Of a stretch of DNA of 64,000 nt, positions 1-64,000 are shown piece by piece. The stretch lies in assembly GCA_020161655.1 (NCBI GenBank), contig JAIUPC010000004.1:124001-188000 (forward strand). Direction: 5' to 3'. The DNA is from Pseudomonadota bacterium. Lineage in GTDB: Bacteria > Pseudomonadota > Alphaproteobacteria > Rhodobacterales > Rhodobacteraceae. Each line of letters begins with the position of its first letter. Position 1 is the first letter of the stretch. The position numbers were made by a program, and so were the translations under genes. The notes under the pieces are model-generated. The model searched no databases. It worked only from the letters and a program-made list of their open reading frames with translations, and was not told the DNA's origin.

Positions 1-280
1 CATCCAGTTCCTCACCGACGATCTGGGCAAGGGCGGTAAAGATGCCTTGCCCGCCTTCGATGAAGGGACTGCGGAAAAGGACCGTGCTGTCGGGCCGGAT
101 CTCAAGGAATGCGCTGATCCGGGTTCCGGGCGCCGCTGCCGCCTGAGCCTTGGCCCGGCCGGCCGGAAGCCCGACCGTCAGCACCAGGGCACCGAGGGCC
201 GTGCCAAGGAAGCCGCGCCGCGAGATGTTCAGCGGCCGGTCCGAGGGGCGCGCGTCATGGGTCGTGTTCATGTCTTTCAT
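1..280 (-). CDS. Molybdopterin-binding oxidoreductase large subunit, isoquinoline 1-oxidoreductase/aldehyde dehydrogenase type, N-terminal part
   Basis: Only the first 93 or so residues lie in the window; the gene runs off the left edge. It begins at an ATG (278-280) six bases after a strong GGAGG ribosome site. The N-terminus carries a twin-arginine signal (SRRGFLG at residues 20-26, followed by a hydrophobic stretch and a region ending AKAQA), so the mature enzyme should act in the periplasm. The next part (ISAFLEIRPDSTVLFRS, then EGGQG) is typical of the beta subunit of isoquinoline 1-oxidoreductase-like xanthine dehydrogenase family enzymes. The 2Fe-2S subunit gene sits 13 bases upstream in the same operon, which supports the assignment. 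An alternative ATG lies three codons further in. The substrate cannot be told from this fragment. Confidence 0.85.
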   Translation of the reverse strand, partial: MKDMNTTHDARPSDRPLNISRRGFLGTALGALVLTVGLPAGRAKAQAAAAPGTRISAFLEIRPDSTVLFRSPFIEGGQGIFTALAQIVGEELD

Positions 281-293
281 GGCATCACCTCCC

Positions 294-740
294 TCAGGCC
301 TGCGCTGCTTGCCGCACGGCGGCAGCAATCGCGTTGTAGGTGCCGCAGCGGCAGAGGTTCACCATCGCTGCAGAGATGTCCTCATCCGTCGGCTGCGGCG
401 TCTGCTTCAGAAGCGCTGTAGCCGCCATGACCTGACCGGACTGGCAGTAACCGCATTGCGGCACCTGATGATCGACCCAGGCCTCGACGACCTTGCGGCC
501 TTCGGCATCCTCGGAAATCGCCTCGATGGTCGTGATCTCTGCCCCGACGACGCTGTCGATCGGCGTGACGCAAGACCGCGTCGGCTGACCGTCGACGAGC
601 ACAGTGCAGGCGCCGCACTGCGCCAGCCCGCAGCCATACTTCGTGCCGGTCATGCCCAAGGTATCGCGCAAGGCCCAGAGAAGCGGCGTGTCGGGCTCAA
701 TCGCCAGCTCGTGCAGGGAACCGTTGATCGTCAATTGCAT
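294..740 (-). CDS. 2Fe-2S iron-sulfur subunit of a molybdenum hydroxylase (isoquinoline 1-oxidoreductase alpha subunit type)
   Basis: This 148-residue protein is a complete small electron-transfer subunit of the xanthine dehydrogenase family. The N-terminal plant-ferredoxin-like domain holds Cys37, Cys42, Cys45 and Cys57 (CGLAQCGAC...C), and the C-terminal helical domain holds Cys96, Cys99, Cys130 and Cys132 (CGYC...CRC), so all eight cluster ligands are present. The length fits IorA-like subunits, which pass electrons from the molybdenum cofactor subunit encoded 13 bases downstream to an external acceptor. The protein has no signal of its own and would be co-exported with the Tat-tagged large subunit. 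No third FAD-binding subunit is visible, as expected for this two-subunit class. A 186-bp gap separates it from the upstream LysR gene on the same strand. Confidence 0.93.
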   Translation of the reverse strand: MQLTINGSLHELAIEPDTPLLWALRDTLGMTGTKYGCGLAQCGACTVLVDGQPTRSCVTPIDSVVGAEITTIEAISEDAEGRKVVEAWVDHQVPQCGYCQSGQVMAATALLKQTPQPTDEDISAAMVNLCRCGTYNAIAAAVRQAAQA

Positions 741-926
741 GGCTGTCTCCTTAAGTCATGGGCAAAAAGGCGCCCTTGGGGGGCGCAACGCAAACTGGCG
801 CATGGAAAAGTTAGTCGCGGTTTCTCGGTTCGACTACCGCCGTCGGGTCGATTGCATTTATCGACCAGGACCATAAGTGAAGAGCCTGCCCCTCACGCCG
901 GCCAGCCATCAATGCTCCGCGCGAGG

Positions 927-1826
927 TCAGCCGCCGGGCCGATGCCGCAGGGCATCGAGGATCACCCGGAACGCGGGCAGGTTCTGGTGCCGGCTGGGGT
1001 AGTAGATGTAATAGCCGGGGAAATGCGGGCTCCACTCATCCAGAACCTGCTCCAGCGCGCCGCTGGCGAGGGCGCCTGTCACCGTGTCTTCGGGCACGTA
1101 GGCGATGCCGAGACCTGCCACCGCCGCATCGACCATCTTGTCAGCGCCGTTGAAGGTCAACTGCCCCTCCACCCGCACGCGCAGATCCTCCTCGCCTTGG
1201 GCGAATTCCCAGGCATATTGCCCGCCGCGCGGCGTGTACCGGTAGTTGATGCAGTTGTGGGCCAGAAGCTCCTTGGGGTGCTCAGGGCGGCCATGCGCTG
1301 CCAGATAGGCCGGTGAGGCGACGGCGACCAGCCGCCAGTCCGGGCCGACGCGGACCGCAACCATATCCGCCTCGATGCTTTCGCCAAGGCGGATGCCCGC
1401 ATCGAACCCCTCCTGCACGATGTTGCTGAAGCCGTTCTGGACATGCAGTTCCAGCCGGATGTCGGGATAACTCGCCATCACCGGGCGAAGCTTCGGCCAG
1501 ACGACGCTATTCAGCGCGTGATCGGAGAGAGTCATGCGGATCCGTCCCGCCGTCTTGTCGCGGAAATCGGTCAGGGCGGCCATCTCGGCCTCGATCTCGG
1601 CGAACCGGGGCGCGAGCGTCGCTTGCAACCGCTCGCCCGCTTCGGTCGGCGCCACGTTGCGGGTGGTGCGGTGGAGAAGCCGCAGGCCCATCTGCGTTTC
1701 CAGCCGCTTGATCGTGTGGCTGAGCGTGGATTGCGAAATGCCGAGCCGCGCCGCTGCACGGGTGAAGCTGCGCTCCTCCGCCACGGCCAGGAACCATAGA
1801 AGGTCGTTGAACTGTTCGCGCGCCAT
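927..1826 (-). CDS. LysR-family transcriptional regulator
   Basis: The protein has 299 residues, the usual length for LysR regulators. The N-terminal winged helix-turn-helix is clear (LLWFLAVAEERSFTRAAARLGIS, then QSTLSHTIKRLE, residues 8-45), and the rest is a periplasmic-binding-protein-like effector domain. A GGAGGG ribosome site lies just before the ATG at 1826. It is encoded upstream of the molybdenum hydroxylase genes on the same strand with a 186-bp gap that can hold a promoter, so it may control that operon. Its effector is unknown. The QFNDLLWFLAVAEERSF start is common in regulators of oxidoreductases and drug-stress genes, but that is only a family impression. Confidence 0.93.
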   Translation of the reverse strand: MAREQFNDLLWFLAVAEERSFTRAAARLGISQSTLSHTIKRLETQMGLRLLHRTTRNVAPTEAGERLQATLAPRFAEIEAEMAALTDFRDKTAGRIRMTLSDHALNSVVWPKLRPVMASYPDIRLELHVQNGFSNIVQEGFDAGIRLGESIEADMVAVRVGPDWRLVAVASPAYLAAHGRPEHPKELLAHNCINYRYTPRGGQYAWEFAQGEEDLRVRVEGQLTFNGADKMVDAAVAGLGIAYVPEDTVTGALASGALEQVLDEWSPHFPGYYIYYPSRHQNLPAFRVILDALRHRPGG

Positions 1827-2603
1827 CGGACCCTCCGTATTCCTGATTATTTATGGCCCCCTTCGATCAATGCAAGCGCATTGCCCCCGACAATCAATCG
1901 CCCAGGCGGATATTATCTTCCCGGCATCCCAGAGAACGGAGCCGGAAAGGGATGCGAGGGACGCTGTTAGTCAAACTTCGCTTGCGACAGGCAAGCCGGT
2001 CTCGTCGGTTGATCGGATGACGCAACGCCCGCCCATTCGCTATTGCAAAACCAGCGACGTGAACATTCGGTTGGCTGCGGTGATGCTGTCCGGTTCCTGG
2101 CATGGCTCCGGAATGTCGGCTATCTCATCAGCCGAGCCAAGGACTCAGGCTCCTGTTGCGCCTTGGGCAAAGTGCTGCGCGCTTTGGCCGAAGCGTGCAG
2201 CCTTGCAGCACATCTATTGCCGTGCAGGCCATTCCCTAGCGCGGGATGTCAGTTATACCGTCTCACGCCTCCCGAAACGCGCCACCGTCATAGGCTCTGG
2301 CGGTAAGCCACGAGGGCCTGGCCTTTTGTCCTGCAAGGCAAGCTCGCGTACCTCGCCGAGACGAAGAACTCACCAAATTGTGCTTTCTGAATTGGCGCAG
2401 GTCGGGATGATCCGCCGATCTGATCGTCGGCAGGCAAGGTCATTTCCAAGCGGAACCGCGGACCGTCTGGTGATGCCCTTGGATTGCTTCAAGGAACACC
2501 GTCTTGTTCTAGCTGGTGACGACCAGCGCCAATTGCACCATTCCACGGGCCAGATTCGGAAAGCGCCATGCCGGCGCAGGATAGAAGGGCCAGGACCACC
2601 GCG
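1827..2603. other. 777-bp stretch without a recognisable gene
   Basis: No open frame here has convincing codon use, a good ribosome site or a family motif on either strand. Base composition is lower in GC than the flanks. The part near 1827-1900 must hold the promoter of the LysR gene. The rest may be a decayed gene, but I could not match it to any family by eye. Confidence 0.4.
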
Positions 2604-2960
2604 CTACCTATCCTCGACCTGCGCCACCACGACCATCTCGACCCGCATTCCCGGTCGGGCCAGAGCCACGCCGCAGGTGGCGCGGGCTGGCGGGGTCTTT
2701 TTGTCGACCCATTCATCCCAGACAGCATTCATGCCGGGAAAATCCGCCATGTCGGTCAGCCAGACCTGCACCGAGACGACATCGGCCTTGCTGCCGCCAA
2801 GCTCCGCCATGATCTTGTCGATACCTCTCAGGACCTGGCGGGTCTGGGTCTCGATCCCCGCATCCAGATCTTCGGGGATCTGGCCGGCCAGAAAGACGAT
2901 GTCACCGACGCGGACGGCCTCGCTCATGCGCGGGCCGGGGTGAAGATGGGTAACGGTCAT
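2604..2960 (-). CDS. RidA-family (YjgF/YER057c/UK114) protein
   Basis: The protein has 118 residues, close to the usual RidA length. Members of the family form trimers; RidA itself hydrolyses reactive enamine/imine intermediates in the cytoplasm. The core is recognisable (VGDIVFLAGQIPED, then the KADVVSVQVWLTD strand, then PPARATCGVALARPGMRVEMVVVAQVED without its first residue). The active-site arginine is present as Arg93. The glutamate that follows in canonical RidA (the IEIEAIA strand) reads valine here, so it is probably a Rid subfamily member rather than RidA itself. It starts at an ATG after AGGGA and is the last gene of a six-gene operon with a BCCT transporter, dehydrogenase and dipeptidase, which suggests that the pathway makes or meets an imine intermediate. 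Confidence 0.88.
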   Translation of the reverse strand: MTVTHLHPGPRMSEAVRVGDIVFLAGQIPEDLDAGIETQTRQVLRGIDKIMAELGGSKADVVSVQVWLTDMADFPGMNAVWDEWVDKKTPPARATCGVALARPGMRVEMVVVAQVEDR

Positions 2961-2984
2961 GATGTGTCCCTGCTGTTTCGTGTG

Positions 2985-3695
2985 TCAGTCATTGTCCCCA
3001 TCCGCGCCCGCATCGTCGCGTGACCGGCGAGAGGGCGGCACGGTGGTTTTGATGGCGAACTGGTCCAGCCGCTCAAGCGTCACGCGGGACGAGGCGGGCA
3101 TCGGCGGCCTGTCTGCGGGCGGGATGGTTCGCATGCCGTGCTTCAGGATCAGCACCGCCTCGGGCAGCGCCGCAAGGCGATCCAGGTCGCCCGACAAGGC
3201 GCCACTACCGGTGAGGGCGGCTGCGCCGCCATTCCAGATGATCTCAATGCCTGCCCGCCGGCGCTGAGCAATCTCTGACAGGAACGGCAGCAGGATCACC
3301 GGGACACTGACGGGCCCGACGGTCAGACCGGCGTCAAGCGCACTTTCCGGCAGGTCGCAGAAATCGCTGAGCGTCGCGCCAAGCGCCACCGGGCAGAGCA
3401 TTCCCCTCCCTGAAGGCGACCATTGGCCCGGTGCCATTGTCGGGAAGCTTTCGTGCCACGACTTTGCGCCCACGCGCTCCAGATGCGCCAGCAGCGCCGA
3501 CGCACCATCAACTCCGTGACGATGCAGCCAACCGATGGCAAAGCCCGCCTCTTCCGTCAGGCCCCAGTCCATGCCGGCCCCGCGCGCCGCCTTGGCGCAA
3601 AGCGACGCGACCTCGTTCCGGCTTAGGCGGATCGCCTCGGTTGCCCCGGTCAGTGACGGGCCTGACTGGGTCGGATCGTTCGGTTCAGGCCTCAT
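2985..3695 (-). CDS. DUF3726-like conserved protein of unknown function
   Basis: This 236-residue soluble protein starts at the ATG at 3695, which overlaps the stop of the preceding gene as ATGA; a longer in-frame start at 3749 would run deep into that gene and is unlikely. It has the look of the DUF3726 family: an N-terminal LSRNEVASLCAKAARGAGMDWGLTEEAG segment (residues 24-51, first part LSRNEVASLCAKAARGAG), a LHRHGVDG motif, and a central VILLPFLSEIAQRRRAGIEI strand-helix. No catalytic motif is obvious and there is no signal peptide or membrane segment. The tight coupling to the 554-residue gene upstream suggests that the two products act together. The family name is from memory and should be confirmed. 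Confidence 0.7.
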   Translation of the reverse strand: MRPEPNDPTQSGPSLTGATEAIRLSRNEVASLCAKAARGAGMDWGLTEEAGFAIGWLHRHGVDGASALLAHLERVGAKSWHESFPTMAPGQWSPSGRGMLCPVALGATLSDFCDLPESALDAGLTVGPVSVPVILLPFLSEIAQRRRAGIEIIWNGGAAALTGSGALSGDLDRLAALPEAVLILKHGMRTIPPADRPPMPASSRVTLERLDQFAIKTTVPPSRRSRDDAGADGDND

Positions 3696-5356
3696 GCAGA
3701 GACCTCCAGGGGATAGGGTGCGCCCTGAAAGAGGTTGATGCGCACCCATTTGTCGGATCGCGGATCGAACTGGCTGGCACCGAAAAAGGCCAGCTTGCAG
3801 CGCATCATGTCGATGGGCAGCATATCGGCGGCAATCAGATTGTCCCTGACCTCGGCATAGGGATGCGCGGCGGCGATCTGGGCGCGGCGAAGCATCAGTC
3901 GATGTTCGGGGTGGCGGAGGAGAAAGCGCGCGACAGGTGCATCGTCGGGCCAGCTGTCAAGCGCGTGATGGAGGTCGCGGGCAAACCGCGCGATGCAGAG
4001 CGGCTGCTCACGTTCGGCCCCGCTCTCTTCGGCCCGCTGTCCAAGGCGCGGTTCCAGCTTTTCCTCGGAGACGTACCAGAAGCGGGCAGAGTTCTCGGCC
4101 CGGTCGAAATCCACGGTGAGCGCCCAGCCATAGCGGTCCTTCAGGATTTCCCTGAGCGTACCAAGCGTCATGGCGCCGTCCACCCGCCAGCCGGCACTTT
4201 CATCGGCGCTCATACCTGAGGCCAGATCGTCGACCAGATCGCCATGTGGCTCGATCAGGAGGGCGAGCAGCATCTCCTGCCCTTCGAGGCTCAGCACCGT
4301 CTCACCCCAACGCCAGAGCGCATCCCAGGGTTTGGCCGACCCATTGGGAAAATGCTGGAGGCGAAGACCGATCCGCTTGAGATCGGTCCTGAGATCGTTG
4401 AGCCGGGCGACTTGGACCGGATGGTCAGAGTGCCAGATCGCGGCATTCTTGCAGGCCCTGCCATGGGCGGCCTTCAGGTCGTCGATGGCAGCGGCCGCCG
4501 CATCCTCGAGGCCGCGCACCCGCGCCAGAGCCTCTTCCCGTGCCGCCATCCAGTTGTTCAGAAGCACCGGATGACGGACGATGAAAGGCGCCATCCCAAG
4601 CCCGGTCGAATTGCCGACGCCAAGCCGCCGCTTGATCTCGCCCGACATGCGCACAGCCCGGCCCCCGCCCTTCGCGGCGGCCAGATGTTCTGCGATGTCC
4701 ACAGTGAATTGCCGGGTCAGCCAGACCGACAGCATCTCGGCCTGGAAGGGCGCGGCAAGCTCTGGCCGGTCGGCTATATCGCTGCGATCCGCGGCGCCGA
4801 ATTTTCCCGACCCGTAGACAGCCGTGGTGCGCATCAGATAGCCCACCGCCTCGATCGCCGCCGGATCGGGTTGCCGGCCCTCAGCAAGGCGGTCCACCAC
4901 ATGGGCAAAGAGGCGAACCGAGCGATTGGCTCGGCTTAGCGACAGTTCACGGGGGCTGATCCGCCCGGCCTCCTGCAGCGGCACATTGGCGGCCAGCCGT
5001 TCCAGATCCGCAGCCTCGGGCGTGCCGTCGAAAAGCGCGAAGGTCGCGTCCCAGGCAGTGGCGATCACCCGGTCCGACCGCATGGCATCGGGCAGGTCAT
5101 GGGCAAAGGCGACGAGGCTGTAGGTCCGCACCGGCCCGATGGCGCGATAGACGGCATGGCCGACACCCCGGTCGTCGATCTGCCAGACCGGCCGGTCAAA
5201 GCGCCAGCCTTCGGCCTCGACCCGGCGCAGAAGCGTGCGCAGGAACGAAAGGCGTGTCGGATGGGCTGCGCCCATCCGCGCCAGACGCATCACCGTTTCC
5301 GGTGCCCGGCGCGCGGCAGGTGCAGGCTGATGAACGGAGGAATTCGCGCCACTCAT
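3692..5356 (-). CDS. Conserved 554-residue protein of unknown function
   Basis: I do not recognise this protein. The coding start is taken at the ATG at 5356 (MSGANSSVHQPAP), because a long upstream extension in the same frame is only antisense to the BCCT gene. It is a soluble, mostly helical protein with no signal peptide. Visible features are an Arg-rich N-terminal part (RLARMGAAHPTRLSFLRTLL), a GSGKFGAADR segment near residue 190 that resembles but does not match a P-loop, and a RRLGVGNSTGLGMAPFIV segment near residue 245 rich in Gly and Asn. The gene overlaps the DUF3726-like gene by four bases and follows the BCCT transporter gene after a 68-bp gap with a hairpin. Context suggests an enzyme or accessory factor for a transported betaine-like substrate, but this is inference. 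Confidence 0.8.
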   Translation of the reverse strand: MSGANSSVHQPAPAARRAPETVMRLARMGAAHPTRLSFLRTLLRRVEAEGWRFDRPVWQIDDRGVGHAVYRAIGPVRTYSLVAFAHDLPDAMRSDRVIATAWDATFALFDGTPEAADLERLAANVPLQEAGRISPRELSLSRANRSVRLFAHVVDRLAEGRQPDPAAIEAVGYLMRTTAVYGSGKFGAADRSDIADRPELAAPFQAEMLSVWLTRQFTVDIAEHLAAAKGGGRAVRMSGEIKRRLGVGNSTGLGMAPFIVRHPVLLNNWMAAREEALARVRGLEDAAAAAIDDLKAAHGRACKNAAIWHSDHPVQVARLNDLRTDLKRIGLRLQHFPNGSAKPWDALWRWGETVLSLEGQEMLLALLIEPHGDLVDDLASGMSADESAGWRVDGAMTLGTLREILKDRYGWALTVDFDRAENSARFWYVSEEKLEPRLGQRAEESGAEREQPLCIARFARDLHHALDSWPDDAPVARFLLRHPEHRLMLRRAQIAAAHPYAEVRDNLIAADMLPIDMMRCKLAFFGASQFDPRSDKWVRINLFQGAPYPLEVSA

Positions 5357-5390
5357 CGCAGAAACGCCTTTCGACTGTCGAAGGAAAGAG

Positions 5391-5417
5391 GCCGGGCGCG
5401 ATGGTCCTGCGCCCGGC
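5391..5417 (-). terminator. Hairpin after the BCCT gene, possible attenuator
   Basis: A perfect nine-base stem (GCCGGGCGC at 5391-5399 with its complement at 5409-5417) closes a nine-base loop. On the transcribed minus strand it is followed by CTCTTTCC. It lies inside the operon, seven bases past the BCCT stop codon, so it may lower expression of the two distal unknown genes or protect the upstream message. Confidence 0.5.
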
Positions 5418-5424
5418 TGCGAGG

Positions 5425-6972
5425 TCACTTCCGGCCAAGCGCAAGGGTAATGCGCAGCGCATCCCAAAGCGAGGGCAGCAGGATCAGCGACACCGGCACC
5501 GCCGTGATCACGATGAAGCTCTGCAGCTTGCCGATGCCGCCCGCGCCGGTCGAGATCAGCACCACCGCCATCACCCCCATCGCCAGCCCCCAGAAGGCCC
5601 TGAGCGGGGCCGAGGGGTTGTCGTCCGACATGGCGGTGGCGATGACGAAGCTCATCGAGTCGCTGGTGGTGGCGACGAAGATCATCGTCAGGGCGAGGAA
5701 CAGGACCGACAGGATGAAGCCCATCGGCATCGCCTGGGTGATCGCCAGAAGTGCAGCGGGCAGGTTGAAGCCCTCGAACGCGGAAGCGATCACGCCCGGC
5801 GCCTCTTGTTCCAGTGCGATGCCTGATCCGCCGATGATGGTGAACCAGAAATTGGTGATGAGCGGTGCCACGATCGACAGCATGATGATGATCGAGCGGA
5901 TCGAGTGGCCCCGGCTGACCCGGGCGATGAAGATCGCCATCAGCGGTCCGTAGCCGAGAAACCAGCCCCAGAAGAACACTGTCCACCAACCAAGCCAGCC
6001 CGGATCGCCGAAGAGTCCAGCCTCGCCGCGATACATCGCCATCGGGATGAAGTTCGCGAAGTAGGTGCCGAGGCCACCGAGAAAGCCCTTGAAGATGGCG
6101 CCGGTCGGCCCGGCCACCAGCATGAAGACCAGAAGCGCTGCGGCGAGGATGACATTGGCCTTGGACAGGAACTGGATGCCCCGCTCAAGCCCCGAGATCG
6201 CCGAGGCGGTATAGATGCCCGCCAGCGCCAGGATCACCACGGCCTGCGTGGCAAAGCCGTCGGGAATGCCGAAGAGCGCGTTCAGCCCGTAGGACATCTG
6301 CAGGCCGAGAAAGCCGATCGGCCCCACGGTGCCGGCGACGACGGCGATGATGCAGCTTGCATCGGCGATCAGCCCGATAGGGCCGTTGATCGCCCGGTCC
6401 CCGAAGACCGGATAGAGAAGCGTGCGCGGCGCAAGGGGCAGGCCCTTGTCATAATGGTAATGCATCAGCATCACCGACGTCAGCGAACCGAGGATCGCCC
6501 AGGCGAGAAAGCCCCAGTGCATGAAGGACTGCGCCAGCGCCGCATTCGCCTCAGCGGCGGGATCGGCGCTCAGGTCGCCGAAGAGTGGCGGCGTCGACAG
6601 GAAATGCGCGATGGGTTCACCCGCCGCCCAGAAGACGCCGCCGCCCGCCAGAAGCGTGCACATGATCATCGCCGCCCATTGGAAGAGCGTGAACTCCGGT
6701 CTGGCCATCCGCCCCATCACCGCGCGGCTTCCGGGCAGCAGGCAGATCACCAGGCTGATGACGAAGGTTGCGAGCATCAGGACCTGCCAGTAGAGGCCGA
6801 AGTATCTGGCCGCGAAGGAAAAGCCCCAGTCGACCAGCGCCGACAGGGTGTCGAGGCTGAAGAGCGCCAGCGTACAGAAAAGCAGGATGAACCCGCCGGT
6901 GACAAGGAATAGCGGCCTGTCCACCCGGTCGAGCCAATGCGCCGCAGGGTTGCGGTCCGTAACGTCGGTCAT
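5425..6972 (-). CDS. BCCT-family (betaine/carnitine/choline) transporter
   Basis: This 515-residue inner-membrane protein has about twelve hydrophobic segments and the length of BCCT transporters, which take up quaternary ammonium compounds with Na+ or H+ or by exchange. The family signature lies around residues 333-360 (WWTVFFWGWFLGYG, then AIFIARVSRGHSIR). The helix that normally reads WAWW-x-SWSP here reads WGWFLGYGP, so the aromatic substrate box is altered and the substrate may not be glycine betaine. A DASCIIAVVAGTVGPIG segment matches the helix-5 region. No long regulatory tails are present, which argues for a catabolic importer rather than an osmosensor. A GGAGG site precedes the ATG. 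It is third in a six-gene operon. Confidence 0.95.
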   Translation of the reverse strand: MTDVTDRNPAAHWLDRVDRPLFLVTGGFILLFCTLALFSLDTLSALVDWGFSFAARYFGLYWQVLMLATFVISLVICLLPGSRAVMGRMARPEFTLFQWAAMIMCTLLAGGGVFWAAGEPIAHFLSTPPLFGDLSADPAAEANAALAQSFMHWGFLAWAILGSLTSVMLMHYHYDKGLPLAPRTLLYPVFGDRAINGPIGLIADASCIIAVVAGTVGPIGFLGLQMSYGLNALFGIPDGFATQAVVILALAGIYTASAISGLERGIQFLSKANVILAAALLVFMLVAGPTGAIFKGFLGGLGTYFANFIPMAMYRGEAGLFGDPGWLGWWTVFFWGWFLGYGPLMAIFIARVSRGHSIRSIIIMLSIVAPLITNFWFTIIGGSGIALEQEAPGVIASAFEGFNLPAALLAITQAMPMGFILSVLFLALTMIFVATTSDSMSFVIATAMSDDNPSAPLRAFWGLAMGVMAVVLISTGAGGIGKLQSFIVITAVPVSLILLPSLWDALRITLALGRK

Positions 6973-7014
6973 GATCTTCCTCCCCCTAAGATCGTGACCC
7001 TGAGCGAGCGCGGG

Positions 7015-8040
7015 TTAGTCGGCGGCTCGGCCAGGGTCGGTTGTGTGCTGCGCATGTGGCGCAAAGCTTTGTGCGAAAAAGCGGTGCCAGTTGCCGCCCA
7101 TGATGGCGGCGACATCGCTGTCGCTCATTCCGGTGGCGGCAAGGCCGCCGGCGATGGCGCCAAAATCCCGGTTGTCGGCGAACCAGTCCGGCATCGGCGG
7201 AAAGCCCGGTGCAGCGGCGCTGCCCTCGCCATAGTCGATGGCCTTGGTCCAGCGCCCGACGCGCATCCATTCGACGATGCTGTCGGGCTGGTCCTGGCAA
7301 AGATCGGAGCCGATTCCGACATTGCCGATGCCCGTCAGGTCGGCGGTGCGCGCGATCATGTCGCAATAATCCTGCAGGCCGCAGGCGCTTCCGCCCTTCA
7401 GATGGTGCGGGTAGACCGAAAAACCCAGCATCCCGCCGCTTGCCGCCAGGGCGCGCAGCACGCGGTCGGACTTGTTCCTTAGCGCCGGATGCCAGTCATG
7501 GGGATTGGCATGGGTGATGGCGATGGGGCGGGTGGAATGCTCGATCGCCTCCAGCGTCGAACGTTCGCCCGAATGGCTCATGTCGATGACCAGCCCGACC
7601 CGGTTCATCTCGGCCACCACCTCGCGGCCCATGCGGGTCAGCCCGGTGTCCTCGGCCTCGTAGCAGCCCGAGGCCAGAAGCGACTGGTTGTTGTAGGTCA
7701 GTTGCATGAAGCGCAGGCCGAGCGTGTGCAGCACCTCGACCAGACCGATGTCATCCTCGATGCAGGAAGGGTTCTGCGATCCGAAAAAGATGGCTGTGCG
7801 TCCGGTCTTGCGCGCGAGAGCGACGTCGTCGGCGCTGCGACCCTGAAAGATCAGGTCCGGGAAACGCTCGAACCGGCGGTTCCAGCGCTCGATGTTCAGC
7901 ACGGTTTCACGGAAGTTCTCGTGATAGGCGATGGTCACATGGACCGCGTCCACCCCGCCCGCGCGCATCTGGCGGAATATCTTCTCCGACCAGTTCGCAT
8001 ATTGCAGGCCGTCGATCAGAAGCGGGGCCGGCGCGCTCAT
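7015..8040 (-). CDS. Membrane dipeptidase-like (peptidase M19) metal-dependent hydrolase
   Basis: The protein has 341 residues and the TIM-barrel pattern of M19 renal dipeptidase-like hydrolases: GRTAIFFGSQN, GLTRMGREVVAEMNRVGLVIDMSHSG (central part REVVAEMNRVGLVIDMSH), an ITHANPH segment and GIGSDLCQD. The usual N-terminal metal motif (DGHND, giving His and Asp ligands) is replaced by DGLQYANW, so the binuclear site is not canonical. To my memory, the Pseudomonas dipeptidase-like protein next to the dimethylglycine demethylase genes shares this feature and the same ASGCYE and MSHSG segments, which links this subgroup to betaine catabolism. No signal peptide is visible, so it should be cytosolic. 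The gene overlaps the aldehyde dehydrogenase gene by four bases (ATGA). Confidence 0.88.
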   Translation of the reverse strand: MSAPAPLLIDGLQYANWSEKIFRQMRAGGVDAVHVTIAYHENFRETVLNIERWNRRFERFPDLIFQGRSADDVALARKTGRTAIFFGSQNPSCIEDDIGLVEVLHTLGLRFMQLTYNNQSLLASGCYEAEDTGLTRMGREVVAEMNRVGLVIDMSHSGERSTLEAIEHSTRPIAITHANPHDWHPALRNKSDRVLRALAASGGMLGFSVYPHHLKGGSACGLQDYCDMIARTADLTGIGNVGIGSDLCQDQPDSIVEWMRVGRWTKAIDYGEGSAAAPGFPPMPDWFADNRDFGAIAGGLAATGMSDSDVAAIMGGNWHRFFAQSFAPHAQHTTDPGRAAD

Positions 8041-9488
8041 TCCGGTGCCCCCGCCGCGACATAGGCGGTCTTGACCGTGGTGTAGAACTCAACTGCATAG
8101 CGGCCCTGTTCGCGCGAGCCGTACGAGGAGGCGCCGCGACCGCCGAAGGGAACGTGGTAGTCCGTGCCCGCCGTCGGAAGGTTCACCATCACGCAGCCTG
8201 CGCGTATGTTGGCGCGGAAATGGCTGGCGCGGGCGAGCGAGCGGGTCATGATCCCGGCGGTCAGCCCGAAGTCGCTGTCATTCGCGATGGCCAGCGCCTC
8301 GGCATAGCTGCCGGCCTTGATGACGCTGGTGATCGGCGCGAACATTTCCTCGCGGTTGATGCGCATGTCGTTGCCGGTGCCGGCAAAGACGGCAGGGGCC
8401 ATGAAGTAGCCCTCGGTCGCGCGCTCAAGCCGGTCGCCGCCGCAAAGAAGTTCGGCCCCTTCCGAGCGGCCGAGCGCCACGTAATCGAGGTTCTGCTGCA
8501 ACTGCCGGCCAGAGACGACCGGACCGATCTGCGTGCCTGCCTCCAGCGCATTGCCGACCTTCAGCGCCTTTGCCGCCGCCACGAGCTTTTCGACAAATGC
8601 GTCGTGGATCGCCGCATGCACGATCAGACGCGAGGCGGCGGTGCATTTCTGCCCGGTGCCACCGAACGCCGCACCGGCTGCATGGGTCACGGCGAGGTCC
8701 AGATCGGCGTCGTCCATGACGAGCATCGGGTTCTTCGACCCCATCTCCATCTGCAACTTGGTCATGTTGGCGATGGCGCTGGCGGCGATGCCGCGTCCGA
8801 CCGACACCGAACCGGTGAAGCTGATCGCGTCCACGCCGCGGCTTTCGACCAGCCGTTGCCCGACCTCGCGCCCCGGACCGGTGACGAGGTTGAATAACCC
8901 TGCGGGGATGTCCTGCCGCGAAATGATCTCGGTCAGGGCCACGGCGCTGGCTGGCGTCAGGTTCGCAGGCTTCCAGACCACCGCATTGCCAAAGGCCAGC
9001 GCCGGGGCGATCTTCCAGGCTGGCGTCGCTACCGGGAAGTTCCAGGGCGAGATGATCGCCACCACGCCCACAGGCTCGCGCCGCACGTCGATCTCGATGC
9101 CCGGCCGCACGCTTTCGGCCAGTTCGCCATGCAGCCGCAATGCCTCGGCGGCGTAATAGGTGAAGAACTGCCCGGCGCGATAGACCTCGCCCTTGCCTTC
9201 GGCCAGGGGCTTGCCTTCCTCGCGCGATACCAGCCGCCCGATCTCATCCGCGCGGGCCATCAACTCGGTCCCGATGGACATCAGCACGTCGTGGCGTTTC
9301 TGCACGCCGGCCTGCCACCAGAGCGGCTGCGCCCGCCGCGCCGCATCCAGCGCCTCGTCAAGCTGTGCGCCGCTGGCCTGACCATAGCTGCCGATCAGGT
9401 CGGAGAGATCGGAAGGGTTCCGGTTCTCGATGTCCGAGGCACCCTTATCCCATCGCCCTGCGACATGAATTCCTATGGCCTGTTTCAT
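8037..9488 (-). CDS. NAD(P)-dependent aldehyde dehydrogenase, ketoglutarate-semialdehyde dehydrogenase-like
   Basis: This is a full-length (483 residues) aldehyde dehydrogenase. Key residues are Asn150 (SPWNFP), the general base Glu248 (MEMGSKNP) and the nucleophile Cys282 (GTGQKCTAASR). The C-terminal block, TAGTDYHVPFGGRGASSYG followed by REQGRYAVEFYTTVKTAY, is typical of the subgroup that contains alpha-ketoglutarate semialdehyde dehydrogenases of hydroxyproline and pentose catabolism. It would oxidise a carbonyl intermediate of the pathway fed by the BCCT transporter. It is the first gene of the six-gene operon, has a GAGGAG ribosome site, and is divergent from a LysR gene 89 bp away. The exact aldehyde is not proven by sequence. 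Confidence 0.92.
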   Translation of the reverse strand: MKQAIGIHVAGRWDKGASDIENRNPSDLSDLIGSYGQASGAQLDEALDAARRAQPLWWQAGVQKRHDVLMSIGTELMARADEIGRLVSREEGKPLAEGKGEVYRAGQFFTYYAAEALRLHGELAESVRPGIEIDVRREPVGVVAIISPWNFPVATPAWKIAPALAFGNAVVWKPANLTPASAVALTEIISRQDIPAGLFNLVTGPGREVGQRLVESRGVDAISFTGSVSVGRGIAASAIANMTKLQMEMGSKNPMLVMDDADLDLAVTHAAGAAFGGTGQKCTAASRLIVHAAIHDAFVEKLVAAAKALKVGNALEAGTQIGPVVSGRQLQQNLDYVALGRSEGAELLCGGDRLERATEGYFMAPAVFAGTGNDMRINREEMFAPITSVIKAGSYAEALAIANDSDFGLTAGIMTRSLARASHFRANIRAGCVMVNLPTAGTDYHVPFGGRGASSYGSREQGRYAVEFYTTVKTAYVAAGAPE

Positions 9489-9532
9489 CGGATGCTCCTC
9501 GTGTTGCGGAGAAGCTAGACGCAGAAGTATAT

Positions 9533-9557
9533 TTCAGACAATATTGAAGTATTGAAG
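9533..9557. promoter_or_regulatory. Candidate LysR binding region in the divergent promoter
   Basis: The 89-bp gap between the divergent aldehyde dehydrogenase and LysR genes holds a TTCA-N8-TGAA dyad (9533-9548) overlapping two tandem copies of TATTGAAG (9542-9549 and 9550-9557). Short dyads plus direct repeats of this kind fit LysR recognition and activation sites. The region is much richer in A and T than its surroundings. Confidence 0.5.
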
Positions 9558-9577
9558 TTTGATTCAGTGGAATTGAA

Positions 9578-10456
9578 ATGGCGATCAAGCTCGAAATGTT
9601 GCGAGTGTTTCGCGTCGTGGCCGAGAAGGGGGCGCTCTTGCAGGCCGCCGACGTGCTTGGACGTACGCCTTCCGCCGTGTCGATGATGCTGGCGCAGCTA
9701 GAGGACAACATCGGTGCGCCGCTGTTCGAGGGCGACCGCAAGAACAAGTTGACCAAGCTCGGTGAGGTGATCCTCGAGGAGGCCATCCGCGCAACGGATG
9801 TCTTTGCGAGCAGCACCGAGGCGATCCGCCGCCTGACCACATCCATTGCCGGCACCGTCCGCATCGCCGCCGTCCCCTCGGTCACGGTCACGCTTCTACC
9901 GCGCGCCATCGCCGCCTTCCGCAAGATCCGGCCCGACGTGCGGCTGGAGATCAGCGATCTCGACAGCGCCTCGGTGCGCCGCAGGGTGCGGCTGGACGAG
10001 GCGGACATCGGCATCGTCACCGCGTCCCCCGACGACCCGCGCGAGGGCGTGGCGATCCTGCGCGACCTCCTGGGGATCGTCTATCAAGTTGGTGGCGCCA
10101 TTGCCGGGGCGCTGGCAGAGGGCGCCCCAAAAAGCTGGGATCTTCTACGGCTGGAGCCGCTGATCGCCAACCCGCTTTGCGATCTAGTCTCCCATCCGGC
10201 GCTGGCAGAGCGGATGGCACGAGGCAACCTGCATGCCCGCAACACCACGGCCCTGATGTCCTTTGTTCGCGAGGGGCTGGGGGCGACCGTCCTTCCTGAC
10301 AGCGCCCTGTCCCAGTCCTCGGAGGGCATTTCGTTCGTCGGACCCGCGGACCCCCAGACCGAGCGCGAACTGCGCATGATTGGCAACCCGGAAAGGCGCC
10401 TGAACCCCGCAGCCGAAGAACTCTGGCGACTGTTCGAGCGAATGCGGGAGGGATGA
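9578..10456 (+). CDS. LysR-family transcriptional regulator of the BCCT/dehydrogenase operon
   Basis: The protein has 292 residues with an N-terminal winged helix-turn-helix (LEMLRVFRVVAEKGALLQA, then RTPSAVSMMLAQLEDNIG, residues 5-50) and a LysR substrate-binding domain (TVRIAAVPSVTVTLLPRAIA onward). It is divergent from the six-gene operon with an 89-bp shared promoter region, the classical arrangement for a LysR activator of a catabolic operon. It ends 69 bp before the converging YcaO gene. Its effector is probably the transported substrate or a pathway intermediate. Confidence 0.93.
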   Translation: MAIKLEMLRVFRVVAEKGALLQAADVLGRTPSAVSMMLAQLEDNIGAPLFEGDRKNKLTKLGEVILEEAIRATDVFASSTEAIRRLTTSIAGTVRIAAVPSVTVTLLPRAIAAFRKIRPDVRLEISDLDSASVRRRVRLDEADIGIVTASPDDPREGVAILRDLLGIVYQVGGAIAGALAEGAPKSWDLLRLEPLIANPLCDLVSHPALAERMARGNLHARNTTALMSFVREGLGATVLPDSALSQSSEGISFVGPADPQTERELRMIGNPERRLNPAAEELWRLFERMREG

Positions 10457-10525
10457 TCCCAACCTGCCGGATGACGATCCGTTCGGCATGGGCGTACGGT
10501 GGCAGACGATGAGATGTGAAGGCGC

Positions 10526-11725
10526 CTAGATGGTCAGAAGGACCGGGTTCGGCTTGCGTGAAACGGCTCGCCCCATGTCGCGTGGATCGGGGGCAAGAAG
10601 GCGCGGGCGCCCGAGGCGGGGCTTCCAGTGGCAGAGATCGGGCGAGATGGCTCGAAACACCGGGACGTCGATAGCCGGGCGGGTGAAATCCAACCAGGCC
10701 AGCCTGCACCCTGCGGAGAAAAGCTTTTCAAGGCTTTCGTCGAGCAAGTCAGTCGCACTTTCCCCGGGCGGCGCGGCCTTGGCTTCGGACAGCGTTTCTG
10801 CAGCCAAGGTCCGCGGAAATTCCAGGTGACCGCCGGCGCTGACGTCAGCCAGCCGTCGGAGCTCCATCAGCATGAGCTCAGTCAGCGCCGATCTGATCGC
10901 CGACGGGTAGTCCTGGCGCGTCGCAAAGCCAACGCAGGGGTCTGTTCCGTCATCTGCGCAAGCCACGGCAGCAACAGTGGGAAGCGCGATGTCTGACGTG
11001 ATGTCTATGAGCTTGAAGCGCCGCCTCCGTCGAGAGAGGCAACGAAGGATCGCCTCCATGAACTCGTCGGCGGGCGGGGCAAGTTCACGCCGGGCCCGCT
11101 GCCCATACCACCAGCGTCCGGTGGCATCACGTTCCACAAGCTCGTAGAGCGCAGCCAGCTTGGCCTGTGCAGCGGTCTGGCCGGCGGCGCATCCGTTGGT
11201 GTCCGCGATGGCAGCGGCCTCTTCGTCGCCCCGTTCGCGGCGCCCGATCAGCGCAATGTCCGCCGGCACCAGTATGGTATCGCCGGAAAAGGCGCATGAA
11301 GCCCTGAGCCAAGCAATCTGGCGCGAGTCGTCGCCGGTGGGGGGGATCCAGTCCAGATCCTCCAGCCGGGCATTCCAGCTTTCCCGGTTCCGGGTCTGCT
11401 GTTCCGAGAACCCCAGAAGCTCAGGCGGCGCCCAACCCGCGCCTGCGACCTCACGGACGCTCGCCCAGACCAGTTGTTCATCACCCCAGGAACAGCAACT
11501 CGCGATCTCGATCATCTCGCCCGCGGCGCGGCGCAGGGCGCTTTCACGGTCAGGGCCGGCCCCATGCCCCAGGCGACCGTGGGCGAGCGTTGCGGCTTCG
11601 GGAAAGTCCGGCCATCTCGTGGTCGCGGCATTACCGGCGATCAGGGCCACCGCATGCACCGGCCAGTCCGTTGGCGACATTCGGATTTGCTCGAAAAACG
11701 AAACGACGTTATCAATAATCTGCAT
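10526..11725 (-). CDS. YcaO-domain protein (ATP-dependent amide backbone-activating family)
   Basis: YcaO enzymes use ATP to activate peptide amide bonds, for example in making azoline-containing peptides, thioamides or macroamidines, or in ribosomal protein S12 modification. This 399-residue protein shows the family pattern: ADTNGCAAGQTAAQAKLAAL, then YELVERDATGRWWYGQ with the ExxER ATP/Mg motif, and GFATRQDYPSAIRSALTELMLMEL (core DYPSAIRSALTELMLMEL). The PxPxP tail of azoline cyclodehydratases is absent. The start is uncertain: ATG at 11725 is used, with a GTG at 11788 or an ATG at 11680 as alternatives. No TfuA partner, dehydrogenase or obvious precursor peptide lies nearby. The gene is divergent from a cyclase/SARP fusion regulator with only 23 bp between the start codons. 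Confidence 0.85.
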   Translation of the reverse strand: MQIIDNVVSFFEQIRMSPTDWPVHAVALIAGNAATTRWPDFPEAATLAHGRLGHGAGPDRESALRRAAGEMIEIASCCSWGDEQLVWASVREVAGAGWAPPELLGFSEQQTRNRESWNARLEDLDWIPPTGDDSRQIAWLRASCAFSGDTILVPADIALIGRRERGDEEAAAIADTNGCAAGQTAAQAKLAALYELVERDATGRWWYGQRARRELAPPADEFMEAILRCLSRRRRRFKLIDITSDIALPTVAAVACADDGTDPCVGFATRQDYPSAIRSALTELMLMELRRLADVSAGGHLEFPRTLAAETLSEAKAAPPGESATDLLDESLEKLFSAGCRLAWLDFTRPAIDVPVFRAISPDLCHWKPRLGRPRLLAPDPRDMGRAVSRKPNPVLLTI

Positions 11726-11748
11726 CAGGTTTCGAGAGGGCTTGGAAA

Positions 11749-14298
11749 TTGCCGCCCGATGCCAATCTCGACAGATCCACCGATCCACAAAATGGCGTGG
11801 AGGCTTCCTCTGTTCCTATTGGGTTGCCCCGCGCCATCGTGTTCGCAGATATCGCCGGTTTCAGCGAGATGATGGGCCGTGACGAGTCGGCGACACTGGA
11901 GTTCATGTCGGCATGCAGCACCATGGTGCAGGAACTCGGAGCGCGCTTTGGCGGAGATCTCGTCCAGACCACCGGTGACGGATATCTCATCATCTTCAGG
12001 GCGACGCGTTCTGCGCTGGATTTCGGCATTGAACTTCATCGCGTGGTTTCCAAGCGTCAGGCAGCCGGACGAATTCAGGTCAGGTTCAGGGTAGGCATAC
12101 ATTTCGGCGATGTCCACGCGCTGAACAATTCGATCTACGGTCACGCCGTCAATATTGCGGCGCGCGTGCAGACGCAGGCCGAGCCGGGGACGTGCCTTCT
12201 TTCGCGGAGAGCCTACGAAGATGTGCTGGACGTGCCTGACTACCAGTTCCAATGGTTCGGAAATCCGCCGCTGAAGAATATTCATGAGGACATTTCCTTG
12301 TACCGCGTCCTTGAGGCGACAACTGGCGGCGAGGTGACTGCAGCGCCGGCGTTGGTGACGGTGATAGGCGGCCTGACGCTGCATTATGACGGCGCCGACG
12401 TCGGCTTTCATCCGTCGAGCAAGGTGTCCGGTCTGTTTGCCTACCTCATGCTCGGCGACGGCATTCGGCACCGGCGCGACAAGCTCGCAAGCTTGCTCTG
12501 GTCCGGAGGCGGAGCGCGCACCCGGCGCGGTCTGTCCTATTGCAGGCGGCGTCTTCTCCAGCTTTGCCCGGAGCGTCTGATCGCGACCTTCGACTTCGGC
12601 AAAGACCACATCGGGCTTGACGAACTCTACTTTGAGACCGACCTCGAGATCATCGCAAAGGAGTTGGAACGCGGACGGGTGCCGCCCATCTTGATTGCCG
12701 TGCCGGGATGGCCTGACGCAATCCTCGAAGGTTTTGAGCAGATGGGCCCGGTGTTTACCGGATGGCTGCGGGTCCTGCGCGAGTCCTGGCGCAAAAGGAT
12801 ACTCACTGCGCTTTCGCAACTGCTGGCACGGACGCCGGAAGATCAACCGCTCTGCGGCGATGCCGCACATGCCATACTCGCGATTGATCCGGGTAACGAA
12901 CCGGCATCGGCAAAGCTCATTCATCACCTTGCGGGACGGGGCGACAGAATTGCGGCGCTCAATGAGTTCACCCGGCTTGAGACTTATCTCCGCGAGCACC
13001 ACAGCCTTTCGCCCGGTGAGGCGGTGCAGGCCGCAGTGCGCCGCGCTCAGTCCCATGGCGCGGCATCGACTCTCCATGAGAGCCCGACGGCGCGGCTACC
13101 TGCGATACCTTCCTCCCGACTGTTGCGGATCTCTGTCGAGGCATTTGAGGGCGCCGAGCCGGAGGACGGCCATTTGGTCGACGGATTTCGCAGTGACCTC
13201 CTGGCAAATCTTGCGCGATTTCGCGAATGGTCCGTCACCGACGGCGCGCAAAGCCGGTCCAACGGGGGCGACGAGGACAGACGCGCGCAGTATTCTGTTT
13301 CGGGCCATTACATGCCGGCCCCCGGCGACCGGTGCCTGCGCATCAGTCTGCGCGACCGCGCAAGCGACAGTATCGTCTGGAGCGAGGACCTGACGGTGAA
13401 CCTCACCGACTGGGCGGCACTTCAAAGAAGCGTCATCGGCCGCATCGCCGCGCATCTTGAGACCTACATTTCGGCGGACCGGCTCAGGCGCATCATCGGG
13501 ACAGGTGCGCAGAATGCCGGTTCGCATGACGCATGGCTCAGGGCCGAGCAGATTTTCGCGCGCTGGACGCCGGCGTCGGCCGAGGAGGCCGAGGCGATCC
13601 TGATGCGGGTCATCGAAACGGATCAGGCCTTTGCCCCGGCCTATTCGACCCTTGCTGGCATTCAGAACGTGCGGCACGTGATCCGCCCCGGCCTCGCGCG
13701 GGACGCCGATGGCGAGCGCCGCGCGCATGAGTTCGCCGAGCGCGCGGTCGAGATCGACCCCCTGGACGCGCGCAACCAGCTCGCCCTGGCCTGGACTGCG
13801 GCCATGACGGATGCCTTCGACCGGGCGGCGATCCACCTCGATCTCGCTGCCGAACTCAATCCGAACTGCTCTTCGACGCTTGTCTCCTGCGCCATGGCCT
13901 ATGCCTTCACCGGTCAGCCGGCGAAGGCCGAAACGCTGGTCGCGCATGCGCAGCGCATTTCCCCCATGCTGGGCGACTATCAGTGGTGCTATGTCGCTTC
14001 GGTGCATTTCCTCGCCGGCCGCCTTGAGGAAGCCCTGCACGCAGCGCAGCGATCAGGCGACCGGATCATCGACAACCCCGGCTGGACCGCTGCCATACTG
14101 GCGCGTCTGGCCCGTAGCGACGAGGCCAGCACGGAGTTCCAGCGCCTGATCAGCGCAGTGACGCCGGCCTGGGCCGGAGCCGGGCCGCCGTCGGCGGAAG
14201 CGGTCTTCAACTGGTTCGTCAACGCCTACCCGCTGCGCCTTGAAACAGACCGGAAGCTGCTGCGCGACGCGCTCGCTGGCGCGATGCGCGCGGCATGA
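11749..14298 (+). CDS. Class III nucleotide cyclase fused to SARP-type winged helix/BTAD, TolB-like and TPR regions
   Basis: This 849-residue protein joins several signalling modules. Residues 28-190 form a class III adenylyl/guanylyl cyclase domain with the metal aspartates Asp34 (FADIAGFS) and Asp77 (TTGDGYLIIF) and the transition-state pair Asn135/Arg139 (VNIAAR). Residues about 205-290 resemble an OmpR/SARP winged helix (RDKLASLLWSGGGARTRRGL), followed by a BTAD-like helical part to about 440. Residues about 460-580 look like the TolB-like domain of CadC-type cyclases, and the remainder is tetratricopeptide-like. The lysine often found before TTGDG is glutamine here, which may alter nucleotide choice. 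The start is a TTG eight bases after AGAGGG; no upstream ATG fits. It is probably a cytosolic sensor-regulator acting on the divergent YcaO gene. Confidence 0.85.
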   Translation: MPPDANLDRSTDPQNGVEASSVPIGLPRAIVFADIAGFSEMMGRDESATLEFMSACSTMVQELGARFGGDLVQTTGDGYLIIFRATRSALDFGIELHRVVSKRQAAGRIQVRFRVGIHFGDVHALNNSIYGHAVNIAARVQTQAEPGTCLLSRRAYEDVLDVPDYQFQWFGNPPLKNIHEDISLYRVLEATTGGEVTAAPALVTVIGGLTLHYDGADVGFHPSSKVSGLFAYLMLGDGIRHRRDKLASLLWSGGGARTRRGLSYCRRRLLQLCPERLIATFDFGKDHIGLDELYFETDLEIIAKELERGRVPPILIAVPGWPDAILEGFEQMGPVFTGWLRVLRESWRKRILTALSQLLARTPEDQPLCGDAAHAILAIDPGNEPASAKLIHHLAGRGDRIAALNEFTRLETYLREHHSLSPGEAVQAAVRRAQSHGAASTLHESPTARLPAIPSSRLLRISVEAFEGAEPEDGHLVDGFRSDLLANLARFREWSVTDGAQSRSNGGDEDRRAQYSVSGHYMPAPGDRCLRISLRDRASDSIVWSEDLTVNLTDWAALQRSVIGRIAAHLETYISADRLRRIIGTGAQNAGSHDAWLRAEQIFARWTPASAEEAEAILMRVIETDQAFAPAYSTLAGIQNVRHVIRPGLARDADGERRAHEFAERAVEIDPLDARNQLALAWTAAMTDAFDRAAIHLDLAAELNPNCSSTLVSCAMAYAFTGQPAKAETLVAHAQRISPMLGDYQWCYVASVHFLAGRLEEALHAAQRSGDRIIDNPGWTAAILARLARSDEASTEFQRLISAVTPAWAGAGPPSAEAVFNWFVNAYPLRLETDRKLLRDALAGAMRAA

Positions 14299-14313
14299 CG
14301 GATCGGGCGCGGC

Positions 14314-14844
14314 CTATTTGCAGCGGCTGAGGAACTTGAAGGCGGCGAGGTAGTCTATGATTTTTGCAAGATCCCCTCCAGGGCTCCCTATCTCAAGAGC
14401 GTCTTCCGCAGTGTCCTTGAGATAGGTGAGGCCGGTATCGTCGTCATTCTCGGGAAAGACGACATGCATTTGATACTCGTCTTTCTCGGTACTGACGCCG
14501 CCATGCTTGACTTTGTTTTTATCATCGATCTCGGTCAGTATAAGAGTCCCTACCTTGTCACCTCTGTCATTGGTAAGGGGGCATTTGATTTCCTTATCCT
14601 TTTTGGATCCGGGAACGTCGATTCTGTAACCTCTGACTGCCGGGGGGATGAGGTTATTTGACTGAAATCGAAGATCGAGCATTGAGCCATGTTTGGCGTC
14701 ATACAGAGCCTGTCTTAGCCCCTCTGCTTTGTCGGCAACGCTCGGATCTGTATTGGAAATCAGCAAACTGCCCAATGCAGCCAAGCCATCGCGCCGGGCC
14801 TTGTCCTCATCGGGGTCACTTGTGTAGGCAACTATCGCTCCCAT
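14314..14844 (-). CDS. Hypothetical protein, 176 residues, in a lower-GC islet
   Basis: I do not recognise this protein. It is soluble, rich in Asp, Lys and Glu, and has no signal peptide or membrane segment. It may have an N-terminal helical part (residues 1-55) and a beta-rich middle (residues 70-140). It starts at an ATG after GGGAGAGAAAG and follows the heme peroxidase gene after 38 bp on the same strand, so the two probably form one operon. GC content and codon use differ visibly from the neighbours (many A/T-ending codons), which suggests recent acquisition of both genes. Its stop codon lies 15 bp from the stop of the converging cyclase gene. Confidence 0.75.
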   Translation of the reverse strand: MGAIVAYTSDPDEDKARRDGLAALGSLLISNTDPSVADKAEGLRQALYDAKHGSMLDLRFQSNNLIPPAVRGYRIDVPGSKKDKEIKCPLTNDRGDKVGTLILTEIDDKNKVKHGGVSTEKDEYQMHVVFPENDDDTGLTYLKDTAEDALEIGSPGGDLAKIIDYLAAFKFLSRCK

Positions 14845-14882
14845 TCTTTCTCTCCCTTCTGTGTTGCTTTATGAATTTTTGA

Positions 14883-16550
14883 TCACAACTCCGCCTTCGA
14901 AGCGGCAACCAGTTCACGCAGAGTCAGTTTCTCGGGGTTTGCCAAAGAAATGTCTTTGAGTACACGGAAGGAGTCTCCCGTCAGGATGTTTCCCTCGGCG
15001 GACTCGATAGCGCAGTGTATCGTCTCCATGACGATGCGGCTGCCGAGCGGACCCAGATGCCGGCCGCAGTTGCCGAGTTCTTCGGCTTCGCGCAGGATGT
15101 AGAACCACAGGGGCGTATTGTCGGTCAACTCTTTGAGACTGCCAGAGCGGACCCCGCCGGCGACGCCCGAAACCGTCTTAAGTGTGTCTTTCACCACAGA
15201 AATCGGCATCGAGCTGCCCAGTATGCCATTCAGCCAATTCCTCAGAGCTTCACCGCTCGGCAGCGCCAAGTCGCGTCCCCGCAACAGCGTCAATTCTGCG
15301 AGGTTCGGGAGCGGAGGGGACAAGCGCTCGCGCATGGCGCAGTCGATCCATTTTTTATCTAGGCCGGTGAGGTCTCCGTTGAGGTGGGACCGTATACTGA
15401 AGGCGAACTGATCGGGATTGGTGTCTGCGGCCAGAAAGCGATCCCAATCGACTTCCCAGTCCTCTCGCAGCGCATCCTTGTCGCCGCCGATATTGCCAAG
15501 ATAGCACATGCGTCGGACTAGCTTGGCCACAGTAGGCGATTGCTGTTTGTTCCAATCATAATTGCTCCGTACCATCAGATGTCCAAACCTGAAGCATGCG
15601 GCAGCAAATTCGACCGGAACCCGGAAGTCACTGACTACACCTTTCGGGAACAGCACCTTGCGGCCACCCTCCCGGACGTCTTTATAGACACACGGATCGA
15701 TGATGCGCGGCAGGTAGTCGTCCAGCACAACCGATTGGAAATGGCGCATCGTAAGGATCTGCTGTTCCTCGGGCGTGCTCCCCTTTGTCAGCTCGCAGAT
15801 CCGGTTGTGAAAGCGGATCAGCGCCACGGTGACCTGGGCAACTCCGAGGTTGGTGTCGTTCTTGGTAGCGGCGATGCACGGGAACCCTCCAACCGCCCGC
15901 CCAAGATCGGCATAATTTCCGGTCGGGGTCGGTCCGGCCCGCGTCTGCCCCAGATATAGGCCATTAAACTTCGTTGTTGTGGCCGATGGCTTCGCTTCTG
16001 GCGGCAAGCAATCGAAGAGACTGTCGAGATCGAGCGCGTGGGTTCGGAAATTACTGGGGGCTAAGGGATTCCTGCTTGGTTTCATCTCGCTGAGATCATG
16101 CGCGATGAATTGGCCAAAATAGGTGTAAGCGGCGGGAATATCAGAAGGCGGCGGCGCAGACTGCGGCGATTTCATGGCCAGGGCGAGGTCTTTCAAACTA
16201 TCTTCGCACGGCAAGTCTCCCTTCGCAGTTGCGACGGGAAACCAGAAATAGGGTCGGGCAGCCGGTCCGCCGTCAAAGCAGGTTTGCTCAGACGTTGCAT
16301 GCTCCCGACCGGTGTTCAGAACTGCGCGCGTGTTATCGCCAAAAACCACTTTGAAGGGGGTCTTCTTCCGCTGCCGCTCGGCGTTTTTGTAGTGGAGCGT
16401 GATTGCATTTCGCAGGACCCGTTCAGACCGATTGTAAGGCGCAAAGGAACGCGTGAAAGGAGATCCCGGCGCCAGCCGCTCCTCGGCAATCTGGTCTACA
16501 GTCAACTCTGCAATGAACGGAATTCCACCGCCGTGGAGATAGCGAGACAT
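14883..16550 (-). CDS. Animal-type heme peroxidase (peroxidase/cyclooxygenase superfamily)
   Basis: The 555-residue protein starts at the ATG at 16550, placed five bases after GGAGG; a longer frame upstream has no such site. The distal heme motif is YTYFGQFIAHDLSE with His151, and the proximal heme ligand is His324 in CFRFGHLMVRSNY, both hallmarks of the peroxidase-cyclooxygenase superfamily; LDDYLPRII (278-285) is also conserved. The acidic residue before the distal His, which in mammalian enzymes links heme covalently, is Ala150. The segment that usually reads DxRNDEN reads ATKNDTN, so the catalytic Arg appears to be Lys230. No signal peptide is visible. Lower GC than the surroundings and a tight link to a 176-residue unknown protein mark it as probably acquired. 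The substrate is unknown. Confidence 0.88.
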   Translation of the reverse strand: MSRYLHGGGIPFIAELTVDQIAEERLAPGSPFTRSFAPYNRSERVLRNAITLHYKNAERQRKKTPFKVVFGDNTRAVLNTGREHATSEQTCFDGGPAARPYFWFPVATAKGDLPCEDSLKDLALAMKSPQSAPPPSDIPAAYTYFGQFIAHDLSEMKPSRNPLAPSNFRTHALDLDSLFDCLPPEAKPSATTTKFNGLYLGQTRAGPTPTGNYADLGRAVGGFPCIAATKNDTNLGVAQVTVALIRFHNRICELTKGSTPEEQQILTMRHFQSVVLDDYLPRIIDPCVYKDVREGGRKVLFPKGVVSDFRVPVEFAAACFRFGHLMVRSNYDWNKQQSPTVAKLVRRMCYLGNIGGDKDALREDWEVDWDRFLAADTNPDQFAFSIRSHLNGDLTGLDKKWIDCAMRERLSPPLPNLAELTLLRGRDLALPSGEALRNWLNGILGSSMPISVVKDTLKTVSGVAGGVRSGSLKELTDNTPLWFYILREAEELGNCGRHLGPLGSRIVMETIHCAIESAEGNILTGDSFRVLKDISLANPEKLTLRELVAASKAEL

Positions 16551-16914
16551 AAAAGCCTCCGTCCCTGAAAATGAATTTGGGTTCTCCTGAGGACGAAGCT
16601 TACGCTGAAACGGCAAAGTTAACAACATCCGCGCGGATGGGTCCTGCCAGACACATCTGGCTGGCGGCATGACGGGCCGTGGCTATCGTTCCGCCAGGGC
16701 CAGCCCCAGTCTTTTCAATTGGATGAATGCGAGCGCTGACGTCAGCCGAATTACGACCATCCTTGGCGTCCGGTGTCCGCTCTCGCCAAGCCGTGTGGTC
16801 TTTGCGCGGGATGGGCGGCATTGATGCAGTCCAGGCAGAGGCTGGCTCGGATTGGTCTGCCAGAATCCACCGATGCAATAGCCGCTCCGGCCTTCGGCGA
16901 GAGACAGCATTCCA
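16551..16914. other. 364-bp intergenic region
   Basis: No convincing gene is seen here. The part next to 16551 carries the ribosome site and must carry the promoter of the peroxidase operon. The remainder (about 16620-16914), after the stop of the LysR gene, has normal high GC but only short unsupported frames. I found no clear terminator. Confidence 0.4.
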
Positions 16915-17829
16915 TCACTCCTCGAACGCGCCGGGCGCCCCTGCCGCGCATTCCGCCTTCAGCCAATCCCAGAGCGCCACGACGGGCGGGCGGGAAAGGT
17001 TGCGGGTCCAGCAGGACATGTAAAGCGGCTCCGGCCGGGTCAGGGCGGTTGACGCGGGCAGCACAAGGCGGCCTTCCCGAAGCGCCTGATCCGCCTGCCG
17101 GGCCGTGGCGAGGCAGACCCCGTGGCCTAGGATCGCCGCCTGCAGCATCTGGCCGGTGTCGGAAAAGTTGAAGCCGCGCGCAAACTCGGTCCGGGCGGAG
17201 CCGACCTTGGCGAACCAGGATTGCCAGTCGTTCAGCGTCTCATCATGAAGAAGGGGTGCGCGGTCCAGCCTTTCCCGGTCCGGCAGGTCCGGCAGGCTAG
17301 CGGCAAGGCCGGGCGCGCAGAGCGGCACCAGCCTGTCCTGCGCCAGAAGCAGTGATTGCGCGCCCGGATCAGACCAGGGTTCGGGGCCAAGGACGATGTC
17401 GATCTCGGCCTCTTCCGGCACGTGGATGTCATCGCCGGTATGGGTCCAGGGGTCGATCCAGGGGTGCAGGGCGCGCAGGCCGGCGAGCCTTGGCAGGAAC
17501 CAGCCGGTGGCGAGGGCGGCCGGCATCATGATGATGACCGATCCCGGCTTCGAATAGGCGTTAAGGCGTCGGACCCCGTGGCGCAACTCCTCCAGTGCCG
17601 TCTGCGCGGTGATGAGGAAATCCTGCCCGGCATCGACCAATTCGATCCGCCGCCCGATCCGGCGGAAAAGCGGCTGGCCAAGGTGGTCCTCCAGCACCCG
17701 AACCTGATGGCTGATGGCGGACTGGGTGATGTTCAGCTCCTCTGCCGCACGGGAGAAACTGCCGAGCCGGGCGGCAGCCTCAAAGCCGATCAGGGTGCTG
17801 AGGGGAGGGAGGCCGCGATAGGTACTCAT
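16915..17829 (-). CDS. LysR-family (GcvA-like) regulator of the agmatine locus
   Basis: The protein has 304 residues when started at the ATG at 17829, and the helix-turn-helix begins a few residues later as in typical LysR proteins (TLIGFEAAARLGSFSRAAEEL, core AAARLGSFSRAAEELN, then ITQSAISHQVRVLEDHLG). The pattern of the first 70 residues (PPLSTLIGFEAAARLGSF) is that of the GcvA subgroup. It is divergent from the first agmatine deiminase gene with a 94-bp gap, so it probably activates agmatine use, perhaps in response to agmatine or a carbamoyl intermediate. Confidence 0.93.
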   Translation of the reverse strand: MSTYRGLPPLSTLIGFEAAARLGSFSRAAEELNITQSAISHQVRVLEDHLGQPLFRRIGRRIELVDAGQDFLITAQTALEELRHGVRRLNAYSKPGSVIIMMPAALATGWFLPRLAGLRALHPWIDPWTHTGDDIHVPEEAEIDIVLGPEPWSDPGAQSLLLAQDRLVPLCAPGLAASLPDLPDRERLDRAPLLHDETLNDWQSWFAKVGSARTEFARGFNFSDTGQMLQAAILGHGVCLATARQADQALREGRLVLPASTALTRPEPLYMSCWTRNLSRPPVVALWDWLKAECAAGAPGAFEE

Positions 17830-17834
17830 GAGTA

Positions 17835-17858
17835 ATTTCGATTGACGGGATGAGAAAT
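17835..17858. promoter_or_regulatory. Candidate LysR operator between regulator and agmatine deiminase
   Basis: The 94-bp divergent gap holds ATTTC (17835-17839) and GAAAT (17854-17858) as inverted arms 14 bases apart. Spacing of about two helical turns fits a LysR dimer site. The arms are short, so this is only a candidate. Confidence 0.35.
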
Positions 17859-17923
17859 CGGCGTTTTGCCAGTGGTAAGGCTCATCATACCCTGCCGTCC
17901 AGTCCCAAAGACCCGAGGATGAC

Positions 17924-18958
17924 ATGACCCGCCACGACCCCGCCCGTTTCGCCGCCAGCCCCAAATCGCTCGGCTACCACATGCCCGCCGAATTTGCCCC
18001 GCACAAGCGGACCTGGATGATGTGGCCGACCCGCACGGAGGTCTGGCCAGACATGGCGGCCACCAAGCGCGACTATGCCAAGGTCGCGCAGGCGATCGCC
18101 GAGTTCGAGCCCCTGTGCATGGCCGTCCGCCCCGAGGATGCCGCCGAGGCGCGCGCCATGCTGGGCGCGGAGATCGAGATCTTCGAAGTGCCGATCGACG
18201 ATAGCTGGGCGCGCGATACCGGCCCGAATTTCGTGGTCGATGGCAAGGGTGGGAAGGCTGCGAGCCTCTTCACCTTCTCGGCCTGGGGCCACAAGTATAC
18301 GCCCTTCGACAAGGACGCGGCCTTTGGCGCGGCAGTGGCGGCGCGTGAGGGGATGACGATCTTCAAGTCGCCGCTTCTGGCCGAGGGCGGTGGCGTGACG
18401 GTCGATGGCGAAGGCACGATCATCACCACCGACACCTGCTTCCTGAACAAGAACCGCAACCCGAGTTGGACGCGGGAGGAGGTGACGCGCGAGCTGCTGG
18501 AAACCTTGGGCGGCGAAAAGGTGATCTGGCTGCCCGGCAATGCCGATGAGACGGAGACCGACGGCCATGTCGACGGCATCGCGGTCTTTGTCGCGCCCGG
18601 CGTGGTGCTGATCGAGGGGGCGGATGATCCGTCCGATCCCTGGCGGGCGACCAAACAGGCCAATATCGACGCGCTCCGCGGCCAGACCGATGCCAGGGGT
18701 CGCCCGATCCGCATGGTCACGATCCCCGAGGCCGAGGAAAGCTGTATCATCGGCGAGAAGTTCTGCCGGTCCTATGTCAATTGCTACTTCGTCAACGGCG
18801 GCGCCATCATGCCGGAATACGGCACCCCGAACGACGCCGTGGCCCGGGAGATCTTCCAGGACCTCTTCCCGACCTACCGCATCCGGGGCGTGCATATCCC
18901 CAACATCTGCCTTGGCGGCGGCGGCATCCACTGCATCACCCAGCAGGAGCCGCTATGA
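17924..18958 (+). CDS. aguA: Agmatine deiminase (cytosolic copy)
   Basis: The enzyme hydrolyses agmatine to N-carbamoylputrescine and ammonia. The 344-residue protein has all hallmark blocks of the agmatine deiminase/peptidyl-arginine deiminase fold: DDSWARDTGPNF (residues 92-103), AEGGGV (153-158), TDGHVDG (212-218, general-base His215) and the C-terminal nucleophile block LGGGGIHCITQQEP with Cys337. There is no signal peptide, so it acts in the cytosol. It is the first gene read from the divergent promoter shared with the LysR gene and overlaps the next gene by four bases (ATGA). The amidase that acts on its product is encoded at 20859-21728 on the opposite strand. Confidence 0.95.
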   Translation: MTRHDPARFAASPKSLGYHMPAEFAPHKRTWMMWPTRTEVWPDMAATKRDYAKVAQAIAEFEPLCMAVRPEDAAEARAMLGAEIEIFEVPIDDSWARDTGPNFVVDGKGGKAASLFTFSAWGHKYTPFDKDAAFGAAVAAREGMTIFKSPLLAEGGGVTVDGEGTIITTDTCFLNKNRNPSWTREEVTRELLETLGGEKVIWLPGNADETETDGHVDGIAVFVAPGVVLIEGADDPSDPWRATKQANIDALRGQTDARGRPIRMVTIPEAEESCIIGEKFCRSYVNCYFVNGGAIMPEYGTPNDAVAREIFQDLFPTYRIRGVHIPNICLGGGGIHCITQQEPL

Positions 18959-19275
18959 CCGCGCTGCCGCCCGATGCCTTTGCGCCGGCTGAGGGCGCAA
19001 TGGGGCACCACGTCATGGCCGCGATGAGCCACTTCGGCGCCTCGCGCCTGTCCGACCGTGAGGCAGCGGTGGCGAGACTGATCCTGCAGGGCCATTCCTC
19101 GAAGGTGATCGCGCGCATGCTGGGCAACAGCCCGGAGACGGTGAAGGTCTACCGCAAGCGCATCCATACCAAGCTGGGGCTTGCTTCTTCGGCCGAGTTG
19201 TTTTCCCTTTTCCTCGCGGCCCTTTGCGCCGCGCCGGAAGGCACCGCAGACGACCCGTTGATCCACCTTTCGTGA
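18955..19275 (+). CDS. Small LuxR-type helix-turn-helix regulator
   Basis: This 106-residue protein is little more than a C-terminal LuxR/FixJ-type DNA-binding domain: LSDREAAVARLILQGHSSKV, then IARMLGNSPETVKVYRKRIH and TKLGLASSAELFSLFL (about residues 30-85). The N-terminal 30 residues are too short for a sensor or receiver domain. The ATG overlaps the stop of the agmatine deiminase gene (ATGA), so the two are translationally coupled, and the second deiminase gene starts ten bases after its stop. It therefore probably belongs to the agmatine regulon as an internal regulator, in addition to the LysR protein. Confidence 0.88.
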   Translation: MTALPPDAFAPAEGAMGHHVMAAMSHFGASRLSDREAAVARLILQGHSSKVIARMLGNSPETVKVYRKRIHTKLGLASSAELFSLFLAALCAAPEGTADDPLIHLS

Positions 19276-19285
19276 GCGACCCGAT

Positions 19286-20386
19286 ATGATGACCCGCCGC
19301 ACCCTCATTCGCTCCACCGCCGTCGCCGGCGGCATTTCCCTTCTGCCGCGCAGTGCCCGCGCCAGCGGGTCCGCCCGCGCGGCGGGGTTCTGGTACCCCG
19401 AGGAAACCGATCCGCATGAACGCACCTTCATGCAATGGCCGGTGAATCCGTCCGTCTATGACGAGGCGGATTTCCTTCACGACCTGCAGGGCACCATCGC
19501 CGACATCGCCTCGACCATCGCCGAGTTCGAGCCGGTTGTCCTGATGGCAGCGGCCGAGCATCACAAGGCGATCAGGAAGCTCGTCTCGGGCCAGGTGGAG
19601 TTGTGGGACATTCCGACCGATGACCTCTGGTGCCGTGATAGCGGTCCGTCCTTCGTGATCGACGGCAAGGGCGGCCTCGCCGTGACGCAGTTCAACTTCA
19701 ACGGCTGGGGCGGCAAGCAGGTGCATGGCAATGACGGCAAGATCGCCGCGCGGGTGGCTGAACGGCTGGGACTGCAAGTGTTCGATGCGGGGCTGGTGGG
19801 CGAGGCGGGCGGCGTGGAAACCGATGGCCACGGCACGCTGATTGCCCATGAAAGCACCTTCATCAACCCGAACCGCAACAAGGGGTCGAAGGACGAGATC
19901 ACCGCGATGCTGCTGGAGACGATGGGGGCGCAGAAGATGATCTGGGCGCCCGGCATCATCGGCGCGGACATCACCGACTATCACATCGACGCGCTGGCCC
20001 GCTTCGTGAAGCCGGGGCAGGTCGTGATCCAGATGGGCGAAGAGATCGACCCCGAGGATCCCTGGTCGGTCTCGGCGTTCGAGACACATGGCATCCTCGC
20101 TGCGGCGACCGATGCCGAAGGCCGCAAGCTTGAGTTGGTGATCCTGCCGGAACCCTATGACATCCGGGTCGACAGCCCCGATTTCGTCTCCTCCTACGTC
20201 AACTACTACGTCTGCAACGGCGCGGTGATCGCCGCCGAGTTTGGCGACGAGGCGGCGGACGAGGAAGCCGCGTCGATCCTCGCCGAGCTTTACCCGGGCC
20301 GCGAAATCGTCATGCTGAACATCGATCCGGTGGGCGAAGTGGGCGGCGGCATGCACTGCACCACCCATGAACAACCGAAAGTGTGA
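19286..20386 (+). CDS. Agmatine deiminase family protein with Tat-type signal (predicted periplasmic copy)
   Basis: This 366-residue paralogue has the same catalytic blocks as the upstream enzyme: DDLWCRDSGPSF (residues 112-123), GEAGGV (172-177), DYHIDALARF with His233, and the C-terminal GGGMHCTTHEQP with Cys358. TDGHVD is changed to ITDYHID and QQ after the Cys to HE, so specificity may differ. Unlike the first copy it begins with MMTRRTLIRSTAVAGGISLL and ends this leader with SARA, a Tat-like signal (RR at 4-5, hydrophobic core, A-x-A near residue 25), so it is probably exported. It sits ten bases after the LuxR-type gene in the same operon. A Pot-type importer on the opposite strand could take up its product. 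Confidence 0.9.
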   Translation: MMTRRTLIRSTAVAGGISLLPRSARASGSARAAGFWYPEETDPHERTFMQWPVNPSVYDEADFLHDLQGTIADIASTIAEFEPVVLMAAAEHHKAIRKLVSGQVELWDIPTDDLWCRDSGPSFVIDGKGGLAVTQFNFNGWGGKQVHGNDGKIAARVAERLGLQVFDAGLVGEAGGVETDGHGTLIAHESTFINPNRNKGSKDEITAMLLETMGAQKMIWAPGIIGADITDYHIDALARFVKPGQVVIQMGEEIDPEDPWSVSAFETHGILAAATDAEGRKLELVILPEPYDIRVDSPDFVSSYVNYYVCNGAVIAAEFGDEAADEEAASILAELYPGREIVMLNIDPVGEVGGGMHCTTHEQPKV

Positions 20387-20389
20387 GGC

Positions 20390-20833
20390 TTGCGCGACTG
20401 GCTGACCCGGAATTCCGAGCCTTTGCAGGCCGTGGGCGCGATGGCCACGGCCTTCGCCGCTTTGACGGCGCTGGTGGTGATCCCCTATCAGGTGGCGCAG
20501 GCCGACCGCATCCAGCGCGACCAGACCGCCCGCGAGATCTACCGGGAGTTCCTGAACCTGACGGTGCAGAAGCCGGAGCTGGCGACGGCGGACTATTGCT
20601 CGTTGTCCGACCCCAAAAGCCTCGCCGCCTATTCGGCCTACGCCGATTACCTGCTCTATACCGCCGACCAGATGGTCGACACCTCGCCCGTCTGGCGCGG
20701 AACCATGGCGTCGTACCTTAAATCCCACATGTCCTACCTTTGCAGCCCGGAAATCCGCGCGGCCAATGACGATGTGGAAGGCCTGATCGTCGACCTCGGC
20801 CTGACCTGCAAACCCGAGAACCGGTGCGAATAG
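20390..20833 (+). CDS. Hypothetical membrane-anchored protein, 147 residues
   Basis: I do not recognise this protein. It has one N-terminal hydrophobic segment (about residues 14-35, AVGAMATAFAALTALVVIPY) and then a soluble part with four Cys (YCSL, YLCS, TCK, RCE) that could pair if it faces the periplasm. The start is uncertain: a TTG at 20390 only three bases after the deiminase stop is used; later TTG, GTG or ATG codons would cut into the membrane segment. The segment QTAREIYREFLNL resembles small phage-shock or signal-anchor proteins of unknown role. It ends at a terminator hairpin that also serves the converging amidase gene. Confidence 0.6.
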   Translation: MRDWLTRNSEPLQAVGAMATAFAALTALVVIPYQVAQADRIQRDQTAREIYREFLNLTVQKPELATADYCSLSDPKSLAAYSAYADYLLYTADQMVDTSPVWRGTMASYLKSHMSYLCSPEIRAANDDVEGLIVDLGLTCKPENRCE

Positions 20834-20853
20834 GGGCGACCGCAGCCGCCCCT
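20832..20853. terminator. Intrinsic terminator between converging operons
   Basis: AGGGGCG (20832-20838) pairs with CGCCCCT (20847-20853) around an eight-base loop and is followed on the plus strand by TTCCTTC. It lies in the 25-bp gap between the stop codons of two converging genes, at the expected position for a terminator of the agmatine deiminase operon. Confidence 0.65.
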
Positions 20854-20858
20854 TTCCT

Positions 20859-21728
20859 TCACGCAGCCGCGTCATGGTGGCTGAGTAGTCCGTAAGCCTC
20901 GGGCCGCCGGTCGCGCCACGTGCCCCAGCTTTGCCGGTAGGCGCGGGTGGCGTCGAGGTCGATCCTTGCGGTCAGGTAGGTCTCATCAAGCTTGCCTGCC
21001 TCGGCCAGCATCGCGCCCGTATGGTCGGCGATGAAGGACGACCCGTAGAACGTCATCTCGAGGTTCGGGCCCCTTTCGGTGCCCACCCGGTTCGACGCGA
21101 CCACGGGGATCATGTTGGCCGCCGCATGGCCCTGCATCGTCCTTTGCCAATGCGCCGATGAATCGAGCTCCGGCTGGCCCGGCTCGGTGCCAATTGCGGT
21201 GGGGAACAACAGGACCTCGGCCCCGAGAATGGCCAGCGAACGGGCGGTTTCGGGGAACCACTGGTCCCAGCAGATGCCACAGCCGACGCGTGCGAACCGG
21301 GTGTCGAAGACCTTGAAGCCGGTATCGCCGGGGGTGAAGTAGTATTTCTCCTCATAGCCTGTTGCATGGGGGATATGGGTCTTGCGGTAGTTGCCGAGGA
21401 TCGCCCCATCGGCGTCGATCATCGCCAGCGAGTTGAAGAAGGTATTCCCCGCCGCCTCGTAATAGCTGATCGGCAGCACCACCCCCAGCTTGCGGGCCAG
21501 CGCCGCGAAATGCTGCACCGCGCGGTCGGCGGCCAGCGGCCCGGCGTACTGCTGAAAGCCGCTGTCCTTCTCGATGCAGAAATAGGGGGTCTGGAACAGC
21601 TCTTGCAGCAGGATGATCTGCGCGCCGTCTTCCGCCGCCGCCGTCACCTGTTCCTCGGCCTTCTGGATGTTGTCGTCCAGATCCCAGGAACAGGCCATCT
21701 GGGTCGCCGCCAGTGTCACGAATGTCAT
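20859..21728 (-). CDS. aguB: N-carbamoylputrescine amidase (carbon-nitrogen hydrolase)
   Basis: The enzyme turns N-carbamoylputrescine into putrescine, carbon dioxide and ammonia, the second step of agmatine use. The 289-residue protein starts at the ATG at 21728 after AAGGA; a longer frame upstream overlaps the binding-protein gene and is rejected. The nitrilase-superfamily triad is Glu43 (LLQELFQTPYF), Lys116 (YRKTHIPH) and Cys153 (CGICWDQWFPE). The EKYYFTPGDTGF block and the LFPTAIGTEP block match plant and bacterial AguB proteins. It is the last gene of the operon for the Pot-type transporter, 11 bp after the binding-protein gene, and faces the deiminase genes, so the whole pathway is covered by the two converging operons. 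Confidence 0.94.
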   Translation of the reverse strand: MTFVTLAATQMACSWDLDDNIQKAEEQVTAAAEDGAQIILLQELFQTPYFCIEKDSGFQQYAGPLAADRAVQHFAALARKLGVVLPISYYEAAGNTFFNSLAMIDADGAILGNYRKTHIPHATGYEEKYYFTPGDTGFKVFDTRFARVGCGICWDQWFPETARSLAILGAEVLLFPTAIGTEPGQPELDSSAHWQRTMQGHAAANMIPVVASNRVGTERGPNLEMTFYGSSFIADHTGAMLAEAGKLDETYLTARIDLDATRAYRQSWGTWRDRRPEAYGLLSHHDAAA

Positions 21729-21739
21729 GGAGTTTCCTT

Positions 21740-22750
21740 TCAGTTCATCAACTTGGTCCAGACCTTGTCGATCAGGGCCGTAGCCGCGGGCGAGCAGGTC
21801 GGAATGAATTCGGGCGCCGGCGCATCGGCGGGCGGGTTGATTTCCGGGGCGGCGGCGAGGGCCGGTTCGATGAAGGCTTCCGAGCCCTTGATGCCGTTGG
21901 AATAGCGCGCGTAATTGGTGATCATCGCGGCGTTTTCCGGGTCCATGACGAAGTTGACCCAGGCCTTGGCATTGTCGAGGTTCGGCGCGCCCTTCGGCAC
22001 GGCGACATTGTCCATCCAGCCGGTATAGCCTTCCTTCGGGTAGACATAGGCGATGGTCGGCTTTTCGTCGCGCGCCCGCATCGAATAGCCATTCCACGCC
22101 ATCGACACCACGGCCTCGCCCGACACCAGAAGTTCCTTGGTTTCGGAGTCGTAGGATTTGACCCATTCCTTCTGGGTCTCAAGCAGTTCCAGCACCCGCT
22201 TCATCGCGTCGGGGTTTTCCGAACAGCGCGGCACGCCGAGGTAACGTTCCGCCATGTTGATGACGTCGTTCATGTCGCGGAGCATGTTGATGCGGCCCTT
22301 GACCTCTTCGGCGGGGTCGAAAAGCACGGCAAGCGAGGATGTGTCGCCTTTCACCACGGCGGTATCGACGGCGAAGGCGGTCGAGCCCCAGGCCCAGGGG
22401 GCGGAATATTCGCGCTTGGGGTCCCAGTAGACCTCACGCCACTTCTCGTCGACATTGGCGAAGTTCGGCATCGCGAAGACGTCGATCTTTTCGACCATGT
22501 CCTCGGCGATCAGTACCTGCATGGTGGCGTCGCCCGGCACGATGATGTCATAGCCGGCACCGCCTGCGCGCAGCTTGGCGATCATCGTCTCCATGCTGTC
22601 GTAGCTGTCGATATGGACCTTGACGCCGAACTCTTTCTCGAACTTCGCGACGAGGTCGGGGGGCGTGTATTCGCCCCAGGTGTAGATGAAGAGATCGCCT
22701 TCGGCGAAGGCAGGGGCGGCGGTCAGAAGCAGGATGGCAAGCGTACGCAT
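21740..22750 (-). CDS. Polyamine-type ABC transporter substrate-binding protein (PotD/PotF family)
   Basis: The 336-residue protein starts with a short signal peptide (MRTLAILLLTAAPAFA, then EGDLFIYTWGEY), and the sequence after it is typical of PotD/PotF periplasmic proteins (TPPDLVAKFEKEFGVKV, YDSMETMIAKLRAGG, YDIIVPGD). ATG at 22750 is chosen because it is seven bases from the AAAGGA ribosome site; an ATG two codons earlier is almost on top of it. It forms one operon with an ATPase, two permeases and N-carbamoylputrescine amidase, which points to agmatine, putrescine or N-carbamoylputrescine as ligand. Confidence 0.92.
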   Translation of the reverse strand: MRTLAILLLTAAPAFAEGDLFIYTWGEYTPPDLVAKFEKEFGVKVHIDSYDSMETMIAKLRAGGAGYDIIVPGDATMQVLIAEDMVEKIDVFAMPNFANVDEKWREVYWDPKREYSAPWAWGSTAFAVDTAVVKGDTSSLAVLFDPAEEVKGRINMLRDMNDVINMAERYLGVPRCSENPDAMKRVLELLETQKEWVKSYDSETKELLVSGEAVVSMAWNGYSMRARDEKPTIAYVYPKEGYTGWMDNVAVPKGAPNLDNAKAWVNFVMDPENAAMITNYARYSNGIKGSEAFIEPALAAAPEINPPADAPAPEFIPTCSPAATALIDKVWTKLMN

Positions 22751-22761
22751 GGGCATTCCTT

Positions 22762-23565
22762 TCAGGTTTTGCGCCGGGAAATCAGCCCGGACAGGATGAC
22801 GACGAGGGCAGAGGCAAGAACCATCAGCGACGACACCGCGTTGACCTCGGGCGTGATGCCAAGGCGGAGCATCGAGTAGATGTGGACGGGAAGCGTGGTC
22901 GAGCCGGGGCCCGACAGCATCGACGAGATGATGAAATCGTCGAGGCTGACGATGAAGGCCAGCAGCCAGCCGGAGAGGAGGCCCGGCGCCAGAAGCGGCA
23001 GGGTGATGAGGGCGAAGCGCCGCAAGGGGCGGGCGTAAAGATCGGCCGCTGCCACCTCAAGCCCCGCATCCATCGAGGTCAGCCGGGCGGCGATGGGCAG
23101 ATAGGCGAAGGGGATGCAGAAGGTGGTATGGGCGATCACCAGCGAGCCGAAGCCAAGGCCAAGCCCGATCGCCGAAAAGAAGATCAGGCTGGCGATGGCG
23201 GTCACGATTTCGGGCACCATCAGCGGGAAATTCAGGACCGCATAAGTTGCGGCCTTGCGCCGCACCCGCATCCGCACCATGGCCAATGCCGCCGCTGTGG
23301 CCATGACGGTGGCAAGGCTCGCCGCGATCACTGCCAGAAGGACCGAGTTCAGCGCGGCCCCGCCAATCTCCTCATTGGCAAAGACGGCGCGGTACCAGCG
23401 GAATGAGAGGCCATCGAGCCGGCTGATCGACCGCCCGTCGTTGAAGGAGTAGAGCATCAGGAACAGGATCGGCGCGTAGAGGAAAGCCACCGCCAGCGCC
23501 GCCGTCACCCCGACGCCGGGCAGGTTGCGGATGTCTCTGGCGCGGGTGTCGAGAAGGGCCATCAC
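22762..23565 (-). CDS. Polyamine-type ABC transporter permease (PotC/PotI-like)
   Basis: This is a 267-residue inner-membrane permease with about six transmembrane segments. The EAA-type loop that contacts the ATPase is EVAAADLYARPLRRFALITLPLLAPGL (core AAADLYARPLRRFALITLP, about residues 163-185). N-terminal FLYAPILFLMLYSFNDG is characteristic of PotC/PotI. The gene lies 11 bp before the binding-protein gene and overlaps the preceding permease gene by four bases, so subunits are translationally coupled. Confidence 0.93.
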   Translation of the reverse strand: MMALLDTRARDIRNLPGVGVTAALAVAFLYAPILFLMLYSFNDGRSISRLDGLSFRWYRAVFANEEIGGAALNSVLLAVIAASLATVMATAAALAMVRMRVRRKAATYAVLNFPLMVPEIVTAIASLIFFSAIGLGLGFGSLVIAHTTFCIPFAYLPIAARLTSMDAGLEVAAADLYARPLRRFALITLPLLAPGLLSGWLLAFIVSLDDFIISSMLSGPGSTTLPVHIYSMLRLGITPEVNAVSSLMVLASALVVILSGLISRRKT

Positions 23566-24428
23566 GCCGCCTCCCGTGCTGCGCGGCGGGCGACGAGGAT
23601 GAGGGCGATCAGCGTGACGCTCATCAGCACGGTCGACAGCGCCGCGCCGAAGGGCCAGTTGCGGCTCCCTTGAAACTGCATCCCGATGAGGTTGCCGAGC
23701 ATCAGCGTCTTGCCGCCGCCAAGGATGTCGGGGGCGAGGTAGGACCCGATGCCGGGGATGAAGACCAGAAGACCCCCGGCGATCAGGCCGGGCCTCAGGA
23801 TCGGCAGGATCACCGACCAGACCGCCTGCCAGCGGCTGGCATGAAGGTCATAGGCGGCCTCCAGGAGCGAAAAGTCGAAACGTTCGATCGCGGCGTAAAG
23901 CGGCAGGATCATGAAGGGCAGGAAGGAGGACACGAGGCCAAGGCCGATGGCGAAGTTGTTGTAGGCAAGGGGCAGGGGGCCGTCAGTCAGGCCCATCGAC
24001 TGCAAGGCGCCGTTGATCGGCCCTTCGTCGCGCAGCATCAGGAGAAGTGCTATGGTGCGGACCAGAAGGTTGACCCAGTAGGGCACCGTCACCAACATCA
24101 GCCAGAGCGACTTTTGCGCAGGCGGCCGGGTGGCGATGAACCAGGCCGTCGGCAGGCCGATCAGAAGGCAGAGGATCGTGGCAAAGCCCGCCTGAAGTGC
24201 CGAACGGCCAAGGATCTGCAGGTAGTCGGCGTTGAAGCTGAGGGTATCGTCGAAGATGTCGCGTTCGAACATGAGCCGCACATAGGCCTCGCCCGACGGC
24301 TGCCAGATCACCCCGCCATGTTGCGCCGGTGTCAGCACGGAATAGAGCGTGGTCAGCGCGATCGGCAGCGCCATGAAGATCAGGATGGTGCCGAGCGAGG
24401 GGGCGAGGAGAAGGCGGTGCAGCTTCAT
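23562..24428 (-). CDS. Polyamine-type ABC transporter permease (PotB/PotH-like)
   Basis: This 288-residue membrane protein pairs with the next permease to form the channel of the importer. It shows the PotB/PotH pattern: a first transmembrane helix followed by a periplasmic part (about residues 35-75), a [19 protein letters not shown] segment, and an EAA loop ([20 protein letters not shown]) before the last helices. It overlaps both neighbours by four bases (ATGA), which indicates one translationally coupled operon. Confidence 0.93.
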
Positions 24429-25501
24429 GATGCCAGCAGCCTGATCGCCCCGGCCTCGGGGCGCAGCGCAACACGGTCGCCCGGCGCAAAGTCCAGCGCG
24501 CCGCGCAGGCCGCCACGCGGCAGGGTGACGTGGAGCGGAACCGCGGCACCCTCCAGCCGGAAGGACAGCTCGTTGCCCATGTAGATGCGCTCGGCCACCG
24601 TCAGCGGACCAAGGTCGCCGGGCTGGTGGCCGCCTGCAGGCAGGATCGCCAGCCGCTCGGGCCGGATCGCCAGCGTGACCTCGGCGCCGCCCGTGCCGGT
24701 TGCCGGGATCGTGCCCAGCCCCTCGGCCACCGCACCCTCCGGTCCCATCCGCGCCGGGATCAGGTTCGCCCCGCCGATGAAATCGGCGACGAAGCGGTTG
24801 GCGGGAGCCTCGTAAATCTCTTCAGGCCGGCCGAGTTGCTGCACCTTTCCGCCCTGCATCACCGCGATGCGGTCGGACATCGCCAGCGCCTCGTCCTGGT
24901 CGTGCGTCACGAAGACGAAGGTGATGCCCGTCTCGCGCTGCAGGGCCTTCAGTTCCGACCGCATCCGCTGCCGGAGCTTGGCATCGAGCGCCGACAGGGG
25001 TTCGTCCAGCAGCAGGATCTTGGGCCCCGGCGCCAGCGCGCGCGCAAGGGCCACGCGCTGCTTCTGGCCGCCCGAAAGCTGATCCGGGCGGCGCTTCTCC
25101 ATCCCCTCCAGTCCCACGAGTTCCACCATCCGCGCCACGGTCGCGGCGATCTCGGTCCTAGGGCGGCCAAGCATCCTGAGGGCAAAGCCGACGTTCTCGG
25201 CCACGGTCAGATGCGGAAAAAGCGCATAGTGCTGGAAGACGGTGTTCACCGGCCGGTCTTCCGGCGGCATGCCTGCGACGTTGCGCCCGAAGATGGCGAT
25301 CTCACCCACGGTTGGCTGGTCGAACCCCGCGATCAGCCGAAGGAGCGTGGTCTTGCCGCAACCGGACGGACCGAGGAGGGTGAAGAACTCATTCGCGCGG
25401 ATGGCAAGGTCGATGCCGCCGAGCGCGTGATGCGCCGAGGCCCCCCGGCCATAGGTGCGTCCAAGGCCCGTCAGCCGACATGCGTCCCCGTGATCCTGCA
25501 C
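24425..25501 (-). CDS. Polyamine-type ABC transporter ATPase (PotA/PotG-like)
   Basis: The protein (358 residues from a GTG at 25501) has an N-terminal ATPase domain with Walker [13 protein letters not shown]-loop [10 protein letters not shown], signature [15 protein letters not shown], Walker [13 protein letters not shown] and His-switch VFVTHD, followed by a C-terminal TOBE-like regulatory domain ([15 protein letters not shown]). The GTG is preferred because AGGGGG lies eight bases before it; a TTG six codons upstream has no good site. It is the first gene of the transporter-amidase operon. It would power uptake of a polyamine-like cation, agmatine or its carbamoyl derivative by context. 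Confidence 0.92.
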
Positions 25502-25583
25502 TCCGACATCCCCCTGCAATCGCCTTGGCGAAAAGCATGGTCGCGAACGGCAGGTGGGTCATGTCACCACGAAGGGGTATCGG

Positions 25584-25605
25584 CGCGCCGGGAAGGACCG
25601 GCGCG
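25584..25605 (-). terminator. Hairpin downstream of dnaE2
   Basis: CGCGCCGG (25584-25591) pairs with CCGGCGCG (25598-25605) around a six-base loop, just past the dnaE2 stop codon on the minus strand. No T-run follows, so it may be a weak or factor-assisted terminator or a message-stabilising hairpin between dnaE2 and the transporter operon. Confidence 0.4.
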
Positions 25606-25612
25606 ATGGCTT

Positions 25613-28600
25613 TCAGTGAAAATCCCGCGAGCCCGGGATGATGCGGGCGTTGCGGGGATGGCCCGGCGCCGGCGCCGGGATCGGGTGCCTGACTTCATCC
25701 GCGCGCGACAGCGGGGGCGTCAGGCAGCGGTCCGACAGGCGCAGCAGGACATCGCTGCGGTCCTGCAATGCCTCGGCCACGATATGGGTCACGCCGGAGG
25801 CCGCATCGCGTTGCAGGCGGCCCGTCACATGCATCAGCCGCGCCGTCATGATCACCTTGCGGAAGGCCGCCATGACCTTCGGCCAGACGACAAGGTTGGC
25901 GACGCCGGTTTCATCCTCCAGCGTGATGAAGCAGACGCCCTTGGCGCTGCCGGGGCGCTGGCGGACCAGCACGAGGCCGGCAAGCTGCACACGGCGGTTG
26001 TTGCCGACCCCTCCCAGATCGGCGGCGCGGACAAAGCCCTGCCGCGTCATGCTGCTGCGCAGGAAGGCCATGGGATGCGCTTTCAGGGACAGGCGCAGGG
26101 TCTGGTAATCGGCCACGACCTGTTCGCAAAGCGGCATCTCCGGCAGGCGGGCCTGAGGCTCTTCCCCCTCATCCTTTCCCGGCTGGAACAGGGGCAGGTC
26201 GGGCGCATCGCGCAGGGCCTTCGCGTCCCAGAGCGCGGCCCGCCGATCCAGCCCCATCGACCGGAAGGCATCGGCAGCGGCCAGCGCGCGGATCGTCCGA
26301 CCATTCAGGCCCGCGCGGGCGGCAAGGTCCGAGAGGCTGGCATAGGGCTCATCGCGGAAACGGATCAGCCGCCCGGCCGCCTCGCGCGCCATGCCGTCCA
26401 CCTGCCTGAGGCCGAGCCGCAGGGCAAAGCGGTTGCCCGCAGGTTCCAGCGTATTGTCCCATTCGCTGAAATTCACGTCCGCCTCCCGCAGTTCGACCCC
26501 ATGCTCGCGGGCGTCGCGGACGATCTGGGCCGGGGCGTAAAAGCCCATCGGCTGCGAATTCAGCAGCGCACAGGCGAAGGCCGCCGGGTGATGGCACTTC
26601 AGCCAGCTTGAGACATAGACCAGAAGCGCGAAGCTGACCGCATGGCTTTCGGGAAAGCCGTAGTCGCCGAAGCCCTTGATCTGGTTGAAGCAGCGCCGGG
26701 CGAATTCCGGGTCATAGCCGCGCCCGATCATCCGTCCGACCATCAGTTCCTCAAGCTCGCCAATGGTGCCGCGCGACCGGAAGGTCGCCATCGCTTTGCG
26801 CAGCGCATTCGCCTCTTTCGGGCTGAATTCGGCGGCGACCATGGCGATCTTCATCGCCTGTTCCTGAAAGATCGGCACGCCGCAGGTGCGGCTGAGGATG
26901 CTGCGAAGTTCGTCAGGATCATGGGGAGAGGCGGGTGAGGGATAATCCTCCGCCTCGATCCCGCTGCGGCGGCGAAGATAGGGATGCACCATGTCGCCCT
27001 GGATCGGGCCGGGGCGGACGATGGCGACCTCGATCACCAGATCGTAGAATCGGCGTGGGCGAAGGCGCGGCAGCATGTTCATCTGCGCCCGGCTTTCGAC
27101 CTGAAAGACGCCGATGCTGTCGCCCTTGCAGAGCATGTCATAGGTGTCCTTGTCGTCCGGCGGGATCGAGGCGAGGTCGTGGCTGATGCCGTAATGGTTC
27201 TGCAAAAGGTCAAAGCACTTGCGGATGCAGGTCAGCATCCCCAGGGCCAGCACATCGACCTTGAGGATGCCAAGCGCATCAATGTCGTCCTTGTCCCATT
27301 CGATGAAGCTGCGTTCGGGCATGGCGGCATTGCCGATCGGCACGGTTTCGGACAGCGCCCCTTCGGTCAGGATGAAGCCGCCGACATGCTGGCTGAGGTG
27401 GCGGGGCATGCCGATCATCTCTTCGGCCAGCCTGATCGTGCGCGCCATGAGCGGGTCGGTCAGGTCCACCCCGGCCTCGCGGCTGTTCGCCTCGCCCATC
27501 GAGGTGCCCCAGCTGCCCCAGACGGTTTTCGCCAGAACCGCCGTCACGTCTTCGGAAAGGCCCATCGCCTTGCCGACCTCGCGGATTGCCGAACGCGGGC
27601 GGTAGTGGATGACGGTGGCGCAAAGGCCGGCGCGGTGGCGGCCGTATTTCTCATAGATGTGCTGGATCACCTCTTCGCGGCGTTCATGTTCGAAATCGAC
27701 GTCGATGTCGGGCGGCTCATCCCGGTCCATGCTGATGAAGCGTTCGAAGAGAAGCTCCTGCTCCGCCGGGTCGACCGAGGTGATGCCCAGCACATAGCAG
27801 ACGGCCGAGTTGGCCGCCGATCCGCGCCCCTGACAGAGGATCTTTTGCGCCCGCGCCCAAAGGACGACCTCGTGGATGGTCAGGAAATATTGCGGGATCT
27901 TCTTGAGACCTATGATCTCAAGTTCCTTGACCAGGAGCTTCTGCACTTTCTCGGGCACCCCGGCAGGGTAGCGCCCCGCCGCCCCGTCCCATGTCAGGCG
28001 CTCAAGCCGGCCCTGCGGGGTTTCGCCGGGGCGCAGGTCCATCTGCGGATATTCATAGGAAAGCTCGGTCAGACTGAAGCCGCAGGCATCGGCCACATCC
28101 CGCGTGGCGCGGATGGCATGGGGCCATTCGGCGAAGAGACGGCACATCTCGGCGGGGGATTTCAGGTGGCGTTCGGCATTGGCATCCAGAAGGAAGCCCG
28201 CCTTGTGGATCGTCGTCTTCTCGCGGATGCAGGTCATCACGTCCTGAAGCGGGCGGCGTTCGGGGGCGTGGTAATGCACGTCGTTGGTGGCAAGGATGCC
28301 AAGCCCATGCGCCCGTGCCAGACGGTCGAGCCGGTTGATCCGCGCCCGGTCGTCGCCGCGATAGAGGTAGCTGACCGCGACATGGCTGAGGCCCGGCAGC
28401 CGGCGCACCAGCCCGGCCAGACGGCGGGGCAGATGATCCCCCGGCAGCAGGACCAGCTGTATGCCCTCGGCATCTTCGGCCAGATCGGCCAGCGTGATGT
28501 CGCAAAAGCCCTTGGCCTGCCATTGCCCCTCGGGGTCATGGCGCTTGCCCTTGGTCAGAAGCCGCGAGAGCCGGCCATAGGCGGCCCGGTCGCGGGGGTA

Positions 28601-28897
28601 GGCGAGGAATTCCTCGCCCGTGACCAGCCGCAGGCGGCAGCCGATCACGGGGCGGAGGCCGGCCTTCTTCGCCTCGGCATGGATGCGCACCACCCCGGCC
28701 AGCGTGTTCAGGTCGGCCACGCCGATCGCGTCATAGCCAAGCGCATGGGCGGTGGCGGCGAGGTCATGCGCCTCGGATGCGCCGCGCAGGAACGAAAACG
28801 GCGTCATCAGCCCAAGCTCGACGTATCGGGCGCGCGGATTGGGCCGGTATTCCCCGGTCAGCGTCTTGCGCGGGTGGCGGTGGTCATTCTCGGGCAT
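25613..28897 (-). CDS. dnaE2: Error-prone DNA polymerase III alpha subunit DnaE2 (ImuC)
   Basis: This 1094-residue polymerase is the catalytic part of the SOS mutasome, which copies past DNA lesions with low fidelity. It has an N-terminal PHP domain (LGLMTPFSFLRGASEAHDL onward), the palm with the catalytic acids in PPDIDVDFEHERREEV (near residue 395) and LKVDVLALGML (near 545), the finger part with SRAQMNMLPRLRP, and a C-terminal OB-fold (RVQLAGLVLVRQRPGSAKGV). The length fits DnaE2 rather than replicative DnaE1, which is longer. It overlaps imuB by one base (TGATG-type coupling, ATG at 28897) and is the last gene of an imuA-imuB-dnaE2 operon preceded by an SOS box. Confidence 0.96.
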   Translation of the reverse strand: MPENDHRHPRKTLTGEYRPNPRARYVELGLMTPFSFLRGASEAHDLAATAHALGYDAIGVADLNTLAGVVRIHAEAKKAGLRPVIGCRLRLVTGEEFLAYPRDRAAYGRLSRLLTKGKRHDPEGQWQAKGFCDITLADLAEDAEGIQLVLLPGDHLPRRLAGLVRRLPGLSHVAVSYLYRGDDRARINRLDRLARAHGLGILATNDVHYHAPERRPLQDVMTCIREKTTIHKAGFLLDANAERHLKSPAEMCRLFAEWPHAIRATRDVADACGFSLTELSYEYPQMDLRPGETPQGRLERLTWDGAAGRYPAGVPEKVQKLLVKELEIIGLKKIPQYFLTIHEVVLWARAQKILCQGRGSAANSAVCYVLGITSVDPAEQELLFERFISMDRDEPPDIDVDFEHERREEVIQHIYEKYGRHRAGLCATVIHYRPRSAIREVGKAMGLSEDVTAVLAKTVWGSWGTSMGEANSREAGVDLTDPLMARTIRLAEEMIGMPRHLSQHVGGFILTEGALSETVPIGNAAMPERSFIEWDKDDIDALGILKVDVLALGMLTCIRKCFDLLQNHYGISHDLASIPPDDKDTYDMLCKGDSIGVFQVESRAQMNMLPRLRPRRFYDLVIEVAIVRPGPIQGDMVHPYLRRRSGIEAEDYPSPASPHDPDELRSILSRTCGVPIFQEQAMKIAMVAAEFSPKEANALRKAMATFRSRGTIGELEELMVGRMIGRGYDPEFARRCFNQIKGFGDYGFPESHAVSFALLVYVSSWLKCHHPAAFACALLNSQPMGFYAPAQIVRDAREHGVELREADVNFSEWDNTLEPAGNRFALRLGLRQVDGMAREAAGRLIRFRDEPYASLSDLAARAGLNGRTIRALAAADAFRSMGLDRRAALWDAKALRDAPDLPLFQPGKDEGEEPQARLPEMPLCEQVVADYQTLRLSLKAHPMAFLRSSMTRQGFVRAADLGGVGNNRRVQLAGLVLVRQRPGSAKGVCFITLEDETGVANLVVWPKVMAAFRKVIMTARLMHVTGRLQRDAASGVTHIVAEALQDRSDVLLRLSDRCLTPPLSRADEVRHPIPAPAPGHPRNARIIPGSRDFH

Positions 28898-30414
28898 CAG
28901 GCGAACATCCCGTGCAGGAACCAGCGCGGGTCGCCGCCGCGCCCGTCATCATGCAACCCCTCGCGGTAAAGCCAGAAGCGGTGGCCGGCCTCATCCTCGA
29001 CCTTGAAATAGTCGCGGAGCCGCGTGCCGGGCTTGTCCTGCCACCATTCCGGCGCGATGCGTTCCGGCCCCTGATAGCGCGCCACGCGAAAGCTCCGCCG
29101 CCGCCACTGGAACTGCGCGGGCGGCCCTTCGGGGACGCCGTAGAGCACGCGGATCTCCTCGGGGTGATCGAGAAGGCGCTCCGGGCGTTCGGCCTTTGCC
29201 GGGGGGATGGCCGGGGTGGCGGCCAGCGGGGCCGCCCGCGCCTCGGCCCGTTCGGGGATATGGCTGGCCACGGGCCGAAGCTGGGTCAGGGCATTGCGGC
29301 CAAAGCGCGCCGCCAGCCGGTCGGCCAGATGCGAAAGCTCCAGCCCGGCGTCCACGCCCCCCGCAAGATCGGTCTGCCGGGTTCCTAGCGGTTCGGCCGC
29401 CGTCGCTTCGAGCGTGATGAGGTCGAAGCCGAAGCCGGGGTTGATCCGCTCCAGCCGGTCGCGGAAGAGGAAGACCAGATGGCCGGGGTCGCGGCTCGGG
29501 CGGGCGCAGGCGGCCTCGATCCGGCTCGTCTCACCATCGGTGCGGTAGACGGTCAGGCAGAGGCGCCGGGCGCCGTGGCCGGCCTTGGCGAGTTCCGCGC
29601 AGAGCGTGGCGCAGAGGCCGGGCAGGTGGTGGGTCGGGTCGAAGATCGGCTCGGCCAGCCTTGCATCGGCGCGAAAGACCGGCGGGGCATCGGGCGCGGA
29701 GACAGGCTCCGGCAACTGGCCGGTCATCTGATCAAGCCGGATCAGCGGGTTCTGCGCCGGGGCGGCACGGGCGAACCGCCGCGCCAGCGAAAGGCGCGGG
29801 AGGTCGGCCAGCCGGCCGATGCTGCGCAAGCCAAGGCGGTTCAGAAGCAGCACCGTTTCACCGTCAAGCCGCAGCGCCGCCACCGGCAGCGCCGCCGTAT
29901 CGGCAGAGATCGCCCTGACCGGCCCGAAACGCGCGAGGGCCCAGGCCGCGCCCCAGGTGGGCGCAAGGGCCAGCCGCGACGAATGCCCCAGGGCGGACAG
30001 CGCCGCCTCCATATCCGCCAGCATCGCCTCTTCGCCGCCGCAGAGATGATCCGACCCGGTGGTGTCGAGGATCAGCCCATGCCCATCGCGGTCATCGGCC
30101 ACGGTCCAGGGGCACCAGCGCCGCGCCCAGAGGGCAAGGCGGTGCAGCGCGGCCCGGTCGCCTTCGGTATCGGCAAAGGCCACCGTCAGCCCGGGGCAAA
30201 GCGCCCGCATGTCGGCGACCCGCGCGCCGACCGTCACCCCGGCCAGATGCGCCGCCCGGTTGACGGCATGGATCACCGGGCCATGCGCGCCTTCGACCGA
30301 CAGGGCCACGGCCATGTCGTCGGGCAGAACCTCACCCCGTGCCTCTTGCGCCTTCTGCCAGCGTTCCATCGGGAACTGCGGCAACCAGATCGAGACGATC
30401 CGCCGCCCGGTCAT
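28897..30414 (-). CDS. imuB: ImuB, Y-family polymerase-like mutasome protein
   Basis: ImuB is a catalytically inactive relative of Y-family polymerases that bridges DnaE2 and the sliding clamp. This 505-residue copy begins RRIVSIWLPQFPMERW, where active Y-family enzymes have a metal-binding Asp, so the loss of catalytic acids is visible. The ALCPGLTVAFADTEGDRAAL segment, the LGLRSIGRLADLPRLSLARRF helix-hairpin-helix-like part and the C-terminal block ending DPRWFLHGMFA are typical. The start at 30414 is required because the conserved N-terminus begins at once; it therefore overlaps the end of imuA by 83 bp in another frame. I could not point to a clear clamp-binding motif. Confidence 0.94.
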   Translation of the reverse strand: MTGRRIVSIWLPQFPMERWQKAQEARGEVLPDDMAVALSVEGAHGPVIHAVNRAAHLAGVTVGARVADMRALCPGLTVAFADTEGDRAALHRLALWARRWCPWTVADDRDGHGLILDTTGSDHLCGGEEAMLADMEAALSALGHSSRLALAPTWGAAWALARFGPVRAISADTAALPVAALRLDGETVLLLNRLGLRSIGRLADLPRLSLARRFARAAPAQNPLIRLDQMTGQLPEPVSAPDAPPVFRADARLAEPIFDPTHHLPGLCATLCAELAKAGHGARRLCLTVYRTDGETSRIEAACARPSRDPGHLVFLFRDRLERINPGFGFDLITLEATAAEPLGTRQTDLAGGVDAGLELSHLADRLAARFGRNALTQLRPVASHIPERAEARAAPLAATPAIPPAKAERPERLLDHPEEIRVLYGVPEGPPAQFQWRRRSFRVARYQGPERIAPEWWQDKPGTRLRDYFKVEDEAGHRFWLYREGLHDDGRGGDPRWFLHGMFA

Positions 30415-31015
30415 GGCGCACTACCCATTCCCCCGGCCGCCCGTCGCACGACCGGAAAAGGTCGACCCGCCAGCGCGGATCGCCCGGCGCGCGCGGATCG
30501 TCGGGGTTTGCGGCCGAGGGCAGCGTGGCAATCCGCCAGCGGTCGCGCGCCGCACTCAGGTCCACGGTTGCCGCCTGCCGGATCAGCCAGCAGGGCACGG
30601 CTGACGCCTCGGCCTGCAGGGCAAGCCGCTTCATGGCGGTAAAGCTTACCGCCGGATGGTTTCCCCGGATTTCGGCCACCACCGCCGCAAGCGCCTTGCA
30701 GCGCAGGCCCTCCTCGACCGCGATCATCACGTCCAGCGGCCGGGATAGCGGCATCAGCAGGAGCGGCCCGCTGAGGCCAAGCCCGGCCAGACAGGGCCGC
30801 CCGCTTTCGCGTTCTGCCAGCCGGTCCTGAACCCAAAGGATTGTCCCGCTGCCCTTGCCAAGCTGCGCCATGACAAAGCCCGCCGCCGCAGCTTCCGCCC
30901 CGGCTGCGGGGAAAACCTCGGACAGGGTTGCCTGCCGCGCGCGGGGGCGGGCAGGCGGCGATCCGGGCATCGAAGAGGTTGGTATCTGAAGCATGGCACA
31001 CGGAATCACATCCAT
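30332..31015 (-). CDS. imuA: ImuA, RecA-like SOS mutagenesis protein
   Basis: ImuA proteins are short RecA-fold relatives that work with ImuB and DnaE2 in damage-induced mutagenesis. This 227-residue protein shows the family pattern (LSEVFPAAGAEAAAAGFVMA, GTILWVQDRLAERESGRP, GPLLLMPLSRPLDVMIAVEE). No Walker A motif is seen, as usual for ImuA. The start may be the ATG at 31015, which would leave almost no leader because the SOS box ends two bases away, or the ATG at 30994 seven codons later, which fits a promoter overlapped by the SOS box better. The 3' end overlaps imuB by 83 bp. Confidence 0.9.
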   Translation of the reverse strand: MDVIPCAMLQIPTSSMPGSPPARPRARQATLSEVFPAAGAEAAAAGFVMAQLGKGSGTILWVQDRLAERESGRPCLAGLGLSGPLLLMPLSRPLDVMIAVEEGLRCKALAAVVAEIRGNHPAVSFTAMKRLALQAEASAVPCWLIRQAATVDLSAARDRWRIATLPSAANPDDPRAPGDPRWRVDLFRSCDGRPGEWVVRHDRAADRLDLVAAVPDGTLAEGARGTG

Positions 31016-31017
31016 AT

Positions 31018-31032
31018 GTTCTTACTTTGTTC
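31018..31032. promoter_or_regulatory. Alphaproteobacterial SOS (LexA) box of the imuA-imuB-dnaE2 operon
   Basis: GTTC (31018-31021), seven bases, then GTTC (31029-31032) is an exact match to the alphaproteobacterial LexA operator GTTC-N7-GTTC. It lies directly in front of imuA, which is a known LexA target, so function is very likely. Confidence 0.9.
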
Positions 31033-31262
31033 TAATAATCCGATACCGCAACCCAGACAAGGCAGAGCGTGCGACCGTCAGGCTTGCCCGAGGTATCCGG
31101 CCAGACGGATCAGGGCTGCCGCGACGTCGTTGGTGGCACTTGTTCAATCGCGACCCCGACAGGATTACATGATCAGGACCCGGGATCAGAAGACGCTAAA
31201 CTGCTCCCCATTCAGGGCCGGACCGGCCCGCCATTCATAAACCGGAACTGGAGATAGAGAAG

Positions 31263-32051
31263 ATGATTGCCCCAGAGATGGCCGACCGCCTGTCGGACGA
31301 ATTGTATCAGGCGCTGACCCTCCGCCGCCCGATCCCGCTTGTCAGCCGCCGCCACCCCGATTTCACGCTTGAGGACGCCTATGACGTGTCGCTCCGCGTC
31401 CTCGACCGGCGGATCGGCGCGGGCGAAAAGCTCGTCGGCAAGAAGATCGGCCTGACGGCCGAGGCGGTGCGCCAGATGCTCGGCATCAACGAACCCGACT
31501 ACGGCTTCCTGACCGACGCGATGCAGGTGCCCGATGGCGCGGTGATGCATATCGCGGACAGCATGTTGATGCCCTTGATCGAGGCGGAAATCGCCTTCGT
31601 GATGCGCGATGCGCTGCCCTTGAAGGATGTGACCGCCGAGATGGTCCTTGCAGCCACGGACCATGTCGCCGCCTGTTTCGAACTGGTCGACACCCGCTTC
31701 GACACCCGGAAGATCGACATCGTCGACACGGTGGCCGATAACGCCAGCGCCGCGAAATTCCTCCTCGGGACCGCGAAGGTCGATCCGCGCAAGCTCGACC
31801 TCGCCGCAGTCGGCTGCACGGTCTTCCGCAACGGCGAACCGGTGATGTCCGGCAAGGGCGAGGCGGTCATGGGTTCGCCCCATAACAGCGTCGCCTGGCT
31901 TGCCAACAAGCTCGGCAGCCTCGGCATGGGCATTGCGGCGGGCGATGTCGTCCTGCCGGGATCGCTGGTGCCGCTGGTGCAGATCGCGCCGGGCGACCGC
32001 TTCGAGGCGGAATTCTCCGGCATCGGTCGGATCAGCTGTTCCTTCACCTGA
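31263..32051 (+). CDS. 2-oxopent-4-enoate/2-oxohept-3-ene-dioate hydratase family protein
   Basis: This family adds water to 2-oxo-enoates from meta-cleavage of aromatic compounds (MhpD, HpaH/HpcG, XylJ). The 262-residue protein has the metal ligand acids Glu107 and Glu109 (LIEAEIAFVM) and Glu140 (ACFELVDTRF), and the conserved Lys60 in KLVGKKIGLTAEAVR. SFVS-type C-terminal blocks are also present (GSLVPLVQIAPGDRFEAEF). A GGAGATAGAGAAG ribosome site precedes the ATG. The aldolase gene that would use the product starts eight bases downstream. Which member of the family it is, HpaH-like or MhpD-like, cannot be decided from sequence alone; no ring-cleavage genes are in the window. Confidence 0.9.
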   Translation: MIAPEMADRLSDELYQALTLRRPIPLVSRRHPDFTLEDAYDVSLRVLDRRIGAGEKLVGKKIGLTAEAVRQMLGINEPDYGFLTDAMQVPDGAVMHIADSMLMPLIEAEIAFVMRDALPLKDVTAEMVLAATDHVAACFELVDTRFDTRKIDIVDTVADNASAAKFLLGTAKVDPRKLDLAAVGCTVFRNGEPVMSGKGEAVMGSPHNSVAWLANKLGSLGMGIAAGDVVLPGSLVPLVQIAPGDRFEAEFSGIGRISCSFT

Positions 32052-32059
32052 GGCGCAAG

Positions 32060-32851
32060 ATGAAAAATCTCTCTCTCGCGAAATGGAAAAGCGGCGCCGC
32101 AAGCCCCGGCGCCTGGATCAACCTGCCCGAAATTCATACCACCGAAATGCTGGCGCGGATGGGCTGTGACTGGCTCTGCTTTGACCTACAGCACGGGCTG
32201 ATGAGCTTTGCCGACCTCCTGCACCTGATCCCGGCGGTGTCGGGAACGCCCGCAACGCCGCTGGTCCGGGTTCCCGGCAACGATGCCGCCCGGATCGGTC
32301 AGGTGCTGGATGCCGGCGCGCATGGCGTCATCGTGCCGATGGTCAATACCGCCGAAGAGGCCCGCCGCGCCGTCGCCGCCTGCCGCTATCCGCCGGCGGG
32401 CACGCGGTCCTGCGGGCCGATGCGGGGCGTGATGCTCGACGGCATCGACTACCTGCGCACCGCCAATGCCGAGGTGGCCTGCGTCGTCATGATCGAGACC
32501 CGCGAAGGGCTGGAGAATGTCGAGGCGATCGCGGCCACGCCCGGCGTCGATGGCATCTTCATCGGGCCGATGGACCTGTCGCTTGGCCTCGGCCTGCCGC
32601 CCGGCGACTTCGCCGCGCCGGAATTTGCCGCCGCCATCGCCCGCATCCGCGCGGCCTGCAAGGCGGCGGGCTGCGCGGTCGGGCTTTTCGGCTATACGCC
32701 GGAACTGGCCGGGCAGGCGCTTGCCGATGGCTTCGCCTTCGTCTCGGTCGGCACCGACATCGGCTTTTTCCGCCAGGGCGCGGCTGCGGCCTTCGCCGCT
32801 GCGGGCGGCTTGCCGGGCGGGGAAGGGCGAACCAAGGCCGGGGGCTACTGA
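32060..32851 (+). CDS. HpcH/HpaI-family 4-hydroxy-2-oxoacid aldolase
   Basis: The 263-residue protein is a class II (metal-dependent) pyruvate aldolase of the HpcH/HpaI family, which splits 4-hydroxy-2-oxoacids to pyruvate and an aldehyde. Active-site residues are visible: His45 (FDLQHGLMSF), Arg70 (PLVRVPGND), the metal ligands Glu146 (MIETREGLEN) and Asp172 (FIGPMDLSLGLG). With the hydratase eight bases upstream it forms the last two steps of a meta-cleavage-like route, making pyruvate plus an aldehyde or semialdehyde. The first steps are missing here, so the pair may serve a pathway encoded elsewhere. Confidence 0.92.
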   Translation: MKNLSLAKWKSGAASPGAWINLPEIHTTEMLARMGCDWLCFDLQHGLMSFADLLHLIPAVSGTPATPLVRVPGNDAARIGQVLDAGAHGVIVPMVNTAEEARRAVAACRYPPAGTRSCGPMRGVMLDGIDYLRTANAEVACVVMIETREGLENVEAIAATPGVDGIFIGPMDLSLGLGLPPGDFAAPEFAAAIARIRAACKAAGCAVGLFGYTPELAGQALADGFAFVSVGTDIGFFRQGAAAAFAAAGGLPGGEGRTKAGGY

Positions 32852-33009
32852 CCCCCGGACGACCAATTCCCCCGGCTTCCGCGCTGCGTCGGCCTGACCT
32901 GACCTCACGGGTGATCGTGCAGGGGTAGCACCAACTGGCGGAGCCCGCATTGCCTCTGGCATGATCGCCCGGCAAGCCCGATCCGGGACCGGAAGGCGGC
33001 GCGAAACTG

Positions 33010-34015
33010 ATGAGCTATTCGGCGGCGAAAATTCTTGAAGTCATCGCGGAGGCTGGCCTTGGGGCTGCGGCGGTCGAGCGGATCATCCGGCCGCTCGGGC
33101 TGTCGATGGCGCGGGTGTCTGCGGCCTACCCAGCTGACCTTCGACAGGGGGCTTGGCGTCTTCCGAGCCGTCATCTCCGCCTCTCCGCGCGCGGATCTGG
33201 CGCTTGCCGCCGGGGCACGCATGAAACTGACCCATCTCGGCATCTTCGGCTTTGCGGTGATGAGCCAGCCCGATCTGCGCGCGGCGCTGGGCTTCGTCGC
33301 CAAGTACAGGCCGCCAAGTTCGCCGCTGATCGGCCTCAGGCTCATCGAAGAAAGCGGCGCCTGCCTGTTCGTCTTCGGCCCGATCGAGGGGCTTGCCGCT
33401 TCCGATCCCATCTATCCGCGCGTGCTCGACTTCAATATCGCCATGTTCGTCTCGCTGATCGAGGACAGGCTTGGCACGCGGGCGCCGATCCGGCGCATAC
33501 ATCTGTCGCAACGCGCCGATGCGATCAGCCGGAAAGTGGTGCCGGCGCTCGGGCTGCCCGTCGTCTCGGCAAGCGATCAGGACGCAATCGAGCTTTCTGG
33601 TGAGGCGCTTCATCAGCCGTTGGCGAGATCGAGCCCGCATGCTGCCGCCACGGCGCAGCGCCTCTGTGAAAATGCAATGTCGGAAGAGGATGCAGGCTCA
33701 CCGCTGGTCCGTGCGATCCGCGCCCTTCTCTTCACCTATGCCGAAAAGCCGACGACCGCCGCCTTTGTGGCAGAGCATCTGGGCCGGAGCGAGCGCGGCC
33801 TGAGGCGCCAACTCGCCGAGGAGGGGACGAGCTTTCGCGACCTGAAGCTGTCGTTCCAGAACCGGCTTGCACGCCGCTACCTGGCGCAGACCGGGATGAC
33901 GGTGCAGGATGTCGCGCTTGCGACCGGCTACAGCGACGTGGCAAATTTCCGCCGCGCGTTCCTGCGCGCCAACGGGGTCGGCCCGAAGAGGTTTCGCGAG
34001 GAGGCGAAGGGCTGA
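33010..34015 (+). pseudogene. AraC-family regulator with arabinose-binding-like domain, frameshifted
   Basis: The first part (MSYSAAKILEVIAEAGLGAA, then VERIIRPLGLSMARVS) and the rest (PTQLTFDRGLGVFRAVISAS, then a full domain and AraC helix-turn-helix) lie in two frames that join near position 33121, where one extra base breaks the gene. The C-terminal AraC domain is intact: FVAEHLGRSERGLRRQLAEE, then YLAQTGMTVQDVALATGYSD and VANFRRAFLRANGVGPKRFR. The N-terminal domain is of the type found in OruR/ArgR-like AraC regulators of amino-acid use. The following genes for amino-acid uptake and breakdown are also broken, so this is probably true decay rather than a sequencing error. A short remnant could still be made from an internal start. 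Confidence 0.8.
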
Positions 34016-34110
34016 CGGACGGATCTGGCCGGAAATGACCCCTTCTGGCAGGAAGTGACCAACGATTGCCGCCCTCCTGATCCGCAAGATGCGGGGCAGG
34101 AGGATCTGCC

Positions 34111-34408
34111 AAGCTCGATACGACCTTTTCGCCCCCGGATGAGTGGCGCCACGCCGACCGGGGCCGGGTGCTGATGACCGGGACGCAGGCGCTGGTGCGG
34201 CTGCCGCTGATCCAGAAGGCGCGCGATGCCGCCGCCGGTCTTCGGACTGCCGGCTATATCTCGGGCTATCGCGGCTCGCCGCTTGGCGGGCTCGACACGC
34301 CCCTGGCCCGCAGCGCAACGCAATATGGCGAAAGCGCGATCACCTTCCAGCCCGGCCTCAACGAAGAGCTTGCGGCGACGGCGCTCTGGGGAACGCAGCA
34401 GATCGACG
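34111..34408 (+). pseudogene. Indolepyruvate ferredoxin oxidoreductase, N-terminal remnant
   Basis: The stretch encodes about 99 residues of the start of the large fused indolepyruvate:ferredoxin oxidoreductase (normally over 1,100 residues), with RGRVLMTGTQALVRLPLIQ, then AGYISGYRGSPLGGLDTPLA and FQPGLNEELAATALWGTQQ. The enzyme oxidises aryl or branched pyruvates to acyl-CoA. A GGAGG ribosome site at 34099-34104 is intact, but the codon that should be ATG is AAG (34111-34113). The frame then runs directly into a brnQ fragment in another frame, so a deletion has removed the rest. Confidence 0.85.
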
Positions 34409-35378
34409 CCCTGCTTCGCCCTCGACCGGTCGAACGTCATCGACGTGATCGGTCGCTTCCTGACGCCTCTGCTGCTGTTGCTCCCGGCGGCCATCGTCCT
34501 CTGGTCGGTGGTCCGGCCGCTCGGCGTGCCGGTTCAAACCGGCGTGAAGGCGCCCTTCGCGCTCGGCTTTGTCACCGGCTACCAGACCGGCGACGTCTTC
34601 GCGGGGCTGATGTTCGGCATCATGTTCATCGAGGCCATCACCGCGAGGGGCTACGGTCGCGGCAACTGCTATCTGCCCGTGCTTCTGGGCGCGGCGGCAG
34701 TCGCCTTCCAGGATCTCTTCACCATCTACGGCGGGCTTGAAAATCTCGGCGCGACCGGCAGCGGCGTTCTGTCGGAGGACAGTTCGCAGGCTGGTCTGAT
34801 CATCGACCTCGTCGCGAGGCTGGCCGGTTCGGCCGGGGCGACTGCGCTGGCGTTCGCGGTTTTGCTCGCCTGCCTGACCACGTCCGTCGGTGCCACGGCG
34901 GTGCTGGCGAGATATGTCGCGAAGTGGAGCGGGGGGCGCGTCAGTGAGGCGACCGGCGCAGTCATCACCGTTCTTGTGGCGACGGTGCAGGCCTTCGGCG
35001 GGGTCGACTACATCACCGGCTTCGCCGGGCCGATCTCCGTCCTCTTCTATCCGGTGGGGTCTGCATCGTGATCCTCGGCCTCTTGCCGCGCCGTCTGACC
35101 AATGACGGGCTCTGGAAGGGCACGGCGCTGTTCTCGATCCTGATGGGGGCTCTCGACCTACTCGTCATCCTGTCGGGGGAGGTTGGGTTCGCCCTCCCCC
35201 CACGCTGACCGGCCTTTACGCGGCGACCCCGCTCTCCGATGCAGGGTTCGGCTGGGTGGCGCCCTCGATCACGGGCGGACTTGCCGGTGCCCTGCTGTGG
35301 AGGGCCGCCAAGCGCGGCAGCGTCGGTGACGCCGTGATCGGCGAGACCGGACAAGAGCCGTCCGCCTTGACTTCGTAA
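34409..35378 (+). pseudogene. Branched-chain amino acid transporter BrnQ (LIVCS family), 3' remnant
   Basis: The remnant begins in mid-gene (FALDRSNVIDVIGRFLTPLL) and keeps the typical LIVCS blocks GFVTGYQTGDVFAGLMFGIM, LLACLTTSVGATAVLARYVA and GFAGPISVLFYP. After FYPVG the frame shifts near 35060 (continuing as CIVILGLLPRRLTNDGLWKG) and shifts again near 35195 (continuing as LTGLYAATPLSDAGFGWVAP), ending at TAA 35378. The N-terminal quarter is lost at the junction with the indolepyruvate oxidoreductase fragment. The intact protein would be a Na+- or H+-coupled importer of Leu, Ile and Val. Confidence 0.85.
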
Positions 35379-35435
35379 CCGTGGCGACGACCGCGATTGA
35401 ACCGGTCCCGTCCTGCAAAGGAGACAGAGAGAGAG

Positions 35436-36108
35436 ATGCTGCAGAACCATCCTGAATTCGACGATCACCAGCGCACAACATTCGTGACGGACGCAAAGAC
35501 CGGTCTGCGCGCCATCCATGCCGTCCACCGGCCGTGTCCGGCCGGAGCGGCGGCGGCATCAGCGTTCGACCCTATGCGGACGAAACCGAAGCACTGAACG
35601 ACGTCCTGCGGCTGTCCCGCCCGATGACCTACAAGATGGCGCTGGCCGGCATTGCCATCGGCGGCGCGAAAACCGTGATCATCGGCGACCCCAAGGCGCT
35701 CAAGACTCCCGAGCTTCTGGCCGCCTACGGGCGCTATGTGGAAAGTCTGGGCGGAGCTTACCTTGCCGGTCCCGACATCGGCACGAAAGCCGAAGACATG
35801 GCCGAAATGCCCAAGACGACGCGCTTTGTCGCCGGCCGCGCCGACCAATCCGGGTCCACCGCCATCACGACGGCGATCGGCACCTATGTTGCACTTCGCG
35901 CCACGGCGAAGGCGGCTTTCGGCTCTGACACGCTCGCGGGGCACCGCATTTCCGTGCAGGGTGCGGGCGGGGTCGGGGGCGAGCTGATTTCCCGGCTGCT
36001 GGCCGAGGGGGCAGAGGTCATCGCCGCCGACATTGATCCGGCCGCGCTGGCAATCGCGGCCCGCAAGGGCGCAAAGGTCGTCGATCCCAGCTTGTCTTAT
36101 GACTTTTC
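35436..36108 (+). pseudogene. Leucine/phenylalanine/valine dehydrogenase, frameshifted and truncated
   Basis: The gene starts at an ATG with a GGAGACAGAGAGAG site and reads MLQNHPEFDDHQRTTFVTDA, then GLRAIHAVHRP, before the frame shifts near 35535 to GGGISVRPYADETEALNDVL, RLSRPMTYKMALAGIAIGGA and so on. The NAD-binding domain is recognisable (GHRISVQGAGGVGGELISRL), but the protein breaks off after VVDPSLSYDF near 36108, where the last third is missing. It would have deaminated branched-chain amino acids to 2-oxo acids, the substrates of an indolepyruvate-type oxidoreductase, so the three remnants were probably one operon. Confidence 0.85.
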
Positions 36109-36204
36109 GTGCCGAAGAGGCGAAGATGGCACCGCTGCGAGAAGGCCGACACCTTCTCACAGCGGCGTTGGCTCTGGTCGGCGCCATCGCGACGAAACGC
36201 ACGG

Positions 36205-36984
36205 TCAGGCGTGCTGTCTGACGCTGAGGCCGCCGTCGATGGTCAGGCAGGCGGCGGTCATGAACGGGCATTCGTCCGAGATCATGAACACCGCCGCCCG
36301 GGCGATTTCCTCGGGCGTGGCGATGCGGCCCTGCGGATGAAGCGCCATGGTCCCGGCCTTTGCCGCCTCGGGATCGGGGTGGGTCGCCCACCAGTCGATG
36401 ACCTTCTGCGTCGCCACATAGCCCGGCGCGATGGCATTCACCCGGATGCCACCGGCGGCGTGTTCCAGCGCCAGCGACTTCGTCAGGCCAAGGAGCGCGT
36501 GCTTGGCCACCGGGTAGGGAAAGGTGCCGGGAATGATCGTGAAGGCATGGGTCGAGGCGATGTTCAGGATCACCCCGTGCTTCCGCGCGATCATGCCCGG
36601 CAGCACCGCGCGGGCGCAGGCCCAGGCGCCGTCAAGGTTGATCGCGAAGGCGCGGCGCCATTCGGCATCCGAGGTCTCCAGCGGGGCGTGAAAGACATTG
36701 ACGCCGGCATTGTTGACGAGCCCGTCGAGCGCCCGGCCAGCCGCCTTGGCGGCTTCGGCAAAGACCGTGGCGATGCGCGCACCGTCGGAGATATCCGCCT
36801 CGGCCTGATGGATCGCGCCGCCGGGCAGGGCGCGCAGGTCCGCGACGGTCGCCGAAAGCATCCCGGCATCCAGGTCGATCAGGAAAAGGTCCGCGCCCTC
36901 GGCCCGGAAATCGGCGGCAATCGCCCGGCCGATGCCCTGCGCCGCGCCGGTGACGGCAATGAAACGCCCCGATAGCCTGCCCAT
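36205..36984 (-). CDS. Short-chain dehydrogenase/reductase, probable sugar 1-dehydrogenase
   Basis: The 259-residue protein is a classical SDR with the NAD(P)-binding motif TGAAQGIG (residues 12-19), NNAG (91-94) and the catalytic triad Ser144, Tyr157 and Lys161 (YPVAK). The aspartate in FLIDLDA (about residue 37) at the end of the second strand predicts preference for NAD. Start at the ATG at 36984, one base after the stop of the preceding dehydratase gene. As the last gene of an arabinose/galactose-type ABC transporter and DgoD-type dehydratase operon, it may oxidise the imported sugar to its lactone or aldonate, the step before dehydration. L-arabinose, D-galactose and D-fucose are all possible. 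Confidence 0.88.
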   Translation of the reverse strand: MGRLSGRFIAVTGAAQGIGRAIAADFRAEGADLFLIDLDAGMLSATVADLRALPGGAIHQAEADISDGARIATVFAEAAKAAGRALDGLVNNAGVNVFHAPLETSDAEWRRAFAINLDGAWACARAVLPGMIARKHGVILNIASTHAFTIIPGTFPYPVAKHALLGLTKSLALEHAAGGIRVNAIAPGYVATQKVIDWWATHPDPEAAKAGTMALHPQGRIATPEEIARAAVFMISDECPFMTAACLTIDGGLSVRQHA

Positions 36985-36985
36985 C

Positions 36986-38137
36986 CTACCACTCCGCCAC
37001 GCTGCCGTCGGCATGGCGCCACAGGGGATTGCGCCAGCGATGGCCGGTCTTTGCGGCCTCTATCACCGCTGCCTCGTTCACCTCGATGCCAAGACCCACA
37101 CCTTGCGGTATCTCCACCATCCCGTCGGCATAGGCAAAGACATTCGGGTCGACGAGATAGTCCAGAAGATCGCGCCCAGGCCCGTTGTAATGGATGCCGA
37201 GCGATTGTTCCTGAATGAAGGCGTTGTGGCTGACCGCGTCGACCTGCAGGCAGGCGGCCAGCGCGATGGGTCCAAGGGGACAGTGCGGCGCCAGCGCCAC
37301 GTCATAGGCCTCGGCCATGGCGGCGATCTTGCGGCATTCGGTGATGCCGCCGGCATGGGAAAGGTCAGGCTGGATGATGTCGACCACCCGGCTTTCCAGA
37401 ACCGCCCGGAAATCCCAGCGCGAATAGAGCCGTTCGCCGAGCGCGATGGGCGTGGAACTGCCGCGCGTCACCTCGCCGATCGCATCGAGATGCTCCGAGA
37501 GAAGCGGCTCCTCGATGAACATCAGGCGGAACTGTTCCAGCTCTCGGATCAGCGCCTTGGCCATCGGGCGATGTACCCTTCCATGAAAGTCGACGCCAAG
37601 GCCGACATGCGGCCCGACCGCCGCGCGTACCGTCGCCAGCGTCTCGACCACATGGTCGATTCTGGCGTGGCTGTCGACGATCTGCAATTCCTCGGTGCCG
37701 TTCATCTTCAGCGCGGTGAAGCCCCGCGCCACCGCCGCTTTCGCCGCCTCCGCCACGTCCGAAGGCCGGTCGCCGCCGACCCAGGAATAGACCCGGATGC
37801 GGTCGCGGCAGGGCCCGCCCAGCAACTGATGCACCGGCTGGCCGTAAGCGCGGCCCTTGATGTCCCAAAGCGCCTGGTCGATGCCGGCGATGGCGCTCAT
37901 CAGGATCGGGCCACCGCGATAGAAGCCGCCGCGATGCATGACCTGCCACAGATCCTCGATCCTGAGCGGGTCCTGCCCGATGAGGTAATCTGCAAGCTCA
38001 TGCACCGCTGCCTCGACCGTCAGCGCGCGCCCCTCGATCACCGGCTCGCCCCAGCCGGAAATGCCATCGTCCGTCTCGATCTTCAGGAAGCACCAGCGCG
38101 GCGGCACGATGAAGGTCTTCAATGCGGTGATCTTCAT
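36986..38137 (-). CDS. dgoD: D-galactonate dehydratase-type enolase superfamily enzyme
   Basis: The 383-residue protein matches DgoD in length and in all active-site positions: metal ligands Asp183 (GVDFHGR), Glu209 (FIEEPLL) and Glu235 ([10 protein letters not shown]), and the acid-base residues His185 and His285 ([14 protein letters not shown]). DgoD dehydrates D-galactonate to 2-keto-3-deoxy-D-galactonate in the cytosol. The gene lies one base before the SDR gene and overlaps a small unknown gene by four bases. The transporter in the operon is of the arabinose type, so a related aldonate such as L-arabinonate or D-fuconate remains possible. No aldolase or kinase gene for the next step is visible nearby. 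Confidence 0.9.
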
Positions 38138-38382
38138 GATGGGCTACTCCTGAAAACGTCGATGAGCGTGGATCCCGGCGGGCCAAGATGCAACTGGCCG
38201 GACCGGGTCAGGCCGAGGGCCAGAAAGCCGACCGGCTGGCCTTCTGGATGTGTCAGCCCGCCGGGCAGCTGCTCCACCGGCTCCGCCGCAGCGCAATGGT
38301 CAAGGCGCCGGATCGCTCCGCCGCGGATCGTGACCCGCAGCAGCCTTTCGCCCGCCCGCAGACTGATGACAAGTCCCGCCAT
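38134..38382 (-). CDS. Small protein of unknown function in a sugar operon
   Basis: This 82-residue protein is not recognised. It is soluble, with a basic N-terminal part ([20 protein letters not shown]) followed by GGAIRRLDH and a C-terminal part with [20 protein letters not shown]. The gene fits exactly between the permease gene (8-bp gap) and the dehydratase gene (ATGA overlap), which argues that it is translated. It may be a small accessory or regulatory protein of the sugar pathway, but there is no motif to show this. Confidence 0.6.
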
Positions 38383-38390
38383 GGCCCACC

Positions 38391-39341
38391 TCAGCGCCGG
38401 AACCCGCTGGCGCTGCGCAGGTTGTCGAGAAGTACCGCGAAGAGGAGGATCGCGCCCCGCACGACATATTGGTAGAAGGCCTGGATATTCATCAGGTTCA
38501 TCACGTTCTCGGCGATGCCGAGGATCAGGACGCCGACGATCACCCCGGTCATCGTCGCGCGCCCGCCAGCCAGCGACACGCCGCCAAGGACGCAGGCCGA
38601 GATCACCGAAAGCTCAAGCCCCAGCGCCGCATTCGGCTGCCCCGAGGTGATGCGCGAGGCCAGAAGCACCCCGGCCACCGCACACATCGCGCCCTGAAGG
38701 GCAAAGATGGCGATGCGGGTCCAGTCGACCTTGACCCCGGCGAGCCGCGCCGCGTCGGGATTGCCGCCGATCGCCAGCGTGTTGCGGCCAAAGACGGTGC
38801 GGTTCAGGACTACGCCGAAGATCACGAAGGCGACGACGAGCACGATGATCGGTGTCGGGATGCCAAGGACATTGGACAGCGCGATGTTGTAGAAGGACGG
38901 GTCCTTGATCCCTACCGCGCGCCCGTCCGACACGATCAGCGACAGCCCCCGCACGATCTGCATCGTGGCGAGCGTGGTGATCAGCGCGTTGATGCCGAGC
39001 TTTGCAATCACCACGCCGTTGAAAAGGCCGACCGTGGCGCCCGCCAATGTCGCGCCCAGTATCCCGAGAGGGATTGAGCCGGTGGCATTGCTGATCATCA
39101 CCGCCATCATCCCCGAAAAGGCCACGTTCGAGCCGACGGAGAGGTCGAAGTCGCGGGTAGCGAGGCAGAGCATCATCGTGCAGGCGACCAGCCCGACGGT
39201 GACGACCGCCTGCAAAAGCCCGATGACATTGCGCTGCGACAGGAAGTTCGGCACGAAGATCGATACCAGCGCCAGCGCGACCAGAAAGATCACGAGCAAT
39301 CCCTGCTCACCGAGGAGGATCTTTTTCAGCGAGTTCGTCAT
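38391..39341 (-). CDS. araH: Sugar ABC transporter permease, AraH/RbsC family
   Basis: The 316-residue membrane protein has eight to ten hydrophobic segments and the family pattern of ribose/arabinose/galactose permeases (LATRDFDLSVGSNVAFSGMM, INALITTLATMQIVRGLSLI, ISACVLGGVSLAGGRATMTG). The start at the ATG at 39341 is chosen over an upstream frame because it is one base before the stop of the ATPase gene and the protein then has the expected N-terminus. The binding protein of the same operon is AraF-like, so arabinose-type pentoses or galactose are the likely cargo. Confidence 0.92.
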   Translation of the reverse strand: MTNSLKKILLGEQGLLVIFLVALALVSIFVPNFLSQRNVIGLLQAVVTVGLVACTMMLCLATRDFDLSVGSNVAFSGMMAVMISNATGSIPLGILGATLAGATVGLFNGVVIAKLGINALITTLATMQIVRGLSLIVSDGRAVGIKDPSFYNIALSNVLGIPTPIIVLVVAFVIFGVVLNRTVFGRNTLAIGGNPDAARLAGVKVDWTRIAIFALQGAMCAVAGVLLASRITSGQPNAALGLELSVISACVLGGVSLAGGRATMTGVIVGVLILGIAENVMNLMNIQAFYQYVVRGAILLFAVLLDNLRSASGFRR

Positions 39342-39342
39342 G

Positions 39343-40869
39343 TCATTCTCTCCGGCGTCTGGCTGCGGGTTGGCTGGCCTGCCCGTCGGGCAGCGCCGCG
39401 GCAAGAAGGCTTGCCTCGTTGAAGGTCTCGCGGTTGAACGCGCCGCGGATGCGCCCCTGGCACATCACCAGCACGCGGTCGCAGATGCCCATCACCTCGG
39501 GCAGTTCGCTGGAGATGACAAGAATGGTCATGCCCTGCTCGGCCAGACCGTAGAGCAGGTCATAGATCTCCGACTTGGCGCCGACGTCGATGCCGCGCGT
39601 CGGCTCGTCCATGATCAGGACCCGGATGCCCTGTTCGGCCAGCCAGCGGCCAAGGATGACCTTCTGCTGATTGCCGCCCGACAGGTTGACGATGTCCTGA
39701 TGGCGTGAGGGGGTGCGGATGCGCAGGCGCTTGATCTGCGTCTCCGCCGTCTCCGCCTCGCGCCTGCGCTTCAGGAACCCGCCTGCGGACCAGAGGCGGC
39801 GGGCCGAGATGTTGATGTTCTCTTCGACCGAGCGCCCGTTGAGGATGCCGTCATGCTTGCGGTCCTCAGAACAATAGGCGACGCCACGGCGGATCGAGCG
39901 GCGCGGATCGCTCCGCCGGTAGCTTTCGCCGTCGAGCGTGACCTGACCGGCAGCGGGCGTATCGGCACCGAAGATGAGCCGCATCAACTCGGACCGACCG
40001 GCGCCGATCAGGCCGAAGAAACCGAGGATCTCACCCTTTCGCGCCTCAAACGTGGCCGGGATCGCCAGCCGGTCGCCCGAAAGCGCCTCGACCCGCAGCC
40101 GCGTCTCGCCCAGGGGGCGGGGGCGCCAGTTCCAGATGTCGCTGATGTCGCGCCCGACCATCTCGGCCACGACCTGGTCGCGGGTGACGCCTTCCAGACT
40201 GTCGTGATGTGCGGCCAGCCGTCCGTCGCGCAGCACCGTCATGCTGTCACAGAGCCGGAAGATCTCATCCATCCGGTGCGAGACATAGAGGATCACGATG
40301 CCGCGCGCCTTCAGCCGGTCGATCATCCGGAACAGGATCTCGCTTTCATGGGCCGAGAGGGACGAAGTCGGTTCATCAAGCGCGATCACGCGGGCATCGA
40401 CCATCGCCGCCTTGGCAATCTCCACCATCTGGCGCGCACCAAGGGGCAGGGCCGAGACTTTGGCGCCGGCATCGACCTCGATCCCGTGTTCGGCGAGAAC
40501 CGACTGCACCTGCGCACGCATCTCGCCGCGCGAGACAAAGCCGAGATGGCTGGGGAAATGGCCAAGGCAAAGATTCTCGGCCACGGTCAGATTGGGGACA
40601 AGCTGCAATTCCTGGTGGATCACCACCACGCCATTGTCCGAGGCATCCCGGACCGAGGCGAAGTGCTGTTCGGCCCCGTCGATGACGATGGCCCCGGCGT
40701 TGGCCTTCTGGTCGCCCGACAGGATGCGGATCAGCGTCGACTTGCCGGCGCCATTTTCGCCCATCAGCCCGTGAACCGCGCCCTTCCGAACGCCGAAACT
40801 GACATCCTGCAGTGCTACGACCCCCGGATAGGTCTTGGTAACGCCGCGATACTCGAAGAAACAGGTCAT
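39343..40869 (-). CDS. araG: Sugar ABC transporter ATPase with two nucleotide-binding domains, AraG/MglA family
   Basis: The 508-residue protein has two ATPase domains in one chain. The first is canonical (MGENGAGKSTL Walker A at about residue 35, IALDEPTSSLS Walker B at about 160). The second has a degenerate Walker A (FGLIGAGRSELMR) but a complete signature (LSGGNQQKVILGRWL) and Walker B (LIMDEPTRGIDVGAK), the usual asymmetry of the MglA/AraG/RbsA group. ATG at 40869 is used; an upstream frame is antisense read-through of the hairpin region. It is separated from araF by a 68-bp gap with a strong hairpin. Confidence 0.94.
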   Translation of the reverse strand: MTCFFEYRGVTKTYPGVVALQDVSFGVRKGAVHGLMGENGAGKSTLIRILSGDQKANAGAIVIDGAEQHFASVRDASDNGVVVIHQELQLVPNLTVAENLCLGHFPSHLGFVSRGEMRAQVQSVLAEHGIEVDAGAKVSALPLGARQMVEIAKAAMVDARVIALDEPTSSLSAHESEILFRMIDRLKARGIVILYVSHRMDEIFRLCDSMTVLRDGRLAAHHDSLEGVTRDQVVAEMVGRDISDIWNWRPRPLGETRLRVEALSGDRLAIPATFEARKGEILGFFGLIGAGRSELMRLIFGADTPAAGQVTLDGESYRRSDPRRSIRRGVAYCSEDRKHDGILNGRSVEENINISARRLWSAGGFLKRRREAETAETQIKRLRIRTPSRHQDIVNLSGGNQQKVILGRWLAEQGIRVLIMDEPTRGIDVGAKSEIYDLLYGLAEQGMTILVISSELPEVMGICDRVLVMCQGRIRGAFNRETFNEASLLAAALPDGQASQPAARRRRE

Positions 40870-40897
40870 GCACCCCCCATCGCCTGCGACATGAAAA

Positions 40898-40930
40898 GGG
40901 GCCGCCGGGCATTTCCGCGCCGGCGGCCCC
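40898..40930 (-). terminator. Strong hairpin between araF and araG, probable attenuator
   Basis: An 11-base perfect stem (GGGGCCGCCGG at 40898-40908 with its complement at 40920-40930) is followed on the minus strand by four T. It stands between the binding-protein gene and the ATPase gene. Partial termination here would make more binding protein than membrane subunits, as is common in such operons. Confidence 0.75.
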
Positions 40931-40937
40931 GCTTGGC

Positions 40938-41933
40938 TTACTGGATGCCGAGGTCGACCAGAACCTGCTTGTAGTCGTCGCGCTTGGCGAGCGAGCCCGA
41001 GGTCAGGGTCAGCTTTTCCGGCTCGGTGCCATTGGCGATCCACTCGTACATGTTCAACGCGGTTTCATAGCCGTGGCGCTTGGGCGAGATCACGATGGTG
41101 CCGAAGAAGCCGGTCGGATCGGGCTTTTCGAACTCGTTGATCGCCGAGGCAGCCCCGCCGATGCCGACACCGATCATGTTGTCGGCGCCGATGCCGAGGC
41201 TTTCGGCGGCGCGAACTGCGCCCAGTACGGCCTCGTCGTTCAGGCCGTAGGCAACCCAGTGCTTCAGATCCGGGTGCTGGTTCAGGACGATGGTCGCGGC
41301 GTTCAGCGCTGCTTCGGTATCGGTACGGGCCTGCGGGGCGTCTAAGATGTTGGCCTCGGGGAACCCCGCGGCCTTCAGCGCATCCTCGGCGCCGCCAACG
41401 CGGTCGGCGGCCGTCGGCAGCTGCTCATAGGAAATCCTGAGCGCACCCACCTCGGCCGGGTTCCAGCCGCGCGCCGCGATCTCGGCCGCGAGGGCCGCGC
41501 CGACGTCTTCGCCGATCTTCCGGGCCGAAATGCCCATATGCGGCACCGCCTCGATCTCGGCGCCCGATGCATCGACGAGCCGGTCATCGACGGTCATCAG
41601 CTTCAGCCCTGCCGCCTCCGCCCGGGCGACGATGGCCGGCCCGAGGTTGACATCCGGCGTGCAGACGACAAAACCCTGCGCGCCCTGAGCCGCCAGGTTG
41701 TCGATAGCGGCCATCAGCTGTTCGCCATCGGCGGCACCGATCTTGACGACCTCGAAACCTTTCTCGGCCCCGGCCGTGTCCGCGAATTTCCATTCGTCCT
41801 GGAACCACGGCTCTTCGGGCTGCTTGACCACGAAGCCGATCTTGACGCCTTCGGCCTTTGCTGTGCTCGCCATGCCGCCAAGGGCGGCAGCGGTCAGGCC
41901 AAGGGCAAGCGCAATCTTGTGGAACTGTCTCAT
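40938..41933 (-). CDS. araF: L-arabinose-type periplasmic sugar-binding protein
   Basis: The 331-residue protein starts with a signal peptide of about 27 residues (MRQFHKIALALGLTAAALGG, ending STAKA) after a GGGAGGATTC ribosome site. The mature protein closely follows Escherichia coli AraF: KIGFVVKQPEEPWFQDEWKF, GFEVVKIGAADGEQ, GAQGFVVCTPDVNLGPAIVA, DALKAAGFPEANI, HPDLKHWVAYGLNDEAVLGA. AraF binds L-arabinose and, more weakly, D-fucose and D-galactose, which matches the galactonate-type dehydratase of the operon. It is the promoter-proximal gene, with an inverted-repeat operator about 50 bp upstream. Confidence 0.95.
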   Translation of the reverse strand: MRQFHKIALALGLTAAALGGMASTAKAEGVKIGFVVKQPEEPWFQDEWKFADTAGAEKGFEVVKIGAADGEQLMAAIDNLAAQGAQGFVVCTPDVNLGPAIVARAEAAGLKLMTVDDRLVDASGAEIEAVPHMGISARKIGEDVGAALAAEIAARGWNPAEVGALRISYEQLPTAADRVGGAEDALKAAGFPEANILDAPQARTDTEAALNAATIVLNQHPDLKHWVAYGLNDEAVLGAVRAAESLGIGADNMIGVGIGGAASAINEFEKPDPTGFFGTIVISPKRHGYETALNMYEWIANGTEPEKLTLTSGSLAKRDDYKQVLVDLGIQ

Positions 41934-41980
41934 GAATCCTCCCGATTCCCGATGTGACACCGGAAGCCGTAGCGGGTTAC

Positions 41981-42008
41981 ATCGTACTAGTCAATTCTGT
42001 GGTACGAT
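41981..42008. promoter_or_regulatory. Inverted repeat, probable operator of the sugar operon
   Basis: ATCGTAC (41981-41987) and GTACGAT (42002-42008) are perfect inverted arms with centres 21 bp apart, two helical turns. They lie in the AT-richer gap between araF and the divergent GntR-type regulator gene, 48 bp upstream of the araF start. This is where a FadR-type repressor of both genes would bind. Confidence 0.65.
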
Positions 42009-42096
42009 AAATAGTCGTCGTGACCAGACATGAATTGCCTTCGCCGGGCGATTGCGCCATGATCCCACTGCCCAGACCCGTTGAGAGCCAAGCACG

Positions 42097-42831
42097 ATGT
42101 CCCCGACGAAGCCGAAGCGCCCGCGCGTGAAGAACGACATTCAGGCCAGCATTGCCCGCTCCATCGCGTCGGGCGAGTTTCCGGCGGGTCAGAACCTGCC
42201 GCCCGAGTCCGAACTGTCCGAACGCTTCGGCGTGTCGCGAACCGCGCTGCGCGAGGCGATCAAGGGGCTTGAGGCGAAGCACATGCTGCGGTCCAAGCCC
42301 CGCGTCGGCACGCTTGTCCTGCCGCAGGACGATTGGGCGCTTCTCGATCAGGAGGTCCTCGGCTGGGTCTCCGACCACCTCGACGTCACCAGTTTCGTCG
42401 ATGCCATCCTCGAGGCGCGCCGCGCGATCGAGCCCGAAGCCGCGGCGCTGGCCTGCCGCCGGGCGAGCCTTTCGGATCTGGCGCAGGTCGAGACGGCGCT
42501 AAACGGGATGCAGGCCGCCGGCAGCAACGCCATCGCCTTCACCGAGGCTGACCTTGCCTTTCACGAGGCGCTGCTTCAGGCCTCGCACAACCCGGTCCTC
42601 AGGCAGTTCATCCATTCGGTCGAGGCCGGGCTGAACCTGATGCTCTTGACCTCCAACAAATCGGTCGACGACTATTCGCGCACCGTCGATTTCCATCGCC
42701 GCCTTCTGGACGCCATGGTGGCGCGGAACGAAGACGCTGCGCGCGCCGCAAGCCTCGCCCTTCTGGATCGTGCCGGCATCGACCTGCAGGCCGGGCGAGA
42801 AGGGCGCAACGCCAAGCTTTCGCGGGCGTGA
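42097..42831 (+). CDS. FadR-subfamily GntR transcriptional regulator (DgoR-like)
   Basis: The 244-residue protein has an N-terminal winged helix-turn-helix (IASGEFPAGQNLPPESELSE, then RFGVSRTALREAIKGLEAKH, residues 24-63) and a helical FCD effector domain (FVDAILEARRAIEPEAAALA, then FHEALLQASHN and FHRRLLDAMVARNEDAARAA), whose Asp/His residues usually bind a metal. FadR-type repressors near DgoD genes usually sense sugar acids. It is divergent from the araF operon with 163 bp between the starts and an inverted repeat between them. Confidence 0.94.
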   Translation: MSPTKPKRPRVKNDIQASIARSIASGEFPAGQNLPPESELSERFGVSRTALREAIKGLEAKHMLRSKPRVGTLVLPQDDWALLDQEVLGWVSDHLDVTSFVDAILEARRAIEPEAAALACRRASLSDLAQVETALNGMQAAGSNAIAFTEADLAFHEALLQASHNPVLRQFIHSVEAGLNLMLLTSNKSVDDYSRTVDFHRRLLDAMVARNEDAARAASLALLDRAGIDLQAGREGRNAKLSRA

Positions 42832-42836
42832 GCAAA

Positions 42837-42856
42837 CCCCGGGCGACTATCCGGGG
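42837..42856. terminator. Small hairpin between converging regulator genes
   Basis: CCCCGG (42837-42842) pairs with CCGGGG (42851-42856) around an eight-base loop, six bases after the GntR-type gene stop. No T-run follows. It may mark the end of transcription between two converging genes. Confidence 0.35.
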
Positions 42857-42906
42857 CCGGCAGGCGGGATCTTACTGCAATGGTGATCCCGAGGCGGTTT
42901 ATGTAC

Positions 42907-43776
42907 TCAGTCCGGCGCGAGGTTCCGGGCCACGTCGAAGAAGGCCTTCACCAGCTTTCCCGACGCCCGCTCGCCGAGGCAGATCAGGGCCTCGTCCATC
43001 AGGACCGGCGGCGCGTCGATCTCGATCGGGTGGAGCCGCGCATCCGAACCGAACTCGGCGCGGGAGACGAAGCCGATGCCGGCGCCCGAAGCGACGATCT
43101 CTCGCACCGCCTCGCGGCCCTCGGCCTCGATCGAGGGCTTCAGTTCGACGTGAAGCTCGGCTGCGAGGTTTTCCAGCTTGAACCGGGTCTTTGATCCGCG
43201 CTCGCGCAGGACCAGCGGATGCTTTGCGAGGTCACCCAGCGGCAGCTTCCGTTCGCCGGCCAGCGGATGGGTGTTGGCGACGAAGGCGATGATCGGCGAG
43301 GAGTTCAGCTTCAGCACCTCGAAATCGCGCGCCTCGGGTATCTCGCCAAGCACACCGATTTCCGCCTCATAGGCGAAGAGGCTGGCGATGACCGTATCGG
43401 TGTTGCCGGAGCGGACCGTGACCTGCACGCCGGGATACTTCTGCCGGAAGGTCGCCATGATGTGGAGCAGATGGTGCGCGGCGTCGGCGACGATGCGCAG
43501 GGTTCCGGCCCGCAAGGCGCGCGATTCAGAGAGAAGGTCGTGCGCCTGCTGTTCGGTGTCGAACATGCGGTGGGTGATTTCCAGAAGCCGCTCACCCGGT
43601 CGGGTCAGCGTCACCTGCTTCTTGTGGCGATTGAAGAGCAGCACCTCATATTCTTCTTCCAGCTTGCGCACCTGGTCGGAGATGGCGGGCTGGGTGAGGA
43701 AAAGCGCTTCGGCGGCGCGCGAAAAGCCGCCGGTGATCGCGACATAGTGGAAGGCACGGAGCTGGACATAGCGCAT
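42907..43776 (-). CDS. LysR-family regulator of the aminoethylphosphonate locus
   Basis: The 289-residue protein has the LysR winged helix (LRAFHYVAITGGFSRAAEAL, then TQPAISDQVRKLEEEYEV) and an effector domain with SGNTDTVIASLFAYEAEIGV and VASGAGIGFVSRAEFG. It is divergent from the phosphonate genes with a 100-bp gap and is of the type usually found beside phnW-phnA-phnY genes, where it activates the operon in response to a phosphonate rather than to phosphate shortage. That this one senses AEP or phosphonoacetaldehyde is inference from position. Confidence 0.93.
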   Translation of the reverse strand: MRYVQLRAFHYVAITGGFSRAAEALFLTQPAISDQVRKLEEEYEVLLFNRHKKQVTLTRPGERLLEITHRMFDTEQQAHDLLSESRALRAGTLRIVADAAHHLLHIMATFRQKYPGVQVTVRSGNTDTVIASLFAYEAEIGVLGEIPEARDFEVLKLNSSPIIAFVANTHPLAGERKLPLGDLAKHPLVLRERGSKTRFKLENLAAELHVELKPSIEAEGREAVREIVASGAGIGFVSRAEFGSDARLHPIEIDAPPVLMDEALICLGERASGKLVKAFFDVARNLAPD

Positions 43777-43876
43777 GGCGGTGATCCATCATTGAAATCT
43801 ATACACGCATTGAAACTAACGAATTGACATATGTAAAGGGTGCGCAGAGGTTTTGCCCTTCAGGAGGGCCGCCAAG
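43777..43876. promoter_or_regulatory. Divergent promoter region of the phosphonate locus
   Basis: The 100 bp between the LysR start and the transporter start are AT-rich, with two ATTGAAA motifs (in ATTGAAATC near 43791 and ATTGAAACT near 43809) and TTGACATATGTAAAG near 43824. These fit LysR half-sites and a promoter element. The AGGAGG ribosome site of the transporter lies at its right end. Confidence 0.45.
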
Positions 43877-45538
43877 ATGCAATTTTCCATGATCCTGCTG
43901 CATCTGGCCGGTGCCGCGCTGCTCTTGCTCTATGCGGTCAATCTGGTGCGCACCGGGGTGGAGCGTGCCTGTGGCGGGGTGCTGCGCACCTTTCTCGGCG
44001 GCGCGAGGGGCGGCACCCTCGGGTCGGCGGCGTCGGGCATCGCGATGGCGGTGATGCTGCAAAGCTCGACGGCGGTGGCGATGCTCGCCTGCGGTTTCGC
44101 GGCGAGCGGGCTCCTGGCGGCGGCGAGCGGCCTTGCCCTGCTTCTCGGTGCCGATCTCGGCTCGGCGCTCGTCGTCCGCATCCTTTCCTTCGACCTTGGC
44201 TGGTTGATCCCCCTTTGCATCCTTGTGTGCGGTATCCTGCATCTGAAGGTGCCGGGCCAGAAAGCGCGCGAAAGCGGTCGCATCATCCTTGGCATCGGCT
44301 TCGTCCTCTTGTCGCTGAAGCTTATCGGCGAGGCGACCGGCCCCCTGCGCGAGGCTGCCTTCCTGCCCGCGATCTCAGGCTACCTCGCTCGGGATTTCGC
44401 CACCGCCTTCCTGATCGGGGTCATGTTCACCTGGGCGATCCATTCCAGTGTCGCCGCCGTCCTGATGCTGGCGGCCTTCGCCGGGCATGGGCTGGTCCCG
44501 CTTGAGGCCGCGGTTCCGATCATGCTTGGCGCCAATGTCGGCAGCGGCCTTATCGCCTTCGGCCTGTCGCGCGGGCTTGACAGGAAGGCGCAGCGGCTGA
44601 CCGCCGGCAACCTCATGTTCCGGCTTGCCGGGGCGCTGGCCGCGCTCCTCGCCGTTGAAAACTTCGGTCTTCCGCTGGAATTCCTCGGCAGCCACGCCGG
44701 GGCGGCGCTGGTCAATCTCCACGTCATCTTCAATGCGGGCCTTCTTGTCCTGTGCCTGCCGTTCGCCGGCCCGATGGCGAAACTGATGACCCGGCTTCTG
44801 CCAGACCTTGTGGCAAGCGACGGTTCGCCCGGCCAGCACCGTCGGTCGGTGCTGGACGCGAGTGTTGTCGGCACGCCGAGGCTGGCGCTCGCCAGCGTGA
44901 CGCGCGAACTCCTCAGGATGGGGGAACTGATCCAGCGGATGTATGCGCCGATCATGGAGCTTTACCAGAACGGCGGCAGGGAAGAGATTCAGCGCCTGCG
45001 CAAGATCGACGAAGAGGTGAACGACGCCCATACCGCGATCAAGCTTTACGTCGCCCAGGTGAATGCCGGTGGCCTCAGCCTTGATGAGGCGCAGCGTGGG
45101 ATCGAGCTGACGGATGTGGCGATCAACCTTGAGCATATCGGCGACATCATCGCCAAGACCCTGCTGGTTCTGGCCGAAGAGCGCGCGGCAAAGAAGCTGC
45201 GCTTTTCTGGCGATGGCTGGGAAGAGCTGCGCGCCCTGCATGAGCGGGTGATGGAGAACCTGCAGCTTGCGCTCAATGTGCTGATCTCCAACGACGTCGG
45301 GTCGGCCCGGCAACTGGTGGCCGAGAAGGAGCATGTCCGGTCGATGGAGCGCGACAGCCATGAGCGTCACCTCGGCCGTTTGCAGGCTGGGAAGGTCGAA
45401 AGCATCGAGACGAGCGACCTGCATCTTGAGACGCTGAGGGCGCTGAAGGAGATCAACTCGCTTCTGGTGACGGTCGCCTATCCGCTGCTGACCCAGACCG
45501 GAGACCTGCTTTCCAGCCGTCTGGCGCGGATTGCCTAG
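43877..45538 (+). CDS. Na+/phosphate cotransporter family protein (NptA-like) with C-terminal PhoU-like domain
   Basis: The 553-residue protein starts at the ATG at 43877, nine bases after AGGAGG. The first 320 residues are hydrophobic with the inverted Na/Pi repeats: the first reads GIAMAVMLQSSTAVAMLACG, the second FTWAIHSSVAAVLMLAAFAG, in which the usual Gln of QSS is His. The last 200 residues are helical with two PhoU-like parts (LIQRMYAPIMELYQ, DVAINLEHIGDIIAKTLLVL). It is the first gene of the phosphonate operon. PhnA releases free phosphate in the cell, so this protein may export surplus phosphate or exchange it, rather than import it; the direction is inference. Confidence 0.92.
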   Translation: MQFSMILLHLAGAALLLLYAVNLVRTGVERACGGVLRTFLGGARGGTLGSAASGIAMAVMLQSSTAVAMLACGFAASGLLAAASGLALLLGADLGSALVVRILSFDLGWLIPLCILVCGILHLKVPGQKARESGRIILGIGFVLLSLKLIGEATGPLREAAFLPAISGYLARDFATAFLIGVMFTWAIHSSVAAVLMLAAFAGHGLVPLEAAVPIMLGANVGSGLIAFGLSRGLDRKAQRLTAGNLMFRLAGALAALLAVENFGLPLEFLGSHAGAALVNLHVIFNAGLLVLCLPFAGPMAKLMTRLLPDLVASDGSPGQHRRSVLDASVVGTPRLALASVTRELLRMGELIQRMYAPIMELYQNGGREEIQRLRKIDEEVNDAHTAIKLYVAQVNAGGLSLDEAQRGIELTDVAINLEHIGDIIAKTLLVLAEERAAKKLRFSGDGWEELRALHERVMENLQLALNVLISNDVGSARQLVAEKEHVRSMERDSHERHLGRLQAGKVESIETSDLHLETLRALKEINSLLVTVAYPLLTQTGDLLSSRLARIA

Positions 45539-45556
45539 ATCATAAGTGTAATCGTT

Positions 45557-45604
45557 CAACGGATACAAAATAACGATTTGGCATATAGATTGCCACAACG
45601 GATA
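45557..45604. promoter_or_regulatory. Direct repeats upstream of phnW
   Basis: CAACGGATA occurs at 45557-45565 and again, unchanged, at 45596-45604, flanking an AT-rich stretch. The 103-bp gap before phnW can hold a second promoter, and the repeats may be activator sites. No exact copy was noticed at the other two promoter regions of the locus. Confidence 0.4.
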
Positions 45605-45641
45605 TTGGGCGCAACACAGATGATCCGGAGGCATACGAAAG

Positions 45642-46856
45642 ATGAGCGTTGAGCAGAAAATCGAGGTGGCAACAGCGCCTGACGCCGTTTTCGAAGCGCC
45701 GGCGCTGGGCGAGCCCTATCTTCTGACGCCCGGCCCGCTGACCACTTCCTATGCCGTCAAGCAGGCCATGCTGCGCGACTGGGGCTCATGGGACGCTGAC
45801 TTCCGCGCCATGACCGCCGACCTCCGCCGCAGGCTTCTGGCGCTGACCGGCGACCGGGTGGGTGCCTATGACTGCGTGCCGATACAGGGGTCGGGGTCCT
45901 ACTGCGTCGAGGCGATGCTGGGGTCGTTCGTGCCGAAGGACGGCAAGGTCCTGGTGCTGGCCAACGGCGCCTACGGGCTGCGCGCGGCGCAGACGATGCA
46001 GTATCTTGGCCGTGCCCATACGCTGATCGACAAGGGCGACTATCTGCCGCCGCGCGGCGATGAGGTGGCAAGGGCGCTCGACGCCGACCCTGCAATCACC
46101 CATGTGATCGCCATTCATTGCGAGACAAGCTCCGGCATCCTGAACCCGGTGAAGGAAATCGCCGATGTCGTGCTGGCGAAGGGGCGCAAGCTTCTGGTCG
46201 ATTCGATGAGCGCGTTCGGCGCGGTCGATCTCGACGTGAACGACATTCCCTATGAGGCGATGGTTTCTTCCGCCAACAAGTGCATCGAGGGCGTGCCGGG
46301 CTTCGGTTTCGTCATCACGAAGAAGACGGCGCTGGAGGCTGCCAAGGGCAACAGCCATTCGCTGTCGCTCGATGTTCACGCGCAATGGGCGACGATGGAA
46401 AAGACCGGTCAGTGGCGCTTCACGCCGCCAACCCATGTGGTGGCCGCCTTCATCGAGGCGCTGAAGATGCATGAGGCCGAAGGCGGCGTGCCGGCGCGTG
46501 GCGCCCGCTACACCGGCAACCGCGACGTGATGGTCGCCGGGATGCGCGAGCTTGGGTTCGAGACACTTCTGGCCGACAACTGGCTGTCGCCGATCATCGT
46601 CACATTCTTCTGCCCGGCGGACGAGAAGTTCGATTTCACACGCTTCTATGATCTGATGAAGGACAAGGGCTTCATCATCTATCCCGGCAAGCTGACGGCG
46701 GTGGAATCGTTCCGCATCGGCTGCATCGGCCGCATGGATGCCCATGTCATGCGCCGGGTCGTCGAGGCCGCGCGCCAATCTCTTGACGAAATGGGCGTCA
46801 CCGACGCTTCGCCGCCGCAAGCTGCGCTCGACGAACGCGCCAAGCTTGCCGGTTGA
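45642..46856 (+). CDS. phnW: 2-aminoethylphosphonate:pyruvate transaminase
   Basis: PhnW transfers the amino group of 2-aminoethylphosphonate to pyruvate, giving phosphonoacetaldehyde and alanine. The 404-residue protein is a class V PLP aminotransferase with LLTPGPLTTS (27-36), RDWGSWD (45-51), the PLP aspartate in LLVDSMSAFGAVD (Asp187) and the Schiff-base lysine Lys213 in SSANKCIEGVPGFGFV. It is longer than usual (about 365 residues) because of some 22 extra N-terminal and 15 extra C-terminal residues. A CCGGAGG site precedes the ATG. The genes for oxidation and hydrolysis of the product follow directly. Confidence 0.96.
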   Translation: MSVEQKIEVATAPDAVFEAPALGEPYLLTPGPLTTSYAVKQAMLRDWGSWDADFRAMTADLRRRLLALTGDRVGAYDCVPIQGSGSYCVEAMLGSFVPKDGKVLVLANGAYGLRAAQTMQYLGRAHTLIDKGDYLPPRGDEVARALDADPAITHVIAIHCETSSGILNPVKEIADVVLAKGRKLLVDSMSAFGAVDLDVNDIPYEAMVSSANKCIEGVPGFGFVITKKTALEAAKGNSHSLSLDVHAQWATMEKTGQWRFTPPTHVVAAFIEALKMHEAEGGVPARGARYTGNRDVMVAGMRELGFETLLADNWLSPIIVTFFCPADEKFDFTRFYDLMKDKGFIIYPGKLTAVESFRIGCIGRMDAHVMRRVVEAARQSLDEMGVTDASPPQAALDERAKLAG

Positions 46857-46881
46857 AATTCATCTTTTGCAGGAAAGCAAC

Positions 46882-48141
46882 ATGAACCAGATATCTCCCG
46901 TCAGCGTCCTGGCCAATGGCCGCAACTACGCCTGGCCGCGCGTGCCTGCCATCGCCATCTGTCTGGACGGCTGCGAGCCTGCCTATCTCGACGAGGCGAT
47001 CAAGGCCGGGCTGATGCCCGCGCTGGAACGGATCAAGGCCAAGGGCACGGTCAGGACCGCGCATTCGGTGATCCCGTCCTTCACCAATCCGAACAACCTT
47101 TCCATCGCCACGGGCCGCCCGCCGGCGGTTCACGGCATTTGCGGCAACTACCTTTTCAACCCCGAGACGGGCGAAGAGGTGATGATGAACGATCCGAAGT
47201 TCCTGCGCGCCCCGACCGTCTTCAAGGCCTTCTACGACGCGGGCGCCAAGGTCGCCGTCGTCACCGCCAAGGACAAGCTGCGCGCCCTTCTCGGTCATGG
47301 CCTGAAGTTCGACGAAGATCGCGCGATCTGCTTTTCCTCGGAAAAGTCGGACACCACGACCAAGGCGGCGAACGGCATCGACAACGCCTCGGAATGGCTC
47401 GGCCTGCCGGTGCCGGAGGTCTATTCCGCCGAGCTTTCGGAGTTTGTCTTCGCCGCCGGCGTCAAGCTTTTGAAGGAATGGCGGCCGGATGTCATGTACC
47501 TGACCACGACCGATTACGTGCAGCACAAGTATGCGCCGGGCGTGAAACAGGCGAATGACTTCTACGAGATGTTCGACAAGTATCTCGACCAGCTCGACCG
47601 GCTTGGTGCCGTGATCGTCGTCACCGCCGACCACGGCATGAAGCCCAAGCACCATGCCGACGGTTCGCCCAACGTCGTTTATGTGCAGAACCTGATGGAC
47701 GAATGGCTGGGAAAGGACGCCGCCCGCGTGATCCTGCCGATCACCGACCCCTATGTGGTGCATCACGGCGCGCTGGGTTCCTTCGCCACCGCCTATCTGC
47801 CGGAAGGCGCCGACCGCGCGGCGATCATCGAAAAGCTGAAGCAGGTCGAAGGCATCACCGTCGTCCTTGGCCGCGAGGAGGGCTGCGCGAGCTTTGAACT
47901 GCCCGAAGACCGCATGGGCGACATCATCATGGTCTCGGGCGAGAACAAGACCATTGGCACATCGGAACACCGCCACGACCTCGCGGCGCTGAACGAGCCG
48001 CTGCGCTCGCATGGAGGGCTGACCGAACAGGCGGTGCCCTTCATCACCAACCGGGTACTCGGGGATCAGCCCGGTGCACCGCAGCTGCGCAACTTCGACG
48101 CCTTCTACTACGCGGTGATGGCGGCTGCGCAGCCGGGTTAA
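46882..48141 (+). CDS. phnA: Phosphonoacetate hydrolase
   Basis: PhnA splits phosphonoacetate into acetate and phosphate. The 419-residue protein is an alkaline-phosphatase-superfamily zinc enzyme. The two-metal site is complete, at the positions I recall for the Sinorhizobium meliloti enzyme: Asp29 (CLDGCEP), nucleophile Thr68 (PSFTNPNN), Asp211 and His215 (TTDYVQHKYAPG), Asp250 and His251 (TADHGMKPK) and His377 (RSHGGLTEQ). The ATG at 46882 follows AGGAAAGC and lies 25 bp after phnW. Together with phnW and phnY it forms the PhnW-PhnY-PhnA route, in contrast to the PhnX (phosphonatase) route. Confidence 0.97.
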   Translation: MNQISPVSVLANGRNYAWPRVPAIAICLDGCEPAYLDEAIKAGLMPALERIKAKGTVRTAHSVIPSFTNPNNLSIATGRPPAVHGICGNYLFNPETGEEVMMNDPKFLRAPTVFKAFYDAGAKVAVVTAKDKLRALLGHGLKFDEDRAICFSSEKSDTTTKAANGIDNASEWLGLPVPEVYSAELSEFVFAAGVKLLKEWRPDVMYLTTTDYVQHKYAPGVKQANDFYEMFDKYLDQLDRLGAVIVVTADHGMKPKHHADGSPNVVYVQNLMDEWLGKDAARVILPITDPYVVHHGALGSFATAYLPEGADRAAIIEKLKQVEGITVVLGREEGCASFELPEDRMGDIIMVSGENKTIGTSEHRHDLAALNEPLRSHGGLTEQAVPFITNRVLGDQPGAPQLRNFDAFYYAVMAAAQPG

Positions 48142-48278
48142 GCTACGCCGGCGGGCGGATCAGTGCGGGGGATCGGGAACCGGAGCCAGGCGACCCCCCG
48201 CCTCATCACCTTTCTCGCTGCCGCTCCGGAAGTTTGACGACCCTCCCGACAGCGGGAAGCGGGTAAGGAGCCAGACCA

Positions 48279-49736
48279 ATGAACAAGCAGGATACCACCA
48301 TGAAGGTCCGCCATGAACCGATGCGCATCGCCGGCACGAAGGTGGATGCCGAAGGAACGCTCGCCGTCCACTATCCCTACACCAACGCGATTGTCGGCAC
48401 CGTGCCGGCGGGCAATGCCGAACATGCGCGCCGCGCCTTCGAGATCGCCGCGAGTTACACGCCGAAGCTGACCCGCTATGACCGCCAGAAGATCCTCCTG
48501 AAAACCGCCGAGCTTCTGAACGCCCGCAAGGAGGAAATCTCTGACCTCGTGACGCTGGAGCTTGGCATCTCCAAGCAGGATTCGCTTTATGAGGTCGGCC
48601 GCGCCTTCGACGTCTATACGCTGACCGGGCAGATGGTCATCCAGGACGATGGCCAGATCTTTTCCTGCGACCTGACCCCGCATGGCAAGCAGCGCAAGAT
48701 CTTCACCACGCGCGAACCGCTGATCGGCGCGATCTCGGCGATCACGCCCTTCAACCATCCCCTGAACATGGTGTCGCACAAGGTCGCCCCCGCCATCGCC
48801 ACCAACAATTGCGTGGTGCTGAAGCCCACCGAACTGACGCCGATGACCGCGCTTGTGCTGGCCGACATTCTTTACGAGGCCGGCCTGCCCCCGGAAATGC
48901 TGTCGGTCGTGACCGGCTGGCCGCAGGACATCGGCAACGAGATGATCACCAATCCCAACATCGACCTCATCACCTTTACCGGCGGCGTGCCGGTCGGCAA
49001 GCTGATCGCGTCAAAGGCCGGCTACAAGCGCCAGATCCTTGAGCTTGGCGGCAATGACCCGCTGATCGTGCTGAACGACCTCTCGGACGAGGATCTGGCG
49101 AAGGCCGCCGACCTTGCCGTGGCCGGTGCCACCAAGAACTCCGGTCAACGCTGCACGGCGGTGAAACGCATTCTGGTGCAGGAAAAGGTGGCCGATCGCT
49201 TCGTGCCGCTGGTGCTGGAGCGGGCAAAAAGGCTGAAGTTCGGTGATCCGATCGACCGGGCCACCGAGCTTGGCACCGTGGTCCATGAACGCGCCGCCAA
49301 GCTTTTCGAGGACCGCGTCCAACTGGCCGCCGAAGAGGGGGCGGAGATCCTTTACAACCCGGGTCGTCAGGGCGCGCTCCTGCCGCCCATCGTGGTCGAC
49401 CGGGTTCGGCATTCCTCCGAGCTTGTCATGGAGGAAACCTTCGGGCCGATCATCCCGATCATCCGCGCGCCGGACAATGACGACGAACTGATCGCGCTGT
49501 CGAACTCTACTGCTTTCGGTCTTTCCTCGGGCGTCTGCACCAACGATTTCCGCCGGATGCAGAAGTATATCGCCGGTCTGAAGGTCGGCACCGTCAACAT
49601 CTGGGAAGTGCCCGGCTACCGCATCGAGATGAGCCCCTTCGGCGGCATCAAGGATTCAGGCAATGGCTACAAGGAAGGCGTCATCGAGGCGATGAAATCC
49701 TTCACCAACGTGAAGACCTTCTCGCTGCCCTGGTGA
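48279..49736 (+). CDS. phnY: Phosphonoacetaldehyde dehydrogenase
   Basis: PhnY oxidises phosphonoacetaldehyde to phosphonoacetate with NAD+. The 485-residue protein is a full aldehyde dehydrogenase with Asn159 (TPFNHPLN), the base Glu255 (ILELGGNDP) and the nucleophile Cys292 ([11 protein letters not shown]). Its position between phnA and the transporter genes and the length fit PhnY proteins. The ATG at 48279 lies eight bases after AAGGAG; a second in-frame ATG seven codons later is possible. The 137-bp gap after phnA holds no gene that I can see. Confidence 0.95.
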
Positions 49737-49820
49737 GTGAACCGCCCCCTAAGGACGAGCACCCGCCGCGACCTCAGTCGCCGGCGGACAGAAAGATCAT
49801 TCCAGACTGGAACGCATGAC

Positions 49821-52298
49821 ATGACCCTGACCTCTCCCTTCCCGACCCAGGCCCGCGTCGTCATCATCGGCGGCGGCATCATCGGCTGTTCGGTCGCCTA
49901 TCATCTGACCAAGCTCGGCTGGACCGATGTCGTCCTCCTGGAACAGGGACAGTTGAGCGGCGGCACCACCTGGCACGCCGCCGGGCTCGTCGGTCAGTTG
50001 CGAAGCCAGTCGAGCATGACGACGCTGATCCGCTATTCGACGGAGCTTTACAGCACGCTCGAAGCCGAGACAGGTCTTGCGACCGGCTGGAAGAACTGCG
50101 GTTCGGTCAGTGTCGCGCGCACCGAGGACCGCATGACGCAGCTGAAGCGCACGGCGGCCTCGGCGCGCGCCCAGGGGATTGCCGTCGAGCTGATCTCGCC
50201 CGAGGAGGCGGGACAGCTCTGGCCGCCGATGGCGACCGGTGATCTCGTCGGCGCGGTGTGGCTGCCGGGCGACGGCAAGGCCAACCCAACCGACCTGACG
50301 CAGTCCCTAGCCCGGGGCGCCCGCACCGGCGGCGCAAGGATCGTCGAACGGGTAAGGGTGACGGGGATTTCGACGAAGGACGGCCGCGCCACCGGCGTGG
50401 AAACCGACCGGGGCCATGTCGCGGCCGAGATCGTGGTCAATTGCGCCGGCCAATGGGCGCGGAAAGTAGGCCTCATGTGCGGTGTCTCGGTGCCGCTGCA
50501 CTCGGCCGAGCACATGTATATCGTTACCGGCAAGATCGAGGGCGTGCATCCCGATCTGCCGGTCATGCGCGATCCCGACGGCTACACCTACTACAAGGAA
50601 GAGGTGGGCGGCCTCGTCATGGGCGGATTTGAGCCGCATGCGAAGCCCTGGGGGATGGACGGCATCCCTGACGATTTCGAATTCGCGCTCCTCCCCGATG
50701 ATTGGGACCAGTTCGAGATACTGATGGAAAACGCCCTGGTGCGGGTGCCGCAACTCGCAGTGGCCGAGATCAAGAAATTCTACAACGGCCCCGAAAGCTT
50801 CACGCCGGACAACAATTTCATTCTCGGCGAAGCGCCCGAGCTGAAGAACTTCTTCGTCGGTGCTGGCTTCAACTCGATGGGCATCGCCAGTGCAGGTGGC
50901 GCGGGCCGGGCGCTTGCCGAATGGATCGTCAATGGCGAGCCGACGATGGATCTCTGGCCGGTTGACATCCGCCGCTTTGCGCCCTTCAACAACAATAAGA
51001 CGTTCCTGCACGATAGGGTGAAAGAGACGCTGGGCCTGCATTACGCGATGCCCTGGCCGAACCGCGAACTCGACTCCGCCCGGCCGCTGCGCTGCTCTCC
51101 CTTCTATGAACGGCTGAAGGCGAAAGGTGCTGTCTTCGGCTCGAAGATGGGATGGGAGCGTGCCAACTGGTTTGCCCCGGAAGGCACGGCGGCTGCGACA
51201 GAATACAGCTTTGGCCGCCAGAACTGGCACGATGCCGTCGGCCGCGAGATGAAGGCGACCCGCGAGGCCGCCGCCGTCTTCGACCAGACCTCCTTCGCCA
51301 AGCTTCTATTGCAGGGGCGCGACGCCTGTGCCGCGCTGAACCGCATCTGCGGCGCCAATGTCGACGTGGAGATTGGCCGCAGCGTCTATACCGGCGTATT
51401 CAATGCGCGTGGCGGCTATGAAAGCGACCTGACGGTGCTGCGGCTGGCCGCCGACAGGTTCCTGATCGTCAGTGGATCGGCGCAGCCGGTGCGCGATTTC
51501 GACTGGATCAGCCGCAACATTCCGGCGGACGCGAAAGCCGAACTGACCGACGTGACCTCGGCCTATGCGGTGCTTGGCCTGATGGGCCCCTGCTCCCGCG
51601 AGATCCTGTCGCGCGTCACCTCGGCGGACCTGTCGGACGAGGCGTTCCCCTTTTCGACCAACCGTCAGCTTGATGTCGGCGCCGGCCTCTGCATCGCCAA
51701 CCGGATGACCTATGTCGGCGAGCTTGGCTGGGAACTGATCGTGCCGGTCGAGTTCGCGGCAGGCGTCTATGACGCGCTTTTCGCCGCCGGCAGGGCATCC
51801 GGACTCAGGGACGCTGGCTACTACGCGCTTGAGGCGCTCAGGCTTGAAAAGGGCTATCGGGCCTGGAGCCGCGAACTGACGCCCGACATCAATGCCTGGC
51901 AGGCGGGTCTTGGCTTCGCCGTGGACCTGCAAAAGCCGGGCAGTTTCATCGGCCAGCAGGCGCTGGTCGCTGCCAAGGGTAAGCCCATCACGAAAAAGGT
52001 GGTGCAGTTCACTCTAGACGACGGCGATCCGGTTCTCTGGGGCGGCGAACTCGTCCTGCGCGACGGCGTGCCGGTCGGCGAGGTCCGCTCCGCTGCCTAT
52101 GGCCACAGTCTGGGACGGTCGGTGGCGCTGTCCTATGTCGAACATGGCGCGGGCATCGACAACGGCTTCCTCTCGACGGGGCGGTTCGAGATTGACCTCG
52201 CCGGTGTGCGACATGCCGCACGGGTTCATCTTCGGCCCGCTTACGACCCGAAGGGGGACAGGATCAGGCCGCAGCCGCTGACGGCCTCGGCCGCGTGA
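49821..52298 (+). CDS. Dimethylglycine/sarcosine dehydrogenase-like flavoprotein with C-terminal folate-binding (GCV_T) domains
   Basis: The 825-residue protein begins with an FAD-binding DAO domain (VVIIGGGIIGCSVAYHL, residues 13-29) and carries TWHAAGLVGQLR, in which His52 matches the histidine that binds FAD covalently in dimethylglycine dehydrogenase. After a linker domain (about 370-430) comes a full aminomethyltransferase-like part: DQTSFAKLLLQG, NARGGYESDLTVLRL with the folate-binding Asp, MTYVGELGWELIVP, and the C-terminal GCV_T_C part. Such enzymes demethylate N-methyl amines and pass the one-carbon unit to tetrahydrofolate. Between phnY and the AEP importer, the likely substrate is an N-methylated aminoethylphosphonate. 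Flavoenzymes that oxidise N-methyl-AEP are known, but I do not recall one with this folate tail. Confidence 0.92.
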   Translation: MTLTSPFPTQARVVIIGGGIIGCSVAYHLTKLGWTDVVLLEQGQLSGGTTWHAAGLVGQLRSQSSMTTLIRYSTELYSTLEAETGLATGWKNCGSVSVARTEDRMTQLKRTAASARAQGIAVELISPEEAGQLWPPMATGDLVGAVWLPGDGKANPTDLTQSLARGARTGGARIVERVRVTGISTKDGRATGVETDRGHVAAEIVVNCAGQWARKVGLMCGVSVPLHSAEHMYIVTGKIEGVHPDLPVMRDPDGYTYYKEEVGGLVMGGFEPHAKPWGMDGIPDDFEFALLPDDWDQFEILMENALVRVPQLAVAEIKKFYNGPESFTPDNNFILGEAPELKNFFVGAGFNSMGIASAGGAGRALAEWIVNGEPTMDLWPVDIRRFAPFNNNKTFLHDRVKETLGLHYAMPWPNRELDSARPLRCSPFYERLKAKGAVFGSKMGWERANWFAPEGTAAATEYSFGRQNWHDAVGREMKATREAAAVFDQTSFAKLLLQGRDACAALNRICGANVDVEIGRSVYTGVFNARGGYESDLTVLRLAADRFLIVSGSAQPVRDFDWISRNIPADAKAELTDVTSAYAVLGLMGPCSREILSRVTSADLSDEAFPFSTNRQLDVGAGLCIANRMTYVGELGWELIVPVEFAAGVYDALFAAGRASGLRDAGYYALEALRLEKGYRAWSRELTPDINAWQAGLGFAVDLQKPGSFIGQQALVAAKGKPITKKVVQFTLDDGDPVLWGGELVLRDGVPVGEVRSAAYGHSLGRSVALSYVEHGAGIDNGFLSTGRFEIDLAGVRHAARVHLRPAYDPKGDRIRPQPLTASAA

Positions 52299-52492
52299 GG
52301 CGCATGTGACAATCTGCCGACAAACATCAGTTGAGATTATGGATTCATAGGATAAATAGATTTCTCTTATCATACATCCGTTCATAGGCTGTCACAAGGG
52401 CGACATCCACCGGTGCGAAGAGAAGGCGGTATCCGGCTCCTGTTGTCCCGAAGCATCAAGAGCAAGAACCTCCTCCAACCGGGAACTGATCA
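52299..52492. promoter_or_regulatory. AT-rich promoter region of the AEP importer genes with a GATAA-N11-TTATC dyad
   Basis: This 194-bp gap is markedly AT-rich in its middle part. GATAA (52351-52355) and TTATC (52367-52371) form a perfect dyad with 11 bases between, the geometry of LysR boxes. The gap therefore probably holds a separate regulated promoter for aepX-aepV-aepW. Confidence 0.5.
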
Positions 52493-53512
52493 ATGAAAAC
52501 CACCATGAAATCCACGCTTGCCGGTGTCGCGCTTTTGCTTGGCGCAGGCGCTGCCCATGCCGGCGAACTGACTGTCTACACCGCAATCGAGGCCGAAGAC
52601 CTTGAGCGTTACGCCGCGGCCTTCAATGCCGAATATCCGGACATCAAGATCAACTGGGTGCGCGACTCCACCGGCGTCGTGACGGCGAAGCTACTTGCGG
52701 AAAAGGACAACCCGCAGGCGGACGTCGTCTGGGGCCTCGCCGCAACCTCGCTCCTGATCCTGAAGACCGAAGGCATGCTGGAACCCTACGCGCCGGCCGG
52801 GCTTGAGAACATCAAGGCGGCGTTCAAGGATGGCGACAGTCCGCCCGCCTGGGTCGGAATGGACGCCTGGTCCGCCGCCATCTGCTTCAACACTGTCGAG
52901 GGCGAGAAGAAGGGCCTTATGGCACCCACAAGCTGGGCGGACCTGACCAAGCCGGAATACAAAGGCTCGATCATCATGCCTAACCCGGCCTCCTCGGGCA
53001 CCGGCTATCTCGATGTTTCCAGCTGGTTGCAGATCTTCGGCGAGGAAGAGGGCTGGAAGTTCATGGACGGCCTTCATGAAAACATCGCCGCCTACACCCA
53101 CTCCGGCTCCAAGCCCTGCAAGATGGCGGCTGCCGGTGAAGCGCCGATCGGCATCTCGTTCGAGTTCCGCGCCGCGAAGTCCAAGAAGGACGGTGCACCG
53201 CTGGAGATCGTGTTCCCGACCGAAGGTCTCGGCTGGGACATGGAGGCCTCGGGCATCGTCGCCGGCACCGACAATCCTGAAGACGCGCAAAAGCTGATCG
53301 ACTGGTCGATCTCAAAGGCGGCGATGGAGCAGTACAATGTCGGCTACGCGGTCCTTGCGATGGACGGCGTCGCCAAGGAGGTCGAGTTCCTTCCCGCCGA
53401 CCTCGAATCGAAGCTCATCAAGAACGACTTCGAATGGGCCGCGAACAACCGCGCGAAGATCCTCGACGAATGGACCAAGCGCTACGACTCGAAGTCGGAG
53501 CCGAAGACCTGA
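52493..53512 (+). CDS. aepX: 2-aminoethylphosphonate ABC transporter substrate-binding protein
   Basis: The 339-residue protein has a signal peptide of 23 residues (MKSTLAGVALLLGAGAAHA at its core) and the fold of iron(III)/AEP-type class II binding proteins: GELTVYTAIEAEDLERYAAA, INWVRDSTGVVTAKLLAEKD, VVWGLAATSLLILK, WVGMDAWSAAICFNT, NPASSGTGYLDVSSWLQIFG. The blocks are those of AepX, the AEP-binding protein of the marine AepXVW system. It is followed by a hairpin and then ATPase and fused-permease genes, the AepXVW order, and preceded by AEP-degrading enzymes, which makes the substrate assignment strong. Confidence 0.93.
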   Translation: MKTTMKSTLAGVALLLGAGAAHAGELTVYTAIEAEDLERYAAAFNAEYPDIKINWVRDSTGVVTAKLLAEKDNPQADVVWGLAATSLLILKTEGMLEPYAPAGLENIKAAFKDGDSPPAWVGMDAWSAAICFNTVEGEKKGLMAPTSWADLTKPEYKGSIIMPNPASSGTGYLDVSSWLQIFGEEEGWKFMDGLHENIAAYTHSGSKPCKMAAAGEAPIGISFEFRAAKSKKDGAPLEIVFPTEGLGWDMEASGIVAGTDNPEDAQKLIDWSISKAAMEQYNVGYAVLAMDGVAKEVEFLPADLESKLIKNDFEWAANNRAKILDEWTKRYDSKSEPKT

Positions 53513-53527
53513 AGCCCACACTTCATG

Positions 53528-53555
53528 ACGGGCGCCGCGAAACGCCGGCGCCCGT
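53528..53555 (+). terminator. Hairpin between aepX and aepV, probable attenuator
   Basis: A ten-base perfect stem (ACGGGCGCCG at 53528-53537 with its complement at 53546-53555) encloses an eight-base loop and runs into TTTCAC. It starts 15 bases after the aepX stop and probably lowers expression of the membrane components relative to the binding protein. Confidence 0.65.
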
Positions 53556-53607
53556 TTCACAACCACCGGATGGCAGTGACCTGCCTTCAACCGCAAGGGA
53601 TGTTGTC

Positions 53608-54783
53608 ATGAGGCACGAGAGGCTCGCGGGCGCTCAGGCCATTCCGCCGGAGACCATGCCGATGGATGCGCAAGTAGCGAAGAACGACTATCTGACGATC
53701 GCTGGCCTGTGGAAGAACTTCGGCGACTTCACCGCGCTCAGGGATGTTTCCCTGACGGTGCGCGAGGGCGAGTTCGTCTGCTTCCTCGGGCCATCGGGCT
53801 GCGGCAAGACCACGCTTCTGCGCGCCATCGCCGGGCTTGACCTGCAGACGCGCGGCGAAATCCGGCAAGGTGACAGGGATATCTCCACCCTGCCGCCATC
53901 ACAGCGCGATTACGGCATCGTCTTTCAGTCCTACGCGCTGTTTCCCAACCTGACGATCGAGAAGAACATCGCCTTCGGGCTGGAAAACACCAGGCGCCCG
54001 AAAGCCGAGATTGCCGCCCGCGTGACCGAGCTTCTGCAGCTTGTCGGGCTGCCGGCCCAGGCGAAGAAATACCCCGCCCAGCTTTCCGGTGGCCAGCAGC
54101 AGCGCATCGCACTTGCCCGCGCCATCGCCATCAACCCCGGCCTCCTGCTTCTGGATGAGCCGCTCTCGGCACTTGACGCCAAGGTGCGGGTGCATCTGCG
54201 CCATGAGATCAAGGAATTGCAGCGCAAGCTTGGCGTCACCACCATCATGGTGACGCATGACCAGGAAGAGGCGCTTTCGATGGCCGACCGCATCGTGGTG
54301 ATGAACCACGGCGTGATCGAACAGGTCGGCACCCCGACCGAGGTCTACCGGCATCCGCAGACGCTGTTCGTTGCCGACTTCATCGGCGAAACCAACAAGC
54401 TGCCGGCGAAAGTGGCGGAGGGCGGCAAGATCGCTGTCGGCGACACCGAGTTTCGCTGTGGCCGGCACGGGCTTGCTGTCGGCGCCGAGGCGGTTGCCGT
54501 GATCCGGCCGGTCGACATCATCCCCCATGGCGCCGGTGCGCCTTCGGAAGACATGCCCGCCGGCACGGGCGGGCACGAAAACCTGATCGACGCGCATGTC
54601 GAGGATATCGAGTTTCTCGGTGCCTTCTGGCGGGTACGGCTTTCTGCCGCGCGGCTGGGTGACCGTATCCTTGTCGCCGACTTCTCCATCAACGCCGTGC
54701 GCCGGCTGAACATTGCGCCCGGCGTCGACATGCAGATCGAACTGCCGCAGGAACGCCTGCTCGTCTATCCGAAGGGGGCATGA
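53608..54783 (+). CDS. aepV: 2-aminoethylphosphonate ABC transporter ATPase
   Basis: The 391-residue protein starts at the ATG at 53608, nine bases after AAGGGA; a longer frame overlapping aepX is rejected. It has Walker [12 protein letters not shown] (about 65-75), Q-loop FQSYALFPNL, signature LSGGQQQRIALARAI, Walker [13 protein letters not shown] and the His-switch MVTHD, then a TOBE-like domain (AVGAEAVAVIRPVDIIPH). The sequence is of the iron/phosphonate/spermidine ATPase group. It lies between aepX and the permease gene, with three bases to the latter. Confidence 0.94.
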   Translation: MRHERLAGAQAIPPETMPMDAQVAKNDYLTIAGLWKNFGDFTALRDVSLTVREGEFVCFLGPSGCGKTTLLRAIAGLDLQTRGEIRQGDRDISTLPPSQRDYGIVFQSYALFPNLTIEKNIAFGLENTRRPKAEIAARVTELLQLVGLPAQAKKYPAQLSGGQQQRIALARAIAINPGLLLLDEPLSALDAKVRVHLRHEIKELQRKLGVTTIMVTHDQEEALSMADRIVVMNHGVIEQVGTPTEVYRHPQTLFVADFIGETNKLPAKVAEGGKIAVGDTEFRCGRHGLAVGAEAVAVIRPVDIIPHGAGAPSEDMPAGTGGHENLIDAHVEDIEFLGAFWRVRLSAARLGDRILVADFSINAVRRLNIAPGVDMQIELPQERLLVYPKGA

Positions 54784-54786
54784 GGG

Positions 54787-56793
54787 ATGGCTGCCACCGA
54801 TGCCGTATTGCCGCCGGGCCGCCCGCTCCGCATGAAGCTGGACCGTGACGCCTGGACCAAGCGCGCCGTGATGATCGTCATCGGCCTTTACCTCGTCGCG
54901 GCACTTGCCCTGCCGCTTTACACGATGATGTCGAAATCCTTCACCACCTACCGGTTCGACCTCACGCGCTATGAGTTTCAGGTGGATGACGGCGCCGGAA
55001 ACTGGGGGCCGGTGGTCTCAGCGCAGGCGCTGAACGACCAGCTTGGCGTCTTTGCCGCCGACGATCTCCGCGCCAGTTCCGACAGCCGGCTGGCCCCGAC
55101 CAAGCTTTTTCCCGACTTCAGTTTCCGCTCGCCAGTGAAGTACCGCATCCGCGGGTTGGGCAACGCGCCGTTCCTCGTCGGCCTCGACCTGAAGCGCGGC
55201 GGCGACTGGGTGGAGCTTGATTCCAACACCTTCCGCCGGGTGAATTTCCGCCCCGTCACCGCCCGCGGCCTCGGCAACTACATCACCTATTTCTCAAGCC
55301 CGACGCTCGTTGGCTCCATCGCCAATTCGCTGACCATCGCCGTCATCTCCACCATCGTGACGATCGGCGTGGCCTTCGGCGTCGCCTATGCGCTCAGCCG
55401 CTCGGCGATGCCCTTCAAGGGGTTCTTCCGGCTGGCGATGGTGCTGCCGATCCTCGTGCCCTCGCTCTTGCCGGGCATCGCGCTGATCTATCTTTTCGGC
55501 AATCAGGGCTTTCTGAAGGACTGGCTCTTCGGCGCCTCGATCTATGGGCCGTTGGGCATCGTCATCGGCTCGGTCTTCTTCACCCTGCCCCATGCGCTCA
55601 TCATCATCTCGACGGCGCTGTCGATCTCGGACCAGCGCCATTACGAGGCGGCGGAGTCGCTCCGCGCCTCGGGCTGGCGCACCTTCTGGACGGTCACGGT
55701 GCCGGGGGCGCGCTATGGTCTCATCTCAGCGGCCTTCGTCGTGTTCACGCTGGTCATCACCGATTTCGGCCTGCCGAAGGTGGTCGGCGGCCAGTACAAC
55801 GTGCTTGCCGTCGACATCTACAAGCAGGTCATCGGCCAGCAGAACTTCGAGATGGGGGCGGTCGTCTCGGTGGTGCTCCTGATTCCGGCGATCTTCGCCT
55901 TCGTCGTCGACCGCATGGTCACAAGGCGGCAGGTGTCGCTACTGTCGGCGCGGTCGGTGCCTTACCAGCCCAAGGCCAACCGCCGGGCCGATACGATCGC
56001 CTTCCTCTGGTGCGCGCTGACGGCGATCTTCGTCATCGGCATCCTCGCCACCTGCCAGTTCGCGGCGCTGGTGAAGTTCTGGCCCTATGACCTGACGCTG
56101 AGCCTGAAGAACTATGCCTTCAACCGCATGGATGGTGGCGGTTGGGCCTCCTACGGCAATTCGCTCACGCTGGCGTCGGCCACTGCGATTGCCGGCGCGG
56201 TCATCGTCTTTGCCGGGGCCTACATGGTCGAAAAGACCGAAGGCTTCGCGGCGGGGCGCAACCTTTTCCACTTCCTCGCAATGCTGCCGATGGCGGTGCC
56301 GGGGCTGGTGCTGGGGCTCGCCTACATCTTCTTCTTCAACGACCCATCGAACCCCTTGAATTCCATCTACGGCACGATGGCGATCCTCGTCATCTGCACC
56401 GTCACCCACTTCTACACGGTGGCGCATCTGACGGCGCTGACCGCGCTGAAACAGATGGACCGGGAGTTCGAGCCGGTCGCCGCATCGCTGCACCAGCCTT
56501 TCCACAAGCTCTTCTTCCGGGTCACGCTGCCGGTCTGCCTGCCGGCGGTGCTCGACATCTTCATCTATCTCTTCGTCAATGCGATGACGACGGTCTCGGC
56601 GGTGGTGTTCCTTTATTCGGCGCATACGCAGCTGGCTTCGGTCGCCGTGCTCAACATGGACGACGCGGGCGATGTCGCGCCGGCGGCGGCGATGGGGATG
56701 ATGATCTTCTACACCAACGTCGCCGCACGCCTGATCCATGCCGCCGTATCGCGGGGTCTTCTGGCGAAAACGCAAGCCTGGCGCGTGCGCTGA
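54787..56793 (+). CDS. aepW: 2-aminoethylphosphonate ABC transporter permease, two fused permease domains
   Basis: The 668-residue protein holds two permease modules of six helices each, so one chain makes the whole channel. The two EAA loops are YEAAESLRASGWRTFWTVTV (about residue 285) and FEPVAASLHQPFHKLFFRVT (about 560). A periplasmic insertion of about 100 residues (roughly 60-165) with charged and aromatic residues lies after the first helix. This fused form is typical of AepW and FbpB-type permeases. It ends only nine bases from the stop of the converging kduD gene. Confidence 0.94.
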   Translation: MAATDAVLPPGRPLRMKLDRDAWTKRAVMIVIGLYLVAALALPLYTMMSKSFTTYRFDLTRYEFQVDDGAGNWGPVVSAQALNDQLGVFAADDLRASSDSRLAPTKLFPDFSFRSPVKYRIRGLGNAPFLVGLDLKRGGDWVELDSNTFRRVNFRPVTARGLGNYITYFSSPTLVGSIANSLTIAVISTIVTIGVAFGVAYALSRSAMPFKGFFRLAMVLPILVPSLLPGIALIYLFGNQGFLKDWLFGASIYGPLGIVIGSVFFTLPHALIIISTALSISDQRHYEAAESLRASGWRTFWTVTVPGARYGLISAAFVVFTLVITDFGLPKVVGGQYNVLAVDIYKQVIGQQNFEMGAVVSVVLLIPAIFAFVVDRMVTRRQVSLLSARSVPYQPKANRRADTIAFLWCALTAIFVIGILATCQFAALVKFWPYDLTLSLKNYAFNRMDGGGWASYGNSLTLASATAIAGAVIVFAGAYMVEKTEGFAAGRNLFHFLAMLPMAVPGLVLGLAYIFFFNDPSNPLNSIYGTMAILVICTVTHFYTVAHLTALTALKQMDREFEPVAASLHQPFHKLFFRVTLPVCLPAVLDIFIYLFVNAMTTVSAVVFLYSAHTQLASVAVLNMDDAGDVAPAAAMGMMIFYTNVAARLIHAAVSRGLLAKTQAWRVR

Positions 56794-56802
56794 GACGCTG
56801 GC

Positions 56803-57543
56803 CTAACGTGCCATCCAGCCGCCATCGACATTGATGATGGCGCCGTGAAGATAGGCGGCGGCGGGGGCGCAGAGGAAGACGGCGGTACCGGCGATGTCTT
56901 CGGCGCGGCCCCAGCGGCCGGCGGGGATGCGGTCGAGGATGGCGCGGTTGCGGGCCTCGTCAGCGCGCAGCGCCTCGGTGTTGCTGGTCTCGATATAGCC
57001 CGGCGCAATGGCGTTGACGTTGATGCCCTTGGCCGCCCATTCATTCGCCATCAGCTTCGTCAGCCCGGCCACGCCATGCTTGCTGGCGGTATAGCTCGGC
57101 ACCCGGATGCCGCCTTGAAAGGACAAAAGCGAAGCGATGTTGACGATGCTGCCCGGCGCACCGCGCGCAAGGCAAGCCCGGGCGAAGGCCTGACAGGTGA
57201 AGAACAGCGCCTTCAGGTTCACGTCGATCACGTCGTCCCAGTCGGCCTCGGTGAAATCGACAGAGTCGGCGCGGCGGATGATGCCGGCGTTGTTGACGAG
57301 GATGTCGAAACCGGCGCCGGCGAAGACATCGCGCGCCGCCATCGGGTCGGCGAAATCGAGCGTCAGGTAACTGCCCCTGCCGCCCGCAGCGGCGATCAGC
57401 GCCAGCGTCTCGTCGCAGTCACGCCGGGCGGCTGAGATCACCTCGGCCCCGGCCTTGGCGAGCCCGAGGGCGATGGCCTGACCAAGCCCGGTGTTCGCGC
57501 CGGTCACCAGCGCCTTGCGGCCTTCAAGCGAAAACGGGTTCAC
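56803..57543 (-). CDS. kduD: 2-dehydro-3-deoxy-D-gluconate 5-dehydrogenase (KduD)
   Basis: KduD reduces 2,5-diketo-3-deoxygluconate to 2-keto-3-deoxygluconate with NADH. The 246-residue SDR begins NPFSLEGRKALVTGANTGLG, the usual KduD start, with NNAG (84-87), Ser138 and the YTASK pair Tyr151/Lys155, and ends GAIINVDGGWMAR as KduD does. It starts at a GTG that overlaps the kduI stop (GTGA) seven bases after GGAGG. With kduI it brings unsaturated uronates into the 2-keto-3-deoxygluconate route; the kinase and aldolase for the next steps are not in the window. Confidence 0.94.
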   Translation of the reverse strand: MNPFSLEGRKALVTGANTGLGQAIALGLAKAGAEVISAARRDCDETLALIAAAGGRGSYLTLDFADPMAARDVFAGAGFDILVNNAGIIRRADSVDFTEADWDDVIDVNLKALFFTCQAFARACLARGAPGSIVNIASLLSFQGGIRVPSYTASKHGVAGLTKLMANEWAAKGINVNAIAPGYIETSNTEALRADEARNRAILDRIPAGRWGRAEDIAGTAVFLCAPAAAYLHGAIINVDGGWMAR

Positions 57544-58364
57544 CGCAGATCCTCCGGTTGGATGAAGTCCATGTCGGTATAGTCGACATTGTCGCCGGCC
57601 ATGGCCCAGATGAAGGTATAGCAGCCGATCCCGGCGCCGGAATGGATCGACCAGGGCGGCGAGATCGCTCCTTCCTCATTGCCGATGAAAAGGTGCCGGG
57701 TTTCCTGCGGTTCGCCCATCAGGTGCAGGACGCGGGCCTGCGGCTCCATCCCGAAGTAAAGGTAGGCCTCCATCCGCCGGTCATGGATGTGGCTCGGGAT
57801 CGTGTTCCAGACCGAGCCTTCCTCAAGCATGGTATAGCCAAGGATGAGCTGGCAGCTTTCCATCACCAGAGGGTGGATGAACTGGTTGATGGTGCGCTTG
57901 TTGGAGGTTTCCGCCGCGCCCAGCTTCACCTCCTTGCTGTCGGCCGGCCGGATCAGCCGGTTGGGGCAGGTCCGATGCGCGGGCGTTGAAGTCTGGTAGA
58001 AGCGGCCATCGCCTGCGAAAGTGACCGGCCCCGCGCCCATGCCGAGGTAGAGGACATCGCCGCGGTTGAGCGTGAAGGTCTCGCCACCGGCGCTGACGGA
58101 GCCGGTCGCGCCGATATTCACGATGCCCATCTCGCGCCGGTCGAGAAAACCGGGGGTCTTCGTCTCGGCCACCTGATCGAGCGTCAGGCTGCCGCCGGCG
58201 GGCACCGCGCCGCCCATCACGAAGCGGTCGTAATGGGTGTAGATGAGGCGGATCTCTCCATCGGCGAAGAGGTCGTCGGCAAGGAAGTTTGCGCGGAGGG
58301 TCTCGGTATCCATCGCCTTCGCATGGGCGGGATGGACGGCGTGGCGGGTTTCGACATGGAGCAT
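57540..58364 (-). CDS. kduI: 5-dehydro-4-deoxy-D-glucuronate isomerase (KduI)
   Basis: KduI isomerises 4-deoxy-L-threo-5-hexosulose uronate, the open form of the unsaturated uronic acid released by GH88 enzymes, to 2,5-diketo-3-deoxygluconate. The 274-residue cupin has the zinc ligands His192, His194 and Glu199 (IPSHIHDRRMEAYLYF) and His241 (PPWSIHSGAG). Other KduI blocks are RREMGIVNIG and HPLVMESCQLILGYTMLEEG. The ATG follows AAAGGA. The sulfatase gene lies 81 bp upstream on the same strand. Confidence 0.96.
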   Translation of the reverse strand: MLHVETRHAVHPAHAKAMDTETLRANFLADDLFADGEIRLIYTHYDRFVMGGAVPAGGSLTLDQVAETKTPGFLDRREMGIVNIGATGSVSAGGETFTLNRGDVLYLGMGAGPVTFAGDGRFYQTSTPAHRTCPNRLIRPADSKEVKLGAAETSNKRTINQFIHPLVMESCQLILGYTMLEEGSVWNTIPSHIHDRRMEAYLYFGMEPQARVLHLMGEPQETRHLFIGNEEGAISPPWSIHSGAGIGCYTFIWAMAGDNVDYTDMDFIQPEDLR

Positions 58365-58445
58365 GTCGGGGTCCTTTCAAAGTGCGGCGGCCAGCCCGGT
58401 GCCGCGAGGGCGGCATCGGTTCGGGCGGGCCGGTGGGTCTGGCGT

Positions 58446-59864
58446 CTAGGCGGCGGGGGCGGCGGCGAGGCCGGTCAGGAAGGCGTCGAGATCGGGTTTC
58501 CCGAGCCGCAGGTGATCGTTGGTCGCATGCATATGGGCGCTGAGGAGGCCGAGAAGCTCTGCGGCAAGCGCGGGGTCGTCGGCGATCAGGTTCCTCTCCT
58601 CCTCAGGGTCGGTGTCGAGGCGGTAAAGTTCGAAGAACACCTCATCCTTGAACGTATCGACGATGAGCTTGTCCTGCCCGCGGATCACCGCGCGCGAGAA
58701 ATTCCCGAGGCTGCCGTTGCCATCGTACTGGACGAAGACCGGGCGCTCGTCGGCCTCAAAAAGGTTGCGGCCGGGCAGGCCCGCGGGCCGGTCGATCCCG
58801 AGAAGGTCGCAAAGCGTCGGCAGCACGTCGATGTGGCTGACCGTCGCCGGGTCCACGCCGGGCCTGCCGCCTGGGTGCTTCAGGCTGACCGGCGTGCGGA
58901 TCGCCTCTTCATACATGCACATCTTCTGGAACAGCCGGTGCGAGCCCAGCATCTCACCATGGTCCGAGGTGAAGAGGATCACCGCATCGTCGTAAAGGCC
59001 TTCGGATTTCAGCCGGTCCACGATCCGACCGACGCAATGGTCAAGAAGCCGCACCAGCCCGGCATAGACGCGCCAGACCTCCTGCCACGCCGCGCGGTCA
59101 TAGCGGGCGCCGATGAAGCCGGTCAGGTTGTGAAGCTGTAGGGGGCTTTGGCCGGCGCTCCACTGCCCGACATTGCGCGGCATCTCGATGTCGCGGACTT
59201 CTGAAAACCACGGCTCGGGGATCTGGAAAGGCGGATGCGGGGCAAGGAACATGGCGCTGAGGAAAAGCGGCTTTGTGCGGTCGCGCCGGTCGATCGCGTC
59301 AAGCGTCGTCTGCAGGATATGGCCGTCGAAAAAGCTGTCGAAGCCCGGCTCATAGCGCCCCGTCGCCGGGGTGGAGCCGCTGCCGAGCGCGGTGCGCGTG
59401 CCCGAGACAAGCTCCGGCAGGTCGGCGCGGAAGGCCGGGCCGCCCGGCGCAGGGAGGCCGCGCGCGGCGAGGGCGGCGGGATAGGTATCTTCAAGCGTGA
59501 CCCAATGGGTGGCGCTTCCGGCGCGGCGTTCCAGCGGCGGGTCATAGCTCAGGTGCTGCTTGCCGGTATGCCAGCCGTTCCAATCCCCGGCCATGAGGTC
59601 ATAGAGGTTCGGCGTACCTTCGGCGAAGATGCCATGGTCGCGGTCCGCCTCGACCCAGGGGTTGATGCGGCAGCCGGTCTGGTTCGGATAGCGCCCGGTG
59701 AAGAAGGCCCCGCGCGACGGCATGCAGAGCGGCGAGGCGCAGTAGGCGTTCGGAAAGACGGTGCTTTCGGCGGCCAGTGCCGCGATATGGGGCGTATGGT
59801 CAGGCCCGATCAGGTCATGGCGCAGCTGGTCGGCCATGATGACGACAAGATGCGGGCGGGTCAT
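58446..59864 (-). CDS. Formylglycine-dependent sulfatase
   Basis: The 472-residue protein is a type I sulfatase with the maturation motif CMPSR at residues 47-51 (SPLCMPSRGAFFTGRYPN), where Cys47 must be turned into formylglycine. Metal-site blocks are VVIMADQLRHD (7-17) and ILFTSDHGEMLGSH (about 305-318). No signal peptide is visible, so desulfation should occur in the cytosol after import of an oligosaccharide. The gene overlaps the lacI-type gene by four bases and is part of the kdu operon, so the likely substrate is a sulfated uronic-acid-containing sugar from a glycosaminoglycan or algal polysaccharide. No maturase gene is seen in the window. Confidence 0.93.
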   Translation of the reverse strand: MTRPHLVVIMADQLRHDLIGPDHTPHIAALAAESTVFPNAYCASPLCMPSRGAFFTGRYPNQTGCRINPWVEADRDHGIFAEGTPNLYDLMAGDWNGWHTGKQHLSYDPPLERRAGSATHWVTLEDTYPAALAARGLPAPGGPAFRADLPELVSGTRTALGSGSTPATGRYEPGFDSFFDGHILQTTLDAIDRRDRTKPLFLSAMFLAPHPPFQIPEPWFSEVRDIEMPRNVGQWSAGQSPLQLHNLTGFIGARYDRAAWQEVWRVYAGLVRLLDHCVGRIVDRLKSEGLYDDAVILFTSDHGEMLGSHRLFQKMCMYEEAIRTPVSLKHPGGRPGVDPATVSHIDVLPTLCDLLGIDRPAGLPGRNLFEADERPVFVQYDGNGSLGNFSRAVIRGQDKLIVDTFKDEVFFELYRLDTDPEEERNLIADDPALAAELLGLLSAHMHATNDHLRLGKPDLDAFLTGLAAAPAA

Positions 59865-60922
59865 GGCTTTCGGGGCGCTGCGATGGTGGCGCGGGTGACA
59901 AGCTCCACCCCCATGTTCATGCGCACGGTGCCGCGCGCGGCGTTGGTGCCGCGCGCGGCGTTGGTGATGCGCGCGAGAAGAAGCGTGGCCCCGGCGCGGC
60001 CAAGCTCTGCCCGGTCGATACGCATCGTGGTCAGGGGCGGGCGGGAACTGCCCGACAGCGCCACATCGTCGATGCCGATGATCGAGAAATCATCGGGGAC
60101 CGCGAAGCCCACGGACTGGAGCCCCTGCATCACGCCGAAGGCCACCATGTCGGAGCTGCAGAAGAACGCGGTCACGTCCAGAAGCCGCCCGGCCTTGTGC
60201 GCGGCGATGACGGCGGCGCGGCCTTGCGTTTCGTCGAACCCCATCTCGCCCAGGTTCAGGACATGGCGCGCCGGGTCGAAGCCGAGGCCCGCCTCGGTCA
60301 TGGCGGTGCCGAAGCCTTCCAGCCGGCGCTGCATGGTCAGGCGGTGGGGCAGGGTGACATGCATGATGTTGCGATGGCCGGCGGCCAGAAGCTGCTGGGT
60401 CGCGAGCCAGCCCGCCGACCAGTTGTCAGGGAGCACGCAGTCAATCCGCATCGACCGGTCCATGCCGTTGATAAGCACCGCCGGCACGCCGGCATCGGCG
60501 ATGCGGGCGACAAGCCCGGTATCGTCAAGGCCGATGGCGATGACCGCGCCGCTGTCGGGATCGGCGAGGATATCGTCGATCTCGGCCTCGCCGCCCTCGT
60601 TCGACGGCGTGACGAGCCGCACCTCGACCGAAAGGCCGCCCGCTGCGCATTCCTCAAGCACGCCCTTGATGATGTCTTCGTAAAAGAGCGAATCCGAATA
60701 ATGCGCTGCGGGAATGACGATGGCGGCAGAGCCGACGCCCGCGCGCTGGAAGGCCCTGGCGGAGCGGCCCTGATAGCCAAGCCGGTCGGCGGCGGCCAGC
60801 ACGCGCTGACGGTTCTCCTCGCTGACGCCGCCGCGGTTGTTCAGGACCTTCGAGGCGGCGGCGACGGAAACGCCCGCCGCTTCGGCAATGTCGCGCAGGG
60901 TGGCGGTATGGGTGTCGGACAT
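59861..60922 (-). CDS. LacI-family transcriptional regulator of the uronide locus
   Basis: The 353-residue protein has the LacI N-terminal helix-turn-helix and hinge (TLRDIAEAAGVSVAAASKVL, residues 8-27, then RVLAAADRLGYQG) and a periplasmic-binding-protein-like sugar domain (AIVIPAAHYSDSLFYEDIIK, DDFSIIGIDDVALS). It lies between the GH88 gene and the sulfatase gene in one operon and probably represses that operon and the divergent importer. Near the C-terminus it contains a six-residue duplication (TNAARG twice) caused by a tandem 18-bp repeat. Confidence 0.94.
   Translation of the reverse strand: MSDTHTATLRDIAEAAGVSVAAASKVLNNRGGVSEENRQRVLAAADRLGYQGRSARAFQRAGVGSAAIVIPAAHYSDSLFYEDIIKGVLEECAAGGLSVEVRLVTPSNEGGEAEIDDILADPDSGAVIAIGLDDTGLVARIADAGVPAVLINGMDRSMRIDCVLPDNWSAGWLATQQLLAAGHRNIMHVTLPHRLTMQRRLEGFGTAMTEAGLGFDPARHVLNLGEMGFDETQGRAAVIAAHKAGRLLDVTAFFCSSDMVAFGVMQGLQSVGFAVPDDFSIIGIDDVALSGSSRPPLTTMRIDRAELGRAGATLLLARITNAARGTNAARGTVRMNMGVELVTRATIAAPRKP
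59930..59965. repeat. Tandem 18-bp duplication inside the lacI-type gene
   Basis: Two perfect copies of an 18-bp unit (59930-59947 and 59948-59965) lie head to tail in frame, duplicating the peptide TNAARG. Such a repeat can expand or contract by slippage without breaking the frame. Confidence 0.9.
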
Positions 60923-60971
60923 GGGGTTCCTCGGCGAGATGGGTCAACTGTTACCTGCTGGCGGGCGGCGC

Positions 60972-62156
60972 TCACCAGAAAAATTGCGTGTGTCCCAGGG
61001 ATCGCATCAGCGCTTCCATGAAATAGTAGTCGCCGTAAGGCAGCATGTTGTCGGCAAAGCCCGATCCGACATGCGCCGCACCGTGGGCCAGAAGGCCAAG
61101 CGCCGCCGGATCGCCGGTCAGGTCGCAGGTATCGAGAAGCCCGCCGATCAGCCGGTCGCCGAAATCGCGCCAGCGTTCGGCCTCATCCGGGATCTGCTGG
61201 GCCAGAAGATAGGCGCCGGATGCCATGACCGCGCCGGCCGAACTGTCGCGCGGCACCGAGGCGCCGGGCGCGTCGTAGTCCCAGGCGGGAACATTGTCGC
61301 GGCCCATCAGCGCCTCGGACTTGGCAGCCATCCGCCGGGCCGCGTCGAGATAGGCGGGATTGCCGGTCACGGCGGCGCTTTGGGCGTAGCCGTGGATCAG
61401 CCAGGCCTGCCCGCGCGACCAGCAGGAACTGTCGGAATAGCCCTGATGCGTCTCGCCGCGCAGCGGCGCGCCCGTCACCGGATCGAAGAGGAAGGTATGA
61501 AAGCTGGTGTCATCGGCGCGGACGAGATGGGCGAGCGCGGTTTCGGCATGGCCATCGGCGGCAACGCGGAAATCGGCGCGGCCCGTCTCACCATGCGCCC
61601 AGTAGAGAAGCGCGAGGTTCTGGAGCGTATCGGCGATGATCCGGCCCGCCGCGTGATGCGGGTCGAACTGGCCATGCGGCGCCACCGCGTTCCAGGCCTG
61701 AAGATAGCGGCCTTCAGGGCGGTAGCGGCCCAAAAGCAGGGTCGCGGCCTCAAGCGCCATCGCGCGCGGCTCTACCGCGCCGGTCGTCAGCCAGTCGGCG
61801 ACGCAGCCGAGCGAGAACTGGAAGCCGAGATCGTGATCCTGAGCCTGCCGGTTCGCCAGAATCGCTCGGAACACCGGGCGGCGGGCCTGTGCGGCGTGAA
61901 GGAAGGCCGGGTCGCCGGTCAGTTGCAGCGCCAGCCACAATTGTCCGGCCTGAAAGCTGACGACCCAGTCGAAGGGCGCACAATAGACCCAGTGATTCGC
62001 CGCCGTTCCGATCTTGGGATTGCGGAGCCCGATCACCGGCATGGTGCTGCGCAGCTTTTCAACGCAACGCTCGATCGCCGCTTGGTGCCGGGCGGCGTGG
62101 CGGGTGATAAAGGCAGGCTCGGCGGCGGCAAAGTAGCTGTTGGCGTCGATTTTCAT
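60972..62156 (-). CDS. GH88-family unsaturated glucuronyl hydrolase
   Basis: GH88 enzymes hydrate the double bond of unsaturated uronyl oligosaccharides made by polysaccharide lyases and so release the uronic acid. The 394-residue protein starts at the ATG at 62156 after AGGAGG. The two catalytic aspartates fit Asp109 (DHDLGFQFSLG) and Asp176 (GRIIADTLQNLALLYWA), and further blocks are SDSSCWSRGQAWLIHGYAQS and PRDSSAGAVMASGAYLLA. It has no signal peptide and should act in the cytosol on sugars brought in by the divergent ABC importer. It is the first gene of the GH88-lacI-sulfatase-kduI-kduD operon. Confidence 0.94.
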   Translation of the reverse strand: MKIDANSYFAAAEPAFITRHAARHQAAIERCVEKLRSTMPVIGLRNPKIGTAANHWVYCAPFDWVVSFQAGQLWLALQLTGDPAFLHAAQARRPVFRAILANRQAQDHDLGFQFSLGCVADWLTTGAVEPRAMALEAATLLLGRYRPEGRYLQAWNAVAPHGQFDPHHAAGRIIADTLQNLALLYWAHGETGRADFRVAADGHAETALAHLVRADDTSFHTFLFDPVTGAPLRGETHQGYSDSSCWSRGQAWLIHGYAQSAAVTGNPAYLDAARRMAAKSEALMGRDNVPAWDYDAPGASVPRDSSAGAVMASGAYLLAQQIPDEAERWRDFGDRLIGGLLDTCDLTGDPAALGLLAHGAAHVGSGFADNMLPYGDYYFMEALMRSLGHTQFFW

Positions 62157-62201
62157 CGGCTTCCTCCTGAGGTTGGAATAACTTTCGTTCAACAAGAAAC
62201 T

Positions 62202-62232
62202 TTCGTCAACTATGAAAATTTCAGTTGACGAA
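62202..62232. promoter_or_regulatory. Inverted repeat in the divergent uronide promoter
   Basis: TTCGTCAACT (62202-62211) and AGTTGACGAA (62223-62232) are perfect ten-base inverted arms around an 11-base AT-rich spacer. A related half-site, TTTCGTTCAAC, lies at 62183-62193. The site is in the 151-bp gap between the GH88 gene and the importer genes, where the LacI-type protein could control both directions. Confidence 0.65.
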
Positions 62233-62307
62233 GAAAATTCATGCGTCCATCTTGAAGGACATCGAAACGGCCAATGGTGCCGGTCTTTGAAAAGGGGAGG
62301 GTGAGCA

Positions 62308-63231
62308 TTGGCTGTCGATGAGACCTTGCATTACCGCGCACCGGTCTGGTCGCGACTGCGCGGTCAGCTGGCCGGTTACGGCTTCCTGTCGCCCTGGCTG
62401 ATCGGCTTCTTCGCCCTGACGTTCGGGCCGGCGGTGTCGTCGCTTTACCTGTCGCTGACGGATTATTCGCTGATGTCCTCGCCGCGTTGGGTCGGGGCCG
62501 GGAACTATGTCCAGATCGCGCAGGTAGATCCGCGCTTTCGGGCGGCGATGAACGTGACCTTCACCTATGTCCTTCTCTCGGTGCCGCTGAAGCTCATCTT
62601 CGCGCTGGCCATCGCGGTCCTTCTGAACAAGGGGTTGAAGGGGCTGAACTGGTTTCGCGCGATCTTTTACCTGCCCTCGCTGATCGGCGGCCCGGTCGCC
62701 ATCGCCGTTCTCTGGCGCCAGGTCTTTGCCAGCGACGGGATCATCAACCAGGTGCTGATGTCGGTCTTCGGCTATGAAGGGCCAAGCTGGATCGCCAACC
62801 CCGATACCGCGATCTACACGCTGGTGGCGCTGGCGGTCTGGCAGTTCGGATCGTCGATGATCATCTTCCTCGCCGGCCTGCGCCAGATCCCGCAGGACAT
62901 GTATGAGGCGGCGAGCATCGACGGCGCCAGCCGCACCCGGCAGTTCTTCAAGATCACCCTGCCGCTTCTGACCCCGGTCATCTTCTTCAACGCCGTGATC
63001 CTGACCATCGACGCCTTCAAGGCCTTCACACCGGCCTTCGTCATCAGCGACGGTTCCGGCGGCCCGATCGACTCCACGCTCTTCTACACGCTCTACCTTT
63101 ACCAGGAGGCGTTCATGAACTTCCGCTTCGGCTATGCCTCGGCGCTTGCCTGGGTGCTGGTGGCGATCATCGCGGGCTTTACCGCCCTGTCCTTCTTCTC
63201 AGCAAAATATTGGGTGCATTACGATGACTGA
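62308..63231 (+). CDS. Carbohydrate ABC transporter permease (MalF/UgpA-like)
   Basis: The 307-residue protein has six transmembrane helices typical of CUT1 sugar permeases (LSPWLIGFFALTFGPAVSSL, then SLYLSLTDYSL) and the EAA loop MYEAASIDGASRTRQFFKITLPLLTPV (core YEAASIDGASRTRQFFKITL). It starts at a TTG seven bases after GGGGAGG; no ATG or GTG in frame fits. It is the first gene visible in the plus-strand operon facing the GH88 operon, so the cargo is probably an unsaturated uronyl oligosaccharide. Confidence 0.92.
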   Translation: MAVDETLHYRAPVWSRLRGQLAGYGFLSPWLIGFFALTFGPAVSSLYLSLTDYSLMSSPRWVGAGNYVQIAQVDPRFRAAMNVTFTYVLLSVPLKLIFALAIAVLLNKGLKGLNWFRAIFYLPSLIGGPVAIAVLWRQVFASDGIINQVLMSVFGYEGPSWIANPDTAIYTLVALAVWQFGSSMIIFLAGLRQIPQDMYEAASIDGASRTRQFFKITLPLLTPVIFFNAVILTIDAFKAFTPAFVISDGSGGPIDSTLFYTLYLYQEAFMNFRFGYASALAWVLVAIIAGFTALSFFSAKYWVHYDD

Positions 63232-64000
63232 CGCCACAGCCACCCTGTCGCCCATGGAGGCGGCCACCCAGCCAAAGGGCCTGACCCGCGCCTTCGCCTA
63301 TGCCGCGCTTCTGGCGATGAGCTTCGTGATGCTCTACCCGCTCCTCTGGATGATCTCGAGTTCGTTCAAGCCGGAAAACCAGATCTTCTCCACCGGCTCG
63401 CTGATCCCCGAGACGTTCACCGCAGACGCCTACCGGCGCGGCTGGAACGGGCTCAGCGTCAGCTTCGGCTGGATGTTCCTGAACTCGCTGGTGATCTCGG
63501 TCCTCGCCGTGGTCGGCAACCTCATCTCCTGCTCGATGGCCGCCTATGCCTTCACCCGGCTTCAGTTCAAGGGCCGCAAGTTCTGGTTCGCGCTGATGCT
63601 CGGCACGATGATGCTGCCGCAACATGCCGTCCTGATTCCGCAGTACCTCATGTTCCTGAATTTCGGCTGGGTGAACACGATCCTGCCCCTCGTCGTGCCG
63701 AAGTTCCTCGCCATCGACGCCTTCTTCATCTTCCTGATGGTGCAGTTCTTCCGCGGCATCCCGCGCGAACTTGACGAAGCCGCGCTGATGGATGGCGCCG
63801 GGCCGCTGCGGATCTTCTTCCGGATCATCCTGCCCCTGTCGACCCCGGTCCTCGCCACCGCCGCCGTCTTTTCCTTCATCTGGACCTGGGACGATTTCTT
63901 CGCGCCGCTCATCTATCTGAACGATATCGAGAAATACACCGCCCAGCTTGGCCTGCGCACCTTCGTCGATGCCACCGCCCAATCCGACTGGGGCGCGCTT
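63224..64000 (+). CDS. Carbohydrate ABC transporter permease (MalG/UgpE-like), cut by the window end
   Basis: The first 259 residues are present. The N-terminal helix (LLAMSFVMLYPLLWMISSSF), the SLVISVLAVVGNLISCSMAA region and the EAA loop (LDEAALMDGAGPLRIFFRII, about residues 184-203) mark a CUT1 inner permease that pairs with the preceding gene. It overlaps that gene by eight bases. The 3' end and the expected binding-protein and ATPase genes lie outside the window. Confidence 0.93.
   Translation, partial: MTDATATLSPMEAATQPKGLTRAFAYAALLAMSFVMLYPLLWMISSSFKPENQIFSTGSLIPETFTADAYRRGWNGLSVSFGWMFLNSLVISVLAVVGNLISCSMAAYAFTRLQFKGRKFWFALMLGTMMLPQHAVLIPQYLMFLNFGWVNTILPLVVPKFLAIDAFFIFLMVQFFRGIPRELDEAALMDGAGPLRIFFRIILPLSTPVLATAAVFSFIWTWDDFFAPLIYLNDIEKYTAQLGLRTFVDATAQSDWGAL

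Follow-up and report, generated by a model that had tools for sequence, protein, structure and literature searches.

The locus and its gene cluster

The window, i.e. the whole stretch of 64,000 nucleotides from a bacterium of the Rhodobacteraceae that was analysed here, carries a gene cluster for the catabolism of 2-aminoethylphosphonate (AEP), in the order lysR / nptA / phnW / phnA / phnY / DMGDH-type gene / phnS2TU2 (DMGDH, dimethylglycine dehydrogenase):

42907..43776, minus strand: LysR regulator of the AEP-catabolism subfamily TIGR03339 (over the TIGR03339 cut-off)
43853..45538, plus strand: Na/Pi symporter-like protein with PhoU domain (over the NF037997 cut-off; start uncertain)
45642..46856, plus strand: phnW, AEP-pyruvate transaminase (NCBIfam, over cut-off)
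46882..48141, plus strand: phnA, phosphonoacetate hydrolase (NCBIfam, over cut-off; start inferred, open frame from 46738)
48279..49736, plus strand: phnY, phosphonoacetaldehyde dehydrogenase (NCBIfam, over cut-off)
49821..52298, plus strand: candidate N-methyl-2-aminoethylphosphonate demethylase, a DMGDH-type flavoprotein of 825 aa (translation, Pfam, relatives)
52493..53512, plus strand: phnS2 (aepX), AEP ABC transporter binding protein (NCBIfam, over cut-off)
53434..54783, plus strand: phnT2, AEP ABC transporter ATPase (NCBIfam, over cut-off; open frame, true start probably further in)
54787..56793, plus strand: phnU2, AEP ABC transporter permease (NCBIfam, over cut-off)

The plus-strand frame 49821-52298 translates into 825 residues plus stop. 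It is open upstream as far as a GTG at 49737, and the alignments of the best 80 of 242 relatives begin at residues 1-8 counted from the start at 49821. A sequence-only reading of this DNA had placed the gene between phnY and aepXVW; with phnS2TU2 taken as equal to aepXVW, this position is confirmed, with NCBIfam-supported phnY on one side and phnS2TU2 on the other. The gap between phnY and the DMGDH-type gene comprises 84 bases and, in a simple and therefore weak consensus scan, contained no promoter-like or terminator-like match on the plus strand; promoter-like matches in such a scan, equally weak, lie before phnW and before phnS2 (3 vs 0.9 expected). Because the gap is short and free of such matches, the DMGDH-type gene is likely to be co-transcribed with phnY. 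That the Na/Pi symporter-like protein might serve as a phosphate exporter is a guess.

A flavoprotein with a conserved folate half

Judged from its sequence, the gene product is by structural family a DMGDH/DMGO-type flavoprotein, which shares with the structurally characterized chains 5l46, 4p9s and 1pj5 the four domains, the covalent-FAD histidine motif, the His-Tyr dyad and the Asp/Tyr/Glu positions of the folate site:

49854..50924, plus strand: DAO (FAD-dependent oxidoreductase) domain, residues 12-368 (Pfam, over cut-off)
49974..49976, plus strand: His52 in the covalent-FAD motif TTWHAAG (H in 89/89 clade sequences)
50511..50513, plus strand: His231, aligned with DMGO His225 of the catalytic dyad (alignment to 1pj5)
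50589..50591, plus strand: Tyr257, aligned with DMGO Tyr259 of the catalytic dyad (alignment to 1pj5)
50931..51098, plus strand: FAO_M domain, residues 371-426 (Pfam, over cut-off)
51102..51920, plus strand: GCV_T folate-binding domain, residues 428-700 (Pfam, over cut-off)
51426..51428, plus strand: Asp536, aligned with DMGO Asp552, for which chain 3gsi has alanine (D in 89/89)
51993..52247, plus strand: GCV_T_C barrel domain, residues 725-809 (Pfam, over cut-off)

The complete layout of a DMGDH or sarcosine dehydrogenase, which the sequence-only reading had proposed, was recovered with DAO, FAO_M, GCV_T and GCV_T_C all over their Pfam cut-offs, and His52, likewise singled out there, indeed lies in the covalent-FAD motif and aligns with the histidine of the HAAG/HAPG motif. 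In the folate half, Tyr631 and Glu638 align with Tyr651 and Glu658 of DMGO, which, together with Asp552, we take to be the residues of its folate site. All six residues, i.e. His52, His231, Tyr257, Asp536, Tyr631 and Glu638, are invariant in the 89 sequences of the clade described below. The His-Tyr catalytic dyad is described in the available part of PMC5082570, with reference to earlier work on His225 and Tyr259. In a phmmer comparison with PDB chains, human DMGDH (5l46) scored 496 bits, the dimethylglycine dehydrogenase 4p9s 493 and DMGO (1pj5) 390; among 25 of 36 NCBIfam families listed, none reached its cut-off with the window protein.

GCV_T is retained in 89/89 clade sequences, with gaps of at most 1.5%. 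Its mean pairwise identity within the clade is 0.724 vs 0.822 for DAO; the sister group shows a smaller difference (0.679 vs 0.722). Some genomes are present twice in this 89-sequence set (e.g. Rhodovulum euryhalinum). The residue counts leave out the second-copy frame of L053, whose start was mis-called, and rel_L164; rel_L144 (split frame) was excluded from trees and counts, L147, L150, L153 and L161 had no usable frame and never entered, and rel_L166 was left out of the sister-group conservation.

A separate clade linked to AEP genes

The protein and a PhnA model served as separate queries against two whole-genome family samples, which comprise 394 genomes of the window's family and 297 of the Mesorhizobium ciceri family and overlap partly with the 80-locus set described below. 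In the former, nine genomes including the window's own have a clade relative of at least 1209 bits (the others being 66-73% identical), and the next match drops to 969 bits and 54% identity; in the latter, 25 genomes have a relative of at least 1273 bits (69-82% identical), and the next match has 981 bits and again 54% identity. Both samples thus show the same gap between close relatives (66-82%) and other DMGDH-like proteins (55% at most). When 61 full-length proteins, with rows thinned at 88% identity, were placed on a quick tree, the 34 clade rows formed one group (SH-aLRT 98) that excludes the 54% relatives, the paralogues in the window's genome and the second copies considered below; a careful tree restricted to the DAO part supports the clade at 100/99. 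Residues that set the clade apart from its sister group include Cys93, His227, Asn331, Met353 and Tyr668.

What further distinguishes this clade from DMGDH and DMGO is its tie to phnWAY. In the window's family, PhnA exceeds its cut-off in 9/9 clade-bearing genomes vs a background of 53/394, and in eight of the nine phnA and the clade gene share a contig and lie within 10 kb of each other; in the ninth, the draft genome G007, the clade gene adjoins phnS2TU2. The M. ciceri family has PhnA in 24/25 clade-bearing genomes vs 55/297; in 18/25, phnA lies on the contig of the clade gene at a distance of up to 11 kb. Among the remaining seven, phnA is found on another contig in three (G401, G416, G681) and at least 79 kb away in three (G402, G403, G411); the last, a MAG (G400, locus L022), has no PhnA, yet its clade gene adjoins pbfA and pbfF, the transporter genes there not being of the close PhnS2 type. 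Fisher tests that treat genomes as independent give p = 8e-9 and 4e-19 for the 394- and 297-genome samples, respectively, values that overstate the case since the genomes are not independent. The occurrence of this domain layout beside phosphonate genes, which had been noticed in the window alone, is therefore recurrent; and instead of falling among dimethylglycine dehydrogenases without phosphonate neighbours, the nearest relatives have such neighbours and form a clade of their own.

An obvious question is whether the gene, despite its place in the operon, encodes a plain dimethylglycine or sarcosine dehydrogenase. Its domains are the same as those of DMGDH, and the window's genome encodes eight further full-length DMGDH-like proteins. 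However, the identity gap to the paralogues (at least 66% vs 55% at most), the separate clade and the clade-wide linkage to phnA render this highly improbable. Nor does just any DMGDH-like gene tend to adjoin phnA, an explanation that was rejected: among the sister-group matches listed for phnA-positive genomes of the window's family, counted by eye, 1/36 lies within 15 kb of phnA, and in this single case (G323) the neighbouring phosphonate genes run the opposite way.

The neighbourhoods themselves were surveyed in the best 80 of 242 relatives found by genome scan. At least one of phnW, phnA, phnY, phnS2, phnU2, pbfA and pbfF is present in 70/80 loci, a number unchanged by a stricter count, and at least one of phnW, phnA and phnY in 61/80. 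Singly, phnA and phnW occur in 57 loci each, phnY in 48, the Na/Pi gene in 37 and pbfA in 30; a PhnS2 binding protein is the best match in 42 loci, with its wider family reaching 51, and in 68 a DeoR regulator gene and a DMGDH-like gene are no more than 700 bases apart. Because several contigs end early, these counts are lower bounds. The examined stretch contains no marker gene in ten loci, two of them on contigs under 7 kb. Twenty of the 23 loci without phnA were checked genome-wide (L025, L089 and L094, each with phnW, stand outside this check): 14 of these genomes have phnA elsewhere and six, all of them MAGs, do not have it over cut-off.

Depending on the lineage, the clade gene precedes lysR, follows phnU2 or stands between phnY and phnS2, and such differing gene orders suggest that the linkage has been selected repeatedly. 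The arrangement in the window, i.e. inside the phnWAY run and without a DeoR gene, recurs in L021 with an 89% identical protein, and L212 has the order phnW, phnA, phnY, clade gene, pbfA, pbfF, followed by a more distant transporter. An operon position unique to the window's genome was rejected, as the same context recurs in the loci of relatives. With its recurrent place in phnWX or phnWYA clusters, the clade gene is an ancillary gene of AEP clusters.

Relation to PbfC and to 'pbfC' in the literature

According to the available part of PMC10590968, PbfC and PbfD, both without covalent flavin, convert N-methyl-AEP into phosphonoacetaldehyde and methylamine, PbfD1 also takes dimethyl-AEP, and PbfB, PbfC and PbfD were never found together in one cluster by the authors. 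The clade protein shares with them the place in AEP clusters, the PF01266 domain and the proposed substrate. A further DAO-like gene is present in 1/80 loci at E 1e-8 and in 5/80 at 1e-3; in three of these five, from Sinorhizobium, it is a distant DAO gene lying 5-10 kb off, as likewise found in S. meliloti 1021. This scarcity fits the clade gene occupying the PbfB/C/D slot.

If it also worked like PbfC, the enzyme would oxidize the ethyl carbon of N-methyl-AEP to yield phosphonoacetaldehyde and methylamine, and its folate half would be a leftover. This is what PbfC and PbfD do in the same cluster slot, and the best match of Azospirillum PbfC in the window's genome is the window protein (146 bits, 31%), but three paralogues score almost as high (127-133 bits). 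Moreover, a 2025 table in the available part of PMC12366243 lists pbfA and pbfC for clusters of M. ciceri, Shinella zoogloeoides and Rhodovulum euryhalinum. In M. ciceri WSM1271 and R. euryhalinum DSM 4868, the clade gene is the sole DAO gene found in the cluster, and the cluster of S. zoogloeoides PQ7 has the clade gene and a second copy, with a further DAO-like gene approximately 8 kb beyond. The authors may thus have counted the clade gene as pbfC, or may have referred to other strains, and the clade gene may already be lumped under 'pbfC' in print. However, the PbfC gene of Azospirillum sp. B510, identified by place and cluster on plasmid pAB510a between phnW and pbfA, encodes a protein of 415 residues with a DAO domain only, non-covalent FAD and, by eye, no histidine at the position of His52, whereas the window protein has a folate half. 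PbfC also falls outside the clade on the careful tree, on a long branch; because of long branches its exact place, like those of several paralogues, is unsure. Identity of the window protein with PbfC was therefore rejected, and with the folate-site residues invariant in 89/89 clade sequences we regard PbfC-like chemistry as unlikely.

The words folate, GCV and glycine cleavage are absent from the available main text of PMC10590968, in whose tree DMGDH serves as the outgroup, and DMGDH appears as one table row in PMC10132767. A folate-linked or Rieske enzyme for AEP was not found among the matches listed in the open-access literature (main texts).

A candidate folate-coupled demethylase for N-methyl-AEP

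In a cluster with PhnW and PhnY, the product of the enzyme must enter the pathway either at AEP or at phosphonoacetaldehyde. Demethylation better explains why the folate half with its key residues has been kept in 89/89 clade sequences, as in DMGDH and in MabO, the 4-methylaminobutyrate demethylating oxidase of Arthrobacter nicotinovorans. According to the available part of PMC3891541, MabO converts N-methyl-GABA into GABA and methylene-THF and is thus a precedent, itself from a catabolic operon, for the folate-linked removal of an N-methyl group from a non-alpha amino acid. As far as its published description goes, it differs in its carboxylate substrate and in an operon that contains purU and folD. 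As the best reading of the data, we consider it probable that the clade protein is a folate-coupled demethylase that converts N-methyl-AEP to AEP for PhnW; in doing so, we infer N-methyl-AEP as the substrate, demethylation rather than deamination, folate as the acceptor and covalent attachment of FAD.

A DMGDH-type flavoenzyme would thereby have been re-targeted to phosphonates. N-methyl-AEP would enter the cell via the AEP transporter or another carrier and would be oxidized at its methyl carbon by the covalently bound FAD. The resulting methylene would travel inside the protein to the GCV_T half and be taken up there by tetrahydrofolate, generating 5,10-methylene-THF and free AEP, which PhnW, PhnY and PhnA would convert to acetate and phosphate.

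Several observations run against a demethylase. GCV_T is less conserved than DAO, and, unlike in the mabO operon, neither folD nor purU nor any further folate gene was recognized, by eye, among the more widely shared families of recurrent neighbours. PbfC, PbfD1 and PbfD2, all three of them purified, yield phosphonoacetaldehyde and methylamine and not AEP. AepX of Stappia is reported to bind AEP with high specificity, and its listed ligands include no methylated AEP; there are also the 10/80 loci without markers and the 6/20 checked genomes without phnA.

It could also be that the clade enzyme demethylates a related aminophosphonate, e.g. N,N-dimethyl-AEP or N-methylated 1-hydroxy-AEP. The presence of pbfA, encoding a hydroxy-AEP lyase, in 30/80 loci and the acceptance of dimethyl-AEP by PbfD1 would be in line with this. 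However, pbfA is not seen in the other 50 loci, and a search of the window's whole genome yielded no PbfA over cut-off, which makes hydroxy-AEP an unlikely target there; furthermore, loci with a Rieske oxygenase have a second, diverged DMGDH-like copy that could perform the dimethyl step. Overall, we find a related substrate of this kind rather unlikely and prefer N-methyl-AEP. The demethylation of N-methyl-AEP proposed in the sequence-only reading is thus favoured by context, phylogeny and the conserved flavin and folate residues. Its extension to dimethyl-AEP did not hold up as well, as this step looks more like the job of the second copy found only in some relatives, and its claim to novelty has to be narrowed, since MabO is already known to couple the oxidative demethylation of a non-alpha N-methyl amino acid to folate and since the gene itself may be in print as 'pbfC'.

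A possible route for trimethyl-AEP

A GbcA-like Rieske oxygenase is encoded in 7/80 loci (Aminobacter L027, L035, L053 and L062; Shinella L032 and L046; Ensifer L073), the seven being 82-88% identical to that of L073. All seven loci also have a second gene of the DMGDH-like kind; its products share 89-95% identity with the L062 copy and, for the six that were measured, 43-45% with the window protein. Between the Rieske and second-copy genes, L027 and L062 encode a reductase-like protein with a 2Fe-2S domain, and the genes run on one strand in the order Rieske, reductase, second copy, DeoR, clade gene. The second copy (at least 1691 bits) occurs in 3/297 genomes of the M. ciceri family, all three with the clade gene within 5 kb of it and with phnA in the genome. 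An AraC family with a GbdR-like tested member is found in 14/80 loci. These genes resemble glycine betaine catabolism (GbcAB, DMGDH, sarcosine oxidation), but they stand in AEP clusters, and both Rieske oxygenase (350 bits vs a GbcA cut-off of 670) and AraC regulator (296.5 vs 480) remain below the respective cut-offs.

The Rieske and second DMGDH-like genes nearby suggest a stepwise demethylation of trimethyl-AEP parallel to that of glycine betaine. Tentatively, and with slightly less than even confidence, we propose from these gene sets that the Rieske oxygenase with its reductase might remove the first methyl group, the second DMGDH-like protein the second and the clade enzyme the third, with the last two steps saving their one-carbon units on folate and delivering AEP to PhnW; the window's lineage would keep the last step only, inside its phnWAY run. 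As for the distribution of the genes for this proposed route, the last step is represented in Sinorhizobium meliloti 1021, whose pSymB encodes a protein 78% identical to the window protein (1060537-1062981), and the whole set in Aminobacter. TmpA and TmpB (named in PMC10590968), which convert trimethyl-AEP into glycine betaine and phosphate, also handle a methylated AEP, but are two iron-dependent oxygenases that release phosphate directly.

Implications for phosphonate utilization

N-methyl-AEP is reported to be common in nature and unusable by PhnW (PMC10590968, in the part available). Close relatives of the window protein are encoded next to AEP catabolic genes in many bacteria from soil and sea. 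If our reading is true, N-methyl-AEP would be fed into the pathway as AEP, with the one-carbon unit recovered and no methylamine released, and together with the Rieske oxygenase and second-copy genes this would amount to a demethylation route for trimethyl-AEP. In rhizobia and marine Rhodobacterales, such an enzyme would link phosphorus scavenging with folate metabolism.

Regulatory and genomic surroundings

A DeoR-family regulator lies less than 700 bases from the gene for a dimethylglycine dehydrogenase (DMGDH)-like protein in 68 of the 80 loci surrounding the best 80 of 242 relatives of the window protein, as for example at

L026:9118-9921, DeoR-family regulator.

No DeoR gene adjoins the clade gene (the candidate N-methyl-AEP demethylase gene and its close relatives) in the window or in locus L021, and in both it is placed within the run of phnW, phnA and phnY. 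The window genome (4.1 Mb) encodes nine full-length DMGDH-like proteins, with two adjacent pairs of genes at C1:202571-207511 and C2:164953-169766.

Elsewhere in the window are:

56803-60922, minus strand, genes for KduD, KduI, a sulfatase and a LacI regulator, which immediately follow the AEP genes but run on the opposite strand
25613-28897, minus strand, DNA polymerase III alpha-type protein of 1094 aa

The first of these probably makes up a sulfated uronate polysaccharide locus. The polymerase, going by its size, may be of the DnaE2 mutagenesis type. The frame at 60972-62195 had no match in the Pfam search.

Variant loci and a possible route from trimethyl-AEP

In genome G323, phnY and a sister-group DMGDH-like gene (L203:9639-12071; 57% to the window-genome paralogue at C6) are 1 kb apart and on opposite strands, separated by an EamA-like gene of the phosphonate-associated kind. 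The DMGDH-like gene may be either a chance neighbour or a separate recruitment. In genome G013, the clade gene (L205:5719-8159) and phnS2 (L205:8690-9693) are each matched in two pieces, reflecting either sequencing error or decay.

Seven AEP-cluster loci (L062, L032, L073, L046, L035, L053 and L027) carry both a GbcA-like Rieske oxygenase and a second DMGDH-like gene, for example:

L062:3300-12475, Rieske and second DMGDH-like gene set
L032:16882-20605, Rieske and second DMGDH-like gene set

At L042, the Rieske match covers 76 residues only. Together, the GbcA-like oxygenase and the second DMGDH-like gene are a candidate set for trimethyl-AEP demethylation.
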